NCBI GenBank assembly: GCA_950295325.1
Contig: OX485806.1
Location: 37,014,001 to 37,078,000, forward strand
DNA: 64,000 nt
DNA from: Polytrichum commune
Taxonomy: Eukaryota; Streptophyta; Polytrichopsida; Polytrichales; Polytrichaceae
Reading direction: 5' to 3'
Shown piece by piece: positions 1 to 64,000 of this stretch. Within the stretch, counting starts at the first letter, position 1. Each line of letters opens with the position of its first letter. Below the pieces are notes generated by a model. The model saw nothing but the letters and a program-made list of their open reading frames with translations. It made no database searches and had not been told where the DNA came from. The position numbers and the translations under genes are program-made.

Positions 1-1068
1 CACTAAACGGATGTACGAAGTTGGACATTTGCCAAACACCCAAGAAAATTGGAGAGACTTTCAACACATCGTTGTGATTTCTTACAAACTTGTGACAACT
101 ACGGGCAACTTGAAGAGACCATCCGTGGCCTTTATTTTGCGTGCATAACAAGGGCATGCGGTCTTGGCGTGGTCCATTTTATCATGGATGATTGTAAGAA
201 CCTCTGTCGGCCTCATTATAGATAGTGCACGGTTCTTATAGTAATCTTGGCGGTGTGCCTCTTGATTGTTCACATGCTCAATATATTATTTTTGGTGTCT
301 AGTATGGGATTCAGTACCAATGGGGTGGGCGTCTCGAAGACCTTTGTATTTCTCACACGCCGTACACCTAGCGGACTTGTCCCCAGGTCTCTTCAAAATG
401 TATTCAACAAACTGTTGGTTTTTAATCACACTCAACTTGGACAAAGAAATGGGCCCACATCCCGCTCTGCGACCTACTTCGTTGATGTCCGTTAAGATGT
501 TCTTCCATTTTGTGCCCGTGGGCAACACCATTTGAACAACTTTCTCCCCTGTTGACAATGTCCTCGTCTTGTGGGGCATTGCATTGGCCAATGGCACTAT
601 GATGGTGAAGAGTGTTGCTGAGGCTTGTAGTGTAGCCTCCCTAGGTTTCTTTGTGCCCGAGTTGCCATGAAATCGAGAGCAGCAACCCAACGATGAATAC
701 CTCCTAAACCTATAAAAGTCAGCCTTGGAGACAACATGGATGATATACCATGCCGTACAACACATTTCGACATTTTTAAGGGTCACCACCTTATGACCAT
801 GGGTATCAATGTGCAAATTTCTGTGGACCTCGAGTTTCTTTGTGGATCTCATACGAAAATCCGCAAGCCACATCTCTTCACGAAGTGACCTAATTTTTTC
901 ACATGGGAAGAATTGGCAACATTTTCTCGCGTAACAGTCCTTGGCGGACACGAGACGGATAGAATCGTCTCCCAATATGCAATCCCGTCGTCGCTCCTTA
1001 TCACCGCGAGGCACGCGGTTAGAAGCATATCTGCGGAGGCCTTTGCGAGGAGGTAATTTGGCCAACAA
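1..1068 (-). pseudogene. Decayed protein of a probable transposon-derived plant family, running off the left edge
   Basis: The minus strand reads open from about 1068 down to a TAA at 286-288, then continues in the same frame to another stop at 82-84. The stop at 286 interrupts one continuous protein: the part before it has a Cys/His-rich stretch (CCQFFPCEK) and a long basic region, and the part after it contains the motif IHDKMDHAKTA. From memory this motif marks a multicopy family of large proteins in non-seed plants that looks transposon-derived; I cannot name a domain. After residue motif LPVVV the expected continuation is lost, so a second lesion or an intron lies near 80-90. Without RNA data I call it a pseudogene. 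It is divergent from and faces away from the large plus-strand gene at 6392. Confidence 0.5.
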
Positions 1069-1164
1069 AGCTGATTTCGCTTGTTTGTGCCGCCGCCCAT
1101 GATCTCACAAGCTTACTTCTTCATGGAGAACGCGACGAAGGGACCATCGACGTAAGGAAAATCT

Positions 1165-1605
1165 CTACGTCACCGGAACCTCGAGTAGAAGCAAAGAATT
1201 CAAGATGCACATACCAACATCATCGGCACCGAGGGGGTTGGCATCCACACATTCACGGGGATCGGAGTTTCTACATATGCCATTTGCCACCGGGACACCA
1301 AGCTCGTTAAGTAGAACGACATTAAGGCCCACCCATTCCTCTCTTCCAAAACCCACACACAATGGAATGTCATCGTTGTCATCACCGGAATGTAGACATT
1401 GTTCGTGCCCTTCAAAAGAATCATGGAAAGATGCATCCACATGCACCCCCAGCACATTTGTCATGTCAGTACCGTCCGCCAACGTGAACGTTAGTTCGCA
1501 TTCACTATCGGAGGACGATGCACTAATCCACAACTCCAATGAAATATATCCCACATGCATCGCCATTGTTCCTAAACAAACAACCATGGCATGAACAACA
1601 ACCAT
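1165..1605 (-). other. Possible upstream exon of the minus-strand gene
   Basis: A 146-codon open frame on the minus strand has an acidic, protein-like composition (runs such as SSSDSECE and GDDNDD), and its opposite-strand frame looks like its shadow. It ends 65-100 bases before the open frame of the 1-1068 gene and could be spliced to it, with a GTGACG donor near 1169. I found no convincing acceptor and no recognisable domain. It may equally be chance. Confidence 0.25.
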
Positions 1606-1705
1606 CCCAATGTTTTAAAGAACGCACAAATTATTTGTCAAAATATATGGCCCAGAAATCACAAACAACTCTTGGGGCATCCATGGGAAGGCCTCACACA
1701 CAAAG

Positions 1706-2602
1706 ACGAACGCACGTTCGAAAACAATACGAAGACATGGAAAAACTGCATGGGATTCCCATGGCAATTGACACCGGCATCAAGTTATATATCATTCGTG
1801 AAGGGTGTCGATATGATTTGTTGTCCAACCATGGCAACATGTTTGCGGCGGTTATGTATATGAACGACTGTTCGTAAGTTTTTGGAAAAACAGTAGATGT
1901 AAAAAACACTTTGACACGTCGCCATTGTGATAACTCAGGATGTACGTTTTCTGAAGACATGCCACCCTCTGTCGGGGAAATGATAGGGTGTACCACATCG
2001 CGTCGTACCCTAGTAAATAATGGGACGGCATATTTACGAACGACCGTTCGTATCTCTCTGTCATACTTTGGTTATATGCATGAAGGTGTCTGTAAGTCTA
2101 GTGTTGGATGCGATGGACATACTCCCAGGTGGTATTTACGAACGAACGTTCGTGAATTGGGAGAATCTAATTTTATACGGTTCATCTGGACGTGTGGGAA
2201 ATACGAGACGTATGCCTAGACGTCAATGAATGATGTTGCTGCATGTCTGGACATAAATCTCAGGTCGTCCTTACGAACGCACGTTCGCAAGTTGTGGTGA
2301 ATCCTATATGCATTTGGAGAAAACGGGCACGAGGGAGAATTACAGACCCACATCTCTATGATCCTGGATGTCATATTTACGAACGCACGTTCGTATATCA
2401 CCGACATGTTCTCATTGCATATAACTATTTATATGCACAGTTCATATGACGACCCATATCTGTATATATATATATATCTCAGTCTCTGAACGCAGAGTGT
2501 GCTCATATATGGTACTAACGAACGCACGTTCGTGAACTACACATCATTTCTCTGACCCATTTATTTGCCATAACGTATGTTTTACGAACGCACGTTCGTA
2601 AA
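1706..2602. repeat. Palindrome cluster A: eight copies of TACGAACGNNCGTTCGTA
   Basis: Copies lie at about 1706-1720, 1861-1877, 2033-2053, 2135-2156, 2269-2288, 2377-2396, 2517-2533 and 2581-2602. Spacing is roughly 65-170 bases and irregular. The arms (ACGAACG / CGTTCGT) are nearly invariant while the intervening sequence is unrelated. The two central bases are CA in five of eight copies, which suggests local amplification. Flanks of TTT and AAA extend the best copies to a 10+2+10 palindrome. The cluster lies upstream of the minus-strand gene, in sequence with no convincing coding frame. Confidence 0.9.
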
Positions 2603-3112
2603 CCTCCGGTATTTACGGCGGTATATACGGAGTCTACAGTTTGTCATGTACCTAGGAGGTGTGGGGTTGGCGGACAGGACAATGGCTTCCGCGCGCTCCG
2701 TCGGGTCTGGAACGTACACAACGTCTGCCGCTGAAAAGAACTTTGCTGTGGGGGGAAGAGCTTTAAGTACTTCTCTACGGGGGTTCAAAATCCCTTGGAT
2801 GCTCTTTAAAAAGCGGATTCCCGCTGCCTACTTTGACCTACCAATATGATATTTCATGCATGCGCGATTATATAAATAACATTATGTAAGGAACATGTAT
2901 TGCATGCACGCAACATGATATTGAAAATATGTAAATCGGTCGCATACCTTAGGTGTCACCAAGGTGTCATGAATATAAATATATATATAATAGATACATA
3001 ATGTCAAAATATGATGCTGGTTAATACATAATATTAAATGATTTGCGACCAAGGTGTGAAGTCCAAGTTAATTGACAATGGAGACCTAATATATGTTATG
3101 AATGTATGTGAT

Positions 3113-3148
<36 letters not shown>

Positions 3149-3863
3149 CACTCACACACATACACAATAAGGTAAACTCGAGTAAAAACATGTTGTGGAG
3201 GCCCCTAAAATTATAGGGATGATCATATGATTCACATCGAAACATGCCCGTAATATGCTCACCAAGCGCGTGAAAACCATTAAAAAGTTGGGTTAATCCA
3301 CAATGAACTAATCATATCTAGATGTAAGTTAGGGCTTGATTCAAATGTAGCCATATGTGTCAAAATAATGCATTAAAATGGCATGTGTGGAAATGTTTAA
3401 TTAATTTGGAATGGTGAATTTGATAGAGTAATCATAAGAAATGAAACCATACTTACGACAAGTCACACTTACAATTATGTGTTTTACATCCTACGAGAAG
3501 TATGTGCATGCTCATAGCTGAAAGTGTTGATTTAAACTAAAGTCTTAAGACATGCATGTTATAATCATGAGATTAAGTTTGGATTGTGTGATCAAATAGC
3601 ACTCAACACTATTAAGGGGAGAGATGGAGCATTTCAACACTCACTTTTCACCCGAACCAAAGCTTTATCCGAACTCTATTAATTTTGAATCTCAAAATGT
3701 CAATTATTGGCATGATTCTCAATTATTATAGTTATTGGGAACCGAATAAAGCAATTTCCAATCCAACCAACATCGATAGACCACTTTGACATGCCCATAG
3801 ACCACAACATGGACACATATATTAAGAAAGGTTGGTAAGAAGAAAAAAAATGTAGGAATGCAA
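2603..3863. other. AT-rich intergenic sequence with a dinucleotide repeat
   Basis: No gene is visible. At about 3111-3170 a TG run passes into a TA run of some 26 bases and then into CA-rich sequence, a mutable compound microsatellite that could fold on itself. The rest is AT-rich sequence without long open frames or recognisable repeats. Confidence 0.6.
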
Positions 3864-3895
3864 GGTTTAGGGTTTAGGGTTAGGGTTTAGGGTTT
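3864..3895 (+). repeat. Interstitial plant telomeric repeat (TTTAGGG)n
   Basis: Three TTTAGGG units and one TTAGGG unit lie in tandem at 3866-3892. Degenerate pieces (CTTAGGGTTTG, TTTTAGGGTTTG) continue to about 3962, separated by a repeated TGTGTATGTGGTT phrase. This is the plant-type telomere sequence in an internal position. Such short arrays arise at break repair sites and also occur as promoter telo-boxes. Confidence 0.8.
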
Positions 3896-3962
3896 GTGAT
3901 GGCTGTGTATGTGGTTATAGGGCTTAGGGTTTGTGATAGTTGTGTATGTGGTTTTAGGGTTT

Positions 3963-4769
3963 GTGGTGTGGTTGTTAATACGTTACATTACACACACAAA
4001 CAATATTGACTCCTAAAAACCTTGTATCGCACTAACTAAACTTATGAAACTGACAGTTGATGGTAGCCGTTATCCACAATCTCAAATTGGTCCTTTATGA
4101 ATGTAATATTTATTTGAGAAACCATGGTTCAAATTGAAAGAAATCTCGTTTCTGAAAACTGTATAATTGAAAACGTCGTATAGACATCCTTAGGGGTGGA
4201 TTCTTCATTGAAAACCTATGATGTACATTTGATGCTAGCGAAATAATGACCAATATGGCTCATTGGTTAAATGCAATTACATCATTGTTAAAAATTAAAG
4301 TTCAATGCACTATACGATTGTTAGTTCAATTTGACACCTAATTAAATTAATTGACGTCCTATTGGAAATTAAATTAATTGACGTCCTCCACCTCTTGCAA
4401 GAAAACGAATAGCCCCTCTCAACAATGTCAAATTGGGTCCTTTATGTACTATGTAATATATATTTGAAGAACCATGGTTCAACTTGAAAGTTATCTCGTT
4501 CATGAAAACTCTATACTTCAGAACACCATATACACATCCTTGGGAGTGGATTCTTCATCGAAAACCCACTAAATGACATACATTGTGCAATACTCATTAA
4601 CTTAAAGTTCTTTTTGAAAATATGTTTACAAGGAATACAAATGTAAAGGTACTAATGGGATACGGCACACAAAATTCATGTCTTCATATTAAGCTCTTGA
4701 AGTTATTGTGATTAATGCTTCCATCCCATATTATACATATACATATGCTTTGTATTGCCTTCATTACTT
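3963..4769. other. Intergenic, no gene seen
   Basis: AT-rich sequence. Two similar segments (about 4040-4230 and 4420-4590) share phrases such as TTTATGAATGTAATATTTATTTGA and ATCCTTAGGGGTGGATTCTTCAT with changes, so this part contains an old local duplication of about 370 bases. Confidence 0.45.
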
Positions 4770-5390
4770 CTACATCCATCTCCCTTCGCATTTTCCCCCC
4801 TCCCCCGATGTCCCCATCCTATCTCCTCCCATTTCCCCCATCACCCATCTCCACCCATCCCCGCACCCCTCCACATGCCACGTGGAACGACGCCAATGGA
4901 CCGTCGCCATTGGAACGACGCCACGTGGCAGCCATGGGGAAACCCTAGCGGCGGCGGCTACCACCCCGCGCCCCTTCTCTCTCCTCCTCATTGTCATTTG
5001 GAACCGAGAGAGGAGGAGCGGAGAGCTTAGCGTATTCGGAGCAAAGCTCTTGCAGATTTTAGAGCCTTCTTCCTTTTTGCATCAAGTTGTGTTTGAGAGT
5101 TGCATATTTTGCTTTAGAATTGACTGCTTGTGAGTAGAGAGCTTGAGGGTTGTAAGAATGTTAGTAGAGCTGAAGAGTTGCAATATTGGGGTTTGAAAGC
5201 TTGAAGCTTGAAGCTTGTAGCTGTACTAGAATAGGTGATAGGGTTTGTACATAAAGAGTGAGGGCTTGAAACTGTGATAAAGGAGTGAGTGGTGCAAGGG
5301 CGCATCTCAACAACCAACATTGTAGATTTGTGTGTAGTTTTGTGTTTTTTCAACAAGCCAGGAACAGTTTGGGTTTAGAACACTTCAATG
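4770..5390 (+). promoter_or_regulatory. Possible promoter and 5' leader of the 6392-14195 gene
   Basis: Composition changes abruptly here: a C-rich stretch (4790-4870), two ACGTGG cores (near 4880 and 4922), then CT-rich and GA-rich tracts up to about 5030, as is common at plant transcription starts and 5' leaders. Open frames across it are low complexity and do not look like protein. Downstream to 6391 the sequence is AT-rich, bears palindrome cluster B and ends in a strong acceptor (TTTTGTTGCAG), so it could be a long 5' intron. No transcript evidence is available. Confidence 0.3.
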
Positions 5391-5669
5391 TGAGTCGATC
5401 AATCCTTCTAAACTCACAACCCACATCCTGAATTGGTTCATTGTTGATTTCCATTTTTTTTGTTTGTATTATGAGCTTTGGCAGGTTTTGCATGCATTTT
5501 GAGCTTTGATATTCATTTTGAAGTTCAATTGTGTTCTGATTTACATTTTTTTCTTCAATTCAATCATTCTGGCGATGGGAAGAAGTATAGTCCACCGAAT
5601 ACGTATTCGTATATATACGAATATGTATATGTACGGACACTATGGGAAAAAATATCCAAATTAGCCACA

Positions 5670-6360
5670 TTTACGAACGATCGTTCGTAAATGCGAATAC
5701 ATAGTCTGGCAGCCAATTTTACGAACGCTTGTTCGTAAATACCCGCACCCAAAGCACTAGCCAAGCAATTTACGAACGATCGTTCATAAATGCCCTAAAC
5801 CCAAAGCTCAAATCCAGAACATAACGAACGCGCGTTCGTAAAATAAGCTGGAAAAACCAACATATACACCACCGTATCGTCATAATTAAAAATTAAAAAT
5901 TAAAACCAAATACCCAATCACATTGAAATATATTCAAACCAAATACACAATTACATAGAATATATTGAAATACGAATACCTACTTACGAACGCGCGTTCG
6001 TAAAAGAGTGCAATCTTCATTTAACCGACCAAAACATATTTATTTACGAACGATCATTCGTAATATATGATGAAAAGGTGCTGAATCAAATAGATGAATG
6101 ACTTATTTTATGCAACCAAACCCAACATGCAGATAGTAGTGTCGGGCCTGGTGTGTATCACTCACTCACGAACGTTCGTACTTACTATTATAAACATTTA
6201 TTTTATGGTGAAGATGGTATGAAATGTGAAAAACAACCCAGAAAACCACCTCCTTTACGAACGATCGTTCGTAAATATAATAAAAATATATTGCAACAAA
6301 TACATTCATAATGAGTAGTATCTTGGATTTGCATGTCATTTACAAACGCTCGTTCGTAAA
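5670..6360. repeat. Palindrome cluster B: nine copies of TACGAACGNNCGTTCGTA
   Basis: Copies lie at about 5670-5691, 5718-5738, 5769-5790, 5822-5842, 5984-6004, 6043-6063, 6167-6180, 6254-6275 and 6339-6360. Those at 5670 and 6254 are perfect palindromes including the centre (AT). The one at 6167 is collapsed to overlapping arms with no centre. Centres here are mostly AT or CG, unlike the CA of cluster A. The last copy lies about 30 bases before the acceptor at 6391, so the cluster sits in the presumed 5' intron. Confidence 0.9.
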
Positions 6361-6841
6361 CTCAATACTAAATGTTTATATTTTGTTGCAGATGGCAAGA
6401 TCAAGCAGAAGCGCGATTGAGATGTTCGCGGTGCAAGTCGATCGCCTCCCACAGTCGGTGTCCGACGATAACGGCAACGACAACTTTGTCCCCAAGGATG
6501 ACTTCATGGGGGAGTGGACGGCACTGCCAGAGAAGACCGCAGACGGCCTCTTCTGCATGTGATTCACCTACGAGCTGGAGACAAGACCGGACCAGCCAGA
6601 ACAGTGGGTTCAAATGAAGACGTGGGAGATAGAGTCCATAGAGGCCCAGGGGGAGTATGTAATTCTAGACATGAAGAACAAGAAGGATCATATCAACCTC
6701 TTGTTAGATTACCAAAAACATACCTTCTCCTATCAATACGCCCAAATGAACGTAGTCGAAGATGCCAAGCACTTCGACCTGGACGGCCTCTTCTCCAAAT
6801 ATGCGTTGAGCCCATACTGGACGGCAAGGAAATTGACCGCC

Positions 6842-8317
6842 TGTGAGGCCAAACCCACCACCCTTAAGCGTCCTAGTCCGGGTGATGGTTTTGAGAATCA
6901 CATTCACTTCATAACATCATAATGTGAATTGCTATGTGGCTCTCATGCCCAAGGTACTCACTTTATCTTAACTCAACTTGTTACATTATTTTGAATCTCT
7001 TGGCGTGTGGTGGAATTTGATTTCTCAAGGGTCCAACCCGCGGCCTTGGCCACGCATGCTCTTAAAGAGATTCCCCTAGCACCCTTGATCTTTACTTCCC
7101 TTGTATTGCCCTTGCCAGGATCCTCCACATTCTCCATTCGTTGCACACGTGATCTTATTTTGACAAAAAAGAGTGCAAGTGTTAAAAAAAACACTTTTCT
7201 CAATAGTCAATATTTGAACACAATCACTGGTGACACCACACATGACACTGCCTAACCTAATGAATCTAACACTTATCTATAAACCAATCTAATCTAAGAT
7301 AGTCTAATGTGTCTATGATTATTTTGGTAATGCCACCCACTTAAACTATGCCTTGGCTAATGAAACGAGCTCCCGGCTGCGGTTGTCTAATGCAGTCAGC
7401 CTCAGCTAATTAAACCAGATTCTTGAGCCTTCGTCTAACCGGTCCCAGCTGCAGTCCAGCAGCAGAGTCTCCCAGTCTCGGGGCCTTCGTCTAACTGGTC
7501 CCAGCTGCAGTCCAGCAGCAAAGTCTCTACCCAGTCTCGAGGCCTTCGTCTAACCGGTCCCAGCAGCAGAGTCTCACAGTCCAGGGGCCTTCGTCTAACC
7601 GGTCCCAGCTGCAGTCCAGCAGCAGAGTCTCCCAGTCCTGGGGCTTTTACTCAATCTTTTCTCTTTGTGCCTTAATCAATAAACTAATCTATTCCTATAA
7701 TGAACTAATCCCACCCACTAATTCCACTAAAGGGCTACCTAATCCCCACACATTGTCTCAAGCTCTAAGAGCTCACTCTACTTGAGAAGTATTGAGAGAG
7801 AGAGCTTAACTAATTAACTTCACTAAAACTAATAACCCACACACGTGGCTCAAGCTCTTAAGAGCTTGCTCCCTTGAGAGCGCTTGATGGAGAGAGAGGT
7901 AAATGAGAGAAAAAACACCTTAAGTAGCAAAGAGGGAGAGAGGGAGAGAGAGGTGAGGATAGGGTGAGAGGATTAGCACCTCCAATCACAATCCCTTAAC
8001 CTTCTCCTCCAAAGTAGGGACTAATCCCCATCCACCAAGCTTCCTTCTTCCTAAACTAACAAGGTGGATCCAAAAGTGGGCATTTAACCCGCGGAGCTCA
8101 CCTTGCTTCACCTTACCCCCTACTCACATTATCAAGGCATATTCTTATTGAAATCAAACCTTGAAATAATCACACAACACCACCTAATGCCTAAAGTTAA
8201 ATCCACACCACACTTCACTCTTTTTATGTTTTGTGAATAATCATAACACATCAAAGTCAAACTAAAATTGGTTTCGAAGAGTTAATCACCACATGTGGGC
8301 ACCATTTTGGGCTCACA
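6842..8317 (-). mobile_element. Solo-LTR-like insertion of the TGTGAG family (copy 1)
   Basis: It begins TGTGAGGCC and ends GGGCTCACA, so it has TG...CA ends with a short imperfect inverted repeat. It is flanked by a perfect 5-bp TSD, CCGCC (6837-6841 and 8318-8322). Copies 2 (47326-49602) and 3 (59722-61049) share both ends and much of the interior in the opposite orientation. No gag or pol lies inside, as expected of a solo LTR of a Ty3/gypsy-type element. It sits in exon 1 of the large gene, antisense to it. Removing the element and one TSD restores the codons exactly (Thr-Ala then Leu-Val). It carries a conserved 54-codon frame at 6973-7137 on the minus strand. Confidence 0.8.
7429..7650. 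repeat. Tandem repeat inside LTR copy 1
   Basis: About four copies of a 50-70-base unit built from GGCCTTCGTCTAACC, GGTCCCAGCTGCAG and TCCAGCAGCAGAGTCTC. The equivalent position in LTR copy 2 holds a different, much longer expansion of related CAGCAGAGCTGGGA units, so this part of the LTR is prone to tandem growth. Confidence 0.75.
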
Positions 8318-8322
8318 CCGCC

Positions 8323-9168
8323 CTTGTATTGAACATCTTCAAATACAACAGTGTGGTCACTGAGGCCAACAAGAAGAAGAAGAGCCCCAGGAAACCATCC
8401 ACATCAGGGGCAGGAGGATCTAGAAGTGCACCTAGGCCTGTGCCTTCCACGAGTAGGGCGACGGAGGGCCCCAGCAGACACTCCACGCCATCGAAGAGGA
8501 CAAGGGACGAGATGGAGAAATCAGGAGTAACAGACACCACGGAGGTGAGCTCGCCTCCCGTAATGCCTACCCCCTTGAAAAAGGGCGAGAACCCTGACGC
8601 TATGAAGGCCACAAGGATCCTTCGAGACTTCAACAACTACTCGAAGGATTGCTGGCCCATGGGACGCCACTTCACATTCAACGTAGACTGCTTCAAGTGC
8701 GAGATGTCCCCCAACAAATGGGTGGTTCGGTCTCGCGAGAGCGGTGGTGTGAAGTGGCAGATCAACAATCTCATGAACAATGTCAAGTGGGATAGGCAGA
8801 CCGTTTGCGTCATGCCCAAGGGGCTGACATCCCGTCCGACGGAGAAGGACTGGCCACGGATCCAGAATGGAGAGTTCTGGATCATAGACGGACAACACAG
8901 CTTGGAGGCGTCCCAGATAATCCTCAAGGACGACAACTTCCAGCATGAGCTGAAGGAAGACTTGCGCTACTGGAAGGCGTTCTTGGTGTGGTCGGACGAT
9001 TGGGACAAGCTGCGGAAGATTTCCACCTTCCTCAACTCCGGCAACAAGATCAAGGCCTTCGAGGCGTCGTGGGCAGTCAACATAGTGGCTGCAAGGGACG
9101 TCTGGGTCGCCCACGGGTGCCCCCCTAAGGAAAGGGAGAACGCCAAGACGCCATCTCCACAATGGAAG
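8323..9168 (+). other. Exon 1, 3' part: DGQH-motif region
   Basis: After a Lys/Ser/Pro-rich linker (KKKKSPRK, PSTSGAGGSRS) the protein reads into a folded-looking region containing GEFWIIDGQHSLEAS, followed about 50 residues later by a segment with an FLNSGN motif. The DGQH motif followed by a downstream Asn-containing segment resembles the DGQHR family, whose best-known member is bacterial DndB, linked to DNA phosphorothioation control. The resemblance is motif-level only. The exon ends in AAG before a GTGAGC donor at 9169. Confidence 0.45.
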
Positions 9169-9289
9169 GTGAGCTTACGAACGAACGTTCGTAAATCTCT
9201 TTGACATTCAAATTTTCAAGTTCTTTGACATTCAAATTTACGAACGTGCGTTCATATTTTGTGCGTTACTGATGCCTTTCTTACTGCAG
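9169..9289 (+). other. Intron 1 with a palindrome near each end
   Basis: The 121-bp phase-0 intron has donor GTGAGC and acceptor TTACTGCAG. It holds two copies of the palindrome, at 9175-9194 (centre AA, 6 bases inside the donor) and 9237-9256 (centre TG, about 33 bases before the acceptor). The intervening sequence includes a direct duplication of TTTGACATTCAAATTT. Confidence 0.8.
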
Positions 9290-10174
9290 GCATTCTGCGA
9301 CGCGATGGTGGACAAGTTCTCCTCCATCGACATGAAGTCTACAACAACCAAGTCTGTCCTGGAGCTCAAGGGTGAGCTCCGCCTCATCTGTTGCAACAGG
9401 GACACTTGGGAGTTGTGGACACAATTTTTTGATGCGCACATCTCGGGCGATCTGGTCAACCCCGACACCGAGGAGAAATACAACGCGGAGAAGACCGGGG
9501 AGGCCCCTCCACTATTGAGGGAGTTCTTTAGGTCCCTTCAAGGGTTAACAGAGTCCAAGTTGCAAAGGTGCGCGGTGCATCTTCTTGGGAACACAGTGGG
9601 AAGAACCATCCCATACCCCAAGATATTTTTGAAGAGGCCAAGACACAAGCCCGGGCCTCCCCGTTCGAGGCAGGGGAGAAAGGACATGCCCTTCTACAAC
9701 CCCTTCATGGCCAAGTTCAAGGAGCACAAGTCGCCGGACATGAGGGAGCCTCACGTTTGGCTGTGGATAGTGGAGCAGGAGAAGTTGTCTGTCGTCACCG
9801 ACCTGTACGAGAAGACGATCAAATTCGAGTACAACATCTTCCACAACACATACGTGCCCGCCAAGACGGAAGGGATCGTGGCCATCAACGAGGCCAGGGG
9901 AAACAAGCATGTGGGGGCGGTCATCCTCGTTTTCTTAACGTACAACGCGCTTCGGAATGGGCGAGCACCTGTCAAGGCGAATAGTACTTTCAAGAAGATC
10001 TACAGCATCCCACATCCCCCTCCCAAGGATCTGTTTCAGGAGACGTTGTACACCGTCTTCCCGGCGCTGGAACTCAGGTTGGAGTTCTACGTCTCCGTTT
10101 TGCAGAGCGTGGCAATAAGCGGAGAGACCGTGTACAACGTTTGTGGAGGCAGCAAGTTCATGTACGCTGCGATG

Positions 10175-10315
10175 GTAAGCTCTCCAACTAATATTTACGA
10201 ACGCTCGTTCGTAAAGTTCACCTCAACTTGTGTTGGTTTTTGATTACATTGTTTCTCGTCGTTGATTTTTACGAACGTACGTTCGTATATTCTAACGTAT
10301 TTGCTTGGATCTCAG
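10175..10315 (+). other. Intron 2 with a palindrome near each end
   Basis: The 141-bp phase-0 intron has donor GTAAGC and acceptor TTGGATCTCAG. Palindromes lie at 10194-10215 (centre CT) and 10268-10290 (centre TA), about 20 bases after the donor and 25 before the acceptor. The paired arrangement repeats that of intron 1 although the remaining sequence is unrelated. Confidence 0.8.
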
Positions 10316-11310
10316 ATGCTTGGCCTGGTCGTCAACAGCTTCGTTGACGCCGTCGACGAGGAGGACTTCTAGGTGCACAGGGCGAAGGCGTCCACGATGG
10401 ACCTGGAGGACATGACCCTCCCAAGGACGGACATCAACATGCCCGTCGACGAGGGCATGCCCGCCATGGAGACGGATGACGACGAGCCCGCGCCCTCCTA
10501 CAACATCGAGGCGATTATCTAATCCTTGGACGTCACGCCTCTGCAAATTTTGGGGCCGTCGGGAAACCCATCCGACGTGCAGGGGACTCCGGGTGGATAC
10601 ACAGGGTCGTCCGTGGGGACAACCCAAGATGTCCTCCCCGCGCGAACGTCTGGGGCGGAGGCATTCGGCACTCCCGGGGGATGCTCGACATCGGTGTCGC
10701 CTAGGCCAGTCGTGGTTCCCAGAATGGAGAACCTCGATATTCTGGACCAACGCTCCCGCCCGTCGTTGGACCACTTCTGCAACACTAGGCGGAAGATGAA
10801 GAAGACCCCCTACGTGGAGTTGCCTCCGGGGGCAATCATCAAGGTCTCCGATGAGGACGAGGGAGATATGGAGATAATGGTCGAGCTGGGGGTCGACTTC
10901 GACAAGAACAAGCAGGTCAAAGAGGAGGCCCTCTCCGTTGCCGAGCTTAACGCCAAGCTCGAGCAAAAGATGAAGGAGGACATGGTGAAGGCTGCTGAGG
11001 AGAATGCGAAGAAGATGAGAGCAATTCAGGAGGAGCTAAGGCAATCCAACGAGAAGACGGACGCCATCCTTGCCATGCTCAACAAGATGCAGAGCTTCTC
11101 GGCGCCCCCCCCAGCCGGCTTATCCCTTCCCTGGAGGATACCCATCGCAATACCCCCCGCAGGGCCAGTACCCCCCGCAGGGCCATTTCCCAGGAGGACC
11201 ATCACACCAATCTGCGCCCCACCCTACGCCTGTTGGGATTCCTCCGCCCCCAGAAGTTCCCTCGACCACCTCCCACGATGCTGTCGCGGCGGCCATCCAG
11301 GAGGACGAAG

Positions 11311-11334
11311 ATTTACGAACGCGCATTCATGAAT
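11311..11334 (+). repeat. Palindrome copy inside coding exon 3 (first)
   Basis: TTTACGAACG then a CG centre and a slightly altered right arm (CATTCAT). It reads in frame as LRTRIH within the acidic segment. In this frame the palindrome has no stop codon. Confidence 0.75.
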
Positions 11335-11687
11335 CTTCAGGTGCTGCAGTCCTCACCCCTCCCCCTTCAAGGGTAGGACAGCCCTCAGACACCGATACGT
11401 CCTTTTTCACCGTCATCCCCAGGGTAGTAGACAGACAGGGCGATGACTCTGCGCGACACACTGACATGGTCATTGTGGAGGACACGCAGGGGAGCCCCAA
11501 TGACGCACCAGGAGTGCAGGGGATGGACGTGGAAGAGACCCCGGCTGCGTGGATGGAGGATGTCCGGATGGACGCGCTCGACCTGGGCGCCAAGGAAGAG
11601 GACGCGCTGCGCATCCAGCAGACACATGCCTCTCAATCGGAGCGTGAGGCCGACGCCATGGAAACGGAGGCGGCTGCAGCTGCGGAG

Positions 11688-11709
11688 GTTACGAACGCGC
11701 GTTCGTTAA
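11688..11709 (+). repeat. Palindrome copy inside coding exon 3 (second)
   Basis: TTACGAACG, CG, CGTTCGT, reading in frame as VTNARSL. In this frame the consensus would end in the stop TAA, but the copy has TTA instead, so the reading frame passes through it. Confidence 0.75.
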
Positions 11710-11768
11710 TCGTTGAGGAGGGACCTGTTGCTCAGTCCAGCACCGCTGCCCCTCCCCTCGATGACAAG

Positions 11769-12342
11769 GTAAATCTCCTCTGAGAATACCATTTTTTGCG
11801 AACGCGTGTTCGTAACCTCACTAACATCGCGATGTTTTTCTCTTCATCGACATCCCCTGGCCCACGCGAGCCCTCTTCATCGACCCCCCTTATGGACGAC
11901 CAGTTTTGTAGGACACGGCATCATTTTGCCTTAGGAAAATGTGATAGACTATCACGTGAGAAATGTAAATATTCAATGGATTAATATATGGGCTTATGTT
12001 ATCTGCATCGCATTGCTTCAAATTCTGTGCCCTCAACCCCTTCTCGTATATTGTGGATGTTGATGCGATTATGTTGATTCTTGCATAACCACCTCAGTCG
12101 CGAACGCTCGTTCGTGAAAGGGTGCGACCCCCTGTCCACCTCCTAGACGAACGACCGCTCGTAAATGCACCGCCCCCGCAGCCTTCATTCACGAACGGTC
12201 GTTCGCAAGTGTGCCCTTGTGCACATTTTCCTTGCACTCTCCTCACTTCCTCGTCTTTTCCCATAATGCATCGTCTTCATTTTCTACGCAAAAATTTCAT
12301 TATTGGATCATAGCATTAAACTAGTCGCGTTGTTCATCACAG
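11769..12342 (+). other. Intron 3 with four palindromes
   Basis: The 574-bp phase-0 intron has donor GTAAAT and acceptor TTCATCACAG. One palindrome lies close to the donor (11796-11815) and three towards the 3' side (12099-12120, 12145-12165, 12188-12208). A C-rich stretch at 11850-11900 could be a skipped exon, but the frame passes cleanly without it. Confidence 0.65.
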
Positions 12343-13062
12343 GACCCCCCGGAGATAGGTCGCAACCCCTCGACCAGTGGACCTCACACCCAGAACAATC
12401 CTTTCATCGTTTTTGACCTCAACGGGGTCTTGTGTCACACCCAACACATCCCCAGGGTCCCCACGCGTCCCTTCCGTCACCTCGACGAAAGGGACTACGA
12501 CAGCAAGCTCAACACCATAATTAACCGCAAGGCTGTCCGCGCCCGTCCCGGCTTGTGTGACTTCCTTCGAGAGGTGGTCGAGTTCGCTCACGTCATTGTG
12601 TGGAGCTCCATGGTCATGGAGAACACGGATCCCATCGTCCACTTCTTGTTCCGCGATCTCCCGAGCCCTTGCCTCGTCCTCGGCCAAGAGGACTGCGACG
12701 AGCTGCTCGACGAGAAAGGTCAACCGGTGCCCAAGTTTGGCGGTCGAGGCAGAGGACAACAGTTCCTCAAGGTCCTCCGGTCTAGACTCTGGCGAGGCGT
12801 CCCCCGTCTGCAAGGGACGCCCCACGGGTGGTGGCCGACTCCTGAGAACACCGTCCTCATCGACGACAGCCCCACCAAGAGCGTCTTGAACCCCCCGGGC
12901 AACGTCATCTTCCCGGACACTTGGACCGGCGATAGGAACAACACATTTTTGGTCGATAGGCTAGCCCCATACCTCAGAAGGCTCGTGCTCCATGCCGGTA
13001 GCATCCCATTTTTTGTTAGGTCCAACCCCTTCGGCAATGCGGCACTTAGCCCCCGCGATAAT
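12343..13062 (+). other. Exon 4: FCP1/NIF-like HAD region
   Basis: The exon encodes the series expected of the FCP1/NIF branch of the HAD phosphatases: IVFDLNGVL (motif I, near residue 1236), VIVWSSM (motif II) and VLIDDSPTK (motif III, near 1384), then a region like FPDTWTGDRNN. Family members dephosphorylate proteins such as the RNA polymerase II tail. Here motif I reads DxN rather than DxD, so the second acidic residue is missing. Related plant proteins with DxNG exist as far as I recall, so this may be a non-catalytic or altered subfamily. Without splicing at 13063 (GTATAT) the frame would end at a TGA at 13108-13110. Confidence 0.6.
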
Positions 13063-13209
13063 GTATATAAGAGCATCATTAGGCTCGCGAAAGTCAATAA
13101 ATTGATTTGAAATGCCTCCATGTCTTTGCTTGTTATCATGTGGTTCACATATCTAATGCTTGCTCCGTTTTTGGATGTCTTTTGTTGTTGTTCTTGTTCT
13201 TGCCCATAG
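13063..13209 (+). other. Intron 4
   Basis: The 147-bp phase-0 intron has donor GTATAT, a branch-like CTAATGC, a long T/G-rich pyrimidine tract and acceptor TTGCCCATAG. It carries no palindrome. Using it links the HAD exon to the downstream Pro/Ser-rich open frame. If it is not used, the gene ends at 13110. Confidence 0.5.
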
Positions 13210-13455
13210 CCTGCCCCCATATGCGACGCCCCTGGAGTCGACGGCCCTTCCTGTCCCCTCTCGCCCCCTGCCTCCCCTTCCCGCGACGTCACGGACTTCC
13301 AAATGCCATCCCTCTACCAGTTCTCGGCGGTGGACGCGGCCTCGGCCGTGGATTACTCCCGCGACGTCGGCATCGACGACGGCGTCGTCAACAGCCCGCC
13401 CCCCGCACTTGTCGCCCGCACCTACGCCCCGTCACCCTCCCCCCTCTCCAAGGAG

Positions 13456-13475
13456 AAACGGACGCTCGTTCGTTT
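13456..13475 (+). repeat. Diverged palindrome copy in exon 5
   Basis: AAACGGACG, CT, CGTTCGTTT: the right arm is intact and the left arm has one change. It reads in frame as KRTLVR. It is the rightmost recognisable copy in the window. Confidence 0.55.
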
Positions 13476-13734
13476 GGGGCACCTCTTGCCCTCGAAGGAC
13501 GCCGCCGTCGCTCGTCGCGGGCCGAGCCGGCGTCTCCGCATGGAAGGCCCCTGTTGCCACACCTCCCCCGCCGACTCCCTTCCTCCCCCCGCAACGTCCT
13601 CCGCGATCGTGGGCCCTCCACGCCTCGACTCCCCCGCACCATTCAACAGTGCAATAGTTCCATCGGCTCCGGATGCTGCCGTCGACGCCCCGCTCGTGCC
13701 CACTGTCCCCCGCATGGACGTCCCCAAAGCCAAG

Positions 13735-13886
13735 GTGCCCTCTTCAACCCTAAACCCCTTTCCCGCTTTTGCTTTCCTTGTCTTGCGTGTGCGTGCCGTT
13801 ATCTTTACGAGCGCCCACCCCAAACCGCTCTCATTATTTTCCCCACTCCATTCTTATTCTTACCTTCCTATGACGTTGTTTCGCAG
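13735..13886 (+). other. Intron 5
   Basis: The 152-bp phase-0 intron has donor GTGCCC and acceptor TTGTTTCGCAG. A TTTACGAGCG half-site near 13804 may be the remnant of one arm of the palindrome. Exon 6 (13887-14195) encodes a basic C-terminus ending in a Lys/Ala-rich tail. Confidence 0.55.
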
Positions 13887-14195
13887 GTGGCTACCCGCTC
13901 GCTTGGTGCCCGACCCTCCTCCACGTCCTCCTTGGATAGGCACGCCCTCAAGGCCGTGTCATCCGAGTCCGATCGTTGTTTGGCTCTCCGCCGTAGCGCA
14001 AGACATTCCCTCTCGCAAACGCACTTGTATTCCACTCACAATACCACTCCGTACAATTCGGGAGCGTGTCCGGAAATTTGGAAGAATGACACGTATTCCG
14101 GGTCCGTCAACAAAAACGGTTATAGCCGCGGGCCTGAGATTTTCAAAGCCATGGAGGCTGCCAAAAACAAGGCCAAGGCCGCGAAAAAAAATTAG

Positions 14196-16980
14196 TAGGA
14201 CGGATGAGTGGGAATAGAAGCGTACTAGTGGGACGGACTCCCCAAGTGCGCTTAGGTGTAGAACATATTAGTGCTTACTTTCTATCTATTTCAAGTTACT
14301 CAAGACATTGATGGTATTTCCATTATATTTGTATTTCAATCCTATTGAATTCAAACAATTTCCAATCATTCCCCGCATATTTCCCTCCATTCATAACGAT
14401 TTCTCATTTCATACGCAACTATTTTCATGTATGCTTCATATTTTTGTTCACTTTGATGCCTTTATATCTAATAATTGTATCCAAAATTATACATATTTGA
14501 CTTTTAGGTTGTCATTTCTGGTCCAAATTTGAAAAGTGCGTCCTTAAATAGTCTCATAATCAACAAAAAGTCTCCAATTACCGAATATAGTGTTATGTTT
14601 TGTAAGCGCACAATACATTAGGAGATCTCCATATGCACATGATGATGTCCTCCCATTTTGAAAAGGTGTTTGTGCATCAAGAGCACTCCTGGTAGACATG
14701 ATGGTGTCCTCACTCTTTATGAATGTATTAGGCACCGGGAGGTCTCTTGGTGCACATGATAGTGTCATGTTTTGAAAGCGCAATTTGCATTGGAACACCT
14801 CCCAATTGCAATGCAATTCCTTGTGTTCAAATGAGTAACCTCAACTCTCTTCTAGTCTTAGAAGTGTAAACTACAATTGACAACAACGTTTCATGACACT
14901 TGAAGTATCAAAGAGTGCCTTCCTTTTCTTCTAGGCTTAAACAACACTTTCAGGACTTGGGGAGCTGTGTTTGAAGGATAGGTGAATGGACAAGGAATGG
15001 AGCTTGCAGGAATGTCGAAACAATCACATCTTACTAAGTCGGATGTCAACAAAATTCAAGGCTTGCCAAACGATATGCTTGAGGAGATTGGACACTTAAT
15101 CCTTAATTAGGAAGAAAGTTTGTTGTAAAGTTGTGGTAGAAGGCGTGACTTCACTTGTATCGCTCACTGACATGTGCGACATCTAGAAAATGAACTCGTT
15201 ATCATAGCTCTCTAGCCGCTTGGCACCTTTCTGCCTAATAGTTAAGTAGAGTGTAAAAGCAAGTTAGGCGGCTCAAAAAATAATATTCTAAAATTGGGCA
15301 TATTTAAAAAACAATTTACAATAAGTTAGACATTCATCCAAGTCATTTCTATAATTTATGGATGGTTTTCCTAATTTCATCCAAGGCAGCTACGATTAAC
15401 CTAAACACTTCCCTTATCCAATTCATGCTTGTATTGTTTTTAGACCATGAGTGAGATTGATGCCGCGTGAAGACATTGTTGAAGTTATTTGATGTTATTT
15501 TGTTGGATTCCAGTGAATGTCACTTGCATAATTGTGATTTTAGGAATTATATGGATGTTATTCCTTTTTTTGGACACTCAACAAAATTAATTTCCCATCA
15601 ATTTAGGCACCTTTAGAACTAATTATTTATGCCCAAGTTGCTAGAGAGCTACGATATAAGGCATGAGATCATGACAATGTTGGGTTGTGAGTGTTCGGAA
15701 AAACAAATAAATTATATGACTTAAACCTACAACATCTAGTACAAAACATAGCTCTTTCGATCACTCTGCTTCGACACGGATCTTTTTGTGTCGAAATCTA
15801 TGCTCTTTTGGACCAATGTTGGAGCTATTTGGTCATTTGGGCCACCACTAATGTTGTGTTATTAATCTTTTATATTATAATCACATTCTTGTGGGCCATG
15901 GAACCGTATTGCTATTTTGTTAGCCATGCAAAAGGTCCATGAAGTTTTTCTAACACTTTCTGGCTATTTACTAGATATAGATTCCATTCAAGCTTACTCA
16001 AATATTTAGATCCCATGTACATTATTGAATGTATAATTTAAAGGAACTTGTTTTTCTTCTTTGTTTAATTTGGGCATCTTCTTATAGTGATCTATTTCCC
16101 CTCCTTCAAATTGTTATATTTTTGGCTACTCATTCAAGCTTACATATTAGATTCCATGTTTATTATTGAATATCCATGACGGAATGTTCTATCTTTATTT
16201 AGTTCTAGAGATTTTATAGATCTAGATGTGAGTCACCTTCCTAAGTACACTAAATATGATATTTAGTGTCACCAATTCTATTGTCTTGCTCAATACTAAT
16301 TGTAAGCCACAGTGTAGTGTCACCAACACCAAATGTTGACCCAACATTATTTGTCATTCCTTGTAATTTTTTTGGGGGATTATAGATTTATAGTGTTGAA
16401 ATTACTGTCACTTAACAAGTGAATTTTTCATCCAAATTTCAATCATGCATGACAATATTTCATCACAAGTTGCTGACAAGAGAAGGGAGGGTTTTGGCCA
16501 ATGGATGAAGTCATCCACCATCCATGACAATGTTTCCTCACTTATTCATAAGTGTCCTCCGAAAAGTTACCATAGTGACATAAAATACCATATGACACTA
16601 AATATTATATTTAGTGTAGTTACTACTTTGTGAGAGAGAGAGAGAATTACTACACTTGTTAGATGTGAGTCACTTTCTTAAGTAATTACTATTGTGAGAG
16701 AGAGGAATTACCACATACAAGTATGTCTTCATACATCCAACACAGAAGCCATGAAATAATAAATTGTCCGAGTTTACTAATTTCAAATAGTCATGAACCG
16801 AATTTAGGTTCAGAGACCCAAATTAGTCTAGGCCAAGTCATTTACGATGAATCCTCCAAAAATCTATAAGGGAGAGGTTTTTATATTGGATGGATGAGAG
16901 GTACCTTATTTGGCACATTCTTATATTGCAAGGTAAAAGCGGTCTTCACATCTAGAGTGCTTCATTGCCCTCTCTTTGCA
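14196..16980. other. AT-rich intergenic sequence, no gene seen
   Basis: No convincing open frame. From about 16240 the sequence contains the ACACTAAATA...TATTTAGTGT palindromic repeat (16241-16263 and 16588-16612) and short phrases that recur at 36.4, 43.0, 59.6 and 61.3 kb. This part therefore belongs to the left edge of the duplicated AP2 units. Confidence 0.5.
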
Positions 16981-16984
16981 ACTA

Positions 16985-17165
16985 TTAGGTGCAATGAGTT
17001 GGTCGCTATGAGGTGCAAGTGGGGGCTATGAGGTCCAAGGCTCGAATCCCTTGGCACCACCCCTCACCTACTCTTGTAGGTGGCTATGTATCTTAGGCCT
17101 CTTTGGTGTGGAGGGCCTACCAATGTGTTAGACGTGCTTTTTATGAGATAGATAAGATTATTTAT
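16985..17165 (+). mobile_element. Possible tRNA-derived SINE
   Basis: GGCTCGAATCCC near 17038 resembles the RNA polymerase III B box and lies after a GGTCGCTATGAGG stretch that could be an A box, followed by a body ending in an AT-rich tail. I could not find TSDs, so the call is tentative. Confidence 0.35.
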
Positions 17166-17379
17166 TTCCTAAACATTACCCTGATAAATTCCTAACAAAA
17201 TTTATTGCATAAAAATTACCATGGACGGAAAATCCAACATGTCAGCACAAAGAATTTGTTAATGCTTAAATAAATTTGGTTTGTGTCAAAAGGGGCATGA
17301 CTCTTCACACACAGTCCGAATAATGCTCTTTGGACCAGCTTAGGAGCAATGGACCAAAATTTAAACACGTGTCAAATAG

Positions 17380-18267
17380 ATCGATTTTTAATGTTTTGTC
17401 TCAAAACAAGTGCTCAAAAGAGCCATATTTTGTACTAGTGGGCTGCGAAGTGGTCTAACATGGTAGCTCAGAATAATTCCAATGTAGCTTTCATGAGATT
17501 GATGTTTGGAATTGTCATAATGATGCATTAACACCTCCATCAAACAATACATATAAAACCTTATCCCCAAGACATAGAATAACTTATTTACATGTAAAAT
17601 TGTGGACCTTGGTAATTATTGGTAAATCTGATAACCCTTTCAAATCTCAATAAATATTTAAAGGTAAATTTGACATATTTGATCTTGTTCCACCAAAAAC
17701 CAATAAATTCATCCATCTCGTCAATTTAGAGTCAATAAACTCAAGTCCAATTAATAAGTGGTTTCCTTCAAATATACATCATTTTGGATGCCGGTAAGTG
17801 ACACCCTCAAGGATACATGTAGCTTACAAATGTGACCATTATCATGTAAGAAATATTTCCATTCCATAAATGAATCCTTGTATTCTAAATATATTTACAA
17901 TGATGAATGTGAAATTGCACATATATTTTTGATGTAGTGCAATCTAATAAATATATACATTTTCTAGACACACACGTGCACACACACACACATGCCTCTA
18001 TATAAATATTAGAAAAGCCTATTTTCACAACACCTTCAATAATTGTTTGGGGCAGCCATGACAAGATGCCAAGTTTGTAGAAGCCTTCATAAGCCAAATT
18101 ACCACATCTAGGACAATGTCATCTACACCAAGAAGAGAATGAAATTTGCAACCCATTTTATTGTGTACCTCGGACAATAGTTGCCTTTGACCCAATCAAG
18201 TCACTAATCCATCCAAGAATTTTGTCATTGTCTACTTCCACTTCTCCAATTAGAAGCTCGTGAGCTT
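17380..18267. repeat. AP2 unit 1: duplicated 3'-flanking segment
   Basis: This segment recurs downstream of the other AP2 genes: 26930-27536 plus 28911-29136 (unit 2), about 37090-38700 (unit 3) and 52000-52379 plus 58119-58530 (unit 4). Shared phrases include CATGAGATTGATGTTTGGA, GATGCATTAACACCTCCATC and TGACAAGATGCCAAGTTTG. It contains no coding sequence. It shows that the repeats are segmental copies much larger than the genes. Confidence 0.7.
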
Positions 18268-19352
18268 TGTAGTTTAGTTTTTGGTTACAAACAAACCCAG
18301 GGAAACGCTTAGGGAAGACTTAAAAGGTGATTTTTGTATCGTCCAGATGTCTTAGATAAGTATTATTAGGGAAATCCTGGAGTTATTTCATATTATTCCG
18401 AATTTAAATTGATGAATAGGTGATGATTTAGGGAATAAAGACTTTAAAATCTCTCAATGTCAGTGCATGTAATTACTACAAACCATGTAGTACTTTTCTT
18501 GTGATCCTTTCATTATCGCCTAGTACTTACACATTCATAGCAAATTTATGCTCAATCACTCCTCAGTCTATGGACTCGATAGTATATTATGATATTTCCA
18601 ATCATAATCATTGAAGACTATGGTATTACCCTCGCTTCAAGGTTTCATGCCCTTACTAGACTATTGACTGATCATGTTTCTCAACACCATAGTCTATCAT
18701 AGTCTCTTGGCCTCACACGTCATACTTATCCTCTTTGCAAAAGATAGGTGATCCACTCGCACCAAACTATAGCCATACATGCACTTTTACGTAGATTGAG
18801 TTAAATATGGGTAGATGCATATAGCAAGCACATACAATTGATCATTCACAGTTTTGAGGTTTTCAGGCTATGAACATTACACGACCCCTTTGAGCATTCA
18901 CATTACCATAGACAATCGACTCAATGTGACTGCAAAGAAATTAAGAGTTTGATATTATAACCGTGACCAATCAATTGTCCAAGGAATCACGCCCATGCAA
19001 TCATATTGTAACAATAGATTATGGTCCAAGATAATTTCACCTTCAAATACAAATCAATCACTAATCTAGGAACTATCTATTAAGTCTATTGTCCTTTACA
19101 ACAATTTTCTCACCCTCTCTCAGACTCTCAAACTTTCTGCCCTTCTCTCACACATCCTAAAGGTTATATATATGCCCCTAGGGGATGCAACTTCTCATAT
19201 CAGACTTTTTCCTTCCCAATTCTCACTTTCTCTATCTCCTAGGCTATGGCCCGCGTTTAGCACCTAGCAATTTAGAGAACCGGCTCTTCAACCCCTTTTC
19301 ACATTTTATTTCTTAATATTTAGAAAAAAACATTAAAAAAATCTCTATTACA
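18268..19352. mobile_element. Solo-LTR-like insertion beside AP2 gene 1
   Basis: It starts TGTAGTTTAG and ends TCTCTATTACA (TG...CA). It is flanked by AGCTT (18263-18267) and AGTTT (19353-19357), a 5-bp TSD with one change. Unit 2 has the uninterrupted sequence GAGCTTGTTTATCATACACC at 29112-29131, confirming the insertion. It carries no gag or pol. It ends 26 bases downstream of the AP2 stop codon, so it has replaced the original 3' flank and may supply the transcript end. Confidence 0.7.
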
Positions 19353-19378
19353 AGTTTGTTTATCATACACCTTGTTTT

Positions 19379-20581
19379 CTAGGATGAGCCCGTCTTATGC
19401 AAAGGAGAACACGTATCAACCATGTTTGGCAAATCACTTGCAAACATGAAATACGATTTGTTCATATTCTCAACCACTCCAAAACCTTTGTTACAGGTAT
19501 TTACTTCTCGAGGAGCTTCGTCCACAACTTCAAGTGATGGATATTTCTTCAAGGTCATGATATCTTTGGAATTTGGTTGAATGTCAATTTGTGTTACAAG
19601 AGGAATCATTTTGCAATCTTCGTTGACCAAAGCACATGTTGGCATTGCCCTTGCTTGAGCATTAGGTTCGCCCAAGAAAATTGTATGAGTGCTCAAAGGC
19701 ATGGATGGGGACGCTGAAACATCAAATGAGTTGTCTATTGCATTTCTTTGATTACTTGGCATGATACACCGCATGGTGGAGTTTGAGACGTGCTTACTAG
19801 AGTCCTCAAAATTGAGAGTTGTTTTCTTTTTGTATCGAATGACGGCAACGTCATATGCTCGAGCAGCTTCCTCTGGAGTGTCAAAGTTACCAATCCACAT
19901 CTTCTTGTTGGTCTTCTTTTCAGAGATCTTGATTTCAGCAACCCAAGGATGTTTGCGTTCCGGACGCCAACGTACGCCTTTGTAGCGTGGGATGACTGCA
20001 CCTATAAGTTGCTCCAATTCTCGAGTCATTGTTCGTGTCATTGTCCTTTCCAACCTCCAAGCTCTTCCACATTTTGGAACAAAAAATTGTGTTGCACGAA
20101 GATCATAGCATTCAATTACTATTGAAAATTTTGTATGCCCTTCATGTTCACGAAATAACGAAGAAACATGATTTACTGCAATTTTTGACATTCTTTTATT
20201 ATAGTCTAAAAATGCAAGTATGGATTGGGAGGGCTTTGTACCAAAAGATTGTATTGAGAATTCCAAAAAACCACATTGATTCAATGTACTAGAATCCAAT
20301 ACTAGACGATGTTGTGGTGTTGTTGTTGGATTCGTGATATTATAATACGGTGGCGCACTTGGATTTGACAAATATGAGATTGAAACTCCCGACTCATTGA
20401 CACTCTTTGTGTGTAAATCTATACATTGGTGAAACAAATGAGAAATAGATGTTGCAATTTTTTGTGGAAACAAATAAATACTACCTTTTATACAATAATC
20501 ATCCCATTGAGCATGTACCTCAAACTTGTAAGAACCATTTTCAAGTGTTGAATATTGACATGTTGCTTTGGTGAACTTCAT
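19379..20581 (-). CDS. AP2-domain transcription factor, unit 1
   Basis: 400 codons from the ATG at 20581. Residues about 1-190 form an N-terminal region I do not recognise, conserved in units 2 and 3. The AP2 domain spans about residues 199-259: YKGVRWRPE, WVAEIK, MWIGNFDTPEEAARAYD and LNF are the expected strands and helix. AP2/ERF proteins bind short GC-rich or DRE-type elements in the nucleus. There is one AP2 domain, as in the ERF/DREB branch, but the long N-terminal domain is atypical. The C-terminal 140 residues are Ser/Pro-rich and less conserved. In all three copies a TTTGTAG acceptor-like site lies about 33 bases before this ATG with an open frame between (ASIESNKLKDV), so an upstream exon is possible and the ATG may be internal. 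Confidence 0.8.
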   Translation of the reverse strand: MKFTKATCQYSTLENGSYKFEVHAQWDDYCIKGSIYLFPQKIATSISHLFHQCIDLHTKSVNESGVSISYLSNPSAPPYYNITNPTTTPQHRLVLDSSTLNQCGFLEFSIQSFGTKPSQSILAFLDYNKRMSKIAVNHVSSLFREHEGHTKFSIVIECYDLRATQFFVPKCGRAWRLERTMTRTMTRELEQLIGAVIPRYKGVRWRPERKHPWVAEIKISEKKTNKKMWIGNFDTPEEAARAYDVAVIRYKKKTTLNFEDSSKHVSNSTMRCIMPSNQRNAIDNSFDVSASPSMPLSTHTIFLGEPNAQARAMPTCALVNEDCKMIPLVTQIDIQPNSKDIMTLKKYPSLEVVDEAPREVNTCNKGFGVVENMNKSYFMFASDLPNMVDTCSPLHKTGSS

Positions 20582-20614
20582 GACGTCCTTTAACTTGTTG
20601 CTTTCAATACTAGC

Positions 20615-23319
20615 CTACAAACTCAAGCAAAACTATAAAGTTGTATGTATATCATGCACGATTGCAATTGCTATATGTCGGTTGCAAACTAAGAGATACA
20701 ATGTGCTTTAATGGCGCTTTCTAAAACCAACATCATAGTATGTTCAATGTGGACATTGAAATCATGAGATCCATAGGTCTCATATCTCACATAGATACAT
20801 ACTAAGTTGAATTTGTACAACACAATCCAACCCATGAGAATGAGATATTCAACAACAATTGTGTTGAGCTATGAAAAATAACACGTCAAGGATATTAGGC
20901 GCTCAAAGTGTGTTGGATATTAAACGTTTAGAAAATTCCAAGCAAGGAAATAGATACGTTGGAAAATAGCGAGGAATTGAACACTAACAAATATGCAAGG
21001 CACTTGAACATCACCAAAGTTCTAGTCCCAAGCAAAGGATGCAAATTTTGAAAGAGCGCCTTGAAATCCTCTCATAACATTGTGCTAGTTGAAGGTTTGA
21101 TACTTTGCATGAGCCGATTCAATGATTGAGAAGCTTCTTTCCAAGCCGCCCTACATGTTGGTGTTCTTATTCACTTTAAGGTACACTTTGAGGTGCACCC
21201 CTAAAATGCATTGACTACATTGACTAGCCTTTTATTCAAGTGTCAAACTTCGTGCGTTGAAATTTGAAAGTGGATCGTTTAGTCAACCTTGATGATTATT
21301 TGGAAGAAGCATGGCCGAGGAATGGGGAACAATGACATCGAAGTCCAAGTCAACAAAGTGACATGACAAAATAAATTGTGATCAAACACCCAAAAAAAAA
21401 AATAATGCCAAAACAAGGTCCAAAATTCCTACTAAGAACTTTGAAACATTAGTGACATTGGCTTTGTTTTTAGTAACATGATGAAAACAATTGACTTTGT
21501 GGCTTGTTACTTTAGTTGAGCACTCGGGGGGGGGGGGGGGGGGGGGGCAGTGTGTTAAAAAGTTAAGGATATAGGTGCGAACAACCACTATTTTATAGGG
21601 GGGTATTACTTTCAATTTTTTTTTTTTTTTCACATGCTATCATTATGTAAACTTCTACTTTGGGTTAATAGAAAAATGGCTTGCCTTACTTATAATTCCA
21701 AATTACTTATTATTTCATACCCTATATTACTTTAAAGATGTCCAATGCCATTTTTGATACCCTATATTACTCTTAAGTCCAATTATAATTTTTTGCCCTC
21801 ATGTTTTTTAAATACCCTATCATTTGTTCGCACGTGTATTGCTACTCCAACCAATGACTACCCCCCCCCCCGAGGTTGAGCAATCCCTTTTAGAGGGTGA
21901 TTTAGGGGATCAATGAATGGGGAAGACTGGCAACTACATTGTTTTGTCTAATTACTGTGGGTTACCATTCGGGGTTACGCATTGCTATAATTTTTTACCG
22001 ACATTATCATTTATTACCAACTAAGTTATGTCACATTCTTTGGTGTTAGATACTATCTACTTATGTCATTTGGGTAAAAATGGATACTCTCATTAAATTG
22101 TTATAGCAATGTGTAACTCCAAATGGTACCCCACACTAATTAGACAAAATGATGTAGTTATAGATGAATTGGTTGAGTTTGACAATTAACGAGTTAAAGT
22201 TCAATACTTTGGGAAAATTACTAACCATATTAGGGTAATTTATACAATATATCTCAAATTAATAAATCGATACCTTAAGATGTGAACATGTAACCGGTTG
22301 GACTAGGATCTTGACTGATTATGCCCAAAATTCTCCCCAGACACTGTACGAGATTGCATAAGACGTGTGTAACAAAATGCTATAAATTGGCTCTTTAATA
22401 TAAGGCCATAATTACTTGGTAAGTATTTTGAAACACATGTAATTCAAGAGGTCCTTGATCTTAGATAAGAGTTTTCCTCTTGGCTTTTCATTTCCTTTAC
22501 AGATTACCAAGAAAGATTCAGTACTATGTATCTAGTGTCACACATTCACACTGTGACACATGTTAGTGTCACAAATCATGGGTTCGATAAACAACCCTGA
22601 ACGCTCTTTGCTTGGGGGGTGGCGGGGGCTAAAGCTGAATGGGCAGGCTCTCTCTTACTCAAGATGTTTAAACCGAATACTGTATTTAGTGTCCTATGAT
22701 ACTGTGTGTCATTGTGGTGGCTTTTCTAATGACACTTCTTATGAATTAGTTGACATGAGTAGTCAAGAATAATTGAAATGTGGATGAAATTCATGTCAAT
22801 TCTTGAAACAAAGTTTTGTATAATCTGCATCCCAAAAAATTGAAATGAAAATTTGCCATCTATTATAAAAATTTGGATTAAAAATCGCTTAGTAAGTGAC
22901 AACGTTGTAAATTGATAATGCCTCAAGAAATTTGTATCTCCAGCATAATTACTTGAAAGTAAAAAGAAATTGGAGTTGACTCCCTCTTGTGATATCTTCA
23001 CATCAAGAGTCTTCACTGTGTGGTTTACCTTAAGTTACCTCAAACGTTTTATTGTTACTTGTACATACATAACTTACAACTTGCTGCACACCTGATTTGT
23101 AGATAAAATTAAATCCACCTCAATTCTGTAAACAACAAAGGAACGTGGCTTTGCCACAAGAAGCTCTATCCCAAACTGGCATTTTGCATGTTTAAAACAA
23201 TTAGTGCTTAATATATGCCTATGTGATTATATGTTTCTATGATCATTTAACGTGATAAATTGAAAATTTCACTGACCTTCCACTGAGTTTTCAATGAGCT
23301 TCACTAAACCTTAATATAT
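20615..23319. other. AP2 unit 1: duplicated 5'-flanking and intergenic sequence
   Basis: No gene seen. Phrases such as GGATATTA...GCTCAAAGTGTGTTGGATATTAAACG and the AAGCTTCTTTCCAAGCC segment recur upstream of AP2 genes 2 and 3, so this is part of the segmental duplication. A run of 22 G (21526-21547) and a T run (21616-21630) are likely assembly weak points. The stretch near 22540-22620 matches 42520-42600 and 59100-59200. Confidence 0.6.
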
Positions 23320-24587
23320 GACATGCATTATCCCAGCCCTATTAACACTCAAAAATAATCCTCACAATGCTTCTATCCCATGATGTGAGAAACAATTAAC
23401 AAATCTTCAAACTCAACTTGTGAAAGCACTTTTGAGGGTAGTTAACTCTGACACTTCCCTTTAAGGTAGTAGTTTAAAATATACATGTATGTTTGTAGCA
23501 TGACTTCTGGTGATTACGTTACACACATTAAGGAGAAGTCAGTTTTATCTTCAAATCAGGTCATGTCTCAAAAGCACATTTTAAGTTCTGTGCTACTAGA
23601 ATTCCATCTCTGCAAATTCGAAAGGGCTGAGTAGTTGACATGCATTATCCAAGCCCTACTACCACTCAAAAGCAATCCCCACAATGCCTCTATCCCATGA
23701 TGTGAAAAACAATTAACAAAATTTCAAACTCAATTTGTGAAAGCACTTTTGAGGGTAGTTAACTCTGACACTTTCCTTTAAGGTAGTAGTTTAAAATATA
23801 CATGTATGTTTGTAGCATGACTTCTAGTGATTACGTTACACACATTAAGGTGAAGTCAGTTTTATCTTCAAATAAGGTCATCTCTCAAAAGCACATTTTA
23901 AGTTCTGTGCTACTAGAATTCCATCTCTGCATATTCAAAAGGGTTGAGTAGTTGACATGCATTATCCAAGCCCTACTACCACTCAAAAGCAATCCCCACA
24001 ATGCCTCTATCCCATAATGTGAAAAACAATTAACAAAATTTCAAACTCAATTTGTGAAAGCACTTTTGAGGGTAGTTAACTCTGACACTTTCCTTTAAGG
24101 TAGTAGTTTAAAATATACATGTATGTTTGTAGCATGACTTCTATTGATTACGTTACACAAATTAAGGTGAAGTCCGTTTTATCTTCAAGTCAGGTCATGT
24201 CTCAAAAACACATTTTAAGGTTTGTGCTACTAGAATTCCATCTCTGCAGATTCGAAAGGGCTGAGTAGTTGACATGCATTATCCAAGCCCTACTACCACT
24301 CAAAAGCAATCCCCACAATGCCTCTATCCCATGATGTGAAAAAAATTAACAAATCTTCAAACTCAACTTGTGAAAGCACTTTTGAGGGTAGTTAACTATG
24401 ACACTTCCCTTTAAGGTAGAAGTTTAAAATATACTTGTATGTTTGTAGCATGACTTCTGGTGATTACGTTACACAAATTAAGGTGAAGTCAGTTTTATCT
24501 TCAAGTCATGTCATGTCTCAAAAGCACGTTTTAAGGTTTGTGCTACTAGAATTCCACCTCTACAGATTAGTAAGAGTTGAGTAGTTG
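23320..24587. repeat. Four tandem copies of a 317-bp unit
   Basis: The phrase GACATGCATTATCC recurs at 23319, 23637, 23954 and 24271, an almost exact 317-bp period with few differences. Single diverged copies of the same unit lie at about 31470-31610 (unit 2) and 62060-62210 (unit 4). The array is therefore an expansion of one part of the AP2 unit and is found only in unit 1. No coding sequence is apparent. Confidence 0.85.
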
Positions 24588-25302
24588 CCTGCACATCTTT
24601 GAATTCGCAAACCAGGCTATTTAAATGAGAATTGTCTTTCACGAGAACCATAGCATGTGCTACAAATGCATTGTTATCTAAGAGTAGGTCCCATCTGTAT
24701 AACATTAACTTTTTTACTGTCTTCTAAACCAGGTTTAAATATGAGTGAAGCCAACGTCCTAAGCTTTCATTTAATGCTTTCTGTTTGTACACGGTACAGT
24801 AAAATGTTTGAGGTAACTCAAGGTAAACCACATGGTGAAGATTCTCAATGTGAAAAAATATCAAAGGTGGGAGTCAGTCCCAAAATTCCAGTTTTAAGTG
24901 ATTTTGCTGGACTTGCAAATTCCTTTGCAGGGAAGTGCCCTCATATACATAGAAACAAAAGGGCTAACACTTCAGCACATTCCTTATGGGATAGAAGGAA
25001 ACACTCCAAAAAAGAAAAGAAAAAAATACACACGAAGATCCAATATCAGCTGGAACGGACATAGAGAAACCAACTTTGTAGCACAAGAATTGACCCTTAA
25101 CTTTGTGGAGAATATTGTGGTTTCATCTCAAAAGTAAGCTTTCTGAAGCTCAATTTTTATTGTTCCTAAAAGGAGAGTTGTTGCTAATGATTTTAAGATC
25201 ACATCAATACGGTAGGAATATTTAGTAAATTTCATCAAATTTTTATGATTGATTAAAATCATTAAACTTCAAGAACTTGTGTTGAATATACGTAATAAAT
25301 TT
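24588..25302. other. Intergenic, no gene supported
   Basis: A 135-codon plus-strand frame at 24657-25064 has no recognisable motif and ends in a Lys-rich low-complexity stretch. I do not annotate it as a gene. Confidence 0.4.
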
Positions 25303-26363
25303 AGGGGATTGCTATTTCCACACCTTTTTTGGCTAGATTCACACCTTTTTGCCGGTTCGGTTGCCGTGTCACTGAGGCGCTATATATGAGATTCTTCATG
25401 GTGCATCCCGACCGTTGATCCACCAAGGCCCATCCAAGGGCCTCAATGATCCTAGGTGGCGGTGGGGTGGGGGGCGGGGGTGGTGCTTGCCACCAAGGCG
25501 GAGTGGGGCCGTGGGCCTCATGTCTTTTTTGGGGAGGCCGGATTTAGGGTGGTGTCGGGCCTAGTGGCTAGGCGGGCCCAGTGGCTAGGCCTACTTATTA
25601 TATAACTAGTTGGTTACCCTAACTCTACTTACTAAATAACTAGTTGGTTACCCTTACTCTACTTACTAAATGACTAGTTGGTTACCCTTACTCTACTTAC
25701 TAAATGACTAGTTGGTTACCCTTACTCTACTTACTAAATAACTAGTTGGTTACCCTTACTCTACTTAAGGTCACTCTTCTTAATTGGACATGTATATTTG
25801 AGTGGTATATGTGCAAGTCTTGAAGTTAGGTATGGACACCTATATGATCATTATTGACACCATAATCTTCACTTTGATAATGACTAAGATATTCATATGA
25901 GCTCCTAAATTTTGATTTGGATTTGCTAACCATCTCGTACTAACCTACTTGTTTCATATCATGCCATAAGTAGAGTAAGGCTAACCAACTAGTTATTTAG
26001 TAAGTAGAGTAAGGCTAACCAACTAGTCATTTAGTAAGTAGAGTAAGGGTAACTAACTAGTTATATAATAAGTAGGCCTAGCCACTGGGCCCGCCTAGCC
26101 ACTAGGCCCGACACCACCCTAAATCCGGCCTTCCCAAAAAAGACATGAGGCCCACGGCCCCACTCCGCCTTGGTGGCAAGCACCACCCCCGCCCCCCACC
26201 CCACCGCCACCTAGGATCATTGAGGCCATTGGATGGGCCTTGGTGGATCAACGGTCCGGATGCACCATGAAGAATCTCATATATAGCGCCTCAGTGACAC
26301 GGCAACCGAACCGGCAAAAATGTGTGAATCTAGCCAAAAAAGGTGTGGAAATAGCAATCCCCT
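25303..26363. mobile_element. Giant foldback element with near-identical arms of about 400 bp
   Basis: The left arm (25303-25766) and right arm (25967-26363) are reverse complements at what looks like about 98% identity. Both start AGGGGATTGCTATTTCC at the outside and share a GC-rich core. Nearest the centre lie 34-bp tandem units containing ACTAGTTGGTTACCC: five in the left arm, three in the right. The central spacer is about 200 bases of unrelated AT-rich sequence. There is no coding capacity. The TSD could not be fixed because the inverted symmetry continues into the flanks (ATAAATT). It is a foldback-type non-autonomous DNA element. Confidence 0.85.
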
Positions 26364-27536
26364 GAATTTATAGTCCAAAATTTTAAGACTGTATCAAGAA
26401 TGATACACACTTTGAGGTAAGAAAAAGAGCCCATAGAAAATTGACAATTTTCAATCAAAATAATATGAAGTTATTATGTATAGAAATATATATAGAAAGG
26501 AAAACATTAGTTCACTCTTGACTTTAATTCTTGTGAAGAACCATCTTTTCATATTAGAATGGGATCATTGCCATTGACAATGAAATTTCATGATGAACAC
26601 AATGATACGTATTGTGACCTTCCTAGCACCTTCCTTCATAAGCCCAAAACGGGCCTCTCATAAAGTTTTGGGTTGAATACACTAGTGTAGGAGTTGTCAG
26701 TAGGATAGACCTTGCCCATCTGATACGCAACTGTAATTGTTGACACCATTTGAGTGAAGCTTGTTGGGGGTTTTTATCCCCCCCCCCCCCCCCCTTGCAT
26801 GTCAAATCCCTTGTTTGATCGAGATGTTCCTTATACTTTTGGAACACCCTTGAAAATAGCTTTCCAACAACGATTTAATTACCCAAACAAGATATAATCT
26901 TGATTGTAGACACTTTCACATGGCTAAGAACAATTCCAATGCAGCTTTCATGAGATTGATGTTTGGAGTTATCAAAAACTCATATACAAGGGCATAATGA
27001 TGCATTAACACCTCCATCAAACAACACATATAAAACCTTACCCCAAAACATAGAATAACTTATTTATAGGTAAAATTGTTAAACTTGGTAATTATTAGTA
27101 AATTTGAAGAACCTTTCAAATCTTAATAGATATTTAGGGGTAAGTTTGACATAATTGATCTTGTTCCACCAAAAAAAAATGAACTCGTCTATCTTGTCAA
27201 CTTAGAGTCAATAACCTCAAGTCGATATAATAAGTGATTTCCTTCAAATGTACATCATGTTGAATGCCGGGAAGTGATGCCCTCAAGGATACATATAGCT
27301 TACAAATGTGACCCTTATCATCTAAGAAACATTTCCTCCCATAAATGAATCCTTGTATTCTACATACAATCTAGAACGATGAATGTGAAAGGGCACATAT
27401 ATGTTTGACGCAATAATACAACCTCATAAATATATACATTTTCCAAACACACACACACAAGCCTTTATATAAAATATTACAAGAGCCTATTTGCACGATA
27501 CCTTCAATAAATGTTTGGAGTAGACATGACAAGATG
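26364..27536. other. Start of AP2 unit 2, no gene
   Basis: A C run of 17 (26778-26794) follows GTTGGGGGTTTTTAT; the equivalent position in unit 5 (about 62720) has a short C-rich tract. From 26930 the sequence parallels 17470-18060 of unit 1. Confidence 0.6.
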
Positions 27537-28910
27537 TAGTGTTCAAGATTGAAACCCTCATATGAGTTTCATTTTGAAGGACTCTCAAATTACAACCATT
27601 CAGTTGAAGGGTTGTTTCAAATCCAAGACGTCAATCCAAGAATATAGATATGAAATACAAAACTCATATTAAACTTGTGCATGAATTATATTCTAGAGCA
27701 CAGCATGCAGCCCTGTGTTCACTCATCAAAAATGTAGCCATGAATGTTAAGAACTATGTCGACATGTAGCGGGTGCTGTTGCCGAAACAAAAGGTCACAT
27801 GATCTGAACCCTAATTCGATTGCAACTACCTTCTCCAGTCCAGCTTGGGGAGCTGAAGAGACATGGAGCAGGTGCACTTCTATTACCAGACCAAGCCCGA
27901 CTCTGCGATGACCTGCAACTAAGAGATAAAAATTGTCGAGCTCCCCCTCAGATAAAACCACTTGAATGACGCGAAGAGATACAAAAACGGATCTGTTCCA
28001 CTCAAATCTTTAGAGGCGATTACCTGTGAGAAAGTGATGCAGTAAAACTTCGACCTCAGCATGATAAATAACAACAAAACTATTCGAAAATGGCCGAATA
28101 CCATGGGAGCCAATCTGTTGCATGATACCAGCATGACAATCAAGCTCTATCTCGAATCAATGCAAGATGACTAGATCCAAGAAGAAGTTTCGATTTCACA
28201 TCTGAAACTCCATCAAATGTGAGGTCACATTGAACCTGACATGCGATCCGAGTCCATCACTAACCTCCGCATGCACAATCGATCCCCAAAAACCTCCCAA
28301 ACAAAACAAAAAAATTGTAACAATGTGCAGATGTGCTACAAGCTCATCACCACCTGATTGAATGCCTTCGGAGATGTGGCCACCGCCTCTTTCAATCCTC
28401 ACCAGATCAAATTTCTGGCACCACATTCCCACAGCTCTCCAAGCTTTAATTCCAAACACAAAAATTCCCAAAAGCTTGCAGACAAATTTCACCAAATCAC
28501 GAAATCCAACCCAACCCAACCCAACCCAATGTCAGAGGGTCAGAGAGATCGGTGTGTGCACATCAATGAGTGCTCAGGTGCCACTTCCAGCAGAGGCCAG
28601 ATCTCAGCCGTCCGATCTAAATCCAGCGTGCTAACTGCCCTCATTCACTCATCTGGGTCAACCTGGGCCATCGATCAGCAAAGGTTCATTATAGAATGAT
28701 TTTATAAATTAATTATCCCACTTGCCATTCTATTCAAGTTGACATTGTATCAACTTGAACAGTGCTTGAGAGGCACACAATACTCAACATTTCAAGTGAC
28801 GTCTTCATTTTCAATTTGGGGTTGTGTTTTGAAGTGTTGCTTTGAGAGAGATATATTTTGAAGAGCCAAATCATGTTTGAAAGGCATTCAAGACTTCAAT
28901 TTGGAACACT
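27537..28910. mobile_element. Insertion of 1.37 kb, possibly Mutator-like (MULE)
   Basis: Unit 1 reads continuously through GACAAGATGCCAAG, whereas unit 2 has this element between GACAAGATG (27528-27536) and GAGAAGATG (28911-28919), a 9-bp TSD with one mismatch. The ends are weakly inverted (AGTGTTC...GAACACT, then ATTGAA/TTCAAT). A 9-bp TSD is typical of Mutator elements. The interior (about 27700-28690) is more GC-rich than the surroundings and lacks a transposase; it may be captured host sequence, but I recognise no gene in it. Confidence 0.55.
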
Positions 28911-29136
28911 GAGAAGATGCCAAGTTTGTAGAAGCTCTCAAAAGCCAAATTACCACATCTACAACAATGTAATATACACCAATAAGAAGATGAAATATGC
29001 AACCGAATTTATTGTGTACCTCCAAGTAATGTCTTTGACCCAATCAAGTCACTATTCCATCCCAATAATTTTTACATTGTCTCCTTCCACTTCTACAATA
29101 AGAAGCTCATGAGCTTGTTTATCATACACCTTGTTT

Positions 29137-30261
29137 CTAGGATGAGCCCATCTTTTGCAGAGGACAATATGTATCATCCATGCTCGGCAAATCACTTGCA
29201 AACATGAAATATGATTTGTTTCCATTCTCAACCACTCCAAAACCTTTGTTGCAGGTACTTACTTCTCGAGGAGCTTCGTCCATAGCTTCAACTGGTGGAT
29301 ATTTCTTCAAGGTCATTGGCATTGCCCTTTCTTGAGCATAAGGTTTCCCCAAGGAAACTGTATGAGTGCTCAAAGGCATGGACAAAGACGTTGAAATACC
29401 AAATGAGTTGCCTATTTCATTTCTTTGATCACTTGTCATGACAAACCACATGGTGGAGTTTGAGACGTGCTTACTAGAGTCCTCAAAATTGAGAGTTGTT
29501 TTCTTTCTGTATCGAATGACGGCAACGTCAAATGCTTGAGCAGCTTCCTCTGGAGTGTCAAAGTTACCAATCCACATCTTCTTTTTGGTCTTCTTTTCGG
29601 AGATCTTGATTTCAGCAACCCAAGGATGTTTGCGTTCCGGACGCCAACGTACGCCTTTGTAGCGTGGGATGACTACACCTATAAGTTGCTCCAATTCTCG
29701 AGTCATTGTTCGTGTCATTGTCCTTTCCAACCTCCAAGCTCTTCCACATTTCGGAAGAAAAAATTGTGTTGCACGAAGATCATAGCATTCAACTACTTTC
29801 AAAAGATGTGTAGGCTCTCTTTGTTCAAGCAACAAAGAAGAAATAGTATTTATTGGAGTCTTTGACAATACTTTAGTATACTCAAAAAATGCAAGTATGG
29901 ATTGGGAGGGCTCTGTACCAAAAGATTGTATTGAGAATTCCAAAAAACCACGTTCACTCAATGTACTAGAATCCATTACCATACAATGTTGCGGTGTTGT
30001 TGTTGGATTCGTGATATTATAATATGGTGGCGCACTTGGATTTGACAAATATGAGATTGAAACTCCCGACTCATTGATAGTCTTTGTGTGCGAATCCATG
30101 CACTGTTGAAGCACTTTGGGAGAAAAAGATGATACAATGTTTTGTGGACACCAAATAGAACTACTTTTGATCAAATAATCATCCCATTGACCATGTACCT
30201 CATACTTGTGAGAACCATTTTCAAGTGTGGAATATTGACATGTTGCTTTGGTGAACTTCAT
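29137..30261 (-). CDS. AP2-domain transcription factor, unit 2
   Basis: 374 codons from the ATG at 30261. The N-terminal domain and AP2 domain match unit 1 closely and the AP2 domain is complete (YKGVRWRPE to LNFEDS). Against unit 1 it lacks about 27 residues of the C-terminal region (the equivalent of TCALVNEDCK to NSKDI), an in-frame loss outside the DNA-binding domain. The acceptor-like TTTGTAG and short open extension before the ATG are conserved. Nothing in the sequence prevents function. Confidence 0.8.
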   Translation of the reverse strand: MKFTKATCQYSTLENGSHKYEVHGQWDDYLIKSSSIWCPQNIVSSFSPKVLQQCMDSHTKTINESGVSISYLSNPSAPPYYNITNPTTTPQHCMVMDSSTLSERGFLEFSIQSFGTEPSQSILAFFEYTKVLSKTPINTISSLLLEQREPTHLLKVVECYDLRATQFFLPKCGRAWRLERTMTRTMTRELEQLIGVVIPRYKGVRWRPERKHPWVAEIKISEKKTKKKMWIGNFDTPEEAAQAFDVAVIRYRKKTTLNFEDSSKHVSNSTMWFVMTSDQRNEIGNSFGISTSLSMPLSTHTVSLGKPYAQERAMPMTLKKYPPVEAMDEAPREVSTCNKGFGVVENGNKSYFMFASDLPSMDDTYCPLQKMGSS

Positions 30262-31614
30262 GATGTCTTTTAACTTGTTACTTTCAATACTAGCCTACAA
30301 AATCAAGCAAAACTACAAAGTTGTATGCATATCATGCATGATTGCAATTGCTATATGTCGGTCGCACACTAAGAGATACTTCCTTAATGGCGCTTTCTAA
30401 AACCAACATCATGGTATGTTCATAGTGGACATTGAAATTACGAGATCCATAGGTCTCATATCTTCTTATTTTGTCTCGCCTTCGTTTGACAAAGACTCAC
30501 ATAAATGCATACAAAGTTGAATATGTACAACACAGTCCAACCCATGACAATGAGATATTGAAGACCAAGTATGTTGAGGTAAGAAACATAAAACCTCAAG
30601 GATATTAGATGCTCAAAGTGTGTTGGATATTAAACGTTTAGAAAATTGCAAGCAAGGAAATAGATTCTTTGGACAATAGCGAGGAATTGAAGACTAACAA
30701 ATATGCGAAGCACTTGAACATGACCAAAGTTCTTGATCCAAGGAAAGGATGCAATTTTAGAAAGAGTATCTTGAAATCCTCTCAGGACAGTGTGGCTAGT
30801 TGAAGGTTTGATACATTGCATGAGTTGTTTTAGTGATGGAAAAGCTTCTTTTCAAGCCACCCCACATGTTGGTGTTCCTTTGTAATGTAATATGGGTTGA
30901 TCTTTTCGTTCACTTTAAGGTGTATGCACTTTGAAGTGGACCCCCAAAATGCATTGACTAAATTGACTTGCACTTTATCTGATTTTCGAACATCGTGCAA
31001 AGAAAGTTGGAAGTACAAAGTTCAGTCAATCTTGATGAGTAATACGGAAGAAGCATGACCAAGGCAGGGGGACATGGACATCTAAATCCAAGTGAATCGA
31101 TGAAAATGACAAAATAAAATATAATAATGATCATACTTAGACCATAAAATCAAAATCATTATTATTATGAAATTGGAGCATTAGTTCTATTGCCTTTGCT
31201 TTTAATAGAAGGTTGAAAACATTTTGCTTATGGCTTGTTACTTTAGTTGGGGCAAACTCTTTGAGAAGGTGGTGTAGGGGATTGCTTAACACTTCTGTAG
31301 AACAAAATGTTGAGGTCATTAATTAGCTCTTTAAAATAAGGCTGCTTCAAATTAATTATCTCTTTCAACATTTTACTGTTAGTACTCATACATACAGAAC
31401 TTGAAACTTGGCCAACACCTGATTTGTAGATAAGACCCAATTCACCTCAATTTCTGTGATTAATAAAACTTGAGACTCAACTTGAGTGAAGACTTCAGAG
31501 GGTGAATACCTCTAAGACATACTTTAAGGCAATAGTTTAAAATATGTAGGTTCGTACCATGTCTTGAGGATTGCATAAATTAAGATGAACTTCATTTTCT
31601 CTTCAAAACAGGTA
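30262..31614. other. AP2 unit 2: duplicated 5'-flanking sequence
   Basis: No gene. It parallels 20590-21500 of unit 1 and 39900-40480 of unit 3. The last 150 bases are the single-copy equivalent of the 317-bp repeat, into which the pogo-type element is inserted. Confidence 0.65.
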
Positions 31615-34600
31615 CCGTAGGTTCATGGCTGGTTCGACACATGTTAGCCAAATAATTAATTAAAGTGGAAAAATTGCATTCGGCTAAAAAAATATTAAAA
31701 AAATAAAATTTCAACTTTTGCTACAGTTTATTTTTAAATCAGCTATAAGTAAGAATGTACATGTGAAATTTATTCAATTATTACAAATGAATGTTTTCTC
31801 ATTCTCAAAAATATTCAAATGCCTTAAAATTTGATGTTTCTAACCTAAATTGCAGAAGAGGTGACGGCTTAGTTGAACTTAACCTAAACCTACTTACCCT
31901 AATCAGGGTTTGAGGCTCCTTTGAACACTCTTTTCATGTGTTTGAGCTTTGAAGTGTGTTTGGTGAAATTTTGAGTGTTCCCGTTGCTTTGCTTGTTTGA
32001 GCTTTTAGTTCAAGTCAAAATGACAAAGTCAAAGACTTTGAGTAGTATTAATTTTCATGTCACTTTCCAAAGAAGAGATGCAACAGTGAGTGGCACCTGA
32101 TTTTGAGACTCTAAAGACTAAGATGGATGAGGAAGCGGCTTTGCAAGTAGAAGTGGTGAAGCGTCCAGTTGGAAGGCCACGAGGCACATTGGAGGCAATG
32201 TTGTTGACTCCTAAAGTGGAAGAAGAGGAGCCAACTTCTAAAAAACTCAAGGTTAGGGGTCATTACACTAATTGGTTTGAGCCTTCTCTTTGGGATCCCA
32301 TTTATGTTGCTGTTACAAAACATAGAAACATCAACAATACATGCAAGTACTTGAAGATGATGTACAAGAAACCGGGAGAGAGCTATGACACTTACGAGAA
32401 GCTTGCTAGAAGCAGTATGTATGAATGGTTCGCATCTACATGAGAACTCAAAGATGCTTACAAGAAGTGTGTAGATGAAGGATCTTCCCATTTCCATGGA
32501 GGAAAACAATATTGTTTTATTCTATCCAATCATCAAGAATTAAAGGAAGCTATCATTGAGATGCTACATGCACATAGGAAGGCGGGACAACCTTTCTATG
32601 CAAGATCAATCCGCAATCTCATCATCCCCTTTATTCAAAAGAGGGCTCCAGATCTACTTGTTCAAGAAAGCTCAACTTTATTCAAGGTATCACTTAGTTG
32701 GTTGAGGGCGTTTGCTAGAAACGAGTTAAATTGGTCTTTTAGAAAAGCTACTACAGCAACAAGCAAATTACCAAAAGATTGGGAGCTACAAGGTTTGAGG
32801 ATGACCCAACGGATAGCCTACTTGGTTAAGTGCTACAATGTCCCATGTGAGCTAGTGGTAAACACATATCAGACCGGACTCCATCTTGTTCCAACATATG
32901 GAACAAAAACTTGGGAAGAGAAATGATCTAAACATGTGGCTGTGATTGGAATTGAAGACAAAAAAACAAATTACAGTAGCGGTTTCATCTTCATTATCGG
33001 GTAACATCTTACATTTTCAAGTCATTTTCATAGGAACAACAAGTAGGAGTTTACCTCCTATGAACCTAGGTCAGAAAACATGTGAAGAAGCTAGGTGACA
33101 CATCATACACACTAGCAACCATTAGTCCAATCTTGACTCTTGCAAGGCATTTGTTGAAGAGATACTTCAACCCTACAGACTTAAACAAATAGAGATTGTT
33201 AGACTCCCCATCCATACTCCTCTTATTTGGTTGATTGACTGTTGGTCCGTTCATACCTCTACAACGTTTTTTACATGGTTGAAATTGACTCATCCCTTAG
33301 TGAAAACAATATTTGTTTCTGCCAACTGCACAAGTGTTTTACAGCCAGCAGATGTTATCCTCCAACGACCTTTCAAGCATACCTTTCGGAACCAATACGA
33401 CAAATGGAGCATGAATCAAATATCTCAACAATTAGATTCAGAGGAGGAAGAAAACATCAAGCTCGATTCTAAACTAAGCGTTTTAAAACCTCTCATATAT
33501 TCATGATTGTAGGAGGCTTGACTTAGCATTTACAAAAAATGAATGGTACAAATTGGATGGGAACAATGTGACATTGTTAAAGCTTTTCAACATGATTTTC
33601 AAGAGGTTACCTTGTGCGCAAATTTATCAACACTACTTTTCAAGGAGGAAACAACTCAAATAGAAGAAGTTACAAACAAGGACGACATAATAGAAGACAT
33701 GGAGCCGGATACTTGCATTACAAGAATCATGCAAGAGTCATTAGAAAGGGCAACTAAGATCAGCCGTTTACATGGAGCTCGAGTTTCATCTCTAAAGGAC
33801 GCAGCTAGAAAAAAATATGTTCAATCTGCACAAAAAGGTAAATCTTTTGGACGGTTCTGATATATAAACATCTGCAGGATTTAATGGAATGTTTTGGGGC
33901 TGATTGCATTGATGATGTTTTTGTTGTGCAAAGGCTGTGCAAATCCTAACGAACACATTCCAGGGCCAAACTTCATATCCCAGATGCCCGAATCCCCACT
34001 ACCACCACCACAACAATAAGAATCTGAACCTCCACATCAACAATAACTCCTCCACCATCACAATCACAACAATCTTTAACCTCTGCAGCATCTGCAAGTT
34101 CACCTGGATCTGCATCAGTTTCATCTCCTACAAATCTCACACAAAGTACTGTAACCACATACAACATCGGTGGTACTGCTCAGACCACATCCCCAAGTGC
34201 AACCTGGAATCTGCAGAGTCCAAGTTTAGCCTGGTTAGCTAGATGAAGCAATAATCATTGAGTTAGTGCAACCTTCCTCCGTAGATTCATTACCATCTGC
34301 GGCACTTCGGAGTACTACCCCAGGTGTACATGGTTGCGGAGGAGGATCGAGCTGAGGAAGAGGAGGAGGAGGAGGAGGATCGAGCTAGATTGAGCTGCTG
34401 CGGAGGAGGAGGATCGAAAAGCTACGGAGGAGGAGCTGCGAGATTCCTCAGCTCTCACAGCAGAGGCTCCCCTAATTTCGAGGCGTTCTTTAGTTTTGTA
34501 CTGTGATTCCAAGGCGTTTATGCTCAAAATAGAGAAGCTCTTACAGATTCGTTTGTGACCAGGCTGTTACATTTGTTTTTAGTGTGGAATGTGCTTCACA

Positions 34601-34800
34601 AGTGCAAAGTACCTTTTGATGTGACTTGGTGCCTTTTAATTTATTACGGCATCAAGAACATAAATTTATGTATTTATAATTTAGTTCGTCATATGTTGAC
34701 TTTGATTTCAAAGGATTTCAACAACATTAAGTGATAATTTCCAAAAAAAATCGACCTTTTTTTTGAATTATTTAGTGTCGGACCAACTATGAACCTATGG
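31615..34800 (+). mobile_element. Complete Tc1/mariner-superfamily (pogo-like) element, inactive
   Basis: The terminal inverted repeats (TIRs) are about 27 bp: left CCGTAGGTTCATGGCTGG..., right ...CCAACTATGAACCTATGG. They lie between TA dinucleotides (31613-31614 and 34801-34802), the hallmark of this superfamily. The 317-bp repeats of unit 1 contain the uninterrupted target (TCAGGTCATGTCTCAAA), which independently places the insertion. The element is 3,186 bp with a broken transposase gene at 32090-33860 and low-complexity GAGGAG sequence near 34340-34440. Confidence 0.8.
32090..33860 (+). pseudogene. Pogo-like (DDE_1 type) transposase pseudogene
   Basis: The pieces are collinear but split by stops and frame changes. 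32090-32443 carries an AT-hook-like VGRPRG. 32450-32926 carries a helical DNA-binding-like segment. 33231-33506 contains MIDCWSVHTS and TSVLQPADVILQRPFK, typical of the plant pogo-like DDE family around the second and third catalytic acids. 33543-33860 is the C-terminal part. Stops lie at 32441-32443, 32924-32926 and 33504-33506, and the stretch 32940-33230 is heavily damaged. No active protein can be made. Confidence 0.7.
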
Positions 34801-34873
34801 TACACGTGTTGAGAACAAATTTTATATTCTGCAACTAGACTTCAAATGTGTGTTCGAATTTGTAAGGGTTGAG

Positions 34874-35052
34874 AATAAATATTCATATTCATAACAATGT
34901 TATGTGGGACTGACAATAACCATTGAGTATTCCCCACATTTAGACATAATGTGGAAAATATCCATATTTATCTTAGGAATTATTGAATGTGGGAATATTT
35001 GTGGAATACTGTCAATCCCACAGAACTTTCTTATGAATATGAATAATGGTAC
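34874..35052. mobile_element. Short MITE (179 bp) with TTCATATTCATAA ends
   Basis: The inverted ends (TATTCATATTCATAA ... TTATGAATATGAATA) extend inwards over about 35 bp with some mismatches. GAG flanks both sides. The related sequence in unit 4 (about 62470-62490) reads GGGTTGAGTGGTTGG without the insert. The superfamily is uncertain. Confidence 0.65.
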
Positions 35053-38025
35053 GAGTGGTTGGCTGATCTTTGAATATTTAGGTTTTGCAAATCAAGCTAT
35101 TTATAAGAAGATTGTCTTTCACAAGAAACACAACATGTGCTACAAATGTATTGCTATCCGAGGGTTGGTACACATGGGATCCCAATTCCTAAGTCCCAAC
35201 TATGACATGGATGTCTACATGGCAAGACTATTTGGAGGTGAGACTTGAGACTTGTGTTGTGAGTTGGGTCGAGCAAAAAACTCGACAGAACTCTCAACCC
35301 AAATCCTAAGAATATTTTCACGTAAAATCAAGATCCAACTTAATGTTCATTCACCATATTTTAGTGCTATTCGAGGCTCATAACTTGGGACTTTGCCTCC
35401 AAATTGAGACTTGCTAACATGAGTGGGACTTGCGACTTGAGACCTATGTGAACTAGCCCTAATAATACATATCTTTTGTACTAAGGGCATTTTTACTTTC
35501 TTCAGAACCATGTTTAAATACGAGTGAACCAAAGGCTCTAACCCTTCAGTTCTCTATGACAAGGATTGAAGGAAGTACTATGGAAAAGACAAGAAAACTA
35601 AACATGATGACCTTATATTAGCTGGTCATGAGAGACACCAACATTGTAACGCAAGAATGTGTAATACTAGATTTTACATTCGTGACCCTAAACTTGGAGC
35701 CCTTTCCATGGGATAAGGTTTGGGTCAACCAACCCAAACTCAGTTTCAGATCCTACTGTAGATAATCGTGTGTTTGGATTGGTTGACCCAAAGATGATAA
35801 CCCTAATCACTGTAATTCCAGGCCTTGCATCAGAGAGCTTCAACATGGGGTCCGTTTTCTATGGGTTAAGGTTTGGGTTGATTGAACCAAACTCTTCTTT
35901 ATATCCTACTACAAGTAAACATGGGTTTGGGTTTGTTTTGTTGGGGATGAAATCCCAGTGTTCAAATGAGTATGCATTTATTACATTGCAATTTTGTAGG
36001 CTAGAGGACCAAGATTTTATGTTATATGCTAAATATATCCTACATTCCTTTGATTTTATTGATGAAGTAGGTTTAAAGTGTTCTACCCAATCTCCTTGAA
36101 TAGGCCACTCATTAACTTTGGGATTGAACTAATTACATTTTTCTTGCCGATATACTGTAGCCTATGTTTAGCATGACTTCATGTTGTTACCATCCATATA
36201 TTAATTTGAGACAATGGAAAGTTTCAATTTTACCTAATATACATCCAATTAGAAGAATTTACAGAGTACTCCCCAGCTCAATAACGAAAAACCAAAAAAT
36301 GTCAAAATGTAAGCGGTTGGTCTTGGAAACACTACACTACATATGATATTTTGTGTCATATGGTAACTTTTCGGATGACACTTCTTATGAATAACTGAAC
36401 AAATATTGTCATGGATGATGGATGAGTTCATCCGTTGGTCATAACCCTTAACCCTACCTTCTCTTGTCAGCAACTTGTGATGAAATATTGTCATGGATGA
36501 TTGAAAATTGGAAGAAAAATCACTCGGTAAGTGACAGTCATTGCAACACCGCAAATCTATAAACCACCCCACCCCCCCCCCCCCAAAAAAAATTTAAAAA
36601 AAAAACAAAATAAAAATTACAAGGAATGACAAATAATGTGGGGTTAACATTTAGTGTTGGTGACACTAGACCGCGGTTTACAATTAGTATTTGGCAAGAC
36701 AGTTAGAATTGGTGACACTAAATGTGATGTTTAGTGGCATCTCGACCGGACACTCTGGTGGATGAAGTTTGGGACCTAGTCTGTCTGTGCCAGGTGTCGT
36801 GGCCACAGCCACAGCCACTGCATGGGCCAAGAGTTTTGTTTTTATGCAAACAACATAAGTAGTTAGTATGCAACTTGGAAAATACGATTTAACTTTGTTG
36901 GTTGACAACGACAACGTCAGTAAAAAGTTATAGCATATGTGCAACATATGAAATGTTCAAAGTGGTGAGAAATTTCCCACCAAAACCCAAGTTTTTAGAA
37001 GAGTGTAAAAGTGGCTCACTTATGTCATTGTATTTCATCTTCCCTATGGACATGTGGAGAGAAAGAACGTATGTCGGTGATCCTCTATTGAATAGAACAA
37101 GAAGCTTTTTGGTAAACACGGCCACTTGCATTCAAATGCTCACTCCATACACCACCTTTAAACATGCATTAGTACCTACATCAAACTTCATGCATAACAC
37201 CTCACATTTAATTCACATAAAAGTTTATTTACATGTAAACTGGTGAATCTAGTAAATCTTCTTAAATTTGAAGAGCCCATAAAATCCCAATGAATATTTA
37301 GGGGCAACTTTGACATAATTGATGTTGGTCCACCTAAATGTATAGCCAATCACCTCAAGTCTATTCAATAAGTGTTTTCCTTCAAACATACATCATTTTC
37401 GATGACGGTAACTACATGCCTCGAGAGGATAGGTAGCTTACAAACATGCCCATTTTCATCCAGAAAACTTTTTTCTTTATAAATAAATTATTGTATTCAA
37501 AACATATCTATTTTAATTTATAAGAGAATGATAAATTTCACATTGCACCAATATTCTTGATGCATTAGAACACATTAAGAAACATATCCCGGGGTGTGCA
37601 CTCCATTGTCAAGTTGAACACCATGTGCGATAAAACAAAATCTACTTTTCACATATAGCATCACCAAAACCAATAAAAAAATTTATCATTTTCCTCATGG
37701 GTAGATATACACAATATCTATTACATAGTAAAAAGAAGTAACCAAATTTTATGTTTTGTTTGTTTTATTAAACATACCGTTTCTAACTAAAATGACGCAA
37801 AATTGAAACAAAACATAACTACCAAAAATGAAGATGACTAAAATTTTCAAAAAATTATACACAAGATATTACCAATTATTATGTATATGTAGAACAAATA
37901 TCATGATTTTCAAAAAATATCTAAGGCGTATAATATAGGGTAGCAAAAGTATATCTCACGTGGTTATGAAACGTAAGGGGGTGTGATTGCCCCGACAAAC
38001 ATATGCATTCTCCACACAACATGTC
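35053..38025. other. End of AP2 unit 2 and start of unit 3, no gene
   Basis: A local duplication of the phrase AAGGTTTGGGTTG...CCAAACTC lies at about 35715-35740 and 35868-35892. ACACTA...TAGTGT-type repeats occur near 36330 and 36650-36730. From about 36930 (ACATATGAAATGTTCAAAGTGG) the sequence parallels unit 4 at 51965. No coding sequence is supported. Confidence 0.55.
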
Positions 38026-38435
38026 CACGGGGAGGTCACTTCATTGTCAAAGTGACACCACGTGCGGACAAAGTTTGCTACCCCTATATTACATGCCATA
38101 TATAATTTTAAAATTTATGATATTTTTTCTACATATACATAACCATTGATGGTATCTTTTCTACACTTTTTTGAAATTTTTAGTCATCTTTATTTTTTTT
38201 AGTAATTGTTTTAGTTCAATTCTGTGTCATTCTAGTTGGAAATGGTATGTTTTATGAAAAAAACAAATCATCAAATTTAGTTACCACTTTTAACTATGTC
38301 ATAGGTATTGTGTATATCTACTCATGAAAAACATTTGATAGGATTTTAACCCATTTTGGTGGTGCAACTAACCAAAAGAAGATTTTTTTTGGCCGCACGT
38401 GGTGTTCAACTTGACAATGGAGTGATCTACCCGTG
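38026..38435. mobile_element. hAT-type MITE, family 1, copy A (410 bp)
   Basis: The ends are CACGGGGAGGTCACTTC and GAGTGATCTACCCGTG, flanked by a perfect 8-bp TSD, AACATGTC (38018-38025 and 38436-38443). The uninterrupted target is present in unit 4 (CACAACATGTCTTTATTT at 58376-58393). An 8-bp TSD with CA-GGG-like ends fits hAT. There is no coding capacity. Confidence 0.85.
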
Positions 38436-38703
38436 AACATGTCTTTATTTAGAAGAGTACAAGAGTCTATTTGTACAATACCTTCCATAAGTGTTTTGGG
38501 GTAGCCATGACAAGATGTCAAGTTTGTAAATGCCCTCACAAGACAAATCATCAACATCTAGAACAATGTCATCTACATAAATATGAAACAAAATGTGCAA
38601 CAAAGTTTAGTGTGTAGCTTGGACATAACTCAATGAAGTCACTATTCAACTCAAGACCTTTGACATTGTCTCTTTCCACTCCTAAAATGAAAAGCTCACG
38701 AGC

Positions 38704-39897
38704 TTAATTATCGTACACCTTGTCCTTTGAGGATGAGCCCATCTTTTGTAGAGGAGAACATGTATCACCCATGCTCGGCAAATCACTTGCAAACATGAAA
38801 TATGATCTGTTCCCATTCTCAACCACTCCAAAATTGATGTAGGTATTTAATTCTTGAGGAGCTTGGTCCACAACTTCAAGTGGTGGATATTTCTCCGAGG
38901 TGATGATATCTTTGGAATTTGGTTGAATATCAACTTGTGTTATGAGAGGATTCATTTTGCAATCTTGATTGACCAAAGCACATGTTGGCATTATCCTTGC
39001 TTCCACACTAGGTTTTTCCAAAGAAGAATGAGTGTCCAAAGGCATAATTTGAGATGTTGAAACCTCAAATGAGTTGTCTATTGCATTTCTTTGATCACTT
39101 GGTATGACAAACCGCATGGTAGAGTTTGAGACGTGCTTACTAGAGTCCTCAAAATTGAGAGTTGTTTTCTTTCTGTATCGAATGACGGCAACGTCATATG
39201 CTCGAGCAGCTTCCTCTGGAGTGTCAAAGTTACCAATCCACATCTTCATGCTGGTCTTCTTTTCGGAGATCTTGATTTCAGCAACCCAAGGATGTTTGCG
39301 TGGGATGATTGCACCTATAAGTTGCTCCAATTCTCGAGTCATTGTTCGTGTCATTGTCCTTTCCAACCTCCAAGCTCTTCCACATTTCCGAACACAAAAT
39401 TGTGTTGCACGAAGATCATAGCATTCAACTACTTCCAAAAGATGTGTAGGCTCTCCTTGTTCCCTAAACAACGAAGAAAATATATTTATTGAAATCTTTG
39501 TTAATATTTTAGTATAGTCAAAAAATGCAAGTATGGATTGGGAAGGCTCTGTACCAAAAGATTGTATTGAGAATTCCAAAAAACCACGTTCACTCAATGT
39601 ACTAGAATCCGATACCATACAATGTTGCGGTGTTGTTGTTGGATTCGTGATATCATAATAGGGTGGCGCACTTGGATTTGACAAATATGAGATTGAAACT
39701 CCCGACTCATTGATAGTCTTTGTGTGCGAATCCATGCACTGTTGAAGCACTTTGGGAGGAAAAGATGATACAATGTTTTGTGGACACCAAATAGAACTAC
39801 CTCTGACGAAATAATCATCCCATTGACCGTATGCCTCAAACTTCTGAAAACCATTTTCAAGTGTTGAATATTGACATGTTGCTTTGGTGAACTTCAT
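38704..39897 (-). CDS. AP2-domain protein, unit 3, lacking the first DNA-contact strand
   Basis: 397 codons from the ATG at 39897, open throughout. The N-terminal domain matches units 1 and 2. In the AP2 domain the residues YKGVRWRPER are missing: the protein runs from IIPR directly to KHPWVAEIK. At DNA level 30 bases are lost between two GCGT tetranucleotides that bracket the segment in units 1 and 2 (junction near 39297-39302). The missing residues form the first beta strand, whose arginines contact DNA in AP2/ERF structures, so DNA binding is probably lost although the frame is kept. The C-terminus is extended by about eight residues (KDKVYDN) past the stop used in units 1 and 2. Confidence 0.8.
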   Translation of the reverse strand: MKFTKATCQYSTLENGFQKFEAYGQWDDYFVRGSSIWCPQNIVSSFPPKVLQQCMDSHTKTINESGVSISYLSNPSAPPYYDITNPTTTPQHCMVSDSSTLSERGFLEFSIQSFGTEPSQSILAFFDYTKILTKISINIFSSLFREQGEPTHLLEVVECYDLRATQFCVRKCGRAWRLERTMTRTMTRELEQLIGAIIPRKHPWVAEIKISEKKTSMKMWIGNFDTPEEAARAYDVAVIRYRKKTTLNFEDSSKHVSNSTMRFVIPSDQRNAIDNSFEVSTSQIMPLDTHSSLEKPSVEARIMPTCALVNQDCKMNPLITQVDIQPNSKDIITSEKYPPLEVVDQAPQELNTYINFGVVENGNRSYFMFASDLPSMGDTCSPLQKMGSSSKDKVYDN

Positions 39898-40482
39898 GAA
39901 GTCCTTTAACTTGTTACTTTCAATACTAGCCTACAAACTCAAGCAAAGCTACAAAGTTGTATGCATATCATGCACGATTGCAATTGCTATATGTCGGTTG
40001 CACACTAAGAGATACTTCCTTAATGGCGCTTTCTAAAACCAACATCATGGTATGCTCACAGTGGACATTGAAATTACGAGATCCATAGCTCTCATATATT
40101 TTTATTTTGTCTCACCTTCTCTTGACAAAGACTCACATCAATGCATACAAAGTTGAATATGTACAACACAGTCCAACCCATGACAATGAGATATTGAAGA
40201 CCAAGTATGTTGAGGTAAGAAACATAAAACCTCAAGGATATTAGATGCTCAAAGTGTGTTGGGATATTAAACGTTTAGAAAATTGCAAGCAAGGAAATAG
40301 ATTCTTTGGACAATAGCGAGGAATTGAAGACTAACAACTATGCAAGGCACTTGAACATCACCAAACTTCTTGTCCAAGCAGAGAATGCAAATTTTGAAAG
40401 AGCGCCTTGAATCCACTTGTCCTATTTCTAGTCCTATTTGAAGGATTCATGCATTGATGGAGAAGCTTCTTTCCAAGCCACC
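39898..40482. repeat. AP2 unit 3: duplicated 5' flank
   Basis: It parallels 30262-30860 of unit 2 closely (the first few hundred bases are nearly identical), including the acceptor-like TTTGTAG and the GGATATTAGATGCTCAAAGTG phrase. No gene. Confidence 0.65.
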
Positions 40483-40892
40483 CACGGGGAGGTCACTTCA
40501 TCGTCAAGGTGACACCACATGTGGACAAAGTTTGCCACCCCTATATTATATGCCATATATAATTTTAAAATTTATGATATTTTTTCTACATATACATAAC
40601 CATTGATAGTATTTTTTATTTTATTTTTTGAAATTTTTAGTCATCTTTATTTTTTTTAGTAATTGTTTTAGTTCAAATCTGTGTCATTCTAGTTGGAAAT
40701 GGTATGTTTTATGAAAAAAACAAATCATCAAATTTAGTTACCACTTTTAACTATGTCATAGGTATTGTGTATATCTACTCATGAAAAATATTTGATAAAA
40801 TTTTGACCCATTTTGGTGGTGCAACTTACCAAAAGAAGATTTTTTTTGGCCGCACATGGTGTTCAACTTGACAATGGAGTGATCTACCCGTG
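40483..40892. mobile_element. hAT-type MITE, family 1, copy B (410 bp)
   Basis: It has the same ends and length as copy A. The TSD is AAGCCACC (40475-40482) and ACGCCACC (40893-40900), with one mismatch. The interior is nearly identical to copy A. Confidence 0.8.
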
Positions 40893-41085
40893 ACGCCACC
40901 GTACATGGTGGTCGTCCATTTCACATTACAATATAGGTTGGTGTTATGATTGACTTTAAGGTGTGTGCACTATGAGGTGGACCCCTAAAATGCATTGCTT
41001 TGCACTTTATTTGATTTTCAAACTTTATACAGTGAAAATTGAAAGTGGAGTGTTTAGTCAATCTTGACGAGTAATATGGAAGAAG

Positions 41086-42091
41086 CACGGGGAGGTCACT
41101 TCATTGTCAAGTTGACACCACGTGCGGACAAAGTTTGCCACCCCTATATTACATGCCATATATAATTTTAAAATTTATGATATTTTTTCTACATATACAT
41201 AACCATTGATAGTATCTTTTTTACACTTTTTTGAAATTTTTAGTCATCTTAATTTTTTTTAGTAATTGTTTTAGTTCAATTCTGTGTCATTCTAGTTGGA
41301 AATGGTATGTTTTATGAAAAAAACAAATCATCAAATTTAGTTACCACTTTTAACTATGTCATACGTATTGTGTATATCTACTCATGAAAAACTTTTGATA
41401 GGATTTTAACCCATTTTGGTGGTGCAACTTCACGGGTAGATCACTTAGTGCATTTTAAAAACGACGTGCGGCATAATATAGAGAGGATTAAAATCATTTG
41501 AAATAAAAATTATAAAGGAATTCCAAAATAATGAAGGGGCCATTAAATGTAGACAATCCCATTATAAGTAAGTTAGATGAACATAAAATGTGGGCCATTA
41601 TTTTTTTGTAAAATTAATATAGGGGCTGAAGATAAGGATCCTAGAAGGATCCTATGTGTTTTCATCATAATAGTGTTTGCAATGGTATTACTTTGCTATG
41701 GTCTCCTATGTGTTTTCTTCATAACTAAGTTTGCAATGATATTACTGTTTGCACCCTTCTTTGTTTCCATGCTTTCCCTCAACACTTGTGCGTTAGGAAG
41801 TAGATTAGCTTTTATTACTTAAAAGGAATATAGAGTACAAAAAATTACAGTGACTTTGACAATATAAGTAATGAAAGGGTGCAAACAAATGGGCCATTTT
41901 TGAAATTTAAGTAATTATAGGGAGGCTTTAATTCAGCCCTTGAAGGTAAATAGCCCCAAAACAAAAAACCCCTAGCCGCACGTGGTGCACAAAAATGCCT
42001 TAGAGTGATCTACCCGTGTGCAACTTACCAAAAGAAGATTTTTTTTGGCCGCATGTGGTGTTCAACTTGACAATGGAGTGATCTACCCGTG
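41086..42091. mobile_element. hAT-type MITE, family 1, copy C, split by a second MITE
   Basis: It has family 1 ends and a perfect 8-bp TSD, GGAAGAAG (41078-41085 and 42092-42099). After removing the nested element and its 8-bp duplication it is 410 bp, exactly the length of copies A and B. Confidence 0.85.
41431..42018. mobile_element. hAT-type MITE, family 2, copy 1, nested in family 1 copy C (588 bp)
   Basis: The ends are CACGGGTAGATCACTTAG and GAGTGATCTACCCGTG, with a perfect 8-bp TSD, TGCAACTT (41423-41430 and 42019-42026). The TIRs resemble family 1 but the interior is unrelated, so both may use the same transposase. The short open frame inside it (41577-41822) is not a gene. Confidence 0.85.
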
Positions 42092-42099
42092 GGAAGAAG

Positions 42100-43436
42100 G
42101 TTGACCGAGGCACGGGGAATATTGACACCTAAGTCCAAGGAGCTAATTGAAATGACATAATGATATATAAAACATTAGAAATAAATAAAACTAAGACAAA
42201 AAAGCATACTTCCTACTATTAAGAACTTTGAAATGCTAGTTTTGTTGCCTTTGTTTTTAATAGAAGCTTGACAACATTTGACTTATGGCTCTTACTTTAG
42301 TTGGGACAATCCCTTTCAGAAGGTGGTGTAGGGGATTGCTTAACACGTGCCTGAAACGAAATGTTAAGGTCATTGATACCTCTTCCAAGATAAGGCTATA
42401 TTTACTTGATTAACATTTTTGTAGCTCAAGTTGTCTTTGATGTTAGAATAGGGTTATTTTGCATGGCTTTTCTTTTGCTACAAATTACCAACAAAGATTG
42501 AGTGCTATGTATCTACTGTCACACATTCACAACGTCATCTCACATGTGAGTGACGTAAATTATGGAGGTGGATAAACAACCCTCAAGGAGTAGTGTTTGG
42601 GGGGGTGTCAAGGGCTAAAACTATGCAGTTTTGTCTATTTAGTATGGGTCATCATTTTGAGTTACATGTTGCTATAACAATTTCTTGAGAGTATCATTTC
42701 AAAACCCAATTTACATAAGTAGTTAGTATGCAAACTAAAGAATAGGATGTAATTTAGTTGGTAAAAACCAACAATGTAGGTAAGAAATTATACCTACACG
42801 TAACTTAATTAGAAGGGAAAAACTGTAGATATTAGATAGGCAGGCCACAACATGTCTACAATAAATAGCAGATTAAGTGCGCTATGGTATATTTCCACTA
42901 TGGTAACTTTTTCTATTATCACTGCTTAATAACAAGATTGCAAGTATTGTCATGAGTGATGGAGTTTTGGATGAGAACTCTATCAGTTATTGAAGCAACG
43001 TTTGGTATAATCTGCATCCAAACAATTTTGTACTAAAATATTTTCATTGATGATAGAATTTGGATGAAAAATCACTTAGTGAGCGACAACTTTTACAACA
43101 ACATAAATTTACAATGCCCAATTTCTTTTTGCAAGGGATGACAAACAATGGTAGGTTTACATTTAGTGTTGGTAACACTACACAAGCGGTTTATAGTTAG
43201 CATTGAGGAAGACACATAGAGTTGGTGATACTAAATACATTATTTAGTGTAGTATCAAACTTATGGACACCCTCTCACAAATCATCATCAAATACTTTAC
43301 ACACATTATCCTTGATGAAGGAAGACTTTAAAAGTCCCCAAACGTCTTGTCCAAGGACCTAAGCGACACTAGACCCACCTACTTTGAGACTCATTTGGGT
43401 TGCCCCTCCTTTGGGCTTCCCAAGTTAGGCTCCACT
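42100..43436. other. Rest of AP2 unit 3, no gene
   Basis: It parallels 21400-23000 of unit 1 and 58700-59700 of unit 4. It contains an ACTAAATACATTATTTAGT palindrome near 43222-43246. The sequence from about 43320 is more GC-rich and belongs to the retroelement remnant that continues after 44005. Confidence 0.5.
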
Positions 43437-43997
43437 CACGGGTAGGTCACTTAGTGCATTTTAAAAACGACGTGCGGCATAATATAGAGAGGATTAAAAT
43501 CATTTGAAATAAAAATTATAAAGGAATTCCAAATAATGAAGGGGCCATTAAATGTAGACAATCCCATTATAAGTAAGTTAGATGGACATAAAATGTGGGC
43601 CATTATTTTTTTGTAAAATTAATATAGGGGCTGAAGATAAGGATCCTAGAAGGTATGTTTAGTATGTTTGCTATGGTCTCCTATGTGTTTTCTTCATAAC
43701 TTTGTTTGCAATGATATTATTGTTTGCACCCTTCTTTATTTCCATGGTTTCCCTTAACACTCGTCAATGCGTTAGGAAGTAGATTAGCTTTTATTACTTG
43801 AAAGGAATATAGAGTACAAAAAATTGCAGTGATTTGGACAATATAAGTAATGGAAGGGTGCAAACAAATGGGCCATTTTTGAAATTTAAGTAATTATAGG
43901 GAGGCTTTAATTCAACCCTTGAAGGTAAATAGCCCCAAAACAAAAAACCCCCAGCCGCACGTGGTGCACAAAAATGCCTTAGAGTGACCTACCCGTG
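43437..43997. mobile_element. hAT-type MITE, family 2, copy 2 (561 bp)
   Basis: It has the same ends and interior as family 2 copy 1 with small internal deletions. The perfect 8-bp TSD is GCTCCACT (43429-43436 and 43998-44005). Confidence 0.85.
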
Positions 43998-44005
43998 GCT
44001 CCACT

Positions 44006-45571
44006 AGCCTAACTCTACTCGTTTGACACAACTAGGTTGGACCTCAACGGTTTCACTATGTTGTCTCGGTTGCAACTCCGAGATGACTTTCCATTGTTAA
44101 GCCACACCTCAATCGCACGGGGGTGACGTGAAGTCCTGCCTAAGTTGGTTCCCACTTTGCTCTTTCGAAACATGGGTTCATGACTCCCATGCGGCAACTC
44201 TCGTTAGCTCGTGGGCTGTAATTTTATGAGTACGCGCCATCACCTTACCCCCGCTCAGACAAGCCCATGGTTAAGAGGTTCCTTAGTTTTATCCATGCCC
44301 CTTCCAAACCATGGCCCCCAATTATTCAGCCTACCCAACCTAGTTTGGCATATCTATTCCCCCTCTCCCACTAACCAAGCACAAGTACAAGACTAAGACT
44401 TCATCTCATACTTTTCTCTTTGCACCACTAAAGTTGAACTTTATAACCTCAAGACAAACAACAAATACATGTTGTGGAGGGCATTGCCTCCAAGCTAAGT
44501 ATGCTACTAGCATCTCTCCCCCACTAAAGGGTCACGAGCATTAATCCTTCGCATTCCACCATGCTAATGATTAGCTCCTCCTACCCTTCACCTTATAGTT
44601 CATAGGAGGGGAACCAACCCTCCTACTTTGCTTTCGGGACTCACCCCTTTATCGGTGACCAATTCTTAAATGTGGACTTCCATGCATGGAAGTCCAATCT
44701 TATGTTGATCGTCGCGTTGCCGGAGCAACACTACAACAACCCGAACGATATTAGGCAACAATGCCCTCACATTGGGCCAATGCCCATGAAAGCCGTGCCG
44801 TTCAGCTTCGGATGGGTGAGGCCACACCACCTCACCCATATAAGCCTCTAGGACTCTAGGCGGGGCCCCTACCCCACCGTCAAGAAACCTTTTGTCTCTC
44901 TATCAAGAGTTGGGGCCAAGTAGACATTTTCCCTTAGCCTCTGGGCCTAGAAACCCGAAGCAGCTTCAGACCAACATAACTTCCTTATGTGATCTCTGAT
45001 GCTAACAAGCAACCACTCCATCTTCATTTACGCTTCACGTAGATGTCGATGGACTCCTCACTTACCCCATTTGGGCAAGTATTGAGGAAGTTATCCCTGT
45101 TCAAACCTTGGCAATCCCAGGAGCCACTCCCAGGCCACTGCTGTACCAGGGCGCTGTCTCTGGACAACGCCCCACTCAAATTGCCATAACTCCTAACTCA
45201 CACCTCCCATTGAGGTGTTCTTGAGCATTCTAGAATCTACACGCCATAACCTACGCATAGCTGATGGCCTTACCCTCGTGCCTCCTAGTCTCTGTGGGTG
45301 GGAGGCATTCCCAACGACAGGGCCCTCGCCCACACTAGGATCACTTGGGCCCTCTCACCAACGGCGCCACAAGTCCCAAGTGTCACTCCGGGGTCCCTCT
45401 TGTGCCCTTGGTGATTCAGGCACTCCTCATAGAGAGGTGCGCGACAAACTCATTGGTGAGTACATGCTTGTGCCTCCCCAACACCTCGCGAATGTGCTTT
45501 AAGAGAGGCCCATTGTTTTTAGCCTCCCTGTAAGTTCTTTGGAGTTGCTTCATTCGAACCACCACCATCAT
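44006..45571 (-). other. GC-rich non-coding part of a retroelement remnant (inferred)
   Basis: No protein-like open frame on either strand. On the minus strand a purine-rich AGTGGGGGAGAG near 44513-44524 could be a polypurine tract beside an LTR, which would make 43.3-44.5 kb LTR sequence and the rest a 3' untranslated part of the gypsy element upstream. A segment near 45231 resembles part of LTR copy 2 near 49295. This is inference. Confidence 0.3.
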
Positions 45572-46960
45572 TTATTCATTGGTTATTTGGTCTATCGAGA
45601 CCAAATTCAACTTGCCTCCTTTTGCCATAGGAATCCTTGTCAACTTTAAAGTCACCTCTTTGCCATTAACGCAAACTACAAGCCGCACCGGCTTGTGCCT
45701 CACATCCACTGTGTGAATCTCAAAGAATATTTCCCCCAAAATGATGTCCACCTCATCCATTCTACAAAGTGTGAAATTCTCATTAAATTCGACCATCCCA
45801 CCCTTTGAGTTCATATTCAATATCACCTCCTTTGTCTCATACGGCTCGCCCTTTGCAATCTCAACGTTAATGGGTTTGCCCGCTCTATGCGTTGGCAAAC
45901 CCAATTCCTTTTGCGAGCTTCGGGCTCATAAAGGAGTTCGTTGCGCTTGTATCAACCAAATATGAGATATTCAGACCATTGATTTTGGCCTTGATATTGA
46001 TACAGAAGACTTGGCATTGGTTTAAGGCTACTAGCGGTACAACCACAATTCGCCTTGACACTCACCTTGTTATCAAGACACGCCTCTTGAAAATGATCAA
46101 ATTTATTACATTTGTGGCACCGCTTGTCCTTCATGTCGCCGCCTTTGATTTTAACATTGGATGGTTTTTTTCTTTGATAGTCATTCTTGTTGGCAATTGT
46201 CCCGTCTGCTTGTCCTTTGAATTGGTTGTATTGCCTAAATTTTTTGCGCTCCTTATCTTGGGACCTATTTCAGCTTGAGCTACTTTATTGTGAGGGCTAT
46301 TTGACTTCTTTCCGGGGCCATTGACTTCAATTTTTTCCACAATCTTAATGATCTCCGTCACGTCTTCAGGAAACTTTGGAAACTTGTACAAGACATATAC
46401 CACCCATTTTTGTAAATCACCTAAGAAAATGCATTTCTTAGCAAATTCGTCTATCTTAGGTGTAGCATTTGTTTGGGCATTTGGACATTTACGCACGTAG
46501 GCCTTAAGAGACCATGTATGTCTCATTTGCACCAAATTCATTGTCTCTCACAATTCTTGATACTTTGGCGTGAATCTATTATCGTGCATTTCCTTGAAGT
46601 CGATCAAAGTTGAGTTTGCCGTCACCTCATGCTCTTGCTATTTTTTACTCGTCCACCATTGAAGTGCATGGTGTTTTAAAAATGTCACCGCTATGGAGAC
46701 CTTATCGTCCTCTTCGAACTTTTGAACATCGTAGTAGTTGTCTATTTCCAACAAAAATTCTTTGACCTTTCTCTACTTGGCATGTTAACTTTGGCTAACT
46801 TGTTTGTCGAAGAAAAAAACCTAGCACCTTGCATTATGAGGAATTGGATCATTTTGTCTTGTCGGACCCTCTTGTCCTTGTCACGCTTGATTTACGGAGT
46901 CTAGAAATTCAAACATTTTGATGAAGGGGACAAATGATGGAGGGATCCAAGATGTAGTTG
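45572..46960 (-). pseudogene. Ty3/gypsy gag-protease remnant
   Basis: Reading the minus strand from about 46960: gag-like sequence including ALQWWTSKK (near 46650), a Lys-rich linker (46131-46541), a CCHC zinc knuckle CHKCNKFDHFQEAC (46085-46125), then a retropepsin-like segment (45572-45904) with MVEFNENF and DIILGEIFF-type strands. Stops and frame changes separate the parts. Reverse transcriptase, RNase H and integrase are absent, so the pol region has been deleted. The expected DTSG-type active site appears altered (DTSATNSF). Confidence 0.65.
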
Positions 46961-47325
46961 AAGGACTCACGTAACGATTAACGAGGTACAATCTTTGGTA
47001 GGCTTAAGGTTTTTGTAAAAGCTTCAAGGAGCAAGGATATAAGTGGGATTAAATCAGATAAGTTAGATCAGATATTAGATTTGATTAGTTCAGAGATTAA
47101 TTCAAAAATTAGATTAACGATTACATCAAATAGCACCGGGAGTTGCAAAATGGAATGTAAAGCGAGATGAGAAGATGCAATGCGAGATGAAGAGATGAAA
47201 TGTGAGATGGAAAGATGCAATGTGGGATGGGGAGGATGAAACCTGGGATGAATGCCTCGAACAGAAAAGAAAAGAAAATCAGATTTAGATTTAGACAAAA
47301 GAAGTGAGAGGCTAGAATAAGGAGG
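46961..47325. other. Low-complexity spacer upstream of the gag remnant
   Basis: It contains repeated GATTAGAT / GATGAGAAGATGCAATG(C/T)GAGATG motifs, probably leader sequence of the gypsy element. It ends in GGAGG, the target duplicated by LTR copy 2. Confidence 0.45.
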
Positions 47326-48028
47326 TATGAGCCCAAAATGAGTGCTCATATTTGTTTTATGTTTAGAATTTAATTAGAGTTGTAATCGGAGTGTTATTGA
47401 AACAATCAAAAGTATAAAAAGAGTGAGGAGTGGTGTGGATTTATGTTTAGGCCTTAAGCCATTTTGTGTGGTGTATTAGAAGCTTAGTGACATTAGGGAG
47501 TGTTTTGATTAGCGGAGTAGTGCTTGAGGGGGCAAGGGGAAGTGCCTTTGATTTTAATTGTTTGAATTAGAACGTGTCCTTGTTGGTTTAGGAGTTGAAG
47601 GGTTAGCGGAGAGGATGAGGTCCTCCTAAGGGGGAGAAGGTTAAGGGGTTGTGATTGGATGCCTTATCTCTCCTCTTCCTCCCTTATCCTCTCTTCTCCT
47701 TAAGTTCCCTCTCTTTACCTTTTCCTCTCTCTTCTTCACATTCATTCTCTATTTTTCTCTCCCTCTCCCTCTTAGAGGTGTGTGTGTGTGAGTGTGAGTG
47801 TGTGAGTGTGAGTATGGGAGTGTGTGTGGGTGTGATTGTGTGTTGTAGTGTGGTAGGAAATGATTTTTATTAGGGAAGAACTTAGAAAGATAGTTGACTA
47901 AGGTAGGAACTAGTTAGTAGTTTAGTAGGATTAGTTAAGAAAATAGTTGATTAAGGTAGGAACTAGGTAGTAGTTTAGTAGAATTAGTGGACTTGTGAGG
48001 ATACTTAGTTAGGGGGTTGTTAGGGATT

Positions 48029-48545
48029 AATTGGGTACAGCAGAGTTGGGACTAGGTTCAGTTCTGGAGCGGCCCAGCAGAGCTGGGATTAAGTTCAGTT
48101 TGGGAGTGGCCCAACAGAGTTGGGACTAGGTTCAGTTCTGGGGCAGCCCAGCAGAGCTGGGATTAAGTTCAGTTTGGGAGTGGCCCAACAGAGTTGGGAC
48201 TAGGTTCAGTTCTGGGGCAGCCCAGCAGAGCTGGGATTAAGTTCAGTTTGGGAGCGGCCAGCAGAGCTAGGACTAGGTTTAGTTATGGAGCGGCCAGCAG
48301 AGCTGGGACTAGGTTCAATTTTGGAGCGGCCCAGCAGAGCTGGGATTAAGATCAGTTTGGGAGCGGCCCGGCAGAGCTGGGATTAAGTTCAGTTTGGGAG
48401 TGGCCCAGCAGAGCTGGGACCAGGTTCAATTCTGGAGCGGCCAGCAGAGCTGGAATTAAGTTCAGTTTGGGAGCGGCCAGCAGAGCTGGGACTAAGTTCA
48501 GTATTGGGAGCGGCCCAGCAGGGTTGGGACTAAGTTCAGTTTGGG
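48029..48545. repeat. CAGCAGAGCTGGGA tandem array inside LTR copy 2
   Basis: About ten variable units of 40-60 bases made of CAGCAGAGCTGGGACTA, GGTTCAGTTCTGGAGCGGCC and TTAAGTTCAGTTTGGGAG phrases. Two longer stretches are near-identical duplications. Copy 3 has only a trace (GGCAGCAGAGCTGC near 60461). Confidence 0.8.
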
Positions 48546-49291
48546 AGCTAGTGGTTTAGGAGAAGAGGGTTGAGATTACCATATTCTAAGGAAAGGGGAA
48601 CTTACTAGGTTGACAATAGATTATATTATAGCTAGTTAGTAGATTTAACACGTAATGTTAGTTAGATGCTTAGTCATTAGCATGTTGGTTGACCACTATA
48701 CATTATAAGGTGGCAATAAGAGATGGACTTGGGATTGAGGGGGGTACCACATGGGGGGTAGGCAGGCCGTACTGCTTGCCCCCATTGGCCGAGCCCACCT
48801 GCCACTTACCACACCAAGGGCAGGCAGGTGAGAGGCTATCCCTGGTGGCATCCCCGAGGGGCAGGGAGACTCTACCAGGGAAAATACACTGGCAGCGCTC
48901 ACCTGCCGTGCCACATCAGATGGCGGGACCACCATATGGCGTCTCCTCCAGCACCCTCACTCCCCGCTCCTGCTCCGAGCTCCCTCACTCCCTGGCAGAG
49001 TGTGGTGGGGGTCAGGGGCAGCGGCTGACGTGCCACCCCCCACCCTAGCCTTTACCTCCTCCCAGGCTGCCACTCATGTGGTATCGGCCTGAGTTGTGTG
49101 GGATTGCACTCGGTTACGCTAATAGCGCCATGATAGAGAAGAGTGTTTTTTAACACTTGTGTCTTTATTATGGAATAAATTGAAGTGCTAAGCTTGATGT
49201 GAAGTACTAGGGTGGGTTGTGTGGTTCTACACGCAGAGAACGGCCTTGGGTTGACAATGGGGGATTAATACATGAGAAACTTAATTGCCAC

Positions 49292-49471
49292 ATGGAGTCT
49301 ACAAGGCATAACCTCATGGAGGCTAAGATCACTAATGATGAAGCCTTGGCCAAAGCTAAGGTTTCAAGAAGAATATCCTTAAGGGCGTGTGTAGCCAAGG
49401 CCAAGGGTTGGACCCTTGAAAAGGCCAACGCTCCACCCATTCATGAGGCTAGCATTAATAAAATGACATGA
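49292..49471 (+). CDS. Conserved small open frame in the TGTGAG LTR (copy 2)
   Basis: 59 codons containing ISLRACVAKAKGWTLEKAN. The matching frames in copy 1 (6973-7137, minus) and copy 3 (60763-60927, plus) are both 54 codons, start MENV and share ISLRACVAKAAGWTLEKSNS. It lies near the 3' end of the LTR. Whether it is translated is unknown; the conservation could be nucleotide-level. Confidence 0.35.
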   Translation: MESTRHNLMEAKITNDEALAKAKVSRRISLRACVAKAKGWTLEKANAPPIHEASINKMT

Positions 49472-49607
49472 CTTTAAGTAAGGTGGGTGCCCAATGAGAT
49501 GGATATTACATTTCACGCTACCCCAAGTTCTATGGAGTGCATGTGATTCTCAAAACTATCACCCGGACTAGGACACTTAAGGGTGGTGGGTTTGGCCTCA
49601 CAGGAGG

Positions 49608-50179
49608 ACAAAGAGATCTAGATTAGATTAAGTGAATATTAGTGATGACAAAAAGGGACCAGAGTGAGAAGGCGCAAAACGCTTAAGAAAGAAGAGGTAG
49701 GAGTTTAGATTGGATCTAGGGGAGGACGACAATCAACCAAAAAATAAAGGAAAAAAGGGAAGTAGCTAGGAAGGAATGTAAATCAGGGAAGGGAAAGCAA
49801 CTCAGGAAAGAGAGAAAGAGAGAGAGAAAGGAAGAGAGATCTGCACGGAGGGAGAAGATCTAGAGAAGTTAGTAGGCGAAGGAGAGATTTGTGAGGGAGG
49901 GTCCTGAAGAGTGGAGCCTGATCTGGAGCGGAACCAAGGAGGAGGAGATTTCTAGCACAAAGGAAGATTTGATCTAGAAGAGAGAGGGGAGCGGAGTGCA
50001 GGTGAGAAAGAAGCTCCAGTGGACTGATTCGGAGAGGAGGAGCCCTGGAGCCTCTTCGATGAGGCGGAGTCTGCTGGAGGAGAGGAGAGTCTGATGAGCC
50101 TGGAGGAGGACATCTAGAGAGCTTGGGGAGGGAGTCCGCGAGAGGTATGGCCCAAAGCAGCTGGGAGCTAGACTAGGAC
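49608..50179. other. Purine-rich spacer, no gene
   Basis: GA-rich sequence (GAGAGAGAAAGAGAG near 49810; GGAGGAG phrases to 50130) resembling the leader of a retroelement or transcript. No open frame worth annotating. Confidence 0.4.
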
Positions 50180-50182
50180 TAA

Positions 50183-50730
50183 GGGCCAAGTTCCATGTGC
50201 CGGTCCCAGTCCGTTTTTTTCAAAATAAATGGGTGGGCCGGTGAAAAGAGGGTGGTGCCATGTGCCCATCCTTCTCACCCAAGGACCGGTACCCCCCATG
50301 GATGGGTGTCCCACATTTTGTGTTGTGCAAGAACGGGTGCCAAAGGACCAACGGTCCTAACGGTCACAAGAAGGACATGTGCCGGTTAGAAAGCTCCGGT
50401 GACCGGATCGGCCAGTCACCTAGGGTACACCCTTGGATACTAAAGGCCACTTTGTTCTTCTAGTCCCTTCTTTTGAGGAGTAATCCTAGGGAAAGCGTAT
50501 TTTATGATGTTTTTAGAATCTAGATGACCTTCATTGCCAGTGACCTTCATAAAGTGTCATGTCTTATCACTCACCAAATTTAGTTAGAAAGTAGGAAATC
50601 GAAAAAAACCGGCACCCCACATAGAAGTACCCCTCCATAAAATGGGTGACATCACCCATTTTTTGGATGATGTCACCCGTTTCTCACCCATTTAAAAAAC
50701 GGACCGGGACCGGCACATGGAACTTGGCCC
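50183..50730. mobile_element. Tourist-type (PIF/Harbinger) MITE, 548 bp
   Basis: The inverted ends are about 32 bp with one mismatch (GGGCCAAGTTCCATGTGCC ... GGCACATGGAACTTGGCCC). They are flanked by TAA on both sides (50180-50182 and 50731-50733), the TSD of PIF/Harbinger elements. There is no transposase; the 64-codon frame inside it is not a gene. Confidence 0.8.
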
Positions 50731-50733
50731 TAA

Positions 50734-51073
50734 GGGCCAAGTTCCATGTGCCGGTCCCGGTCCGTTATTTTCAAAATAAATGGGTGGGCCGGTGAAAAGA
50801 GGGTGGTGCCATGTGCCCATCCCTCTCATCCAAGGACCGGTACCCCCCATGGATGGGTGTCCCACATTTTGTGTTGTGCAAGAACGGGTGCCAAAGGACC
50901 AACGGTCCTAACGGTCACAAGAAGGACATGTGCCGGTTAGAAAGCTCCGGTGACCGGATCGGCCGGTCACCTAGGGTACACCCTTGGATACTAAAGGCCA
51001 CTTTGTTGTTCAAGTTTTTTTTTTGAGGAGTACTCCTAGGGAACGTGTATTTTATGATGTTTGAAGAATCTAG
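50734..51073. mobile_element. Second, 3'-truncated copy of the Tourist-type MITE
   Basis: It begins directly after the shared TAA with GGGCCAAGTTCC and matches the first 340 bp of the preceding element almost base for base, then breaks off near TGAAGAATCTAGAT. The head-to-tail junction creates a palindrome of about 68 bp centred near 50732. Confidence 0.8.
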
Positions 51074-52374
51074 ATCTTAACAATATATATACATATATAA
51101 GGCAAACAAACCAAAGGAAACACTCATAAAATATTTCAAAGACTATTTTGGTATCATTTAGGTGTCACAGTTAAGTTTTATTAAAACAAACACATGATTA
51201 TTTCACTTTATGTAGTGGTTACATTGATAATTAGATTATCAATTGGGGGTATAAACTTAAAAAAATCTCTATGTATCAGTACATGCAATGTTGACAGCCA
51301 CTCGCCTCACTCTAATTACTTGAACAACAATCTGGTATTGAGTAGGCTATTTACTTACCAAAACCGGAAGCACTTGGGTATAGTCCATACTCTTGCATTT
51401 AAATTAAAAAAATTAGTGTAACTTGAAATTTACAATGTAGTCAACATTAATCAAAATTGTTGACATTCTTAAATTAATTATGATTTTAAATTAGGTTTTC
51501 CTACTATAGCCTTTTACCAAATCTTGACCAAAGTAATCAGAATATTCATGGATTGCATCAATAAGCTAAACCACATATTGACAATCACATGAGGAATCTC
51601 TCCTCTGTAATAATTCAATTCTTCTACGAGGCAAACCCTAAACCATGTAAATGCATGTTATTTTTGCAAATATATTTACACAAAAATAATGAACTATGTG
51701 CTTTTCCTTTAAATTCATTCTAGACTACCGTTATCTTAATTCTAGTCAATATGTACTAATGATGGCCCATGTTACGTGTCGGGTTTAATAAAAAAAATGT
51801 ATCAAAAATCCCTTATAAACAATGTACAATGACGATTTCAACTAAAATAATAATATATATAAATATTTACATATTTCCATAGATGACAGTAGTACCAACC
51901 TACGCATATCAACAACACATATAATGAAATACAACCATGCGGCTGAATAATGTTATGACCTCCTTCAACATATGAAATGTTAAAAGTGGGGAGAAATTCC
52001 TCACCAAAACACAAGTTTTTGGAGAGTTAAAAAAAAACGCGCATATGTCATTGTATTTCATCTTCCCTATGGACATGTGGAGAGAAAGAAAGGTCTTTTG
52101 GTGACCTTCTATTGAATATCACAGTAAACTTTTTGCTAAACACAACTGCTTGCATTCAAATGGTCACTCCTTACACCATCTTTAAATATGCGTCAAACTT
52201 TACATATAACACCTCACTCTTAAGTCATAAAGTAGTTTATTTACATGTAAACTGGTAAATCTAGTAATTCTCCGTAAATTTGAAGGGCCTGTTAAATCGT
52301 CATGAATATTTAGGTGCAACTTTGACATAATTGATGTTCTTCCACCAAAAAACAATAGACTCATCAAATATATT
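51074..52374. other. AT-rich sequence entering AP2 unit 4, no gene
   Basis: No coding sequence. From about 51965 it parallels unit 3 from 36935 (CCTATGGACATGTGGAGAGAAAGAA). Confidence 0.5.
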
Positions 52375-52379
52375 TATAG

Positions 52380-52571
52380 TATTGGAAGATAGTGTTAGGT
52401 TGCAACGGTGACATTGTCCCATATGGGTTGTCTACGCTGGTCCTAACCCATACATATAAATAAAGGCATAAGGGGAGGAGCTAGTCACTCTCTCCATTGT
52501 ATGCAATCCTTGTGTGTTGTGTTCTATCTTTCTACGCTGATGTCTTTGCTTTCTCCTCTCATTTCCCAATA
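52380..52571 (+). repeat. 5' LTR of the copia element
   Basis: 192 bp, with TATTGG/CCAATA as inverted ends. A TATA-like ATATAAATA at 52453-52461 probably drives transcription. It differs from the 3' LTR at two sites (GCTAGTC vs GCTAATC; TCTATCT vs TCTACCT). Confidence 0.95.
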
Positions 52572-52585
52572 GGTTATGGGCCCAC
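52572..52585 (+). promoter_or_regulatory. Primer-binding site complementary to the anticodon arm of initiator tRNA-Met
   Basis: GGTTATGGGCCCAC starts directly after the 5' LTR. It is the reverse complement of GTGGGCCCATAACC, the anticodon stem-loop (CAU) of plant initiator tRNA-Met as I know it. Priming from an internal tRNA fragment is the mode described for Drosophila copia and yeast Ty5; most plant LTR elements instead pair with the tRNA 3' end. Confidence 0.8.
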
Positions 52586-52809
52586 TTTGCTTTAGAGCTT
52601 AGAGATCAACTTAGGAGGAGGTAGGAGAGAGCCGGATCTGATCGGAGGCGATTTTGAGGTGTTTCAAGCTTTTGGTGAAGTTTTGGAGTTTTGGAGCACT
52701 TTTGGAGCGCCTTGGAGCATTCTTGGACACTTGGACCAGCGTGGAGGATACCTTAGGTTGAGGTTCATTGTATCTTGAGTGTTTACGTGAGATCGATTCG
52801 CATTTTGAG

Positions 52810-53757
52810 GGTTTGAGGTGTTTTGAGTTCCAAAAGGCTTAGTTTTGGCTTTTTGATGGTTATGTAGTTATTTGGCTTAGTTTTGGAGTGGAGAGGTGCT
52901 GACTTGAGAGATCCATCCATTCAAAACTTACTTTGAGGTGTTTTGAGTTCCAAAAGGCTTAGTTGTGGCTTTTTGATGGTTATGTAGTTATTAAGCTTAG
53001 TTTTGGAGTGGAAAGGTGCTGATTTGAGAGATCCATCCATTTAAAACGAACTTGGAGGTGTTTTGAGTTCCAAAAGGCTTAGTTGTGGCCTTTTGATGGT
53101 TATGTAGTTATTTGGCTTAGTTTTGGAGTGGAAAGGTGCTGACTTGAGAGATCCATCCATTCTATGCTTACTTTGAGGTGTTTTGAGTTCCAAAAGGCTT
53201 AGTTGTGGCTTAGTTGTGGCTTTTTGATGGTTATGTAGTTATTTGGCTTAGTTTTGGAGTGGAAAGGTGTTGACTTGAGAGATCCATCCATTCAAAACTA
53301 ACTTTGAGGTGTTTTGAGTTCCAAAAGGCTTAGTTGTGGCTTTTTGATGGTTATGTAGTTATTTGGCTTAGTTTTGGAGTGGAAAGGTGCTGACTTGAGA
53401 GATCCATCCATTCTAAACTAACTTTGAGGTGTTTTGAGTTCCAAAAGGCTTAGTTGTGGCTTTTTGATGGTTATGTAGTTATTAAGCTTAGTTTGGGAGT
53501 GGAAAGGTGCTGACTTGAGAGATCCATCCATTCTATGCTTACTTTGAGGTGTTTTGAGTTCCAAAAGGCTTAGTTTTGGTTTTTTGATGGTTATGTAGTT
53601 ATTTGGCTTAGTTTCGGAGTGGAAAGGTGCTGACTTGAGAGATCCATCCATTCAAAACTAACTTTGAGGTGTTTTGAGTTCCAAAAGACTTAGTTTTGTA
53701 TTTTTGATGGTTATGTAGTTATTTGGCTTAGTTTCGGAGTGGAAAGGTGCTGACTTG
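52810..53757 (+). repeat. Eight tandem 120-bp repeats in the copia leader
   Basis: GAGGTGTTTTGAGTTCC recurs at 52815, 52935, 53055, 53175, 53306, 53426, 53546 and 53666. The period is 120 bp except for one unit of 131 bp that carries an 11-bp duplication (CTTAGTTGTGG). Units differ by few bases. The array lies between the primer-binding site and gag-pol. Its frames are open on the minus strand only by chance of period (120 = 3 x 40). Confidence 0.9.
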
Positions 53758-53874
53758 AGTGTGTGAGAACCTTGAATTAATTCCAAAGTTTAAAATCAAA
53801 TTCTAAATTTTTTCGAGGGCTTTGTAGCCCTCATGGTACATTAAGTGAGTGGGAGCTTGCATTTGAGTTGCAAA

Positions 53875-56800
53875 ATGGCTTCTAGTGAGGGCGATGGCCA
53901 CATCACGCTCGACAAGTTTGGCGGCGACAACTTCAACCTCTACAAGTTCAAGTTGGAGATGGTGATGTCCACCAAAGACCTTTGGGAGATCGTGGAGGGG
54001 TCGGAGTTGCCGCCACCGTCCACGGCGAGCGACGAGGTCAAGAAGGCGTACGAGCGTCGATGCAAGAAAGCCTTCGCCATCATTGCCACGAGCTTGGTGG
54101 ACAAGGAGTTGGCGCACATCAAAGGGTGTAAAGGACCGGCGGAAGCGTGGAAAACGTTGTGCAACATCCACGAAACCAAAAGCTTGTCCAACATCTTGTT
54201 CATTAGGCGCAAGTTTTTCACCATCAAGATGGACGAAGGCGCCGACATCCTCGACCACATCAACAAGGTAAAATCTCTCGCCGACCAACTCACATGCTTG
54301 GAGGTGCCAATGAAGGACGAGGATGTGGTCATGACCTTGCTCGATAGCCTACCGCCTTCATTCGACCATTTGATCACGGCGTTGGAGACGCGCCCCATGA
54401 AGGAGCTCACGTTGGATTTCATCACCGCACGTCTCATGCACGAGGTGTCCAAGAGGAAGGAGAAGGAGCCTCAAGGAGACGATGCGGCCATGTTGTCCCG
54501 CCAACTTCGCACGTTCGACAACAACGAGAGGCGAGGTGAGGGCCCGAGGTGCTACAATTGTGGTAAGTTGGGCCACCTTGCTCGCAATTGTCGATTGAAA
54601 CGCAAGGTGAATGCCAACGTCGCGAGGTCGAGCGATGATTTTGCATTTGTTGTGAGAGATGGGGCGTCTAAAACCTCCACCACTAGATGGATAGTTGATT
54701 CGGGGGCCTCGAACCACATAACACCGCATAAGCAATTTTTCGACACGTACGAATTCATTTCGGGCCGTAAAGTGTTTATGGGTGACAATGGCATCGTAGA
54801 GGTCCTAGGCAAAGGCTCCATTCTAGTGCAAACACGTGTGAAGGGTCGTGCACGGAGCATTAGAATGCACGACGTGCTTCACGTGCCCGACTTGCATTCC
54901 AACTTGCTTTCGGTGAGCAAACTCATATCGCGGGGTTTGAAAGTGCAATTCAACTCGTTGGGATGCGTGGTGAGGGCGAGCAACGGCGAGATGTTGGCCG
55001 TGGCGTCGTTGGAGTCCAATTTGTACCAATTGGACACGAAGGTGATGCATGAGGCCGAAACGAGTTCTTTGGCGCATTCGGAGGCGAACTCGCATCCTTT
55101 GGAGCTTTGGCACAAGAGGTTGGGGCATCTCAACGCCAATAGCGTGAAATCGCTCCAAACCATGGTGAGCGGCATGGACGTGCAAACGGTGCCCAACGAC
55201 GTGCATTCGTTCGCGTGCGAAGGATGCGTCCAAGGCAAGCAAGCAAGGCGTCCGTTTCCCACGGAGGGAGGCACCCGCGCCACCAAGATCTTAGAGCTCG
55301 TGCATTCCGACGTGTGCGGGCCGATGAAAACGCCGTCCATCGGAGGCGCAAGGTATTTTCTCACCTTTATTGACGATTTTTCGCGCAAGATTTGGGTGTA
55401 TGTGCTCAAATCCAAGAGCGAGGTGTTGGCAAGGTTCAAAGAATGGAAAACCTTGGTGGAAAGGCAATCGGAACACGTAGTGAAGGTCCTTAGGACGGAT
55501 AACGGCGGGGAATACATTTCTAAGGCATTCGATGATTTTTTAAGCAAACATGGCATTGCACGCCAAAATTCTTCACCTTACACGCCGCAACAAAACGGGG
55601 TGGCCAAACGGGCCAATCGCACCATCGTAGAGATGGCACGGTCCATGATTCATGCCCAACGCCTCGGCCACGAATTTTGGGCGGAGGCGGTGTGCAATGC
55701 GGTGTACGTGCGCAACCGGTGTCCCACGAAGGCCGTGGAAGGTAAGACGCCCGAGGAAGCGTGGAGCGGGAGGATGCCGCACGTGTCCCACATGCGCGTG
55801 TTCGGTTGCGTGGCTTATGCGAAGGTGCCGGATCAACGGCGGACGAAGTTGGACGCGAAGGGCGTCAAGTGTTTGTTCCTCGGATATTGCGAAGGCACGA
55901 AGGCGTACCGGCTCATTTGCTTGGAGACGAAGAAAATCATCAAGAGTCCGGACGTGGTGTTTTTCGAGGACAAAACGCATTTGGAGGATTGTCCAAGTGG
56001 GAGCATTGACGAAACACCGGCGGTCAAGGTGGACATATCCGCCAAATCGGACGTGGACGAGTCGGAGGCCAACGGCGACGATCCTTTGGAGGACCTCGAC
56101 ATCGAGGAGGAGGAGGAGGATGCGGAGGCCAACATTCCGGCCATGAAATCCACTCGTAACGCGGAGGCATCGAAACTTGACAACGGTAAGAAACCCGCAA
56201 CCAAAGCACCTCCACCACCGCAACATAGCAATGAAACCATGGGCCATTCTAGGTATCCGGATAGGGCACGCAAACCGCTCGGGGAATGGTGGAAGAACCA
56301 CATTCCGCCGCCCCAAGACAAAGAGCATGCAAACATGGCAACCATCGGGGAACCTAGAAATGTGAGAGAGGCCATTCAATCGAGTGATGCGAGCGAGTGG
56401 GAGTTGGCTATGCAAGAGGAGTTCGAATCTCTCATTGCCAACGGCACGTGGAAGTTAACTCCGTTGCCGAAGGGCCGCAAGGCCGTGAAGTGCAAATGGG
56501 TGTTTAAAACGAAAAAAGATGCGAGAGGCGTGGTGGTTCGTTTCAAAGCAAGGTTAGTAGCAAAGGGGTGCTCGCAAGTGGAAGGCGTAGACTTTAGCGA
56601 AACCTTTGCACCGGTGGCCAAATTCAACACCATTCGAGTCATACTCGCATTGGCGGCGGCCATGGGCTTGGAGATACATCAAATGGACGTGAAGACCGCA
56701 TTCTTGAACGGCGAATTGGACGTGGTGATCTACATGGAGCAACCGGAGGGGTTCGTGCAAAAAGGCCGAGAGCATCTCGTATGCAAGTTGAGGAAAACGC

Positions 56801-57939
56801 TCTACGGATTGAAGCAATCCGGACGAGCATGGTACGAATGCATTGACGTGTTCTTCGTGAACAAAGGCTTTACGAGGAGCCATGCGGATCACTCGTTGTA
56901 TGTTTTGCAAACTTGCAACTACATTGTGATTGTCATCATATATGTGGACGACCTCGTGATTTTGTCGGACGACGTGGACATGATCAACGAGTTGAAGGCT
57001 AGCCTCGAGCGCGAATTCGAGATGAGCGACCTCGGCGAGTTGCATTTCTTCCTCGGCGTTCATTTCGAGAGGGATAGGAGGACGCGCACCATCACCATGC
57101 ATCAACGAAGCTACATCGAAACCATTTTGGAACGATTCGGCATGAGTGATTGCAAGCCCATCGCAACCCCGCTCGACACCAAGACATCGTTGCCGAAGCT
57201 TTCGGATGACGAGCACGAAGAGCATTTGCATGAAATGAAGGGCGTTCCATACCAAGAGGCGGTGGGGTCGTTGATGTACGCCATGGTGGCCACAAGACCG
57301 GACCTCGCATTTGCGGTAAGCGTGGTAAGCCGCTATATGTCGAAACCTGGTCTGATGCATTGGATGGCGGTTAAACGGATCATGCGCTACTTGAAGGGCA
57401 CCTTAGATATGAAGTTGCGCATCGGAGGCAATCATATTAACGTCAAAGGATATTCGGATGCGGATTGGGCCGGCGATGTGGAAAACCGTAGGTCCACGTC
57501 CGGGTACGTATTCTTTGTTGGAGAGGGAGCCGTTTCGTGGAATAGCAAACGGCAACAAACGGTGGCACAATCAACAATGGAGGCGGAGTATATGGCCATG
57601 AACCGATGCACGAGGGAGGCCATTTGGCTAAGGCAATTAATGGAGGATGTAGGTTGTGTACAAGAGGAAGCCACGACCATCATGTGCGACAACCAAGGTT
57701 CTATGACATTAGCTAAGAACCCAACCAACCATGATAGATCGAAGCATATAGATGTGCAACACCATTTCATTAGAGAAAAGATTGAAAACAAAATTGTAGA
57801 GTTAGAATATTGTCCAACGCAATATATGGTAGCGGACATTCTAACAAAGGCTTTAGCGAGAGATAGGCATGAGGGGTTAAATAAAATAATGGGCTTGGAG
57901 TACAATGCCACCTCGCAAAGTGGGAGTATTGGAAGATAG
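53875..57939 (+). CDS. gag-pol: Copia gag-pol polyprotein, intact frame but altered integrase active site
   Basis: 1,354 codons from the ATG at 53875; the in-frame GTG upstream is not a likely start. In order: UBN2-type gag (residues about 10-190); zinc knuckle CYNCGKLGHLARNC (226); protease DSGAS (275); pre-integrase HKRLGHLN (about 412); integrase with Asp479 (HSDVCGP) and Asp542 (RTDNGGE); reverse transcriptase with YVDD (1023); RNase H with SDADWAG, EAEY and MCDNQG. No stop or frameshift. The third integrase acid expected 35 residues after Asp542 is Lys578 (NGVAKR; codon AAA 55606-55608), where relatives have Glu. Integration by its own enzyme is therefore probably lost, though the other enzymes look complete. 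The stop codon lies 13 bases inside the 3' LTR. Confidence 0.95.
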   Translation: MASSEGDGHITLDKFGGDNFNLYKFKLEMVMSTKDLWEIVEGSELPPPSTASDEVKKAYERRCKKAFAIIATSLVDKELAHIKGCKGPAEAWKTLCNIHETKSLSNILFIRRKFFTIKMDEGADILDHINKVKSLADQLTCLEVPMKDEDVVMTLLDSLPPSFDHLITALETRPMKELTLDFITARLMHEVSKRKEKEPQGDDAAMLSRQLRTFDNNERRGEGPRCYNCGKLGHLARNCRLKRKVNANVARSSDDFAFVVRDGASKTSTTRWIVDSGASNHITPHKQFFDTYEFISGRKVFMGDNGIVEVLGKGSILVQTRVKGRARSIRMHDVLHVPDLHSNLLSVSKLISRGLKVQFNSLGCVVRASNGEMLAVASLESNLYQLDTKVMHEAETSSLAHSEANSHPLELWHKRLGHLNANSVKSLQTMVSGMDVQTVPNDVHSFACEGCVQGKQARRPFPTEGGTRATKILELVHSDVCGPMKTPSIGGARYFLTFIDDFSRKIWVYVLKSKSEVLARFKEWKTLVERQSEHVVKVLRTDNGGEYISKAFDDFLSKHGIARQNSSPYTPQQNGVAKRANRTIVEMARSMIHAQRLGHEFWAEAVCNAVYVRNRCPTKAVEGKTPEEAWSGRMPHVSHMRVFGCVAYAKVPDQRRTKLDAKGVKCLFLGYCEGTKAYRLICLETKKIIKSPDVVFFEDKTHLEDCPSGSIDETPAVKVDISAKSDVDESEANGDDPLEDLDIEEEEEDAEANIPAMKSTRNAEASKLDNGKKPATKAPPPPQHSNETMGHSRYPDRARKPLGEWWKNHIPPPQDKEHANMATIGEPRNVREAIQSSDASEWELAMQEEFESLIANGTWKLTPLPKGRKAVKCKWVFKTKKDARGVVVRFKARLVAKGCSQVEGVDFSETFAPVAKFNTIRVILALAAAMGLEIHQMDVKTAFLNGELDVVIYMEQPEGFVQKGREHLVCKLRKTLYGLKQSGRAWYECIDVFFVNKGFTRSHADHSLYVLQTCNYIVIVIIYVDDLVILSDDVDMINELKASLEREFEMSDLGELHFFLGVHFERDRRTRTITMHQRSYIETILERFGMSDCKPIATPLDTKTSLPKLSDDEHEEHLHEMKGVPYQEAVGSLMYAMVATRPDLAFAVSVVSRYMSKPGLMHWMAVKRIMRYLKGTLDMKLRIGGNHINVKGYSDADWAGDVENRRSTSGYVFFVGEGAVSWNSKRQQTVAQSTMEAEYMAMNRCTREAIWLRQLMEDVGCVQEEATTIMCDNQGSMTLAKNPTNHDRSKHIDVQHHFIREKIENKIVELEYCPTQYMVADILTKALARDRHEGLNKIMGLEYNATSQSGSIGR
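57917..57926 (+). promoter_or_regulatory. Polypurine tract of the copia element
   Basis: AAAGTGGGAG abuts the 3' LTR and is the expected plus-strand primer. It lies inside the gag-pol frame. Confidence 0.8.
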
Positions 57940-58118
57940 TGTTAGGTTGCAACGGTGACATTGTCCCATATGGGTTGTCTACGCTGGTCCTAACCCATAC
58001 ATATAAATAAAGGCATAAGGGGAGGAGCTAATCACTCTCTCCATTGTATGCAATCCTTGTGTGTTGTGTTCTACCTTTCTACGCTGATGTCTTTGCTTTC
58101 TCCTCTCATTTCCCAATA
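57927..58118 (+). repeat. 3' LTR of the copia element
   Basis: 192 bp, two differences from the 5' LTR. The last 13 bases of gag-pol overlap its start. Confidence 0.95.
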
Positions 58119-58123
58119 TATAG

Positions 58124-59721
58124 TTAATCACCTCAAGTCCATTCAATAAGTGCTTTCCTTCAAACATACATCATTTTGAATGTCGGTACTAACGGCGTCA
58201 AGAATAAAGGTAGCTTACAAACATGCCCATTATCATCTAAGAAACATTTTGCCCTATAAATGGACTATTGTATTCAAAACATATCTATTTTTATTTATAA
58301 TAGGATGATAAATGTCACATTGCACAAATATTCTTGATGCATTTGGACACATTAAGAATCCAATGCATTCTCCACACAACATGTCTTTATTTGGAAGAGT
58401 ACAAGAGTCTATTTGTACAATACCTTCCATAAGTGTTTTGGGGTAGGCATGACAAGATGTCAAGTTTGTAAATGCCCTCACAAGACAAATCATCAACATC
58501 TAGGACACTGTTATCTACACAAATATGGTGTTGTCATTCACATTATAATATGGGTTATTATTGTAAAGGCATGTTCACTTCAAGGTGGACCCCTTGATTA
58601 CATGGACTCAATTGACTTGCACTTTATTCAAGTGTCAAACTACATGCGTTGAAAGTGGGAAGTGGAATGTTTAGTCAATCTTGATGACTATGTTGGAAAA
58701 AGCATGACCAAGGAACATGGAACATTGACATCCGAGTCTAGTTGAACCGATTGAAATGAAAAATATAATACAATTAAATAGATAATCAAATACTTAGCAA
58801 AATTTCCGCCAAAATGCTTTTAAGAACTTTGAAACGCTAAAGATGTTGCCTTTGTTTTTGATAAAAAGTTGACAACAATTGACTTTATGGCTTGTCACTT
58901 TAGTTGGGGCAATCCCTTTGAGAGGGTGATGTAGGAAATTGTTTAACACATGTGTGAAACAAAAGTTAGGGTCATTAATTAGCCCATTAACATAAGGTCA
59001 AATTTACTTGATTAGTAGTTTTAGACACAAGTAACTCGAGTGGTCCTTCATCTCAGATAAGAGCTTATCTCCTAGCTTTATCTTTTGCTACATATTACCA
59101 ATAATGATTCAATACTATGTGTCATGTGTCACACATTCACACAATGATCACACGTGTCAGTGTCGTAAATCATGTGGGTGGATATACAACGCCCCACAAA
59201 TCTCTACTTTGGAGGTGTCAAGGACTAAAGTTGGATATTAGATGAGTAGGGTCTCTCCTCCACAAGATGTTTACAATAATTATTGTATATTGTGTCACGG
59301 ATGTGTTAATTTTTCTAGCAACACATCTTGTGGATAAGTTGACAAGAACTATCATGAATGAATGAAATTTGGTTGAAATCCATATTAATTAGTGAAACAA
59401 AGTGTGTGTATAACATGCATATAAAGTCTCAGATTACCTAATATAGGGTTCTAACAATTTTGTAATGAAATATTGTCACTAATGATTGAAATTTGAATGA
59501 AAAATCACTTAGAAAGTGAAAAAAATCGCAACATTATAAAATCATACTACCGCATTATTTTCTACTTCCAGAGAAGTGACAAATAATATTAGGTTTCCAT
59601 TTAGTGTTGGTGACACAACACGGGTTGTTTACAGTTAGTATTGAGCATGACAAAGAGAAATGGTGACACTGAATACAATATTTGGTGCACTTCTCGTGCT
59701 TTAATGTTGGTGTAATATGAT
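58124..59721. other. AP2 unit 4, from which the AP2 gene has been deleted
   Basis: Sequence up to about 58530 matches the 3' flank of AP2 gene 3 (38440-38580). It then jumps (GTTATCTACACAAATATG / GTGTTGTCATTCACATT) to sequence like the far upstream flank (40915-41050). The roughly 2.3 kb between, containing the gene, is missing. The remainder parallels units 1 and 3 and has no coding sequence. Confidence 0.65.
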
Positions 59722-61049
59722 TGTGAGCCCAAAATGGTGCCCACATGTGGTGATTAACTCTTCGAAACCAATTTTAGTTTGACTTTGATGTGTTATGATT
59801 ATTCACAAAACATAAAAAGAGTGAAGTGTGGTGTGGATTTAACTTTAGGCATTAGGTGGTGTTGTGTGATTATTTCAAGGTTTGATTTCAATAAGAATAT
59901 GCCTTGATAATGTGAGTAGGGGGTAAGGTGAAGCAAGGTGAGCTCCGCGGGTTAAATGCCCACTTTTGGATCCACCTTGTTAGTTTAGGAAGAAGGAAGC
60001 TTGGTGGATGGGGATTAGTCCCTACTTTAGAGGCGAAGGTTAAGGGATTGTGATTGGAGGTGCTAATCCTCTCACCCTATCCTCACCCCTCTCTCCCTCT
60101 CTCCCTCTCTCCCTCTTTGCTACTTAAGGTGTTTTCTCTCTCATTTACCACTCTCTCCATCAAGCGCTCTCAAGGGAGCAAGTCCTTAAGAGCTTGAGCC
60201 ACGTGTGTAGGTTATTAGTTTTAGTGAAGTTAATTAGTTAAGCTCTATCTCTCACTCTCACACTTGGGGTAAGCTCTTAGGATTAGACATAATGTTAGGG
60301 ATTAGGTAGTTAAACATTTAGAATTAGGAGGTTGGGATTGGTTGGTTAGTTGAAAGATTATCTTGAGTTTAGTGGAAGTCTTAATTAGTGGTGTGGGGTG
60401 GCTAGTTTAATAGTTAGACAAGCAGCTGGGAGCTGGTTACCTAGACTGGTTACTTTCGGCAGCAGAGCTGCAAGCAGCCGGGAGGGCTTGGTTATTAACA
60501 CATACACATGAAGCTACAGTGGGTAGCTAATTAGTGGAAGTAAGCAAGGTGGCATTTACTCATTAACTAATGGGTACCAGTTGTAAGTAAGATAGCCTAG
60601 TACGTAGACAACTTAATTAGCTCATAGATAAGTAGCTAGTCACATTAGGCTTGCTTGGCATGTGTGGCCTTCACTAGCAAAGTGTACTTACTATTGGTTA
60701 TAGAAAATAGCGTTTTTTAAACGCTTGCATCCTTTATATTAAATAAATCAAGTGCACAAGTGATGGAGAATGTTAACAACTCTAGCGATGGCCAGACAAA
60801 GGAAGTCAAGACTAAGGGTGCAAGGGGAATTTCCTTGAGGGCATGTGTGGCCAAAGCCGCGGGTTGGACTCTTGAGAAATCAAACTCTACCATAAGCCAA
60901 GAGGCTAACATTAATAAAGCACGGTGAATTAAGATGACATGAATGCCTTGGGATGTGAAGGGAGCATTTTCAATACACAAACAATACATGTGATTCTCAA
61001 AACCATCACCCGGACTAGGACGCTTAAGGGTGGTGGGTTTGGCCTCACA
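59722..61049 (+). mobile_element. Solo-LTR-like insertion of the TGTGAG family (copy 3)
   Basis: It starts TGTGAGCCCAAAATGG and ends TTTGGCCTCACA, with a perfect 5-bp TSD ATGAT (59717-59721 and 61050-61054). It is the reverse complement of copy 1 over long stretches, for example 59735-60200 against 7860-8310. No gag or pol. Confidence 0.85.
60763..60927 (+). CDS. Conserved small open frame in the TGTGAG LTR (copy 3)
   Basis: 54 codons, MENV at the start, ISLRACVAKAAGWTLEKSNS in the middle and TGA at 60925. It has the same length and position as the frame in copy 1. No recognised domain; translation unproven. Confidence 0.35.
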   Translation: MENVNNSSDGQTKEVKTKGARGISLRACVAKAAGWTLEKSNSTISQEANINKAR

Positions 61050-61608
61050 ATGATCTTTTATGTCAATGTGCTAACTTTCCTAACGACACTTCTAATGAAT
61101 AATTTCTTAAATACTCATCCTCACTAACCTTTAATTCAACCACTTTTGGTATATTCTGCATCCTAACATTTTTGTAATGGAATGATATCATGGACGATTC
61201 AAATTTGGATGAAAAGACACTTAGTAAGTGACAATAATTGTAACATTGTAATGAATAAAACAAATAAGTTTTTTGCAAGGAATAACAAATTATATTACGT
61301 TCACATTTAGTGTTGGTGGCACTACATGGATGGTTTACAATTAGCATTGAGGGCGACAAATAGACCCGGTGACACTAAATACAATAGTATTTAGTGTAGT
61401 ATCGAATCTACCTTATCAGTAAAGTTCTTTCTTATGGACCTTGCTTCAATTATGCAACGATGCACTCAAAGGCGCAAGCCCTTTTTTGTTCCCAAATAAG
61501 AGCACTTCATGGCCAAGGAATTTGCAACTTCAGCACAATTAGTTGACAGTAAAGTTTTCGGGGATTGACTCCCTCCTGTGATATTCTCACATGGAGAATC
61601 TTAATGAC

Positions 61609-61716
61609 TTGTGAAATCTCCTCTCTACTTGACGAAAAACTTGCTAGGTGGTGAATTGCCTCCTGTGCTTTGGCGTTGGCCTGTTGGCCTTCTGTCTCAA
61701 AATAAATAAAAATAAA
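61609..61716 (+). mobile_element. 5'-truncated SINE
   Basis: It contains the 3' half of the SINE at 61789-61982 (GAAATCTCCTCTCTACTTGAC ... CTTCTGTCTC) followed by an A-rich tail. It is flanked by the 12-bp duplication AATCTTAATGAC (61597-61608 and 61717-61728), the mark of LINE-dependent insertion. Confidence 0.75.
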
Positions 61717-61788
61717 AATCTTAATGACATGGTTATCTTAAGTAACCTCAAACACTTTACTGTTGGTACTTATGCATACAAAGCTTTG

Positions 61789-61982
61789 TTTGTTTTTTGT
61801 TTTTTTTTTTGAGACAGAAGACGGACATGCCAACGCCAAAGCACAAGAGGCATTTGACCACCTGGGAAGTTTTCCGTCAAGTAGAGAGGAGATTTCACAG
61901 CCGGGATTCGAACCACCAACCTCTTCCTTGAGATTTGGGTATCTCTCCACCATCATCCGGTAGTTTAAGGTCATCTCGGACC
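61789..61982 (-). mobile_element. tRNA-derived SINE
   Basis: On the minus strand it carries a perfect B box (GGTTCGAATCCC near 61905-61915) with an A-box-like GGTGGAGAGATA upstream, and ends in an oligo-A tail (T run near 61800-61811). It is flanked by a 17-bp TSD with one mismatch, ATGCATACAAAGCTTTG (61772-61788 and 61983-61999). It is 194 bp and opposite in orientation to the SINE 73 bases away. Confidence 0.8.
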
Positions 61983-61999
61983 ATGCATACAGAGCTTTG

Positions 62000-63189
62000 A
62001 ACATGCTTGACACCTGATTTTCCGATAAGACTGATTTCACCTCAACTTTTGTAATTAACATTAAATCTTCAGACTCGACTTGTGAGAGCACTTGAGAGGG
62101 TGGATAACTCTGGGACTTACTTTAAGGTGGTAGCTTAAAATATGTATGTTTGTCGCATGACTTGAGGTAATTAAGTAAACTAACATGAATTTGGTGTTTA
62201 TCTTCAAGTCAGTTCTGGAACTAGGCTAGCTGTTGGATTTAGTATCACTTACAACTTCGAATCACACAATGCTATATTTATTTACTGTATAAATTGTATT
62301 TTACCAACAAATGTCAAAATGGTTGTTTGGACATTAGAGACCAATCACAACCTTACTTTGTAAAAAAAATACATGAATAGTAATAGTATATGGCATTGTT
62401 TAGCTCAGAATAGTAAGTGACACTAAATACCATATTTAGTGTAGACTTCACATGTCTGTTCAAATTTGTAAGGGTTGAGTGGTTGGCTCCTCTTTGAATG
62501 CTTGTGTTTTGCAAATCGGGCTATTTATATGAAAATTATCTTTTGAGGAAACATAGCAATTTCTACAAACGTATTGTTACCTAAGAGTAAATATGATTTG
62601 AACAAGGTTGATTAGGATGAGAATTTAATACACTTGTGGAAATGTTGGGGCCAACATGGACATTGCCCTTTTGATATCCAACTTTAGTCGTTGACACCCC
62701 TTGAGTGAAGCATGTTGGGGGATGTTGGTCCCCCTCCCCCCTTGTAGGTTATGTTCCTTGTCTGATTGGGACACTTCTTACATTGTTAGAATACCCTTTA
62801 GAATTGATTTTCAGTGGTAATTCAATCAACCAAATAAGAGATAATCTCGAGTTTAGGCTCTCAAAAGAGTGTTGTTGTCCCCATGATGTAATGTGTGCCT
62901 TATGAGCCTTACCTAGTGGGAAGAGTTGTATAATAAGGTCCCAAAAAAATTACATTGAATATTTATTAAAATGGCATTTATGTGCCATATGCCTTTTCCT
63001 TTTACTACCATACCCCCTCTCTTGCCTCTCTCACTATGAAACCCGTTGGAATATATATATATGGGGAACTTGAACCTCCATGGCCACTCTCCCATTTTTT
63101 TCCTTGGTGTAAACCGAAGTGGTTCTAGGAAGAGTTTAGCAATCAATCAACGCTCTTACAACACCCTGGAACGACTTCTTGGTCCATAG
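62000..63189. other. End of AP2 unit 4 and start of unit 5, no gene
   Basis: 62060-62210 is a diverged single copy of the 317-bp unit. 62700-62900 parallels 26750-26950 at the start of unit 2 (GAGTGAAGCNTGTTGGGGG). No coding sequence. Confidence 0.55.
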
Positions 63190-63657
63190 TGTAAATTGGC
63201 CCTGAATTGCACCAACTCTCAAGTCCTTGTTAGTGTCATTGTCCTCTCCAACCTCCAAGCTCTTCCAAATTTCAAAATACAAAGTATTGTTTCCCGAAGA
63301 TCAGATAGCATTCAACCACTATTCAAAATTGTATATGCCCTCCTTGATGACAAAATAACGAAGAAAATGGATTAACTAAATTTTTTTTTGTTAATAGTTT
63401 GTTATATTCTAGAAATGCAAGTATGGATTCAGAATGCTCTATACCAAAAGATTCTGATGAGAAATCAAGAAAACCTCATGAATTGGATACAGTAGAATTC
63501 AATAGTACATGATATTATGGTGGTGTTGTTGGACTTGTGATACTATAAAATGGAGACCCACTTGCAATTGACAAATATGACATTGAGACTCCTGACTAAA
63601 TGACACTCTTTCATTTGCAAGTCTTGAGTATTCATGTGTTGCTTCGGTAAACTTCAT
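63190..63657 (-). pseudogene. AP2 gene remnant, unit 5
   Basis: The minus strand from the ATG at 63657 reads MKFTEAT like the other copies, but frameshifts and deletions follow at once. Matches to the N-terminal domain continue to about 63200 (the region equivalent to LERTMTRTMT). The AP2 domain and C-terminus are absent. The upstream flank (63660-64000) still parallels units 1-3. Confidence 0.7.
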
Positions 63658-64000
63658 AATGTCTTTTAATTGGTCATCTGCATATAGATCATGCACAATT
63701 GCAATTGCTATATGTCGGTTGCACACTAAGAGATACTTCCTTTATGGAGCTTTCTATAAACAACATTATGCTATGGTCATAGTGGACATTGAAATTATGA
63801 GATCCATAAGTCTTGTATCTCCTTATTTTGTCTCACCTTCTATTTTTAGAAACTTGTATGAATACATTCTAAGTTGAATTTGTAAAACACAATCCAGCCC
63901 ATGACAATGAGATATTCAATACCAATAATATTGAGTTAAGAAACATAGAACCTCAAGGATATTAGACCCTCAAAGTGTGTTGAATATTGAACGTTAGTAA

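Follow-up and report, generated by a model that had tools for sequence, protein, structure and literature searches.

Family-specific palindromes inside a large DNA transposon of Polytrichum commune suggest a role as address tags

A 64,000-bp stretch of the Polytrichum commune genome, which we call the window, contains a dense group of nearly invariant palindromes, and it raises the question of what carries these sites and what they might do. Counting non-overlapping sites with up to three mismatches in the window copy, we obtained the same 28 sites at 1.7–13.5 kb that the initial annotation had reported, and a scan of the entire window agreed with it that there are none from 13.5 to 64 kb. A scan for ACGAACGNNCGTTCGT with at most two mismatches gave 29 rows, all within 1706–13473, two of which overlap (6164/6168); in 100 dinucleotide shuffles the number of rows averaged 0.05 and never exceeded 1. 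Reversed-pattern controls had 0 matches in all but one case, in which the control gave 1 match and the real pattern 0; together with the shuffles, they rule out a chance origin. The sites had been described as locally confined, which is true of the window and untrue of the genome, since a genome-wide scan found the exact 18-mer 4,680 times in 408 Mb, against 0 for its reversed control. The genome also contains AP2 genes and TTTAGGG-like repeats and has matches on seven large contigs, which point to a land plant.

The form of the palindrome is strict. All 4,680 exact sites have a spacer of 2 bp between the arms; across the genome, a 1-bp spacer occurs once and a 3-bp spacer never. Among 257 sites in 9 loci, the conserved stretch is about TTTACGAACG-NN-CGTTCGTAAA, longer than first stated. 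The central bases do vary, as had been claimed, but not evenly: CA (75), CG (37), CT (30), and TG (30) leave 85 sites to the remaining 12 dinucleotides combined.

The transposon that carries the palindromes

The palindrome copies examined sit in one type of DNA transposon of about 16.5 kb, here named F540. The full copy is 16,537 bp long, from window position -1942 (C4:37012058; L008:8058) to 14594, where its right terminus (..CCAATTACCGAATATAGTGTT) ends, and it has an ATGT target duplication on either side. The view that this was not an ordinary transposon repeat was thus mistaken in one sense, as the palindromes belong to the interior of a DNA transposon present in many copies. Its features, in window coordinates unless a locus is named, are as follows.

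1–14594, plus strand: DNA transposon F540, right part, with ends placed where copy-to-copy homology stops
L008:8456–10000, just left of the window, minus strand: DUF7869 domain (PF25273, E 6.6e-39)
1–1614, minus strand: putative transposase gene, probable 5' part, read as open frames
1705–2600, no strand: palindrome cluster 1 (8 sites), upstream of the transposase gene
5672–6359, no strand: palindrome cluster 2 (9 sites), in the 5' region and probable first intron of the second gene
6392–9168, plus strand: second gene, exon 1 (GQH domain), in which an in-frame stop at 6560 and the inserted LTR interrupt the frame
6842–8317, plus strand: inserted LTR-like piece, about 1.48 kb (TGTGAG...CTCACA), with a 5-bp duplication, CCGCC, at 6837 and 8318
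9169–9289, plus strand: second gene, intron 1, two palindromes, at 9176–9193 (beside the 5' splice site) and 9239–9256 (near the 3' end)
9290–10174, plus strand: exon 2, with an internal deletion relative to copy C
10175–10315, plus strand: second gene, intron 2, two palindromes, at 10196–10213 and 10270–10287
10316–11768, plus strand: exon 3 region, of low complexity with weak coiled-coil-like matches, interrupted here by stop codons; two palindromes in the reading frame, at 11314–11331 and 11690–11707
11769–12342, plus strand: second gene, intron 3, four palindromes, at 11797, 12099, 12146, and 12190
12343–13110, plus strand: exon 4, NLI-interacting-factor (NIF) phosphatase-like domain with the motif DLNGV (PF03031, E 2.2e-15)
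13457–13474, no strand: last of the palindromes, a degenerate one in the 3' region, 1.1 kb short of the right end

Most sites are either upstream of one or other gene or within introns of the second gene, although the two in-frame sites of exon 3 mean that a rule of noncoding sequence only is not strict. An LTR inserted within the palindrome island had been proposed, and it was borne out: the LTR-like piece, which holds no palindrome in the whole-window scan, is flanked by its 5-bp duplication and is missing from the compared copies A, B, and C. Its absence from them supports the earlier suggestion that the palindromes came first.

The putative transposase (DUF7869) has at least 84 copies in the genome. 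As regards a transposase of the TNPD/tnp2 type, DUF7869 was the sole Pfam match of the 515-aa part scanned at E values up to 10, and may be a distant relative. The second gene encodes a large protein that joins a GQH motif to the NIF-like domain. A cag|ATGG acceptor can be read just 5' of 6392, and exon 1 is open for about 432 codons in L003, L013, L014, L015, and L016. The motif (I/V)(D/N)GQH is conserved, with GQH invariant in a six-row alignment covering four families. The GQH domain (exon 1) had no match beyond chance level in Pfam, NCBIfam, or PDB sequences, and AlphaFold models of exon 1 (six sequences) and exon 2 (one sequence) were unusable, with pLDDT of 32–33. Nothing in the second protein was recognisable as a DNA-binding domain, all of its matches (N-SET, E 0.008; HAUS-augmin3, E 2e-4; HTH_70, E 0.21; others weaker) being under curated cut-offs. 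Viral contigs contained no relatives of exon 1, exon 2, the transposase, or the NIF domain.

Comparison of copies, in which the palindromes take homologous places within the element, shows how the sites are maintained. In intron 1 the arms are 98.8% identical between copies, the remainder of the intron 54.7%, and the flanking exons 84.6%; in intron 2 the corresponding values are 100%, 45.3%, and 80.2%. Changes in arm columns at the 257 sites were one-sided in 82 cases and alike on both sides in 3. The arms are conserved by letter, not through pairing alone. One copy without detectable exons 1–3 within 18 kb of sequence has retained 44 palindromes, which is consistent with action in trans. Tandem expansion of palindromes was also seen, with spacings of 34, 93, and 160 bp in L007 and of 78 bp in L018.

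Related families and their palindromes

Four families related to F540 were sampled at one to three loci each (F539, F502, F692, and F610; one locus each for F502 and F610). The five families share the same layout and have five palindromes, with half-sites ACGAACG, ACGGACG, CACGGGTG, CACGGGCG, and TGGGTCG, and they include two sister pairs in which one base is changed on both arms. Own-family palindromes stand at homologous positions of introns 1 and 2 in F540, F539, F502, and F692, with a single palindrome in each of these introns in F692. No palindrome with at most one mismatch lies between exons 1 and 2 of F610 (L031/L032). In 13 further loci, comprising 4 of the 131 second-gene matches and 9 of the 150 DUF7869 matches, the own-family motif was present in 11 and the motif of a non-sister family in none. 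The more distant DUF7869 locus L021 has no such palindrome, and L022 has a quasi-palindrome only. The F539 element is mixed, with 10 exact sites of its own, 2 exact F540-type sites, and 3 hybrids, and the switch of palindrome specificity there is not clean.

The ends of the elements are more uniform. F540 has AACACTA termini, and the termini AACACTATATTCG are common to F540, F539, and F502 despite their different palindromes, with (AA)CACTATATTCG at both ends of all three as a terminal inverted repeat of CACTA type; the ends of F692 were looked for and not found. Transposase identity to F540 is 82% in F539, 64% in F502, and 50% in F692 (32% for a second piece). The corresponding values for the second gene are 43–62% in exon 1, 34–44% in exon 2, and 21–27% in the NIF domain, ranges that omit one 29-residue F692 piece at 38%; no NIF domain of F692 was found in this comparison. 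The palindrome and the second protein diverge more than the transposase and the termini. Since the transposase diverges as well, though less, the co-divergence of motif and second protein may be plain phylogeny. The occurrence of different tags in one layout among related families suggests that every family labels its DNA for a protein of its own making.

Likeness to known transposon and partition systems

VANDALs are Mutator-like; for the elements here, no match of Mutator type emerged when the transposase part and the second-gene exons were scanned with Pfam. In Arabidopsis, VANC and VANDAL form an anti-silencing system (PMC5735166, PMC10398659), in which VANC binds family-specific motifs in intergenic and intronic sequence (PMC5735166). 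Several features are shared: a DNA transposon that carries a further gene beside its transposase, short motifs that gather in introns and intergenic regions and differ between related families, and turnover of tandem repeats (PMC5735166, PMC10398659). In F540, too, it is in noncoding sequence of the element that family-specific motifs concentrate, barring the two exon 3 sites. The VANDAL motifs described there, however, are non-palindromic and 8–9 bases long (PMC5735166), whereas F540-type sites are palindromes of about 20 bp with a 2-bp spacer. Unlike VANDALs, F540-type elements have CACTA-like ends, DUF7869, and a NIF-like second protein.

In CACTA elements (En/Spm, Tgmt*), the element-encoded TNPA is thought to recognise repeated motifs, which vary by family beside conserved CACTA ends (PMC2613891), as is the case here. 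F540-type elements differ in that their good sites are internal and intronic rather than subterminal, sites with at most one mismatch being absent from the outermost 1 kb on both sides of the F540 window copy, F539, and F502. The target duplication beside AACACTA is 4 bp, not the 3 bp of CACTA elements, in all three copies read at both ends (ATGT, CCAT, and TTAA), and the transposase part of F540 matches only DUF7869 in Pfam. The literature covered, outside subscription journals and preprints, yielded no paper on DUF7869 and no description of these elements.

parS is a palindrome of about 16 bp, and the sites of F540-type families are palindromic as well. The motif (I/V)(D/N)GQH of the second protein resembles the DGQHR/DGQQR signature of DndB proteins, which have a ParB/Srx fold (PMC4619093). 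One could imagine a eukaryotic counterpart of ParB–parS, in which the GQH domain would work as a nucleotide-gated clamp, loading on the palindromes, spreading along the element, and keeping it open against silencing, while the NIF-like domain would act on the transcription machinery and every family would have a version of its own, blind to those of the others. We regard this as quite improbable. In the six-row alignment of four families, the pentapeptide DGQHR is absent, its R being replaced by S, N, or T, and the DndB model PF14072 has 0 matches in the genome. Membership of ParB/DGQHR gained no support from searches of Pfam, NCBIfam, and PDB sequences, with PF14072, and by plasmid tblastn, which gave chance-level matches only (aminopeptidase P, E 2; one Cas1, E 0.06).

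What the palindromes may do

By analogy with VANC, we think it probable, though well short of certain, that the element encodes a dimer which binds the palindromes and marks the DNA of its own family. A binding site for a dimeric protein was among the roles first suggested, and it fits the evidence best: the fixed 2-bp spacing, the letter-conserved arms, and the symmetric differences between families all favour it, and binding itself is what we infer from these sequences. Each palindrome would offer two half-sites to a dimer made by the transposon, and the binder would most likely be the product of the second gene, with its GQH domain, coiled-coil-like region, and NIF-like domain. Because the sites are many and spread over promoter regions and introns, the protein could coat its own family's copies while leaving those of other families bare. 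As a likely result, the DNA of the family would be kept out of silencing or transcribed under control, in trans for all copies, and by the same analogy the marking probably keeps it expressed. Were the specificity of the protein to shift, the sites of the element would shift along with it, giving each family its own address.

On the other hand, the sites might serve transposition, with a TNPA-like partner of the transposase using them to pair the ends or regulate excision, as at CACTA subterminal repeats. CACTA elements do encode binding proteins whose motifs are specific to a family (PMC2613891), the ends of our elements are CACTA-like, and degenerate sites do occur 490 bp (F502, two mismatches) and 706 bp (F539, three mismatches) from the right end. 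Yet the sites of the window copy leave 3.6 kb free at its left end and 1.1 kb free at its right end, all sites with at most one mismatch in F502 and F539 are more than 2 kb from both ends, and many palindromes are intronic, in the middle of the element; these positions weaken a subterminal role, which we hold to be rather unlikely. It is unlikely, too, that the sites serve just the transcription or self-regulation of the element, with a host factor or the second protein activating or repressing the two promoters, intron sites acting as enhancers, and no anti-silencing. This would suit the two largest clusters, which are upstream of the two genes, but the palindromes run on through introns and even exon 3, and a fixed host factor would leave family-specific palindromes unexplained.

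The remaining roles concern the palindrome as RNA or as a unit of its own. Hairpins, or pairing across introns for splicing or small RNAs, would agree with the palindrome pairs of introns 1 and 2, whose members lie close to the two intron ends. The loop of a hairpin, however, would be free to vary, whereas the spacer is rigid; the one-sided changes lack compensation; the centres of intron partners are complementary in 0 of 15 pairs; and F692 has just one site in each of these introns, while in F610 the stretch from exon 1 to exon 2 showed none. RNA structure, also among the initial proposals, was accordingly rejected as the main role and appears very unlikely. Least credible of all is a functionless mobile or satellite-like palindrome that spreads alone or by tandem duplication, even with the tandem spacings of L007 and L018 and a few apparently solitary sites (e.g., C1:2367516 and C1:2485597). 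The arms have been retained while most of the surrounding intron sequence was lost, families whose palindromes differ in their letters still have them at homologous positions, and no site occurs in the remaining 50 kb of the window. The minimal mobile palindrome once suggested is not supported, as the copies compared have their sites in homologous places.

The repeated palindromes are tags within a large transposon, and the evidence suggests a role as address tags. To our knowledge, few cases show how a transposon protein finds only the DNA of its own family and how its specificity can change while the sites scattered through the element are not lost. Here, a single genome holds at least five related families, with sister pairs one base per half-site apart and hybrids in F539, so a switch of specificity is directly testable by binding assays of a few proteins against a few palindromes. 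If the address-tag reading is true, transposon self-addressing would have arisen outside VANDAL too, with quite different proteins.

Architecture of the F540 element

The initial annotation had described a dense palindrome family confined to 1.7-13.5 kb, and this family is real: the window copy carries 28 non-overlapping sites (≤3 mismatches), all within that interval, and at ≤2 mismatches the window gives 29 rows, compared with a mean of 0.05 and a maximum of 1 in 100 shuffles. The consensus of 257 sites from nine loci is TTTACGAACG-NN-CGTTCGTAAA. A genome-wide scan gave 4,680 occurrences of the exact 18-mer (two arms around a 2-bp spacer) and none of its reversed control. The spacer is nearly invariant across the genome, being 2 bp at 4,680 sites, 1 bp at one site and 3 bp at none. 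Among the first 100 of the 4,680 places, a few are lone palindromes outside clusters. Aligning the window with other palindrome clusters on C1, a large contig of the same genome, revealed one repeated unit, the transposon F540, whose ends are inverted repeats (AACACTATATTCG...) flanked by a 4-bp duplication, ATGT.

Features of the F540 window copy (negative positions lie left of the window)
-1942 to 14594: F540 copy, 16,537 bp, from copy-to-copy comparison
Left end of F540, minus strand: DUF7869 gene (PF25273, E 6.6e-39)
Plus strand: second gene, exons predicted, with limits judged visually on splice-site sequence and homology
12343-13110, plus strand: exon 4 of the second gene, NLI-interacting-factor (NIF) phosphatase-like domain (PF03031, E 2.2e-15)
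Region upstream of the putative transposase gene: palindrome cluster 1, 8 sites
5' region of the second gene: palindrome cluster 2, 9 sites
Introns 1 and 2: two sites in each, the first close behind the 5' splice site and the second ~30 bases short of the 3' splice site
Intron 3: four sites
Exon 3: two sites, in frame
3' region: one degenerate site

We take the DUF7869 gene to be the F540 transposase. In the second gene, exon 1 contains a conserved (I/V)IDGQH motif, and exon 3 gives weak coiled-coil-like matches (HAUS-augmin3, E 2e-4, below its cut-off). This GQH exon has at least 131 scored genomic copies, 101 of the 131 without an in-frame stop, and the transposase part at least 84, with 28 of 84 free of such stops. 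On C1 below 2.54 Mb, the range of the listed palindromes, all four GQH-exon matches fall inside palindrome clusters. The window copy of the second gene is broken by an in-frame stop at 6560 and further stops in exon 3; its exon 2 has an internal deletion, and a 1.48-kb LTR-like insertion with a 5-bp duplication (CCGCC) interrupts the copy. Telomere-type short repeats resembling TTTAGGG are found within the transposon at 3864-3959.

The usual phosphatase motif is DxDGT/V. The NIF-like domain instead reads DLNGV in three families (window 12343-13110, the same exon in locus L002, and the F539 and F502 loci), in which we take the second acidic residue to be substituted. Because of this replacement the domain may be catalytically inactive, possibly a transposon-borne pseudophosphatase.

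Elsewhere in the window, an open frame of 1,364 aa at 53845-57936 encodes the polyprotein of a copia-type LTR retrotransposon (RVT_2 E 3e-79). Three minus-strand AP2-domain open frames of similar length, ~10 kb apart (19382-20581, 29140-30261 and 38707-39897; the third match just below the Pfam cut-off), form a small host gene cluster adjoining the transposon.

Conservation of the palindrome arms

Introns were compared among distinct copies, six for intron 1 and five for intron 2. Copies E13 and E16 were excluded as near-duplicates, and copy B was dropped from the intron 2 set because its intron 2 is interrupted. Arm columns are identical at 415 of 420 positions in intron 1 and 280 of 280 in intron 2, compared with 671/1226 and 587/1297 for non-arm intron columns and 1297/1534 and 749/934 for flanking exon columns; the arms are therefore better kept than the adjoining coding sequence, in copies that are related, so that these identities and the following changes are not independent counts. 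Variable arm columns (257 sites, nine loci) show 82 one-sided changes and three in which both sides changed alike. Two sites that share an intron have complementary centres in none of eight and none of seven pairs. An RNA fold is one reading of such palindromes; a rigid protein dimer on DNA would fit better, given the conserved arms, one-sided changes, fixed spacer and non-complementary centres.

Related families and their own palindromes

A DUF7869 profile search of the genome yielded 1,491 candidates, of which 150 places were scored; these fall into several families, named here by the length of their open frames. Every family in the sampled loci has its own palindrome in a common layout.

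Family palindromes, exact genome copies and reversed controls
F540: TACGAACG-NN-CGTTCGTA; 4,680; reversed control 0
F539: TACGGACG-NN-CGTCCGTA; 1,382; reversed control 0
F692: CCACGGGTG-NN-CACCCGTGG; 819; reversed control 0
F610: CCACGGGCG-NN-CGCCCGTGG; 208; reversed control 0
F502: TTGGGTCG-NN-CGACCCAA; 10,011; reversed control 0

Thirteen loci beyond the first copies were drawn from the second-gene matches (four of 131, L013-L016) and the DUF7869 matches (nine of 150, L017-L022 and L029-L031). The palindrome of the locus's own family is present in 11 of the 13 (four F540, three F692, two F539 and one each of F502 and F610), and that of a non-sister family in none. Outside these 13, three F502-type sites lie beyond the right end of F540 copy C, and locus L011 has one F692-type site. 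The DUF7869 locus L021 has no palindrome of such layout. Next to a distant DUF7869 gene, L022 (on contig C3) has a 59-bp tandem array at 3621-7778 with the quasi-palindrome GGTGAGGCATATGCCCCACC; GGTGNGGCATATGCCNCACC occurs 283 times in the genome and is, tentatively, perhaps another family's address.

A single base, changed on both arms, separates the sisters in each of the pairs F540/F539 and F692/F610. F610 has 11 sites at ≤1 mismatch, 10 of them exact and none F692-type. An F539 element (L027, L019 and L024; C7:2388514-2406121) has 10 exact own sites and seven within one mismatch, as well as three hybrid sites, with one F540-type and one F539-type arm, and two exact F540-type sites, as if it were a possible intermediate of an unfinished address switch.

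Transposase identity to F540 is 82% in F539, 64% in F502 and 50% in F692 (a second piece 32%). For the second gene, exon 1, exon 2 and NIF identities to F540 are 43%, 52-55% and 62% in F539 and 34%, 37% and 44% in F502; in F692, exons 1 and 2 reach 21% and 27% (leaving out a 29-residue exon-2 piece at 38%), and comparison with the F540 NIF domain found no match. F610 and F692 share 87% (transposase), 72% (exon 1) and 66% (exon 2). The AACACTATATTCG termini are common to F540, F539 and F502, with 4-bp duplications ATGT, CCAT and TTAA. Ends and transposase therefore stay closer, while palindrome and second protein diverge further. Homologous introns 1 and 2 carry the own-family palindrome in F540, F539, F502 and F692; F610 departs from this pattern, its sequence from exon 1 to exon 2 showing no site at ≤1 mismatch.

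A putative self-addressing system

The most economical reading of these sequences is a self-addressing system, in which the second protein, as a dimer, would bind the palindromes across copies of its own family and so act on them in trans. We infer that binding occurs, which protein is responsible and what consequences follow for chromatin or transposition. Domain scans of the second protein recognised no DNA-binding domain and gave only matches below the cut-offs (N-SET E 0.008, HTH_70 E 0.21). PMC4619093 describes a DGQHR signature, which the second-gene GQH resembles in motif alone; as a DGQHR member it failed every profile test. Action in trans would account for the derivative copy L007/L012, which shows no detectable exons 1-3 in 18 kb yet keeps 44 sites (≤3 mismatches), many of them in tandem arrays (spacings of 34, 93 and 160 bp in L007, C1:638001-648000).

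A purely terminal role, of the kind played by TNPA and subterminal repeats in CACTA elements, a second precedent (PMC2613891), is spoken against by the position of the sites. In the window copy the outermost sites stand 3.6 kb from the left end of the element and 1.1 kb from its right end, and in F539 and F502 all sites at ≤1 mismatch are >2 kb from the ends. Two poorer sites come nearer: measured from the right end, F502 has one with 2 mismatches at 490 bp and F539 one with 3 mismatches at 706 bp.

For self-addressing, the closest working precedent is VANC of the Arabidopsis VANDAL elements. VANC removes DNA methylation, and the motifs to which it binds are short, specific to a family and located in introns, between genes and in terminal noncoding DNA; they have multiplied through tandem repeats and vary from one family to another (PMC5735166; PMC10398659). 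A literature search outside subscription journals and preprints found no description of the elements studied here. Because each F540 site contains four CpG, binding could sense methylation.
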